A stretch of 28,729 nucleotides of DNA, taken from IMG/VR virus record IMGVR_UViG_3300042382_000033, positions 1 to 28,729 of that record; one strand, 5' to 3'. Source of the DNA: a virus. Shown in pieces: positions 1 through 28,729 of the stretch (position 1 is the first letter of the stretch; each line of letters opens with the position of its first letter). The notes beneath the pieces were generated by a model. It was not told where the DNA came from. It searched no databases and saw nothing but the letters and a program-made list of their open reading frames with translations. The position numbers were made by a program, and so were the translations under genes.

Positions 1-737
1 GCAGAACTGGTACCGACATCTGAATCGGGATAGTTGGCTGCTTTCGCTTTAACAAAAAGATAATATGTGCCCGGGGTCAAAGTATTAACGCTTGTAAATG
101 TTGTGCTAGTCTGAGTAGTTGTTACACTATTAAACGTCACATCATAACTTGTAGCGTTTGTAACTGCACTCCATGTAAATGATACTTGATTGACTGAACC
201 GGTGGCCGCCGTAAACGAAGGTGTAGAGAGTTTAGCATTTGTTACGATTATATTACCAGATGTAGCAGCATCTGAGTTAGTGTAGTTTGCGGCCTTGGCC
301 ACAACACTCAAAGAGTAAGTCCCTGCGGCAACGCCCGATGCGATGTTAAATGTAAGACCAGTTTGAGTTGTAGTATTGCCATTAAACGTCACATCATAAC
401 TTGTAGCATTAGAGACTGCAGTCCATGCGAAAGATACCGAGTTAACACCACCAGCTACTACTGAATATAGCGGGGTCGCTAATTTAGGTGAGGTTACATT
501 GACAGTGGTGGATACACCGGCATCTGAACTCGTGAAGCCAGTTGCTTTAGCCACTACAGATAAGGCATATAAACCGGCATTGACTCCACTTGTTCTAGCA
601 AATGTCGTGCTTGTTTGATTTGTGGTAGTGCCGTTGAATGTAACATCATAACTTGTGGCGCTAGTAATCGCATTCCATGTAAACGAAACAGTACCTGCGC
701 CACCCGTAGCCGCCGTAAATGTAGGTGTCCCAAGTTT
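1..737 (-). repeat. Tandem 252-bp (84-residue) Ig/Fn3-like modules
   Basis: Three in-frame copies start at 737, 485 and 233 on the minus strand; the third is cut by the window edge. Each starts K-L-x-T-P, has a central T-S-Y-D-V-T-F-N and ends in an S-V-V-A-K-A or V-K-A-K-A strand followed by a D-rich turn. The first two are exactly 84 codons. DNA identity is strongest around the T-S-Y-D-V core, where the same string of about 17 bases recurs near 140, 390 and 643 on the plus strand. More copies may follow outside the window. Confidence 0.85.
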
Positions 738-908
738 TACAACACTACTCTTTCCCCACCCATCAGACATAGAAATTGTCCCTGAAGTTCTTCCAAAGAG
801 AGCCCTGACTGCTGTATCATTCATATTGATAGCTGTATTACTTGTAAGACCTAACTCTATATTAACCTGTGATAATGAGATACTATTCGGAGAGACGGGT
901 AATGTCAT
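1..908 (-). CDS. Tail-tip protein with Ig/Fn3-like repeats (3' end beyond window)
   Basis: The frame opens at ATG 906-908, preceded by GAGGAG at good spacing, and stays open for 302 codons to the left edge without a stop, so the C-terminus is missing. Residues 1-54 match the short adaptor found at the start of many phage tip and fibre proteins: an S-L-S-Q segment near residue 11, a conserved V-R-A-L-F-G near residue 34, then I-S-M-S-D-x-W-G-K-S ending at residue 54. From residue 58 come three tandem 84-residue beta-rich modules with the shared core T-S-Y-D-V-T-F-N, of Fn3/Ig-like type. The start lies inside the last 26 bases of the J-like gene in another frame, so the two are translationally linked. 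The likely role is a tail-tip or receptor-contact accessory protein that attaches by its N-terminus and displays binding modules; the adaptor motif is family knowledge, the binding role is inferred. Plus-strand frames here are shadows. Confidence 0.8.
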   Translation of the reverse strand, partial: MTLPVSPNSISLSQVNIELGLTSNTAINMNDTAVRALFGRTSGTISMSDGWGKSSVVKLGTPTFTAATGGAGTVSFTWNAITSATSYDVTFNGTTTNQTSTTFARTSGVNAGLYALSVVAKATGFTSSDAGVSTTVNVTSPKLATPLYSVVAGGVNSVSFAWTAVSNATSYDVTFNGNTTTQTGLTFNIASGVAAGTYSLSVVAKAANYTNSDAATSGNIIVTNAKLSTPSFTAATGSVNQVSFTWSAVTNATSYDVTFNSVTTTQTSTTFTSVNTLTPGTYYLFVKAKAANYPDSDVGTSS

Positions 909-1200
909 TACGTAGCTCCTCTATTTGCAATTGTTGCTCTTTTATAGCTTCAATTAATAATGGTATAATCTTCTGGTAATCTACACCAAGAAATCCATCA
1001 TCTTTTTCATGAACAGCTTCCGGAATAACTTCCATTATTTCCTGAGCAATTACACCTATATCATTTCGCTTGAATAGGTCTTGATTTTGCTTAGCGTAAT
1101 AGTCATCATTCCAGGTGAAAGTATATCCATTTATTTTAGATAGTTTTTCAATGGGATTTGAAATTAATACAATATTATGTTTCAATCTTTTATCTGAACC
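883..1200 (-). other. Peptidase_S74 self-cleaving chaperone domain of the J-like protein
   Basis: Residues 1640-1744 begin G-S-D-K-R-L-K-H-N and continue with the conserved D-I-G-V-I-A-Q-E core and a G-V-D-Y-x-x-I-I-P-L-L-I-E-A-I-K-E helix ending in a coiled coil. In characterised S74 proteins (phage endosialidase and some fibres) the domain helps the upstream beta-structure fold as a trimer and then cuts itself off just before the Ser of an S-D-x-R-x-K motif, using Ser and the Lys five residues later. Both residues are present, so cleavage before Ser1641 (codon 1195-1197) is predicted, releasing about 104 residues. Confidence 0.9.
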
Positions 1201-4200
1201 ATTGTATGCCGTTATATTCGCAGTAGCAGTTATATTTCCAGTTACATATACATTCCCAGAGGCTCTGAGCGCATATGAGGGGTCGCATATATAAACTGAA
1301 GTTCGAGTAGAGCCAGGTGACATATTAAACTGACTGGCAAAGTATCCTGCGTACTGAGCGGTATCCGCTCCACTGGTGCCGTAAGAAGCATGTGAACCTA
1401 AACTAACTTGGAAAGCATTATTTCCAGCCTCTGAACTGTAAGTTACGTTAAAAGCTCTACAAAACTCATTATTTAGATAATAACCTGTTTCGCCCATACG
1501 TATTAAAGTACTGCCGTTGACGTCCGGTTTCCCATTATGACCCCAAAACATCGTTTCCATACCTACACCCGCTCTATTTACGAAATCACTCGGGTGCCTT
1601 ATCTTTGCTTGGTAAGCTATCCTAACAGGTTGTTCAGCAGACCCTGCTGGATTTGCGTATACAACTGTATAGTCGCCAATAACGCTATCTCCGGCGGAAA
1701 ATAATAAGTTATTAGTATTTGAATACGTTCTAAACTCATGACTAGTTCTATCTTCATTAATAGTTAACCGTTCTCCCGTTCCAGATGTAGATTTTAACTC
1801 TCCTGTAAATGTTGTTATGGCCTCTAGGCTGCCAACTTTAAATAAACTAAGATAAGGTACACCCCACACTGTATTTTGGTAGTCTCCATTTGGCTGATAT
1901 ATCGCATCAGTCTGCCATTGCTTCTCCCCAGTAGCTACAGTATAAGGTGTTTCTGACCAAGTTATAATATTCCAAAACAAATCGTAGGCTATTGCTGGCA
2001 ATGCGCCATCTGTAGACGCCATAGGTGTTTGAGGCTCATAACCAGTATATAGTTGTTTGTAGTATAACCTTTTTGCAGTTTTACCTGATGGACCTGGAAC
2101 TGTAGAAGGACTACCATCGATACCATCTTTCATACTGACTACAGGTGTTGTCCATCCTGTAACTGCAATATTACCTACATAGCCTGCACGCGCAGATACA
2201 ACCGCCCTTGAGGTATAAACTGGGGTAGTTCCTGCGGGTATTGCGTAACTCCATGTCGCTCCCGTCGAAGTTGGCATGGTCACCAGAGTATTCCCACTAC
2301 TAAAACTGTATAAACCTCCGGAAGGAGTAGTAGATGGCGCCCCTCTTGTATAAATGGTAATTTCCGCAATACTTGATCCTTCAATCTTAATTGGAGTATT
2401 CCATGTAAAACTACTCGCGCCTAATAGTTTATAGCCAACGGATGACCACATCGGCTCTGTGCTATCAGGCACTAGATCGACATTAGAATACCAATTAGCC
2501 GGTGCGCCTACAACAGAGGGCGCTGCTGCACTTCGTCTAAAAATAATATCTACTGAATCGCCTGTATCGCCTTTTATAGATAAGCCTTGATCTCCTTTCT
2601 CGCCTTTAATTTTAGAAGGGGTAGACCATGTACCATATGATAATACAACTCCTGTGGCACTTAAAGTATTCACTTGCTGGCTCATCCAAATTGTCGTTGT
2701 ATCAGGAATAGGCCCCCACCCTGTGGCAGTCTGCGTAGATGATGCTGGAAGCGTTGGAGCATTTGTAGCAGAACTATAAGTAAAGCGTATAGTACCACTA
2801 GTGCCATCTTTTGAGATTGCAACAGGAAATGACCATACAGCTGAATGCGGAGGTAAGCCATCACTAGTGAAGATTCTGGTTGCCATATATAATTGATCGG
2901 TACCAGCAGGCACCCCATCCGACCAACCTGTAGCAGCTGGACTGCTAAATGTACCACCTGCAGGTCTATCAACCAATGGGGTTGCACTTCGGTTGAAGCA
3001 TATCCCATTAACTTGGCCTTGCCCTACTGCACCTGGAGAACCATTCTCTCCTCTTATCTTAACAATTGATACTGTTGCTTCACCATTTGCTGTGACGGTG
3101 GTTCGCATGTATTGATCTAATGGTACACCAATTGGATGCCAGTTTGTAGAACCGTCTACACTAAACTCTAGTTTTGTATCTGATGTAGAGACCAATTCAG
3201 TAGGTGTTTTCCATACTAGCGCTTGAGGTGATTCTCCATCACTTGTAAATAAACGACTACTCATCCATACTGTCAGGTTGGTGCCATTGTCTTCCGGTAT
3301 GCCATCAGACCAGCCGGAAGGTACAGGTAGTAAGAAAGAGCCGTCTGTTGGTGTATCAGGTTTTAAAATACTACGTTTAAATATAGTACTGGTAAATGAA
3401 GTTGTTTTTAATTGAGTGAACGGAATTGTTAATGAATCGCTCATTATTGAAAATGTCGTCGCGTCTACAACTTTTACACTCGTAGCCATTGAAGCATTCG
3501 TAGTTGATACTGTAATCGAGTTGCTCGTATCTGTCTGCACAACGCCAGCTATTGTCCACTGGTGAGTCGCCGATGCGTAAGGAGTGCTAAAAGTTATTGT
3601 TGTAGGTACCAATACTCCGATTTCACTGCGTTCTATTTTAGAAACACTAGCCGTTATCATTTTTGTATTAAATGTATTTAAATTTAATACTAGATCACTT
3701 TCAACAAGATCAGAATACGTCCCGTCAGCTCTATAACCCCTAACTGCAAAAACAGTACTAATGTATGGAATAATTTGGTTAATGCTATATGTTGTCGCTT
3801 TAATGTCTGATGCGAGTAATACAAAAGTGGCCACACCCTGTGTTTCGTATCTAGCATAATATAAGTCATAACTCACTGTTAATGAATCATTTGTAGTCCA
3901 TTTTACTTCGCCCAGTGCAGTACTTTTTGGATCATAATAAGGCGTATAAACAGGCTTAGAAGGGGTAGGTACAACAGTGCTCGTTACAGGGACACTGACA
4001 GTAGGCGCTAAAAATTCAGTAATATCTGAATTTAAGACAGGCGCATATACAGCAGATACTTTACATATATTATTAATATCAATTTCAACTTGTAAAATTC
4101 TTAGCCTAGTCGGAACTGAATTAGTTATTGTTTTACTTGTAAGCGTTACAATATCTCCAGGCTCTAATAGCTTATTAGTTATAATATAACTAAAAGATAT

Positions 4201-6117
4201 TGCATAAGTGTCTCTACTTTTCTCAACAGTGTACTTAGCTAATAACGCTGCATGGTAGTAGTCAGTTATACCTGAAGCCGATATTTCATTTGAAGATAGT
4301 ATATAACCGTCTTGCGAAAGGAGTGTATTGTATTTCCCTGAGTCACTCGGCACTGCAATGAAATCGGTATAAGTTTCATCTGCACTGTTCCAAATCTGGG
4401 CACCGCTCGTAGCTTGTGATAACGTACCTGCCATGCCAAATAAAGCAGCACCCGTACATTCGACTGTTATGGAATATCTGCCTGCGGTCAAAGCCTTCAC
4501 GCTACTTGTATACAACCCATTTGAAGCGTATCCATCGACAATCATGACACTGGTTTCGAGATTCACCATCCTTACACGGTGATTGGAGTCTCCAGATGCA
4601 ATTCTCAATCTATAATCATCAGCCAACGCTGTAGGTATATAAATCTTGTAAACAAATGTAAACCCAGCGGATTCGCCAGACCATACGGCATAATTGTTTA
4701 AAAGAGTTGGCCCTACGTTTGCACCATTATTTTCCTCACCCCAGTTAGTGCGGGTGGATCGACTGTATCTAAAAGGTCCAACACCTCTATAGGGCGCTGA
4801 ATCGGTAATTTTAGGTGGCCATGATACTTTCTCTTCTACAAATTCTGCTGATTCATTTTTAAAAGTGACTGTACAATAGTTATATTTAGAAGATGACGGT
4901 GGAAAGGATTTAAGCACTTCTTGTGATAGCACTAAATCGCTATCTGTTATTGTGACACCTGTAGGATTATCTAAGAGTAGTTTATATTTACCCCCAGACC
5001 AGACTAAAGAAGCTTCCGGCATAGATAGCAAAATAGACTTTACATTTTCTGAAATAGATTTAGAAGTATCTAGTACAATATTACATTCATACTTACGTAA
5101 GGGTTCTGTAACTGACGGTGCCGCATTATAAGGAGCAACTAAAGTATTACCTAGTTGAGTAGGGTTGTAAAATTTGCCACTTCTTGCAGACATGACTTTC
5201 ATATCAGCATTTGCAATGACTTGATCACAAACAGCTGCAGTCTCTCTAAATGAATTCAAATCTAACATAGATTCTGTTATTCTCAAAGAATCGTCCAAGC
5301 TGCCACAATCTAGCAAATAATCCAATAGCACCCAAGCTGGGTTATTAGAATACACCCTAGTAGGCAAAATTGCTGTATTGCCCGGGTTCAATGTTGTTCT
5401 TATTTTTCGACCTTCGATAAGAAACTTAACCTTTGGAACGGAAGTGAACTGTGGATTCATTGCATTCAATTTAAACGCACAAGAAGCATACGCAATATTA
5501 GTAAATGCTGCTGCCTTACGTCTAGGTTGATTTGCAGTCATGACTGCGTCTGTCCCGCCATTTGTATGTATATCAATCCTAAGAGCAGACTGATTAGAAT
5601 GTTTGCTATCCCATTTACTTCTTGCGCTACCTCCTAAGTCGGGAGATGAGATGTATTTATCATCAACAAGACATTCTACAACACGGTTGATATCACCCCT
5701 TGCGATAGTATACTGTGCATATAGTAAATCTGATACTGCATCAGTTGGATATGTAGTGTCTAATTTAAGTGCCGATTGTGCAGGCACTATTAGAGATGAT
5801 GTGATTGTTTTTGTAGCATCTGTTGGATCTATAGTTACGACAGATAACGAAGATGCTGGAATGGCAGACGGACCAGCTTGAAAAGTTTGTTGACTATTAA
5901 CTGTGACACCTGTCATTGTAAATTTCTTTGTAGTGTCTGCATATACTAATGTCCCTTCGACAAGACCTCTACCATATACTAAAGGTAAGTATCCTGTTAC
6001 CATCTTAGCTTCAGGTGTTATACCAGTTGTCTTTTCAGGCGGCTCAGGCTTAGTCCATTCTTCATAGATTGCCCAAAGTATAAGACCTGTTTTAACAATA
6101 TCAGAAAATGTTATCAT
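883..6117 (-). CDS. J-like central tail-tip / host-specificity protein with C-terminal S74 chaperone
   Basis: A 1,744-residue protein. The N-terminal region (about 1-435) has a G-Y-L-P-L-V-Y-G-R-G-x-V-x-G motif near residue 42, typical of lambda gpJ-like tip attachment proteins. Residues about 440-575 look like an inserted beta-sandwich of possible carbohydrate-binding type. About 715-810 is Fn3-like. About 912-1347 holds five diverged modules with W-S-D-G-(I/V)-P, W-M-S and F-T-S-D-G motifs, interspersed with short G-x-x-G collagen-like stretches. The receptor-facing part follows. The final 105 residues are a Peptidase_S74 intramolecular chaperone with catalytic-type Ser1641 and Lys1646. The start is ATG 6115-6117 in a TAATG overlap with the gene before, with GGGGTAAG upstream as ribosome binding site. 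It is the largest tip gene and sits just after two small tip proteins, where gpJ is expected. It should close the tail tip and bind the host surface; receptor identity cannot be told. Confidence 0.85.
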   Translation of the reverse strand: MITFSDIVKTGLILWAIYEEWTKPEPPEKTTGITPEAKMVTGYLPLVYGRGLVEGTLVYADTTKKFTMTGVTVNSQQTFQAGPSAIPASSLSVVTIDPTDATKTITSSLIVPAQSALKLDTTYPTDAVSDLLYAQYTIARGDINRVVECLVDDKYISSPDLGGSARSKWDSKHSNQSALRIDIHTNGGTDAVMTANQPRRKAAAFTNIAYASCAFKLNAMNPQFTSVPKVKFLIEGRKIRTTLNPGNTAILPTRVYSNNPAWVLLDYLLDCGSLDDSLRITESMLDLNSFRETAAVCDQVIANADMKVMSARSGKFYNPTQLGNTLVAPYNAAPSVTEPLRKYECNIVLDTSKSISENVKSILLSMPEASLVWSGGKYKLLLDNPTGVTITDSDLVLSQEVLKSFPPSSSKYNYCTVTFKNESAEFVEEKVSWPPKITDSAPYRGVGPFRYSRSTRTNWGEENNGANVGPTLLNNYAVWSGESAGFTFVYKIYIPTALADDYRLRIASGDSNHRVRMVNLETSVMIVDGYASNGLYTSSVKALTAGRYSITVECTGAALFGMAGTLSQATSGAQIWNSADETYTDFIAVPSDSGKYNTLLSQDGYILSSNEISASGITDYYHAALLAKYTVEKSRDTYAISFSYIITNKLLEPGDIVTLTSKTITNSVPTRLRILQVEIDINNICKVSAVYAPVLNSDITEFLAPTVSVPVTSTVVPTPSKPVYTPYYDPKSTALGEVKWTTNDSLTVSYDLYYARYETQGVATFVLLASDIKATTYSINQIIPYISTVFAVRGYRADGTYSDLVESDLVLNLNTFNTKMITASVSKIERSEIGVLVPTTITFSTPYASATHQWTIAGVVQTDTSNSITVSTTNASMATSVKVVDATTFSIMSDSLTIPFTQLKTTSFTSTIFKRSILKPDTPTDGSFLLPVPSGWSDGIPEDNGTNLTVWMSSRLFTSDGESPQALVWKTPTELVSTSDTKLEFSVDGSTNWHPIGVPLDQYMRTTVTANGEATVSIVKIRGENGSPGAVGQGQVNGICFNRSATPLVDRPAGGTFSSPAATGWSDGVPAGTDQLYMATRIFTSDGLPPHSAVWSFPVAISKDGTSGTIRFTYSSATNAPTLPASSTQTATGWGPIPDTTTIWMSQQVNTLSATGVVLSYGTWSTPSKIKGEKGDQGLSIKGDTGDSVDIIFRRSAAAPSVVGAPANWYSNVDLVPDSTEPMWSSVGYKLLGASSFTWNTPIKIEGSSIAEITIYTRGAPSTTPSGGLYSFSSGNTLVTMPTSTGATWSYAIPAGTTPVYTSRAVVSARAGYVGNIAVTGWTTPVVSMKDGIDGSPSTVPGPSGKTAKRLYYKQLYTGYEPQTPMASTDGALPAIAYDLFWNIITWSETPYTVATGEKQWQTDAIYQPNGDYQNTVWGVPYLSLFKVGSLEAITTFTGELKSTSGTGERLTINEDRTSHEFRTYSNTNNLLFSAGDSVIGDYTVVYANPAGSAEQPVRIAYQAKIRHPSDFVNRAGVGMETMFWGHNGKPDVNGSTLIRMGETGYYLNNEFCRAFNVTYSSEAGNNAFQVSLGSHASYGTSGADTAQYAGYFASQFNMSPGSTRTSVYICDPSYALRASGNVYVTGNITATANITAYNGSDKRLKHNIVLISNPIEKLSKINGYTFTWNDDYYAKQNQDLFKRNDIGVIAQEIMEVIPEAVHEKDDGFLGVDYQKIIPLLIEAIKEQQLQIEELRNDITRLSE
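2079..3383 (-). repeat. Five diverged modules in the J-like protein
   Basis: Residues about 912-1347 contain five related blocks of roughly 55-90 residues. Copies 1 and 2 are clearest: a (F/C)-(K/N)-R-S start, G-W-S-D-G-(I/V)-P, then W-M-S-S-R-L-F-T-S-D-G or a variant, then a W-x-x-P strand. Copies 3 to 5 keep the W-x-x-P strand but have drifted elsewhere. Linkers contain G-E-K-G-D-Q-G and G-P-S-G collagen-like turns. The pattern suggests an extended stalk built by module duplication. It is a protein-level repeat with little DNA identity. Confidence 0.6.
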
Positions 6118-6614
6118 TATTTCTTACCCCATTGAAGCATTAGTTTAGAAACATCATCTTGCGATCTTTCAAAGCAAGTGTCGCCTACTGCAGGTGGATA
6201 GTCCTTGCTAATGTGCCATCCCGCAACTGAATCAAGGACATACATAGGACTTGCGCATGTGAGTTTAATTAAGGATTCTCCAATAGCATCTGTTTTCAAA
6301 TAGGAATCAATTCCTGAGATAACACCTTTATATGCAATTACAATTGTTACATCACTATCAGTGACATATACATTTTTAACAGTTACCGGCATTCCATTTG
6401 AGAAACTGCTTAAAGAAGAGTTAGCTAACTCTATCCCGTATGTAACCTGTTTTATATCTGAAACAACTATAGGTGATACAGAAACTAGTCGAGAATCAGC
6501 AAGGTAAACAACACCCTCTACCGTCTCATTTTTATAACTAGAAGTCGTATTTATACTTCCTATGGTTGCAATAACGAACATATCTTTTAATGTTCCTGTC
6601 GCAAAATTTCTCAT
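6117..6614 (-). CDS. Putative tail-tip protein upstream of J-like protein
   Basis: A 165-residue, mostly beta-strand protein. It starts at ATG 6612-6614 in an ATGA overlap with the previous gene and ends in a TAATG overlap with the J-like gene, so its translation is tightly coupled to both. No catalytic motif is visible. The C-terminal half has a strand pattern ending in L-T-C-A-S-P-M-Y, then a G-D-T-C-F segment and a final L-x-W-G-K-K, loosely like the DUF2163/DUF1833 and gpL-type proteins that occupy this slot between tape measure and hub in many siphoviruses. Position supports a baseplate or tip role; the exact family is not established from sequence alone. Confidence 0.6.
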   Translation of the reverse strand: MRNFATGTLKDMFVIATIGSINTTSSYKNETVEGVVYLADSRLVSVSPIVVSDIKQVTYGIELANSSLSSFSNGMPVTVKNVYVTDSDVTIVIAYKGVISGIDSYLKTDAIGESLIKLTCASPMYVLDSVAGWHISKDYPPAVGDTCFERSQDDVSKLMLQWGKK

Positions 6615-7417
6615 AACGCCTCTATCAATTTAACTTGGCCTGTGGTCATCATAATACCATCGCTGTACACCATGCCTGAGATAACATCTGTATCGTACTT
6701 GGCATTCATTTCTACTTCTGTATATTTTACAGCCGTTGTAGTAGTTATTGGCAATCGTAACTCTGGAAATATTACCAAAGAAGTCGTATGGCTAACCACC
6801 ATATAAACCTTTGGATCAATACCGAAAGTTATAAAGAGACCTACTGGCAATTTTTTATTAGTATTAGAAACAATTGGTAGACTAGTTACACCAGCAAGCG
6901 CTGCGCCAACTGTCAATTCCGTTTCTGAGTCAATAAAATAAGACTTAGGTTCACTATGTCCAGGATTCCCAGGAATTAAAGTTGTAACAGTTAATGTCTT
7001 TGCTACTGCATCTGTAGATGTTATTATTCCAACACCAATTATACTTTTATTAAGGACACTTACATAATTAAAATTAGATGGGGTTACTACTGTAAACACA
7101 TTACCATTTTCTTTATTTAGTGTTGCTGTTATTTCTAATGGTTTTTCTATTTGTAATTGTGCCCCATAATTCTGAGGCATTTTAATTTTAAAACTTTCGG
7201 ATGACCCTTTAGTTACTAGATGTGCAAATAAATCGTTAGCAGTACCAACGAGGGGTTCAAGATTTGCATCTATCTCCCAACGTTGGACATTACGTTTTAC
7301 CGAAACTCTAGATAATGAAAGGGTATCCGAACTAAATACTGGTTGATTACTTTTAACTGTTAATGGTGCAATAAATTTAGCAATCAATGCAGTACCGTTC
7401 AGGATACCGTATGACAT
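6611..7417 (-). CDS. Putative distal tail protein (Dit-like)
   Basis: A 268-residue protein directly after the tape measure gene. An upstream ATG at 7441 would add eight residues and overlap the tape measure gene; ATG 7415-7417 is preferred because GAGG sits about seven bases before it and it follows the tape measure stop by one base. The N-terminal 80 residues (beta strands around K-R-N-V-Q-R-W-E-I-D-A-N-L-E-P) resemble proteins that follow the tape measure gene in other siphoviruses, where the slot usually holds the distal tail or lambda gpM/gpL-type protein that caps the tube and holds the tip. No enzyme motif is seen. The Dit-like call rests mainly on position and beta-rich composition. 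Confidence 0.5.
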   Translation of the reverse strand: MSYGILNGTALIAKFIAPLTVKSNQPVFSSDTLSLSRVSVKRNVQRWEIDANLEPLVGTANDLFAHLVTKGSSESFKIKMPQNYGAQLQIEKPLEITATLNKENGNVFTVVTPSNFNYVSVLNKSIIGVGIITSTDAVAKTLTVTTLIPGNPGHSEPKSYFIDSETELTVGAALAGVTSLPIVSNTNKKLPVGLFITFGIDPKVYMVVSHTTSLVIFPELRLPITTTTAVKYTEVEMNAKYDTDVISGMVYSDGIMMTTGQVKLIEAL

Positions 7418-7418
7418 A

Positions 7419-10400
7419 TTAACCTCTATAATTACGCTCACGATTGTACTGATTCACACCAGCCGCGATTTGCGGTAGCATTTGTGAAATCTCAGCACGT
7501 GTTTGGCGAGAAATATCGCCTGTTATATTCATATTAATAACACTATTATTAGTAATAGTATTTGTCGTACTATTAGCTTTTGATGCAGTTGGTACGGCCA
7601 TAATAGGAGAAGCTGCAGATGAAATAGTTGCACCTGAATTAATAGCTTCAAGTAATTGTCTATTTCTTGCAGTCGATGCTGCATTAATTACAAACTCACC
7701 GTTAGATAACATTGTAGGAATAGAATCAGAAGTTCCTGTTCCCGGCCCTTTAACTAAACCGCCTGTAGCCATGCCCATAACTGAGCTGAATAACCATCCA
7801 GTTAACAAACTTGTTACTGTCTGTTGAGCAGCTGGAGTAACAATAGATGCGATGGTTCCAACAGGGTCATTGGTAAATGCTGAGAATATTGCCTCAACCA
7901 TTGGAGTGATATCTGTCATTTGGTTATCACTAAATCCAAAATCATTTTTCCATCCAGCATCCCAGTTAGATGATAACCCCTGTCCTTGCGAATCCTTAGC
8001 AAGAGTAATTAGTGGATTTTCATCTGCTTCCCAATCTTTTAATAACTTACCAGAACCTATAGACAACATTGGAACTTTAGTAATAGGATCATTTCCAAAA
8101 TTAAATAACGAAGGTGTTACTGGTTTAGAAATAGCTAATGGTTTGTAACCTTTGAAAGTTTCATAATCATCATGTTGTTCTGCTGTTAAAATTTCAGGCT
8201 TATCAGATAATCCTACCCAGCTTAACATACGATCCCAAATACCGAATTCAGGATTAGGGTATGTAGATTGGTCTAATACTTCTACGCCTGATAGCATTGG
8301 TGCTATCATATCCTTGCCCCAGTCGCTTACTAACTTGCCATTTAAGGATTTTGCAAGACTTGAAAAATCAATATTCTCTAATAACGCACTTGTTGTAGTA
8401 CTATCTAGTACATTATCTGGCGCTAAATCATCAATGATCTTATTTGATACCACAGGGTCTGAAAATACTTTTGGATAAAATTTTGATAATACATCTTTAG
8501 ATGGAGAAGTTAAGAAGTTCAATACAGGCGGAACATCTGCATTAGCGCCTGCATTTGGAATGATCCAATTCAAAGCTTTGTCAAACATCGAAGGAGGTGC
8601 TAATTTATTAAAATCTTGACCATTTTGTTGTAATACCCATTCAGCACCAAGTCTCTGAGCTTCTGTCATAGGCTTCCCAGATCTAACATACTGCATAAGA
8701 TTATTTAATTGGCTTTGAGCCATCTTTGCGTCAAAATCTGATAAACCAATTTTAGAATCATTTGGAAAATATCCAGTATTTAAAGGCTGGTTAGTAAGAT
8801 TCTTTAGAGTAAACTGCTTCCCAATTGAACTACTAAAATCGCCGGCTAGCTCATCTACGCCAAAAGGAAAACTGTTAACAGGAATATTAGGCAATGCTGC
8901 CATTACATCCGGAATACTGTTGACAGCGATAGATTGAGCATACCCATCTGCAGTTAAACTTTTATAATAGTCTTGCATTGTAATTGCAACATCAACACCT
9001 GACTTATAAATCTTACTTGCAAGATCTGCTATTAGTTGACTGCCATCTGTACCAAACTTTTTAATACCAGCAGGAGTTAAATTCTTAGTGATTGTATCCA
9101 TTATACTGGTATTTGGCTTATTAGTACCAAATTTTGATAAATCAATTTTGACAGCTTTTGAGTAATCTACTAAATCTGATGTTTTAGGTTGCATCCAATC
9201 ACTGACTTTAGATTTTCCAGTAGCTACATTTGAAATCAATTTAGCTGTTAAACGGTTGGTGGTGTCTTCTGATACCTTTATTTTTGGTAATTCCCACTTG
9301 CCTGCTTTATTCAACTCTAACATAGGCTTATCTGTAGGAATTCTCTCTGTTACGAGATCACCTGCAGCACTAGTAAGGCCTAAGACAGTCTCACGCATCT
9401 TTGTACCATTTGCTACAGCTTCTTCAGTGTAATTGTACATTCCACTGTTTTTCTCTAATGCCCAACTACCTGTACCTAGTTGGCCGTCTTTAAGCAAACT
9501 GGCCATAACATTAGAAGGAATTTGGAACCCATTTAAGCCTACAGCACTTTTAGTAGATCCCGCAACAACTTTACTTAGAATATTAGAATCGACTAATCCT
9601 TGGTGAATTGCTTTGATATCATCATCTGAATATGGAGATCCATCTGCTTTCAAAGGTAACTCAAAAGCTTTTTCTGTAGCTTCTAATATTTTTTGAACTT
9701 GAGCGTTAGGCTTAGGTTGTACTGCTGTGCCTAAATAATTATTAGAAGCGTCAGGATGGTATGTATTGATTAAATCTAAAGCCTTTTGTCCGAAATAATC
9801 TTCCCAATAGTTTATAGAAGAATGACCAGATACACTTGAAGTTTTTGCAAGTTCTTTTTCATAATGAGTTGAACCTTTGGTGTTTTGCCAGAAAACTGCT
9901 GCATCTGCTAACGGATTTTCACTTTTTGCTAATAATTCAGAATATTGCTTATTTTGTAATCCTATTTTAGCTAATGCAGTGGCATTATTCATACCAGCTG
10001 GCCATACATATCCATCAATGCTGTCATTCAAATTGAATAATGATGATGCACCTGTTCCTGCAAAAATGCCTAATGTACCTAAATTTGGTTTAAACTTTTT
10101 AAGCGTATTTTGGGATTCTTCATTATACGCACTTATCACAGGAAAGGAAGCTTCTCTGACAGCATCCATTTGTGCAACTGTTGTGTTATCAAAGAATTGT
10201 GTATTCCCTAAATAGCCTGAATTTTCAATTAACTTATTTACTTCTGATTGAGTTCTCCAAGGTCCTAAAGAACCTTTGGCAGGTTCAAAAGCTTTAGTTT
10301 TAGGATTTTGATTGAATACACGCAGTAAACCTTTACCTGTTTGCTTATCAGCAATAGAATCAAATCGTCTAAGGTTTAAATAGTTATGCGCTCTAATTGC

Positions 10401-13400
10401 AGCCATATCTTCTACTGACATAGAAGGATCATTAGGCAACAGAATACCTGTACCAAACCAATTACTATCATCATTTAAGAGATTAGGAACTTGTCTAGCG
10501 CCATTATCACTTAATATGAACTTAGTAGTCATATCAGTAGGTTTTATATCCGAGTATCCGATAGCTTCGCCTTGCTTTCCAAAAGTATACCTTAACTGCT
10601 CCATAGTATACTGAGATGTGCCAGCTATAGGCGTTTCAGAAATATCAGGAGTCCAATCAGACATTTCTCCAGTATTATCCCAAGAGTATTTCCCTAGCGC
10701 TGTCCTAACTAATTGGCCTGCACCACTAATGCCCTTCATCATTAATTTATTGAAAGCAGCTATATTATAACTCTTACCATTATAAGCAACAGAAGAATTT
10801 GAAGGCAATCCTGATGTAAATGCAGAACCTAATGAATCCATTATAGGCGCATATTCAGATTTCCAGTAATGTCCTGTTGGATTTCCAGCAGCATCATAGG
10901 TCTTTAGTTTACCAATTGCATCAAAGAAACCTTTGTTACTAGTCGTAGAATATTTTCCAGTTTCAATACCTTTCGCATAATCACCTAGATTAACACCTTC
11001 TGGCATTCCTTTCCCAAAAGTACCAGCTCTAATTTGATTCAGTACATCAGCATACTCAGCAGTTTGCTTAGCAGGAATAATATACTCACCATTCGAAATT
11101 CTAATAACATTAGAATCAGAGGTACCTGTCCCTGAGCCTTGGAATATACCACCACCTATTTTTGCATCAGCGTTAGGCGTACCTGTTACACCACCTGTTT
11201 TAAAGATACTTGAAATAAATTTACTAAAATCTAATTTATCTAAGCTTTTAAACCCAGCTGCAACCCAATCCCACACAGCGCCACCGACAACTTTAGCTTG
11301 GTTCACCCAACTACTAGGTTCGAAAGCTGGCATCTCAAAGTCTCTAAACCACTGGGTTAGGCTATCGCCTACTGTAGTGCCCATGTCGACAACACCACCC
11401 CATGTGAATGTGGCTAAATCTTTAATTTTACTTCCTACCGTTGCCGAAAGATCTGTAGCTGTTGACCACAACCAATTACCTTTTGTGGTGACAAAACTTG
11501 TAAGAGCTGTCCCAATATCCACAGCATTTGTCCAAACCCAATTAGCACCTTTGGCTAAGAATGCTTTAATATTCGCGCCAACATCTATTGCCTTTGCCCA
11601 TGCCCAGTTTGCAGACTTATCAATAAACGCAGTAATACCCGCACCAAGGTCTGTTGCTGTTGTCCATGTCCAATTTGCAGCTTTGCTAAGATAAGTTTTT
11701 AAGCTTGTTCCAATGTCTGCAGTACCGTTCCAGATTATTTTACTTGTATCTGAGATGACCGCAGCAGTGCTGCTGACAACCTGCTTACCTACATCCAAAG
11801 TCCCAGTTATAAAGCTACCGGCCTTTGTTGTAAACCATGAACCAAGACTGCTGGAAATATCTGCAATACCTGACCATGTTATATTAGCCGCAGTGCCTAG
11901 CCAGCTTGTAACACTTTTACTTATATCTACAGTACTAGTCCATGCCCATTTTGCAATAGTTGGAACAGCCTTACTAACGCTATCACCTATATCTACTGCT
12001 GTTGACCATAACCAATTTCCTGCAGTTTTAAGATATGTACCTACACTTACAGAAATATCTGCACCTGTATTCCAAACCCAATTACCTGCTTTCGATAAAT
12101 AAGTTTTGAGACTTTCCCCTATCTCTGCAGCTCCAGACCAAACGATATTAGATGCAGTGCCTAGCCATGTTTTTAAATTGGCGCTAATATCAACAATTCC
12201 TGACCATGCAATTTTCCCAGTTTCAGCTAACGTTGAACCGACTGTATTTACAACTTGTGAACCGACATCTAAAGTACCAGTAATAAAACTACCGGCCTTT
12301 GTTGTAAACCACGCACTAAGGCTTGTAGAAATATCAGCAAGACCTGACCATGTAATATTGGCAGCAGTTCCTAACCAGTCGGTGACACTTTTACTTACAT
12401 CTACAGCTTTTGTCCATGTCCAATTACCTGCAGTACCTATCCAAGTACCAATGCTTGAACTAACATCTGCAATACCTGACCATGTTATATTTGCTGTCTC
12501 TTTTAACCATGCTGTAAGACTTGAGCTGATATCTACAATACCTGACCATGCGACTTTTCCAGTCTCAGCTAGTGTTGCTCCTGTATCAGTTAACACTTGC
12601 CCAGCATTTGTAAAGAGAGTTGATGCATTAGTACTGATCCAGCTCCCTAGTTTTGTTCCAATATCTACGGTGCCTGTCCAAAACTTGCTACTTGTTGTGT
12701 CTATCCAGTCACCGATTTTTGTACCTACTGCTACTGTCCCTGTCCAAAAGTCAGAAGCTTTTGTGGTAATCCAATCTCCAGCTTTCGTACCTAAAGCTAC
12801 AGTACCTCCCCAAAAGTTATTGGCACTTGTACCTATCCAATCCCCAACTTTTGTACCTAATGCTACAGTACCTGTCCAGAATTTACTAGTGGTTGTACCT
12901 ATCCAATCTCCAGCTTTCGTACCTAAATCTATAGAGCCTTTCCAAAAGTTATTTGCGGCTGTTTCTATCCAAGTTTTTGCGCTGTCAGCCAAATCAATAG
13001 CACTTGTCCACGCCCATGTGATTCCTTTACCAATATCGGCACCAAGATTTACAGTACCTTTCCAAAGCGTTGCAGCGTTTGTAGTGACCCAAGTACCAAT
13101 ACTGGCGCTAATATCTACAGCAGTATTCCATGCCCATTTAGCATTATCTGTAAAGAACCCGCCAACCTTAGCGCCAACATCTACAATACCGGTCCATGCC
13201 CATTTAGTGGTGTCTGTAAAGAAATTCCCAACCTTCTTACCGACATCTATAATACCATCCCATGCCCATTTAGTGGTGTCTGTAAAGAAATTCCCAACCT
13301 TTTTGCCAACATCTACAATACCGGTCCATACCCATTTAGTGGTGTCTGTAAAGAAATCCCCAACCTTCTTACCAACATCGATAACACCGTCCCATACTAA

Positions 13401-16400
13401 TTTTGCATTTTTCGAAATAGAGTCTCCAAGTGCAGCACCAACATCAATAATGCCACTCCATGCCCATTTAGTGGTGTCTAAAAAGAAATCTCCAACCTTC
13501 TTACCGACATCTATAATGCCACTCCATGCCCACTTTCCAGTATCCGCAAAGAATGTACCGACCTTTTTACCGACATCTACAATACCATCCCATGCCCATT
13601 TAGTGGTATCTGAGAAGAAATCTCCAACCTTAGAGCCGACATCTACAAGATTAGTCCATGCCCACTTTCTAGCGTCTGCAAAGAATGTACCAACTTTCGA
13701 TCCAACATCAATTAAGCTATTCCATGCCCATTTAGCACTGTCTGTAAAGAATGCACCGACTTTAGTACTTACGTCAATTAAACCATTCCATGCCCACTTT
13801 CCTGCGTTTGCAAAGAATGCACCGACTTTAGTACTTACGTCAACAAGACCGCTCCATGCCCATTTAGTGGTATCTGAGAAGAAATCTTCAACCTTAGAAC
13901 CGACATCAACGATACCATTCCAAGCCCACTTTGCATTCTTCGAAATGAAATCTCCAATTGCAGTACTAACATCAACGATGCCATTCCATGCCCATTTAGC
14001 ACTGTCCGAAAAGAATGTACCGACTTTAGAGCCAACATCAATAAGACCGTTCCATGCCCATTTCCCGGTATCTGAAAAGAATTTAAGAACTTGCTTACCG
14101 ACATCAACACCAACACCAGTTAAAGATGTAACAGGGGTACTACCGCCTGCGGCTGCAGCTAACTTATCCCAAAGACTTGACCCTTTAGCTGCTGAATCAG
14201 ATAAATCAGTTGCTGACTTATTTAATTTAAATGCAGAAGTATCTAGAATTTCGGTATCAATAGTTACATTGGTTTGAGTAGGTTTTTCTAAGACAGGGAT
14301 ATTAGAGAATAAAGGACTTCTTGTTTCTGCATTAGCAATCTTATTTACCATACCACCTAATGCAAACTTAGGAAGTTTATCATTATTAATAGCATTAATC
14401 AAATTACCATATTTAGCAGTTGATTTAGCATTTATAACAAATTCACCATTGGATAATTTAGCCATTATCGAATCAGATGTACCAGTTCCCGGGCCTACTA
14501 TCGGACCGCCCTCTGCAAAGCCAAAGAAATTACCAACATCATTTTTAAAGAAACTGCCGACACTCTTAGAGAAATTACTAGTTGCAGCAGAAGCAGTAGT
14601 AACTCCTGGAATAGAATTAATACCCTTATCAAACATCTTAAAGATGCCTTCACCAAGGCCTGATGCCATGTTTTCAACAGCACCGCCTTTACCAAAGCCT
14701 AATGAATTAGTTACACCAGTAGAAAAAGAGTTAATAGTAGAGTCGATTAAATTTTGTTTGAGTTTAGAAGCAAAGGTTTGGAATGCATTTTGTCCACTAT
14801 CTTTTTCGCCACGTAACAACCCTTTAAATGCGTCTGTAAAGCCAGTAGTTAATGTGCTAGAAAAGGCCTTTCCAGCGTCTCTTGCTGCTCTAATACTAGC
14901 CGCTGCAACTTCTGACTTGTCCCCCATATCCTTGATATCATCGCCAAGACTAAGAATTTTACCTGCTGTATCAACAGTTGATTTACCTGCTTTTGCGTCA
15001 ACAGCCATTTGATATTCTAAATCAGCTTGTTGATGGACTAATATGCCTGTTTTAACCTTATCTTCTTCTGTCATAAGATCAATATTTTCAGCGCTTAATC
15101 CGCTATATTCTCTAAGGAATGCTGTAATATTTCCTGTAGAAGCTTTACGGAATGCATCCATTTCTTTTAAGGTAGTAGGCATTGTGTTTGCAGCCAGACC
15201 TTTATTAGTACCTTCGACACCTGCAGATGCATTTAGTCTATCTTGGAGAAACTGCTCAGTAGGTTTACCAGCTTTAATTGCAGCATCTATATCAGCTTTT
15301 AATTGATTAATTTTACCGGCAACAGTTAATGCATAATTCTTAAGCTCAGTATTCATACCTAAGAATGCGTCTTCAGTAAAGCCAGCTTCAGTTATTAAAG
15401 TCTTTTGTGTTTCACGACCTAATGCGCCACCTGCTTTAACTAAATCAGCATTAGCAGTGTTTAATGTTTCTTGATTATTAGCCGCTATCTTATATGTTTC
15501 AATCCATAATTGAAACGCAGAAGCCATTTCATCTTTTACTGTATTAGCTTTTAATGCAACAGTATTTAATGTTCCATCAACTTTAGTTACTGGGGCAGAT
15601 GTATCAGCAACAGGAGCGCCCTTAAGATACCCATACACATCCCTAAATCTGGAAATTTGATTTTGGGTCTCTGTATTATTATAGCTATTGCCAAAGCCTA
15701 CATTATAACCGCCTGCAGTCATTGCAAGATCTTCGTTATTTCTTTTCAATCCTGACTTATAGTATTTAGCACCTGCAAATATATTTTCACGAGCATCTGT
15801 ATAGTCATTAAGCTTATGCCATCTAGGCACTAATTGCATAACACCAATAGCACCTTTATCACTTACAGCATCTTTCTTTAATCTGCTTTCAACAATTCCT
15901 AATGCTTTTAAAGCTATCCAATCAACATTGTATTTAGTTGCCGCTTCTTTGAAGATTGCATCATATGTTGAATTATTTAGTTCTTTGGCACTGAATCCTT
16001 CTGGGACTGCCATGCTTGACGCTTTTGGCATCGGTGCCAGCTCTGACTGCGGAATAGCTGTTTGTGGGGACTCTGCGGTACCGCCTGTGGCCGGCTTTCC
16101 TGCAATTAGGTCAGTGACAGCCCCACGAAATTCTGAGGCACCTGACTTGATATCTGCGCCAGCTGTGAGAAGCATTTCAGAGAAACTTTGAGGTGGTGTC
16201 AATTTGCCAGCAATGTTTAAATTAGCAAACTCTTTACCAAATCGCGATTCCATTCCAGATAGGATATCCTTAATCGGCATACCACCTTTAAGTTTATCTG
16301 TTGCAAAATTATACATTTCACCTGACATAGAGTCCATCTTTTGCAATGCTTCAGCAAAATAAATTGTATCTGCACGATTCTTAAGCTCTACCTTTTGTGT

Positions 16401-19400
16401 AGTTGGTAATGCAGCATATTGAGATGCATTGATATTTAAATCAGGTAATCCCGATTTGATTTTCTCAAATGAAGAAGTAAACCCGTCTGTTATAGTCTCC
16501 TTAAGGCGCGTCTTCATATCTACGAAGAAACCTAAGAATGACGTATGAGATTTTAGATTTTCAAAGCTAGTTGCAAGTGCTTCAGTTGAAGAAGTCATAT
16601 CAGACTCTTTCATAGCTTCTTCTAATGCAGTTTTATATTGTGTAGCAGTACCTGATAATTGTGCCCATAATTTAGAGGGCAACCCTGCCATCAACGCTGT
16701 AGACATATTAGAGCCAAAAACTTCATTTACTGTAGAAGTTTTCGAAGTAAGATCTGCAAAACCTGCTTTGATCTCTTCTCTGCGTTTCTCAGCTTTAGCT
16801 AATTCTATGCTAAGTGTTTTAATTTTACCAGTATCATTACCTGCTAGTTTAATATCAGAGTTTAGATTAAAGATTTGCTTATCAACACTATCAATTTCTT
16901 TCAACAAGTCTACACTGACTGCCCTAAACTTACGAGGAGCATCTAGCCCAAATTCTGGGAATTGAATCTCTCTGTGCGCTATCGCAGCTTCTGCTCGAGC
17001 TAATTCATCTTCATAATTATTTATTAATCCTTGTGGATCTCCACCTGCAATTTTATATTTACCATCTCTAAGATCTTGAATAGCATTCTTAAGTCTAGCA
17101 ATGTTAGTAGCCGCCTTATCAGCGTCGGCTCTTCCAAAATCTTTAAACACTTGTTGATAGTTAATGCCTGATGTTTCAATATCTTTTAAACCTTGCAAAG
17201 CTTTGGCAAATGGATCAGTATCTTGAAATCTTTTAGTATCGGCAGCAAGTTGAACCATCCATAAATCTATATTCTCTAAATCGTATTTTCGCTCTTCAAG
17301 ACGTTTATTATAATTATCAGCTGCCGTTGCATTTTCTCTTTCAACCTTAATCCATTCAGCAGTATCTTTTAAAAATGGATTAGGTTTATCTTCAGGTTTG
17401 GTTAAAGTAGCTTCTATATTTGCCCTAGCTGCTACTACTTTTAATGCAAACCTATTCAACGATTCTGCAGTAACCTTATCATCAATAGGGATAATAAGAG
17501 GCTCTTTAAGTGCAGGTGGTAAAAATGAACTCAAATCTCTTGTAGTAGCCTTAGGTAAAAGAGAAAATTTATTAGGCGCCCCTAACATATTTAATGCAGG
17601 GATATCATATATTGAAGGCGTTTTGATAAATGCAGGGTTTACAGATTTAAATGGAACTTGCTCAGGAGCATTTACTTCTTTTATATTTAAATCACGAGGA
17701 GGACTTTGGACACCTCTTTGCACATTAGTCCTTAAATCATTACCCACAAGCGCACGACTAATTCTTTCAGGTGATGTAGTCATCATCTGCCCGTAAGTAG
17801 CCTGCTTGATATCAAGAGTTGCTTTTTCATTTACAAAACGTAATGCTTCTACACCTCTAATTCCAAGCTTCTCTATATTTTTGGCTAAAGCTACTGGACC
17901 AATTGTTGCAGTATCAGCTGCCATTTCTTGTGCAAGTTTAGCTTCTCTTTCAACAGCTCTTAATGTAGATAAAGTTGCGTTTCGATCTTTAGTACTGAAC
18001 GTATGATCGAGATGGTCTTTTAATCTTTTAGCTTCTAACCCTAATTGTTGCAATCTTGAAATTGCAGCATTATTTTCAGATTCAGGTAATATATCATTAG
18101 CGGTTATACTTACATTAGCATCTTTTAAATTACCTACTAATGAACTTACAAGATTAGTGTATATTTGTTCATCTGCAAGCGCTTTTGCAATTTCTTTTGC
18201 ACGTGATACGAATTTGCCTAAGGCATCTACTGATTTTTCAAAATAAGAGATATCAACTTTTAAATCTGGACTGCCTAAAAGATTCTGCATAGACATAGAA
18301 CTCAGATCTTCATTTATCTTTGTTGTATATTTATATACATCATTACTTGCAACTGCAAGACTCATTTTGAAATTTTCATCAAGACCGGGCAATTCACCTA
18401 ATTTAACAGCTTCATCCGCCATTGCCTTAAGTTCAAAAATACGTGCTTTTACTGCATCTTGCTCAGGTGTCAAGTACGCAGTACTCATAGTCATTTCACG
18501 TGCAGAAATTGTTCCGCTTGCTTTTGAACCTTTCCGCGTAGGTAGAGATAATGAGTCTGCGCCACCAAACACTTCATCAAGACGAGTTGACCGCTCCACT
18601 GTAAAATTCTTAAAAAGATCTACAGTTTTCTGCATATTGAACCTAGATGCTCGCATTGCTTCTGCAGCTTTCTTATTTAATACTTCAGCTGCTTTCTCTG
18701 CATCTTTTTGTAAAGCTGATTTATCACCAGAACCGCCTTTATCCTCAGCATTCTTTAAAGCTTCCATAGAAGATTTAAATGTTTCTTGAGCCTTGGTGTA
18801 TCTCTCAAATATCTGAGGATCTTCAATATTAGACTCATCAATTAGCCTTGCATCATACTTAAGAGAAATTCCATATTGAGTAGCAGTGTCAGCTTCACTT
18901 TTTAGTAATCCAGTCTTTTTATCTTTTGCTGCTGAATGGATCCCAAGTATCTTTTTAACTTTTTCGTATATATCATCCAAGGCTCCCATTAATGTGCCGT
19001 TACTACCCATTAAATACATTGCAAGAATGCCGCCTGTAAGCGCAAATATATTAAAGCCTAAAAATAATCTTGGAATAAATTTTGCAATAGTGATAAAGAA
19101 TGAAGTAATTTTAGGGATAACCATTGAACTGAACATCATGGCTAATCCAGCGCCAATACCTGCACCTGTTTCTCCACCAATCTTATTTCCTACATAAGCA
19201 CCTGCCGCCCCTGCTGCAACGAGAGTGGTAGCGGTTGCTCCAGCACCTGCAATACCTTTAGTTAATGCGCCCTTAGCACCTAGCAATGCTCTATTAGGAT
19301 TTGCCATATAATATTGCATGTAGCTTGCTTGGTTCATTGGCAATCCGCCATAACTTCCCATGCGGTTAAAATCTTTGCGTCTATCTGCTGGAGTCATTCC

Positions 19401-22400
19401 TGCATATTGCGCTTCAAGATCTTTTTGCAATAATTGCTTCTTTATGGCAGCATTACTAGTATATAAACTTCTATCAACATTAGCAGGAGTCAATCCTTGT
19501 GAAATCTTTGTATCTAATACGTTATTAGCAAGTTCTTTTGCTGCATTAAATCTACTACGTTGTACACCAACAACACCTGCTGCAATTGCTGGAATTAATC
19601 CACCAAAGAGTGTAGCTGCTACGTCCACGTGAGAACCACCCAGTTCGAAAGAACCCATAAAGGCTTTTCTTCCGCGTTCACCGGCCTTCTTAAACTCGTC
19701 AGTACTTTCTAAGAATGGTATACGAAATAAAACTGCAGCGCCAACACTGACTATGGCTGCCCGCCAAGTAGATATAAATTTCAGAGTATTAACCATCAGG
19801 GCTAAAGCTTTGGTCATCAATGTTATTCTATTTGTTAGACCAGTAAGGCCTCCCATTGCGCCTGCTACTTCTGCTAACCATAGGGATACAAACTTACCCC
19901 CCATTGTTTCTCTTAAAATAGCTGTTGCACGTGCCATTGCATATAATTCAGCTGTATATAGTTTAAGTCTTGGAACAAATTTGTCTGGACTAGTTCTGGC
20001 AAGTATTTCACCTTTTTCTTTTACAGTATCAAATACTTTTGTTAAATTAGGAAACTTTTGGAATCCTTGCTGCAATACAGTTCCTGCTCCGCTTGTAATA
20101 GGCGCTGAGCTTTCTTGTAAGAATCTAGCAAACCCTCTAACTGCTGTTTGGCCTTTAGTTTCTGGACCTTTACTTGGATTAGGCTCAAAAGCGCTTCTGA
20201 ACCTATCAAAACGAGATGTTCGTTCTTCTTTATAAGTTCTTTTTCTATTTCTAAGATCTGCAGCAACTGCTTCTGCCATAGTTCTATCGGACATGCCTTG
20301 TTTTAATTCAGAGCTATATTTACTGATATTAGCGCCTAAGTTCTTGACTATACTACTACCACCGATCTTACTTGCTAGCTTATCTAGAATAGGAGATGCT
20401 TGACGCATCGTATCCCACAACGCACTTACATAGAGACCTGTATAAGACTTCATGTTTAAGCCAACAGACTTTAATCCTGATGTAGCTGCAATACCTTGAA
20501 ATGCAAGTAATTGATTACCTAAAGCTGCTAATGCTGCTCTAAATAATGTAATAGGGCTTAATGCTAATTGCAAATTAATCAGAGGTTTATATAGAGCTGT
20601 TAACGCCCCAGCTAGTAGTGCAATACCGCCAATAGCTACTTGGCTAGGTGTGAGACTGTCCCACATGCCTTTTAAACTTGTTGGTAAGATATCTGAAATA
20701 TTTTGAATAAGATTTTTAAGACCATTAGTAATAGATAGTGATAATCTGTCATATCCGTATCCTACTTCATCTGCAATCTTTTGTAATACAGTATGGCCTG
20801 TACCACGACCTGTCATTTCTCTGAAACTAGGAACAGGAATTCTATGATACGGTTTTACAGTTTCAGCACGAGGTTTGTTTATTAAGTCTGTAGGTGGCCC
20901 TTGTGGAGCTTCTTGAATACCTCTGTAAAATGTCTCACCATTCAATGAAGGTGTCATTGTATCAGCGCTTGACATATTAGAAAATGTTAATGCACCAAGT
21001 GCTGCTACAGCTAACATAATCCATTTTACAATAGGATGCCCAAACGCGGATGCAAGAAGTGGTGATACCGCTGCAAATCTTGTTGTTGCATAGTTATAGG
21101 CACTTTCAATAGAATTATAAAAAGCTCCTAATGAAGTTGCGGGTATTCCTGTTGGTCCAAAAAGTAATCTAGAAAAGAATGTTCCCGTACCAGTGCCAGT
21201 AAATGCAGAAGCAAAACGTTCTCTCATACCTGCAAATAAATTAGCAAGTATAGAAGGATCTCTTACCATGCTGCCTAGCATTCCAAACATTCTTACAAGA
21301 TTGCCTCTTATAGTACCCTCTGGAAATAGCATAGATAATTCGCGCATTACCGGATATATAATTTTAGATCTAATTGCATCAATACCGCTTGGCCCCATTA
21401 ACGCTAATGCAATTAAACCGCCTTGCATATATGCATGCCCTAAAGGACTATCATAGAATACTTGATCAAACATCCCTAATTGATCAGCAACCAATGCGAC
21501 CATTGCACTAGAACTTACTACATTGCCTGAACTAAAGAATGAGGATGACGCACGACTCATTGCAGTTTGTGGTCTAGACTGGTATCCAACTCCAGGAGGT
21601 AATGGTGGCCCCATTCCTACGTGTGCAGGGTTAGTCATTAAACGTGTCATATTGTGGCCAGCAACAGCAGTATTTGCCATTGTTCCACCAAAGAATGAAC
21701 CAATAGAGCCTGTTACTTTGAATATTCTAGAAATTTGCTTTTCAAATATTCCTAATGTAGATAACATTTTAAGAGCGGGTCCGCCAAATAGTAATGCACC
21801 AATCAAGCCACCAGCTGTACTAAACTGAAATAGATCCAGTATCCCATATACCATGCTCGCAACAGTACCTACAATTGGGATACTCTTCAAGAAGCCTTCA
21901 ACAGCACCGCCAATGAATCCTAACAGATTAGATATAATTGCAGGCAAGTCCGCTAATATTCCTAATAAAACTGTTCCAGCTACTTTGCCTGCCACTTTGC
22001 CAGCTTCTACAGAGAAGCTAACACCAAATCTTACATCAGCAAATACGTTAGCAAATGCTAGCCCTGCAGCAATAGCGGCTCTTAAGAATAAGCCACCAAG
22101 CATAGAAGTAATTCTATTTTCTGGCAGTAATAGCGATACAAAAGCTAATCCAAAAACATTAGCAAAAGCTGTTAATGAATGTTTTAATTCTTCTGGCAAC
22201 CCATCAAATAAGTTTTTAGCAAAGTCTTTAGCTATTTCAATAGATTTTCTAAAATTGCCTGTTGAGATGCTGATTACAAAATCACTACGTAAGGTATCTG
22301 CGACTATGCTTCTAATTTTTCTAAAGCTACTTACAACACCGTCACCAATACTTGACAATACATTTGCAGCCATTGGTGAAATAGTTTTAACAGCTTCCAA

Positions 22401-25106
22401 CATTTTCTGGAGATTGCTAGAAATATCTACTGTAGAAATTCTTTTAAATATGCTTATAACAACTTCATAAATTGCTTGGAATACACGAATAGTATTTCCT
22501 GCAAATTGTTTCAAACCACCGTCAGTATTATTTTTAAGACTTCTAACTGTACTGATTATTGAATCAATGGTATCTGTCCACCATGAATTACCGATAACAG
22601 CATCATATATTTTAAAGAATACTTCTATTACATTTTCACCAAATTTAGAAATAGCGCCAAAGGCCTTTTCTAATTTATTGGTTTGATTCTCAATACCGTC
22701 AAATAATTTATTTATACTCTTAGCTAAATCTTTTGCGCTGAAGCTTATATTAGTTGAACTCTCAAGATCTTTTAGTTTACCACGAATTCCTTTGATAAAG
22801 TTTCCAAAAAGTTTTTCAATGAATCTAAGACCTTGAAGAAGTCTATTGTAAACGCCAGCTGTGTCAAAAGCTTCATTAATAGAGCTTAAAGTACTTTTAA
22901 TTGTAACAAATGCTTGGTATAGAGTCTTAGCTAATACTTTTAGGATTGTACCAGTGCCTTGCAAACTCTTAAATACTTTACCAATATTCTTAGCAAAAGT
23001 GTCACTCTCAAATTTAATTACTAATTCATTTTGTAAAGATCTAAAGTAACTCTTAATTCCAGCTAAAGCTTTATTGGTGTCTTGTGTTACACCGCTAAAC
23101 ATTTTTGCAAACTTAGTTGTTACACCAAATTTATTAAATGCTTTTTGAATCTTATCAAATACTATAATTGATTTGTTATAAAATTCGTCTAATTGTATAA
23201 CAACAATATTAAATACTTTTCTAAAAGATAACGAAGGGCCTTTCATTTGGAATAGAGAAGCAAAACTATCTCTTAAACGCCCAGTAATAGTTTGTGAACG
23301 ATTTGTAATGTAATCTAAGAAAGACCAGTCAGTCAATTCTTTTGTTTTATCAGAAAGATAGTTAAAGCCTTCTGATAATTTAGAAGCAATAAAATAGAAT
23401 ATATCATTTAATATTTTAGCAACTTTTCTATTATCAGAGGATCTGGCAATAAAACTGCTAAACAAATCGCTTACTACAAGGCCTTTTGCAATTCTAGAAA
23501 ACATACTAGAAAGCGCATCAAAAAGATACACTCCCATTCTACCAATAACACGAGGAATTTCTGCACGAAAGTCAAGAATATCTGACATATATGTTTTTAA
23601 GAGATATCCTGTTTTCTTTGCAATTAAAACTTCCCCAAGCATTTGAGGTAACATTGCAAATACAGATTTTAAATTCTCTTTAAGTACTCTACCGCTTGAA
23701 AGCATTCTAGAGCCTAATACACTCAGTTGTGATTTATACACAAGGAAAGTATTTTTAAATGCTGTAATAATCATAGGAGAGTCATCTACAGACCAAATAC
23801 CCTTACCTACACCTCTTTTACCAAGTGTACGTAATACAGCACCATATGCTTCATATGAGCGTACTGCAGTTTTAATATATGCATCAAAGATATATTTGGC
23901 TTCGCCAATCTCTTTCTTAACAAAAGTTGAAATGCCTAATGCGCCAAGTAATAATTTAACTTTTAAGACAATTTTCTCAAAACCAAAAATGATTGGTTCT
24001 GCAAAATCTTTCATTCTCTCTTTTATGTTAGTTATTACTCTACCAAAATTGACACCCATTTCAAAAGCATTTTTAGAAACTTCACTTAATGCATGAATAG
24101 CATCTGAAAGAAATTCCCCAAAGAAGTCTGATAATCCTAACCCTTTTTCAAATTCAGATGCAATAGACTTAATCATTTCGCCTAATTTACTAACACCCTG
24201 CGCCATTGTAGGTTTCATTACAGCAAATTCTTTATTAATTTGCTTAGCTTGATCTAACAAGGCTTTCATTACAACTGCTGTTGTTACTTGTCCTGTGGAG
24301 GCTAATTCTCTTAGTTTACCTAAACTCACATCTAAATTATCAGCGATAGCCTTAGCAATACGAGGAGTTTGTTCCATCACTGAATTTAACTCTTCACCGC
24401 GTAATGCACCAGCAGATAATCCTTGGTTTAATTGGAATAGTGCAGCATTAGCACTATCAGTAGATGCACCAGACACTGCTACAGCTTTCTGAATAGTTTC
24501 AGTAACACCTAGTAAAGTCTCCATAGAGACTCTAGTGTCTTTCATTGCTCTGCCAAAGCCTGTAAATACAGTAGTTGTCGATGCGTATAGCGTTCTTGTA
24601 CGCAATGCTACATCATTAAGGCTAAGCATCGTTGCTGCAAGTTGTTCAGAACGTCCTACAACATTAGCAATTTGGTTTTCTAAATCTTGAAAATCAGAAG
24701 ACACTTTAGTGAGTCCTGCAAAGGCTCCGCCAAACGCAACTGCACCAAATGCAGCTTTTAAATTACCAGCAAGACCTACTGCGAGATCATTAATACTTCT
24801 TAATGAATCACCAGTTTTATCTAAAGATTTGTTTACTTTTAAATCACTTGATTTATTTAAAAATGAACCAGTAAATGTTTTATCTGTCTTAGTTAACGTA
24901 TCTTTAAAATTACTAGATTCTTTATTTAATTTACTAATACTTTCTGTAGGCTTTTTACCAATTTCTTTTGATAAAGAACCTTCAGTTAGCGCTTTTTCTA
25001 TATTATTTGTGTTCTGAGATATCTTGGCCAGAGATCTTGCTAAAGCATCAATACTACCCTGTGCCTTGTCAACTTTAGCCTCGATATCAATTACGATACC
25101 TGTCAT
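7419..25106 (-). CDS. Giant tape measure protein with lytic transglycosylase domain
   Basis: A single uninterrupted frame of 5,895 residues. The start is ATG 25104-25106 with GGAG seven bases upstream. Tape measure proteins run down the tail lumen and set its length, then exit during DNA delivery. Layout: coiled-coil-like N-terminus (1-110); tape-measure domain (about 135-325) with the family signature S-A-G-A-L-R-G-E-E-L-N-S-V-M-E-Q; long helical regions; hydrophobic segments around 985, 1043-1090 and 1953-2033; a lytic transglycosylase domain (3052-3163) with Glu3073; GTGTSDS motif copy 1 (about 3533-3568); 22-residue Trp/Phe repeats (3682-4587); motif copy 2 (about 4651-4687); a polar stretch of about 1,090 residues; motif copy 3 (about 5782-5824); and a typical tape-measure tail with G-D-I-S-R-Q-T-R-A-E-I. 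It is preceded by an intrinsic terminator, so it is probably expressed below the tube protein. At 1.5 angstrom per residue the tail would be about 0.88 micrometre if the whole chain acts as ruler. Confidence 0.95.
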   Translation of the reverse strand: MTGIVIDIEAKVDKAQGSIDALARSLAKISQNTNNIEKALTEGSLSKEIGKKPTESISKLNKESSNFKDTLTKTDKTFTGSFLNKSSDLKVNKSLDKTGDSLRSINDLAVGLAGNLKAAFGAVAFGGAFAGLTKVSSDFQDLENQIANVVGRSEQLAATMLSLNDVALRTRTLYASTTTVFTGFGRAMKDTRVSMETLLGVTETIQKAVAVSGASTDSANAALFQLNQGLSAGALRGEELNSVMEQTPRIAKAIADNLDVSLGKLRELASTGQVTTAVVMKALLDQAKQINKEFAVMKPTMAQGVSKLGEMIKSIASEFEKGLGLSDFFGEFLSDAIHALSEVSKNAFEMGVNFGRVITNIKERMKDFAEPIIFGFEKIVLKVKLLLGALGISTFVKKEIGEAKYIFDAYIKTAVRSYEAYGAVLRTLGKRGVGKGIWSVDDSPMIITAFKNTFLVYKSQLSVLGSRMLSSGRVLKENLKSVFAMLPQMLGEVLIAKKTGYLLKTYMSDILDFRAEIPRVIGRMGVYLFDALSSMFSRIAKGLVVSDLFSSFIARSSDNRKVAKILNDIFYFIASKLSEGFNYLSDKTKELTDWSFLDYITNRSQTITGRLRDSFASLFQMKGPSLSFRKVFNIVVIQLDEFYNKSIIVFDKIQKAFNKFGVTTKFAKMFSGVTQDTNKALAGIKSYFRSLQNELVIKFESDTFAKNIGKVFKSLQGTGTILKVLAKTLYQAFVTIKSTLSSINEAFDTAGVYNRLLQGLRFIEKLFGNFIKGIRGKLKDLESSTNISFSAKDLAKSINKLFDGIENQTNKLEKAFGAISKFGENVIEVFFKIYDAVIGNSWWTDTIDSIISTVRSLKNNTDGGLKQFAGNTIRVFQAIYEVVISIFKRISTVDISSNLQKMLEAVKTISPMAANVLSSIGDGVVSSFRKIRSIVADTLRSDFVISISTGNFRKSIEIAKDFAKNLFDGLPEELKHSLTAFANVFGLAFVSLLLPENRITSMLGGLFLRAAIAAGLAFANVFADVRFGVSFSVEAGKVAGKVAGTVLLGILADLPAIISNLLGFIGGAVEGFLKSIPIVGTVASMVYGILDLFQFSTAGGLIGALLFGGPALKMLSTLGIFEKQISRIFKVTGSIGSFFGGTMANTAVAGHNMTRLMTNPAHVGMGPPLPPGVGYQSRPQTAMSRASSSFFSSGNVVSSSAMVALVADQLGMFDQVFYDSPLGHAYMQGGLIALALMGPSGIDAIRSKIIYPVMRELSMLFPEGTIRGNLVRMFGMLGSMVRDPSILANLFAGMRERFASAFTGTGTGTFFSRLLFGPTGIPATSLGAFYNSIESAYNYATTRFAAVSPLLASAFGHPIVKWIMLAVAALGALTFSNMSSADTMTPSLNGETFYRGIQEAPQGPPTDLINKPRAETVKPYHRIPVPSFREMTGRGTGHTVLQKIADEVGYGYDRLSLSITNGLKNLIQNISDILPTSLKGMWDSLTPSQVAIGGIALLAGALTALYKPLINLQLALSPITLFRAALAALGNQLLAFQGIAATSGLKSVGLNMKSYTGLYVSALWDTMRQASPILDKLASKIGGSSIVKNLGANISKYSSELKQGMSDRTMAEAVAADLRNRKRTYKEERTSRFDRFRSAFEPNPSKGPETKGQTAVRGFARFLQESSAPITSGAGTVLQQGFQKFPNLTKVFDTVKEKGEILARTSPDKFVPRLKLYTAELYAMARATAILRETMGGKFVSLWLAEVAGAMGGLTGLTNRITLMTKALALMVNTLKFISTWRAAIVSVGAAVLFRIPFLESTDEFKKAGERGRKAFMGSFELGGSHVDVAATLFGGLIPAIAAGVVGVQRSRFNAAKELANNVLDTKISQGLTPANVDRSLYTSNAAIKKQLLQKDLEAQYAGMTPADRRKDFNRMGSYGGLPMNQASYMQYYMANPNRALLGAKGALTKGIAGAGATATTLVAAGAAGAYVGNKIGGETGAGIGAGLAMMFSSMVIPKITSFFITIAKFIPRLFLGFNIFALTGGILAMYLMGSNGTLMGALDDIYEKVKKILGIHSAAKDKKTGLLKSEADTATQYGISLKYDARLIDESNIEDPQIFERYTKAQETFKSSMEALKNAEDKGGSGDKSALQKDAEKAAEVLNKKAAEAMRASRFNMQKTVDLFKNFTVERSTRLDEVFGGADSLSLPTRKGSKASGTISAREMTMSTAYLTPEQDAVKARIFELKAMADEAVKLGELPGLDENFKMSLAVASNDVYKYTTKINEDLSSMSMQNLLGSPDLKVDISYFEKSVDALGKFVSRAKEIAKALADEQIYTNLVSSLVGNLKDANVSITANDILPESENNAAISRLQQLGLEAKRLKDHLDHTFSTKDRNATLSTLRAVEREAKLAQEMAADTATIGPVALAKNIEKLGIRGVEALRFVNEKATLDIKQATYGQMMTTSPERISRALVGNDLRTNVQRGVQSPPRDLNIKEVNAPEQVPFKSVNPAFIKTPSIYDIPALNMLGAPNKFSLLPKATTRDLSSFLPPALKEPLIIPIDDKVTAESLNRFALKVVAARANIEATLTKPEDKPNPFLKDTAEWIKVERENATAADNYNKRLEERKYDLENIDLWMVQLAADTKRFQDTDPFAKALQGLKDIETSGINYQQVFKDFGRADADKAATNIARLKNAIQDLRDGKYKIAGGDPQGLINNYEDELARAEAAIAHREIQFPEFGLDAPRKFRAVSVDLLKEIDSVDKQIFNLNSDIKLAGNDTGKIKTLSIELAKAEKRREEIKAGFADLTSKTSTVNEVFGSNMSTALMAGLPSKLWAQLSGTATQYKTALEEAMKESDMTSSTEALATSFENLKSHTSFLGFFVDMKTRLKETITDGFTSSFEKIKSGLPDLNINASQYAALPTTQKVELKNRADTIYFAEALQKMDSMSGEMYNFATDKLKGGMPIKDILSGMESRFGKEFANLNIAGKLTPPQSFSEMLLTAGADIKSGASEFRGAVTDLIAGKPATGGTAESPQTAIPQSELAPMPKASSMAVPEGFSAKELNNSTYDAIFKEAATKYNVDWIALKALGIVESRLKKDAVSDKGAIGVMQLVPRWHKLNDYTDARENIFAGAKYYKSGLKRNNEDLAMTAGGYNVGFGNSYNNTETQNQISRFRDVYGYLKGAPVADTSAPVTKVDGTLNTVALKANTVKDEMASAFQLWIETYKIAANNQETLNTANADLVKAGGALGRETQKTLITEAGFTEDAFLGMNTELKNYALTVAGKINQLKADIDAAIKAGKPTEQFLQDRLNASAGVEGTNKGLAANTMPTTLKEMDAFRKASTGNITAFLREYSGLSAENIDLMTEEDKVKTGILVHQQADLEYQMAVDAKAGKSTVDTAGKILSLGDDIKDMGDKSEVAAASIRAARDAGKAFSSTLTTGFTDAFKGLLRGEKDSGQNAFQTFASKLKQNLIDSTINSFSTGVTNSLGFGKGGAVENMASGLGEGIFKMFDKGINSIPGVTTASAATSNFSKSVGSFFKNDVGNFFGFAEGGPIVGPGTGTSDSIMAKLSNGEFVINAKSTAKYGNLINAINNDKLPKFALGGMVNKIANAETRSPLFSNIPVLEKPTQTNVTIDTEILDTSAFKLNKSATDLSDSAAKGSSLWDKLAAAAGGSTPVTSLTGVGVDVGKQVLKFFSDTGKWAWNGLIDVGSKVGTFFSDSAKWAWNGIVDVSTAIGDFISKNAKWAWNGIVDVGSKVEDFFSDTTKWAWSGLVDVSTKVGAFFANAGKWAWNGLIDVSTKVGAFFTDSAKWAWNSLIDVGSKVGTFFADARKWAWTNLVDVGSKVGDFFSDTTKWAWDGIVDVGKKVGTFFADTGKWAWSGIIDVGKKVGDFFLDTTKWAWSGIIDVGAALGDSISKNAKLVWDGVIDVGKKVGDFFTDTTKWVWTGIVDVGKKVGNFFTDTTKWAWDGIIDVGKKVGNFFTDTTKWAWTGIVDVGAKVGGFFTDNAKWAWNTAVDISASIGTWVTTNAATLWKGTVNLGADIGKGITWAWTSAIDLADSAKTWIETAANNFWKGSIDLGTKAGDWIGTTTSKFWTGTVALGTKVGDWIGTSANNFWGGTVALGTKAGDWITTKASDFWTGTVAVGTKIGDWIDTTSSKFWTGTVDIGTKLGSWISTNASTLFTNAGQVLTDTGATLAETGKVAWSGIVDISSSLTAWLKETANITWSGIADVSSSIGTWIGTAGNWTWTKAVDVSKSVTDWLGTAANITWSGLADISTSLSAWFTTKAGSFITGTLDVGSQVVNTVGSTLAETGKIAWSGIVDISANLKTWLGTASNIVWSGAAEIGESLKTYLSKAGNWVWNTGADISVSVGTYLKTAGNWLWSTAVDIGDSVSKAVPTIAKWAWTSTVDISKSVTSWLGTAANITWSGIADISSSLGSWFTTKAGSFITGTLDVGKQVVSSTAAVISDTSKIIWNGTADIGTSLKTYLSKAANWTWTTATDLGAGITAFIDKSANWAWAKAIDVGANIKAFLAKGANWVWTNAVDIGTALTSFVTTKGNWLWSTATDLSATVGSKIKDLATFTWGGVVDMGTTVGDSLTQWFRDFEMPAFEPSSWVNQAKVVGGAVWDWVAAGFKSLDKLDFSKFISSIFKTGGVTGTPNADAKIGGGIFQGSGTGTSDSNVIRISNGEYIIPAKQTAEYADVLNQIRAGTFGKGMPEGVNLGDYAKGIETGKYSTTSNKGFFDAIGKLKTYDAAGNPTGHYWKSEYAPIMDSLGSAFTSGLPSNSSVAYNGKSYNIAAFNKLMMKGISGAGQLVRTALGKYSWDNTGEMSDWTPDISETPIAGTSQYTMEQLRYTFGKQGEAIGYSDIKPTDMTTKFILSDNGARQVPNLLNDDSNWFGTGILLPNDPSMSVEDMAAIRAHNYLNLRRFDSIADKQTGKGLLRVFNQNPKTKAFEPAKGSLGPWRTQSEVNKLIENSGYLGNTQFFDNTTVAQMDAVREASFPVISAYNEESQNTLKKFKPNLGTLGIFAGTGASSLFNLNDSIDGYVWPAGMNNATALAKIGLQNKQYSELLAKSENPLADAAVFWQNTKGSTHYEKELAKTSSVSGHSSINYWEDYFGQKALDLINTYHPDASNNYLGTAVQPKPNAQVQKILEATEKAFELPLKADGSPYSDDDIKAIHQGLVDSNILSKVVAGSTKSAVGLNGFQIPSNVMASLLKDGQLGTGSWALEKNSGMYNYTEEAVANGTKMRETVLGLTSAAGDLVTERIPTDKPMLELNKAGKWELPKIKVSEDTTNRLTAKLISNVATGKSKVSDWMQPKTSDLVDYSKAVKIDLSKFGTNKPNTSIMDTITKNLTPAGIKKFGTDGSQLIADLASKIYKSGVDVAITMQDYYKSLTADGYAQSIAVNSIPDVMAALPNIPVNSFPFGVDELAGDFSSSIGKQFTLKNLTNQPLNTGYFPNDSKIGLSDFDAKMAQSQLNNLMQYVRSGKPMTEAQRLGAEWVLQQNGQDFNKLAPPSMFDKALNWIIPNAGANADVPPVLNFLTSPSKDVLSKFYPKVFSDPVVSNKIIDDLAPDNVLDSTTTSALLENIDFSSLAKSLNGKLVSDWGKDMIAPMLSGVEVLDQSTYPNPEFGIWDRMLSWVGLSDKPEILTAEQHDDYETFKGYKPLAISKPVTPSLFNFGNDPITKVPMLSIGSGKLLKDWEADENPLITLAKDSQGQGLSSNWDAGWKNDFGFSDNQMTDITPMVEAIFSAFTNDPVGTIASIVTPAAQQTVTSLLTGWLFSSVMGMATGGLVKGPGTGTSDSIPTMLSNGEFVINAASTARNRQLLEAINSGATISSAASPIMAVPTASKANSTTNTITNNSVINMNITGDISRQTRAEISQMLPQIAAGVNQYNRERNYRG
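7636..7764 (-). other. GTGTSDS/SNGEFVINA motif, copy 3 (tape measure C-terminus)
   Basis: Residues about 5782-5824 read G-P-G-T-G-T-S-D-S-I-P followed by L-S-N-G-E-F-V-I-N-A and a short helix. This motif is usual near the C-terminal end of many siphovirus tape measure proteins, so this copy is in the expected place. It is followed by about 70 residues rich in Asn, Thr and Ser and the final G-D-I-S-R-Q-T-R segment. Confidence 0.8.
11044..11157 (-). other. GTGTSDS/SNGEYIIPA motif, copy 2 (after Trp-repeat array)
   Basis: Residues about 4651-4687 read G-S-G-T-G-T-S-D-S, then I-S-N-G-E-Y-I-I-P-A and a helix. It is the most diverged of the three copies (Y for F, P for N) and lies about 60 residues beyond the last 22-residue repeat. 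It marks the start of the polar segment. Confidence 0.75.
11346..14063 (-). repeat. About 41 tandem 66-bp units encoding 22-residue Trp/Phe repeats
   Basis: Tape measure residues 3682-4587. The consensus is about K-W-A-W-x-G-I-x-D-V-G-x-K-V-G-x-F-F-x-D-T-x. Almost all units are exactly 22 residues; three differ (one of 18, two of 26), giving 906 residues in total. Each unit is two 11-residue halves, one marked by Trp at positions 2 and 4, the other by Phe/Trp at positions 17-18. Tandem 11-residue repeats with Trp and Phe at fixed positions are known in other phage tape measure proteins. The first 14 units are most alike (one exact 42-base match at 13194-13235 and 13260-13301); later units drift to N-I-T-W or S-K-F-W types. 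A period of 11 fits a long helix with 3.67 residues per turn that keeps aromatics on one face. Confidence 0.95.
14402..14511 (-). other. GTGTSDS/SNGEFVINA motif, copy 1 (before Trp-repeat array)
   Basis: Residues about 3533-3568 read G-P-G-T-G-T-S-D-S, then L-S-N-G-E-F-V-I-N-A and K-S-T-A-K-Y-G. It resembles copy 3 at the C-terminus more closely than copy 2. It sits about 115 residues before the 22-residue repeats and shortly after sequence that looks like the C-terminal part of an ordinary tape measure protein. Confidence 0.8.
15618..15953 (-). other. Lytic transglycosylase (SLT-type) domain of the tape measure protein
   Basis: Residues 3052-3163 have the order expected of a soluble lytic transglycosylase fold: catalytic Glu3073 in I-V-E-S-R-L, then G-A-I-G-V-M-Q-L-V-P (3085-3094), an N-I-x-A-G-x-K-Y-Y helix (3108-3116) and A-G-G-Y-N-V-G (3131-3137), which corresponds to the usual A-Y-N-A-G motif. 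Enzymes of this family cleave the MurNAc-GlcNAc bond of peptidoglycan with release of 1,6-anhydro-MurNAc. In a tape measure protein the domain is expected to open the wall locally during DNA entry. All key residues are present, so activity is likely. Confidence 0.9.
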
Positions 25107-25119
25107 TTGTTTTCTCCAT

Positions 25120-25163
25120 AAAAAACCCCTCCACTAATACCATAAAGGTAATAATAAAGGGGT
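25120..25163 (-). terminator. Intrinsic terminator between gp10-like gene and tape measure gene
   Basis: On the minus strand a 6-bp ACCCCT/AGGGGT outer stem (arms 25158-25163 and 25125-25130) encloses a second, imperfect stem around TACC/GGTA and is followed at once by six T. It starts five bases after the gp10-like stop codon. The T run ends about 13 bases before the tape measure start codon, just before its GGAG ribosome binding site. There is no room for a promoter after it, so it probably reduces tape measure transcription rather than stopping it. Confidence 0.8.
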
Positions 25164-25167
25164 GTTA

Positions 25168-25461
25168 TTAATTAGGTGTTACGATAACACCATTCGCGTT
25201 AACGTTTCCATTAGCTAACAAAGTTCTCTCAATAAAATGAGAAGGTGCTTGTTTACTTGAGCCAGCATTCAACTCCTCTATATATTCAACTTCATTAACT
25301 ATTTTTCCATCTTGAAGTTTCCAACCATCACGTGCTCTTCCCGTGTCTACTGGAGTTGCTTCTTTTAACGCTTCTATTAATTTTAAAGATTCACGCTCTA
25401 AGATAGTTTTAGATCTTTTTGCTAGTTCGGCTCTAAAATCAAGATTTATTTTTACAGTCAT
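25168..25461 (-). CDS. HK97 gp10-like tail completion protein
   Basis: A 97-residue protein whose start overlaps the stop of the T-frame in ATGA, so it is translationally coupled to it. After an N-terminal helix (about 10-34) come A-T-P-V-D-T-G-R-A-R-x-G-W (35-47), I-V-N-E-V-E-Y-I-E-E-L-N-A-G-S-S-K-Q-A-P (about 53-74) and a final F-I-E-R helix. This is the recognisable pattern of the HK97 gp10-like tail component family, which contributes to neck assembly or tail completion. The family is usually encoded between head closure and tail terminator genes; here it lies between the chaperone and tape measure genes. Family assignment is strong; the role in this position is inferred. Confidence 0.8.
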   Translation of the reverse strand: MTVKINLDFRAELAKRSKTILERESLKLIEALKEATPVDTGRARDGWKLQDGKIVNEVEYIEELNAGSSKQAPSHFIERTLLANGNVNANGVIVTPN

Positions 25462-26116
25462 AATTTAAGAGTCTCCCCACCAACTGCTCCAGCTATTTTC
25501 TGGAAGAATCCAGAACGTTTAAAGTTACTAGGGCTGAGTGCATTATCTTGTCTATCTTCTGATTTACTATTATAAATTGCATCCAATGAAGAAAACAAAT
25601 TCCAAGGCTTCTCTTTAACGCCCTGTGCTTGTATTAATTTAGCCGCTCTATCATCTGCCCTCCATTCATATGGCCTACGCTCAAAGTAGTTAAGCCACCC
25701 TAAGAATTCATCATAAGGCATTTCATCTACCATTTTATACACAGGCATCTTTAAATGAAAAGCTATTTCATAGATAGGTAAATCATTATCACTTAGTTTT
25801 ACTTTCCCGCGTCAGAGCCTTGACCTAGGCCTGAATACTTCATAATTTCATTAGATAATTTAGACAATTCATCCATCGGGAAATTATCGAATTCTGAATC
25901 ATCAAGGTCCGAACCGCCTTCAACAGCAGAACGAATAACAGTCTTTAAGAGTTCTAAACCAGCTGAATCATCTTTTTCGATATTAGCAGCTTTAGACTGA
26001 ATTTCTAGCACTTCTGCAACAGTAAGCTTAGAAATCTTAACATCACTGTTTAAGAATTTAACTGTTTTGGTCATACGTTGGCCAACTAAGTTTTTGATAC
26101 CTTTTGCTTCTGACAT
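25458..26116 (-). CDS. Tail assembly chaperone GT fusion made by -1 frameshift
   Basis: Translation starts at ATG 26116 as for the short chaperone, slips back one base on G-GGA-AAG (25808-25802) and continues from GTA at 25802 to TGA ending at 25458, giving about 219 residues (105 + 114). The -1 frame is open across the junction, and the amino acids after the slip (I-Y-E-I-A-F-H-L, M-P-Y-D-E-F-L-G-W and a P-x-E-W-R-A-D-D-R-A-A segment) match the lambda gpT domain. The T part has no good start of its own: ATG 25748 lacks a convincing ribosome binding site. In lambda, gpG coats the tape measure protein while the T part recruits tail tube subunits; the same job is expected here. Confidence 0.88.
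25799..26116 (-). CDS. Tail assembly chaperone (gpG-like, short form)
   Basis: A 105-residue protein and the main product of this locus. An in-frame ATG at 26146 would extend it into the preceding gene; ATG 26114-26116 is chosen because it has AAGG upstream and follows the previous stop by one base. The N-terminal part has beta strands around V-K-F-L-N-S-D-V-K-I-S-K-L-T, followed by helices with V-I-R-S-A-V-E-G-G-S and an acidic D-D-S-E-F-D segment, as in siphovirus tail assembly chaperones. It ends at TAA just after the slippery site. It should bind the very long tape measure protein and keep it soluble until the tube forms around it. Confidence 0.85.
   Translation of the reverse strand: MSEAKGIKNLVGQRMTKTVKFLNSDVKISKLTVAEVLEIQSKAANIEKDDSAGLELLKTVIRSAVEGGSDLDDSEFDNFPMDELSKLSNEIMKYSGLGQGSDAGK
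25802..25808 (-). promoter_or_regulatory. GGGAAAG slippery heptamer for -1 frameshift
   Basis: The heptamer reads G-GGA-AAG in the zero frame, exactly the sequence used by lambda at its G/T junction, and the zero frame ends at the next codon (TAA 25801-25799). An AAGG stretch (25821-25818) lies nine bases upstream and could act as a Shine-Dalgarno-like stimulator. I see no strong downstream pseudoknot. Confidence 0.9.
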
Positions 26117-26117
26117 A

Positions 26118-26333
26118 TTACTTACCTTGATTAATTTTGCGTTCATCTAGTTGTGCTCGCATTTGATGTAAAATTGAAAGTGCTTCGAAAGCTTCAGTCT
26201 TCTTGTCTGGAGATAACGAAGCATCTTTTGTTCTTTCGAATGTTTTATTAATACTAATATCGATGCTTTTGAGCATATGTTTGACAGTGATGCCAATAAC
26301 ATACTCCAAGCTGAATGGTTTATCCTGAGCCAT
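26118..26333 (-). CDS. Small tail-module protein of unknown function
   Basis: A 71-residue, charged, mostly helical protein. The frame is open further upstream to a TTG at 26360 inside the preceding terminator hairpin; ATG 26331-26333 is the likely start because AGGA lies about six bases before it. It falls between the tail tube terminator and the chaperone and ends one base before the chaperone start. I do not recognise a family. Its position, size and helical nature would fit a small accessory to tail assembly, but nothing in the sequence proves it. Confidence 0.65.
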   Translation of the reverse strand: MAQDKPFSLEYVIGITVKHMLKSIDISINKTFERTKDASLSPDKKTEAFEALSILHQMRAQLDERKINQGK

Positions 26334-26356
26334 TTTTATTCCTAATGTTATATAAA

Positions 26357-26380
26357 GCAAGGGAGCGCTAACTCCCTTGC
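26357..26380 (-). terminator. Intrinsic terminator after tail tube gene
   Basis: A perfect 9-bp stem GCAAGGGAG/CTCCCTTGC with a six-base loop, 14 bases after the tube stop codon, followed on the minus strand by TTTATAT. The U-tract is interrupted, so termination is probably partial. This gives much tube protein and less of the chaperone and downstream proteins, which fits the copy numbers needed. Confidence 0.8.
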
Positions 26381-26394
26381 ATAATTAATATCGC

Positions 26395-27030
26395 TTACGC
26401 GGCAGCGCCTACAGTGTATGCACCGCGAATATCAGATTGTACTGTGATTGTCAATTTAGCAGACAATGCATCAGTCAAACTTGGAGTTACTTCTAACGCT
26501 TCAAATTTACCTAAGAAGTAGTAAGAAGAGTTACCTACTGAACCAATAGAGTTGTCATCACCGGTAGCGTTAGCAACTGATAAGTAACCTTCTGGTTCTA
26601 ATGCTAATAAAGAGAATCTGAATAGATAAATATTACCATCATTAATATATATTTTTGATTTAGCAAAGGTACCAGCAGTAGCGCCTTCAATAGATAAAAA
26701 TGAATCAGCCCATAAGCCTGGAACATAGTTCAAGGTGATTTCCATTGTAGGAGAGTCTGCTTGACCTTGAATTTGTTTAGAAGTTTTAGCACCATATTCA
26801 GGTACTTTAACGACGTTAGCTGGTGTACCAATAGCTGGAAATTCTTTGATGTGCGTAATGCGAATAAATTGACCTGCAGCAGGTGTACCAACATCAGTAG
26901 GTCCGGCTTCTGTGGCAAAATGTGTAACTGGGCCATCAACAATAGCTGTAAGGTTTGCGGTAGTTTTTGCCATAGAACTCACAGACAAATCTGTGAACAT
27001 TGCAGCGCCAATAGAAGAAATGTGTGCCAT
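26395..27030 (-). CDS. Major tail tube protein
   Basis: A 211-residue protein with AAGGA about nine bases before ATG 27028-27030. It is beta-rich with the order seen in lambda gpV-type tube proteins: an N-terminal V-D-G-P-V arm region, a core with Q-A-D-S-P-T-M-E-I-T-L-N-Y, and a C-terminal F-E-A-L-E-V-T-P-S-L-T-D-A-L strand pair ending in D-I-R-G-A-Y. Hexamers of this protein stack to form the tube around the tape measure protein. It follows the tail terminator gene and is followed by an intrinsic terminator, as expected for a highly expressed structural gene. There is no sign of a C-terminal Ig domain. Confidence 0.85.
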   Translation of the reverse strand: MAHISSIGAAMFTDLSVSSMAKTTANLTAIVDGPVTHFATEAGPTDVGTPAAGQFIRITHIKEFPAIGTPANVVKVPEYGAKTSKQIQGQADSPTMEITLNYVPGLWADSFLSIEGATAGTFAKSKIYINDGNIYLFRFSLLALEPEGYLSVANATGDDNSIGSVGNSSYYFLGKFEALEVTPSLTDALSAKLTITVQSDIRGAYTVGAAA

Positions 27031-27048
27031 TTTTTAATTCCTTTAAAT

Positions 27049-27459
27049 TTAAGTAGAACTTCCGAAGAAGTTGAAAGTAATTGTGTAGGTACTTTTGTGA
27101 ATAACTGGTAAAGCTTTATCAGGGCCTACATGCGTAAGACTGCTTATACCAAATTGTGTAACGCCAGAACCTGTAGTCTTAGATTTGTTTACTAAGTATT
27201 TATCTAAGACATCTGCTATTACCATAGCACGTCTTGTGCCAGAGCCTGCAGCTATAAAAATATCAATTATGAGAATGCCTGCTAATGAGTATCTATTTAT
27301 AGGTTTTCCACTAGGTATCACTGATACACGAATAAATTCATCATTAGTAGTATTCATAACTACAAAATTTGTCGGGAATGTTTTTATATTTTCAGCTTTC
27401 CATCCATTAGACGAAAATACTGAGTAAACGTCTTTTTCTAATAATTCATATTTGCCCAT
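27049..27459 (-). CDS. Tail terminator protein
   Basis: A 136-residue protein with GAGG before ATG 27457-27459 and two bases after the preceding stop. The mix of an N-terminal helix, a strand with V-I-P-S-G, an I-L-I-I-D-I-F-I-A-A-G-S-G-T-R-R strand-turn, a helix (A-M-V-I-A-D-V-L-D-K-Y-L) and C-terminal strands matches lambda gpU-like tail terminators (DUF4128 type), which cap the tube at the capsid end and stop its growth. The position directly before the tube gene agrees. Confidence 0.75.
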   Translation of the reverse strand: MGKYELLEKDVYSVFSSNGWKAENIKTFPTNFVVMNTTNDEFIRVSVIPSGKPINRYSLAGILIIDIFIAAGSGTRRAMVIADVLDKYLVNKSKTTGSGVTQFGISSLTHVGPDKALPVIHKSTYTITFNFFGSST

Positions 27460-27461
27460 AA

Positions 27462-27806
27462 TTATACCTCATGATAAAGTTCAACAACTGAAATATGATT
27501 GTTTGAAGTAATCACATTACCAAGATGCCATTTATCACTACCTATATACACATGGTCTGTCATCGAAAACGGCCCAACTTCTTTTGTTTTAAACATAATA
27601 GTCATCGTTTTCGCTTCTGTAGTTTTAGACGTTTTTGTAATAATTATTTTTGTCGTTATTGAAGGTATAGTCGTATCATTAACTTCACCAGTGCTAAAGT
27701 CAAATTCAGAATTAACTGTTTTTGTAAACACTGCTTCAATAGCCAAGTCCTTAGCTGCATTAAATGCTTTATTTAGCTGGACACCAATTAATGAATTATA
27801 AGCCAT
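27462..27806 (-). CDS. Head closure / head-tail joining protein
   Basis: A 114-residue protein that starts in a TAATG overlap with the connector gene, with GGAGG inside the end of that gene as ribosome binding site. It has an N-terminal helix (N-K-A-F-N-A-A-K-D-L-A), then strands with T-K-I-I-I-T-K-T and T-M-T-I-M-F-K-T, and a G-S-D-K-W-H-L-G-N-V turn that resembles small beta-barrel head-closure or stopper proteins. Between connector and tail terminator this is the expected slot. The precise family is not certain. Confidence 0.65.
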   Translation of the reverse strand: MAYNSLIGVQLNKAFNAAKDLAIEAVFTKTVNSEFDFSTGEVNDTTIPSITTKIIITKTSKTTEAKTMTIMFKTKEVGPFSMTDHVYIGSDKWHLGNVITSNNHISVVELYHEV

Positions 27807-28288
27807 TAATTAGCCCTCCACCATGTTCTCTTACCACTATTCCGGAGTAATGGTTTGATGAGTGTCTTTGCAACCATGGGGATTTTATCCGCAGGTCTAA
27901 TCACACTAAGTTTAATGCCACTAAGTTCTAAATCTTTAATTAAGCCTGTATTGTCTAAGAGTCCGTCATTATTTAATAAATGATAAGCTAACTCATAAGT
28001 AGCTTTAATGACTCTTTGATCAACAACAGTAGAAACTAAAGAAACAAGTATACCAAGCTTAGGATCAAAATATTCACCATCTTTACGGGGATGAGCAAGT
28101 GACTGAGCTGAATCTGTAGCTACTCCGATCCAATCCAATTCATCCAACATAAAAGTAGCAGTGCATAGGGCTTGTTCTTTCTGAAGAGCAGGAGCATCAG
28201 TCCATGCCGCTACATCTAGTCTGTTCTCAAAATAAGTACTGGCCTCAGTTACGGTAGCATTTGAATTAACACCTTTAACTAGTGCCAT
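27806..28288 (-). CDS. Head-tail connector (DnaT-like family adaptor)
   Basis: A 160-residue protein with AAGGAG before ATG 28286-28288. The N-terminal 72 residues show the pattern of the family annotated as putative DnaT-like ssDNA-binding protein: A-x-Y-F near 17-20, W29, a helix with A-L-C-T-A-T-F-M-L-D (40-49), W53, then L-A-H-P-R-K-D-G (64-71). The C-terminal part has A-T-Y-E-L-A-Y-H-L-L. Despite the name, phage members lie just after the capsid gene and act as the adaptor ring below the portal, like HK97 gp6. Function here is taken from synteny and family. Confidence 0.75.
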   Translation of the reverse strand: MALVKGVNSNATVTEASTYFENRLDVAAWTDAPALQKEQALCTATFMLDELDWIGVATDSAQSLAHPRKDGEYFDPKLGILVSLVSTVVDQRVIKATYELAYHLLNNDGLLDNTGLIKDLELSGIKLSVIRPADKIPMVAKTLIKPLLRNSGKRTWWRAN

Positions 28289-28298
28289 AACCTACTCC

Positions 28299-28729
28299 TT
28301 AAGAATGGAATACAGGTAAGATACCTAATGATAATGCAGAAGCTGTTTTACGTGTCCATGTACCACGTGCGTTAGCAATAGTACCAGTTGCAGTCAATGC
28401 TTTAGAAGTACCGCTTTCAACAACACCCATGTAATTTGCATCAGATGGGAATTCAGTTTTAGCACCATTCCAATCGTAACCAGCAGGAGATAATACATAA
28501 CCCCAACGATTCCAAATAGAAGTTGTACCACCACCTTTGTATTTGTTAGCGTCACGGTAAACTTCAACTGAATCAGGAACCGTCAACTGTTCCATTGCAA
28601 TCGCACCTGGCAATACAATGAATGAAGTTTTCTTATTAGCAGCAAAAGTAGTTGCAGCACCAACGCCAGCACCAGTACGTAACATTGTTAATTCAGCAGC
28701 AGAAAGCGACTGAGCAGCACGTGTAGTGA
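28299..28729 (-). CDS. Major capsid protein, C-terminal part (5' end beyond window)
   Basis: The frame is open from the right edge with no stop; the visible 142 residues are the C-terminus. The internal Met at 28685 is not taken as start because the open frame continues upstream and no ribosome binding site is seen there. Features: T-G-A-G-V-G-A-A-T (about residues 18-26 of the visible part), P-G-A-I-A-M-E-Q, and I-W-N-R-W-G-Y-V-L-S-P-A-G-Y-D-W, a motif found near the C-terminus of a group of phage major capsid proteins. Position directly before the connector gene fits. The stop is ten bases before the connector start. Confidence 0.75.
   Translation of the reverse strand, partial: TTRAAQSLSAAELTMLRTGAGVGAATTFAANKKTSFIVLPGAIAMEQLTVPDSVEVYRDANKYKGGGTTSIWNRWGYVLSPAGYDWNGAKTEFPSDANYMGVVESGTSKALTATGTIANARGTWTRKTASALSLGILPVFHS

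Follow-up and report, generated by a model that had tools for sequence, protein, structure and literature searches.

A giant tape measure protein (TMP) encoded by the virus record IMGVR_UViG_3300042382_000033 contains a long array of Trp-rich repeats, and the question arises as to whether such an array adds to the tail, acts during ejection, or is a repeat expansion that is simply tolerated. We refer to the whole stretch of 28,729 bp that was analyzed as the window.

The tape measure protein gene and its repeat array

The TMP gene (7419–25106; minus strand, as are the other tail genes and TMP features given below) is a single open reading frame encoding 5,895 aa. It has a strong match to Pfam TMP_3 (E = 1.7e-47; residues 132-320, coordinates 24147–24713) as well as to many PHROG tape measure families, and is flanked by genes for the major tail tube protein (26395–27030; PHROG major tail protein) and the distal tail protein (6611–7441; PHROG distal tail protein); these profiles and this position bear out the TMP assignment made in an earlier note on this DNA. 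An SLT transglycosylase domain (Pfam SLT, E = 5.1e-14) is present at residues 3052-3148 (15663–15953).

The repeat array spans 906 residues, with coordinates 11346–14063 corresponding exactly to TMP residues 3682-4587 and free of stop codons. In register it comprises 41 Trp-rich units of 22 residues, the number previously estimated, and 42 units score at least 5 bits against a profile built from these same units if a degenerate first unit lacking Trp is included (residues 3660-3681; 14064–14129; 15.7 bits). A regular-expression scan alone finds 36 anchors, with the 44- and 66-residue gaps then filled at 22. The description of the period as almost unchanging is nearly right, in that 37 steps are of 22 residues, with one of 18 and two of 26; the proposed K-W-A-W...F-F unit describes about the first 15 units, and later ones are diverged (e.g. 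FWTGTVALGTKVGDWI and NITWSGIADISSSLGSWF). We distinguish sub-family A (15 units, 13074–14063), with the consensus KWAWxGIxDVGxKVGxFFxDxx, and sub-family B (residues 4052-4161; 12624–12953), with units of the form FWxGTVxLGTKxGDWI. At a lag of 22, identity is as high as 0.55 when windows of 400 residues are used and 0.69-0.71 with shorter windows; in TMP segments clear of the array it is at most about 0.12 at any tested lag. Tandem Repeats Finder reports a DNA-level array (66/132/264 bp) in the N-terminal part only (rows within 12695–14109), because the remainder is too diverged at its threshold. Four other IMG/VR records match this DNA at 100% identity across the 13.5-22.8 kb compared, and a one-off assembly error is therefore unlikely.

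Trp occupies unit position 4 in 38 of the 41 units, and the array accounts for 76 of the 115 Trp residues of the TMP. Pro is nearly excluded (1 of 906 residues, versus 177 of 4989 elsewhere in the protein), and Gly and Thr make up 11.6% and 13.5% of the array. Pfam searches with the C-terminal 2,214 residues, array included, give only two weak DUF matches below the cut-off (E = 0.049 and 0.17), and no sequence relative is found among solved structures at E values up to 1. The array alone gives five PHROG matches at E values up to 0.1, the best being to a family with unknown function (2.9e-8) and one being to the tape measure family phrog_5493 (1.3e-6).

Periodicity and predicted structure of the units

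The strongest coherent hydrophobicity component of the array lies at 98.2 degrees per residue, which corresponds to the sixth harmonic of the 22-residue period (power 97.7, versus 53.5 for the next peak), with a second peak at 180 degrees. The hydrophobic moment at 98 degrees, suggested as a check in the earlier note, is high on the Eisenberg scale (0.357 versus 0.168, sd 0.042; none of 200 column permutations is as high), and on the Wimley-White scale the moment does not reach significance (20/200). Polar residues cluster on one face (R = 0.675; 0/2000 column permutations as high), and this together with the 98.2-degree peak makes an amphipathic helix the best reading of the predicted unit structure. 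Steps in the array that deviate from 22 do so by -4 or +4 residues, each about one helical turn, which also favors a helix.

The face itself differs from that envisaged earlier. A single aromatic face is rejected by column permutation, since the observed clustering (R = 0.211) is matched by 1657 of 2000 permutations, and W2, W4 and F/W17 are split between the two edges of a broad hydrophobic side. This breadth reflects Val or Ile at position 8 and the near-invariant W4, neither of which falls on the core, and core position 21, required by hendecad spacing, is mostly Thr or Ala. An underlying 11-residue period is likewise rejected: hydrophobic autocorrelation is -0.12 at lag 11, and the two published patterns ([FW] every 11 or 11-11-18 residues, seven positions; Belcaid et al. 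2011) are both absent from the full-length TMP (0 matches each), with one match each in the TMP of Streptococcus phage MissE1 used as a control. The suggestion that the array spans a membrane is disfavored, as its best 19-residue Kyte-Doolittle mean is 0.94, below the value of 1.6. Nine TMP segments outside the array do exceed this value.

It is improbable that the units fold as a solenoid or another beta-rich repeat, which would make the array a stubby rod of some 0.5 nm per unit (our estimate) and add little tail length. AlphaFold2 (AF2) places strands in each unit of an eight-unit segment, and the 180-degree component and a composition rich in Gly, Thr and Val agree with this; the Chou-Fasman means also lean slightly towards strand (0.989 helix, 1.056 strand). 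The AF2 confidence is low, however (pLDDT 52; 31-52 across five models), the 98-degree component is stronger than the 180-degree one, and in a relative with three units AF2 predicts short helices (pLDDT 31), its homologous units being called helix or coil, though likewise at a pLDDT of about 30. Moreover, perfect repeats are reported to lead AF2 to false beta-solenoid models (PMC11795689), and its strands are thus weak evidence against a helix.

Variation among relatives and an exchangeable cassette

Unit number differs among close relatives, as the earlier note had proposed to compare: at a threshold of at least 5 bits there are 42 units in the window, six in G005, and three each in G006 and L215. 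A further relative, G002, has none in the sequenced halves of its (gapped) TMP and carries 35-residue repeats where the window has the array; these appear as a young expansion of another unit, with 105-bp copies that are 93-95% matched. Scans with six 8-residue peptide patterns, which can detect close relatives only, found none beyond the same virus among viral contigs, and five candidate stretches, none confirmed, among prokaryote genome contigs. A relative's linker used as a query identifies four more records besides itself.

The spread of 0, 3 or 6 units in relatives and the young G002 expansion are compatible with neutral repeat growth, tolerated without a selected role. Among the 15 units of sub-family A, however, synonymous divergence is far above non-synonymous divergence (pS 0.62, pN 0.23, uncorrected), which indicates that the unit sequence has been kept, and we regard a neutral expansion as very improbable.

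Three copies of an anchor motif (GPGTGTSDSI..LSNGEFVINA; outer limits by eye) are found in the C-terminal part of the TMP: copy 1 at 14352–14519 (GTGTSDS at residue 3540), copy 2 at 10992–11159 (residue 4659) and copy 3 at 7602–7772 (residue 5789). DNA identity blocks show that a cassette composed of the array, anchor 2 and segment 2 (7767–14157) is replaced in G002, a near-identical phage whose TMP carries another repeat block at this location, a finding that is new here. The two are 99.979% identical at 14158–28729, a 14.6-kb stretch that includes the major tail tube gene and ends just N-terminal of the array, and 99.3% identical at 1–7766, with diverged blocks only in between (e.g. 83% at 10653–11140). 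In DNA comparisons with six records, of which four are near-identical to one another, every identity block here begins at 11140, TMP residue 4656. The G002 replacement, the unit numbers of the other relatives and the unmatched blocks together place the array in an exchangeable cassette bounded by anchor motifs. Chimeric assembly of G002 was considered and may still account for the exchange; 43 of its 54 mismatches in 1–7766 fall within 7214–7755, adjoining the cassette, which is what the edge of a recombination tract would give.

Comparison of two long contigs, G001 and G002, shows matched blocks that are 95.7-99.9% identical and only two long unmatched stretches: 4.5 kb of fibre-like genes (G001 5820–10324) and the 6.4-kb TMP cassette. 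This raises the possibility, which we consider rather unlikely, that the giant TMPs of this group hold a C-terminal cassette between duplicated anchors, exchanged along with receptor-binding fibres upon host change in otherwise near-identical genomes. The array would then be one allele setting ejection specificity, with tail length a by-product; leaving the tail early, the cassette would meet a partner in the host inner membrane or periplasm, or evade a defence that blocks entry. The TMP C-terminus is reported to be at the tail tip in DT57C (PMC10713586), and siphovirus TMP variants have been linked to ManYZ dependence and sensitivity to the SNIPE nuclease (PMC13190303). However, that report ties SNIPE to TMP residues 100-150 and 300-400, which are not C-terminal, and the array has no transmembrane-like segment. 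The contigs are moreover a single pair, with G001 incomplete, receptor-binding fibres in the first unmatched block are deduced from CBM_5_12 modules, and a second fibre-like protein (window 883–6117) is not exchanged.

A proposed role as a helical spacer

We propose that the array is probably a modular helical spacer of the giant TMP that adds to a very long tail. Each 22-residue unit would form an amphipathic helix of six turns (3.67 residues per turn) whose core consists of positions 3-7-10-14-18, and several copies of the array could run parallel in a straight bundle within the tail tube; this presupposes a putative placement of the TMP beyond anchor 1 inside the tube. With a rise of 0.15 nm per residue, the array of 906 residues would contribute about 136 nm, and the whole TMP would predict a tail of about 0.88 µm. 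The spacing between anchors 1 and 2, which is 1119 residues here compared with 558 and 528, would predict that tails with and without the array differ by about 84-89 nm. The array may have grown from a roughly three-unit element that persists in relatives, with its unit sequence presumably maintained by purifying selection, and recombination would exchange the cassette, which lies between conserved anchor motifs, among nearly identical phages.

Several reports are consistent with a spacer. The DT57C TMP, resolved at its two ends, is described as a three-stranded parallel alpha coiled coil (PMC10713586), and the 1,964 aa of the phiCbK TMP predict 295 nm, against a measured 300 nm (PMC3556154). 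In TP901-1, removal of all 29 TMP W/F repeats (347 aa) is reported to cut the tail from 118 nm to 65 nm (PMC5099701), which backs a tail-length function for repeats of this general kind.

The window and G002 form a natural experiment, in which 99.98% identical tail-tube and N-terminal TMP sequences are joined to different repeat cassettes, and the pair could reveal whether it is tail length or ejection specificity that TMP repeats determine in natural phages. A broad survey of mosaicism in phage proteins states that it was unable to confirm genuine cases of recent emergence among tape measure proteins (PMC10684548); the cassette looks like such a case.

Comparison with known systems

The closest likeness is to Streptococcus phages, which provide 49 of the 51 records matched by the array in tblastn searches (E down to 7e-10), the other two being Betalipothrixvirus; local identity is only 22-27% among the 40 records listed. 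The array profile scores 30.7 bits over 66 residues of the MissE1 TMP (maximum -21.5 in 200 shuffles), and the two share a 22-residue register, W-x-G-[IV]-V-[DN]-[VI]...G-x-[FW]-F (AWDGIVNIFSGIGEWF against KWAWDGIVDVGKKVGTFF). In MissE1, spacings of 22, 18 and 40 are mixed over roughly 300 residues, whereas nearly all 41 units here are at 22; a pattern of seven consecutive [FW] at 22 matches 24 times in the window TMP and 0 times in MissE1, which thus lacks the uniform spacing of 22. The 11-residue (11-11-18) W/F repeats described by Belcaid et al. (2011) and those of TP901-1/p2 are likewise tandem W/F units within a TMP, and some known arrays are about as long overall, with two Clostridium prophage stretches of 825 residues each by coordinates (Belcaid et al. 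2011).

The phage described as longest-tailed has a shorter TMP than the window. Thermus phage P74-26 also has a giant TMP of over 5,000 aa (5,006 aa from record coordinates). By major capsid protein the nearest named records are phage DSS3_VP1 (Naomviridae) and EBPR siphovirus 1 (40% and 48% identity), and DSS3_VP1 also matches the N-terminus of the window TMP (43% over residues 132-329). By their coordinates, the annotated TMPs of these two phages have 1,655 aa and 2,141 aa, compared with 5,895 aa here.

The tape measure gene and its repeats

The array of Trp-rich 22-residue units lies within the tape measure protein (TMP), as the earlier note supposed. It occupies residues 3682-4587 of a 5,895-aa open reading frame (window 7419-25106, minus strand) that matches TMP_3 (E 1.7e-47) and many PHROG tape measure profiles, and an SLT transglycosylase domain is present at residues 3052-3148. 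The flanking genes are consistent with a siphophage tail module: they encode a tail terminator, a major tail protein, a distal tail protein, and one large protein whose C-terminus has tail-fibre profile matches. The window is one complete 28,729-base virus record, though a fragment of a larger sequence: four further IMG/VR records, the longest reaching 66 kb, carry its DNA without a single difference (100% identity) across the 13.5-22.8 kb compared.

A regular expression locates 36 unit anchors, spaced by 22 residues with one step of 18 and two of 26, plus gaps of 44 and 66 within which diverged units are hidden. Filling these gaps at 22 yields 41 units and 37 steps of 22, and a profile built from the 41 units scores 42 at ≥5 bits by including a further unit that has no Trp. 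The proposed count of about 41 is confirmed, and the near-constant period is almost right, given the steps of 18 and 26. Of the 41 units, 38 have Trp at position 4 and 23 at position 2, while 33 carry Phe, Trp or Tyr at position 17; Gly predominates at positions 6, 11 and 15. The array holds 76 of the 115 Trp residues of the whole TMP. The 15 units of sub-family A differ by 0.62 at synonymous and 0.23 at non-synonymous sites (uncorrected), and when all 41 units are compared pairwise the ratio is 0.72, synonymous sites then being close to saturation. The array is not freshly expanded, and the unit sequence is maintained.

A helical array is the reading we prefer, with moderate confidence. In the coherent hydrophobicity spectrum the maximum is at 98.2 degrees, close to the 98 degrees at which the earlier note proposed to examine the moment, and the local Eisenberg moment is matched by none of 200 column permutations, although the Wimley-White moment is equalled in 20 of 200 and a 180-degree component is also present. 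Polar residues lie on one face (none of 2000 permutations does as well), the 906 residues include a single Pro and an uninterrupted stretch of 723 without any, and the length changes are of 4 residues, about one turn. Hydrophobic positions 3, 7, 10, 14 and 18 match a hendecad 4-3-4 spacing; position 21, the next core position expected, is mainly Thr or Ala, and position 8 is Val or Ile. Against a helix, the composition is Gly- and Thr-rich, Chou-Fasman means lean slightly to strand, and AlphaFold2 modelling of eight units from a six-row alignment gives strands (mean pLDDT 52); AlphaFold2 is reported to produce spurious beta-solenoids from perfect repeats (PMC11795689). In a model of the three-unit segment of L215, a related sequence, short helices lie near the homologous units at a pLDDT of 31, too low for use. 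The idea that the aromatics share one helical face does not hold: most lie at 98, 131, 196, 229 and 295 degrees, with an R of 0.211 that is as high in 1657 of 2000 permutations.

Exchange of a tape measure cassette

A near-identical phage, G002 (78.7 kb), differs from window 14158-28729 by 3 mismatches and from 1-7766 by 54, and has diverged matches only to 7767-14157 (minus strand), a cassette comprising the array, a conserved motif (anchor 2) and the following segment 2. At the place of the array it has different repeats, including 105-bp (35-aa) units, of which the two contig ends (L094 1-318 and L095 4286-4741) hold 3.0 and 4.3 copies, both ends lying inside its own array. The ends overlap by 58 bp within this TMP repeat, so a 'circular, complete' call for G002 would be unsafe.

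The anchor motif, GPGTGTSDSIP.MLSNGEFVINA, occurs three times in the window TMP (14352-14519, 10992-11159 and 7602-7772), and one to three times in relatives' TMPs that extend to the C-terminus. Unit number varies across relatives, a comparison the earlier note had called for: at ≥5 bits in 14 scored rows, with G002 as two halves, the window has 42, G005 6, G006 3, G007 1 and the near-identical L215, L217 and L218 3 each, against none in either half of G002 or in G003C, G015, G019, G029 or G011. The distance between anchors 1 and 2 is 1119 residues in the window, 558 in G005, 532 in G006 and 528 in L215; despite this short linker, segment 2 of L215 has 93.8% DNA identity to the window (residues 4656 to 5309). 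Identity blocks with G002, G003, L215, L216, L217 and L218 all begin at window 11140, at anchor 2, which does not make six independent cases, and this edge could be placed by protein constraint on the motif. The TMP looks mosaic, its junctions falling on anchor motifs or close to them.

In a set of 33 TMP rows, some truncated, with one record split into two halves and another represented by its C-terminal part, period 22 is the strongest repeat in no other TMP, and the unit profile over 66 residues, with the window searched outside the array, scores above 0 only in G005 and G006. C-terminal changes between otherwise similar TMPs also distinguish G029 from G030 and G019 from G022; the G024 and G025 TMPs are identical. 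The G029 TMP (L201) has another 16-residue Gly/Met/Phe repeat (GGEGGGGIMSMFQGLV) at about residue 3565, directly before its last anchor. G019 (L119) has a major capsid protein 99% identical to that of this phage and a TMP N-terminus only 36% identical, so there the whole TMP seems exchanged. No earlier report of the array or cassette swap was found among the open-access papers listed.

Megablast of G002 against G001 (66.3 kb, incomplete), a record of the same virus as the window, gives three matching blocks (95.7%, 99.87% and 99.76% identity). Two stretches lack a match: the 6.4-kb TMP cassette, apart from one 493-column block at 83.6%, and 4.5 kb at G001 5820-10324 (L102), replaced in G002 by 26188-31443. 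This second block falls in the genes of two putative fibres, one of 1,091 aa in which CBM_5_12 occurs in three stretches, the other a 474-aa neighbour with no Pfam match. A heme oxygenase gene (PF01126; L102:10318-10854) adjoins these variable genes, and a PhoH gene lies at L104:11150-11818. G001 also encodes (L102:14114-19441) a protein of 1,775 aa that combines a Phage_Mu_F head domain with a match to DNA-dependent RNA polymerase near its C-terminus (PF00940, residues 1607-1716); it may be a fusion of a head protein with a single-subunit RNA polymerase that is packaged in the virion. A less likely alternative to a role in tail length is that the cassette would adapt ejection to one particular host, a reading favoured by the paired change in fibre-like genes and by the link of TMPs to entry and to SNIPE defence (PMC13190303).

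Comparison with known systems

In phage TP901-1, TMP repeat deletions shorten the tail from 118 nm to between 109.5 and 65 nm, the shortest being reached once the full set of 29 repeats (347 aa) is deleted (PMC5099701). Effects on infectivity vary, many being minor and some severe. For phiCbK, 295 nm is predicted from 1,964 aa and 300 nm measured (PMC3556154). At the same 0.15 nm per residue, the whole TMP would correspond to about 884 nm of tail and the array to 136 nm. The record of P74-26, whose tail of nearly 1 µm is the longest known, gives its TMP 5,006 aa, compared with 5,895 aa here.

The earlier note set the array beside the 11-residue Trp/Phe repeats known in TMPs. The published 11-residue patterns (PMC3271669) are absent from the window TMP; arrays of comparable total length are already described there. 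With tblastn, the array matches 51 phage records, 49 of them from Streptococcus phages, with E values as low as 7e-10 and 22-27% identity in the 40 records listed. The TMP of Streptococcus phage MissE1 scores 30.7 bits with the 22-mer profile of the array, against a maximum of -21.5 in 200 shuffles of its repeat region, which points to a common type of repeat, whether or not by common descent.
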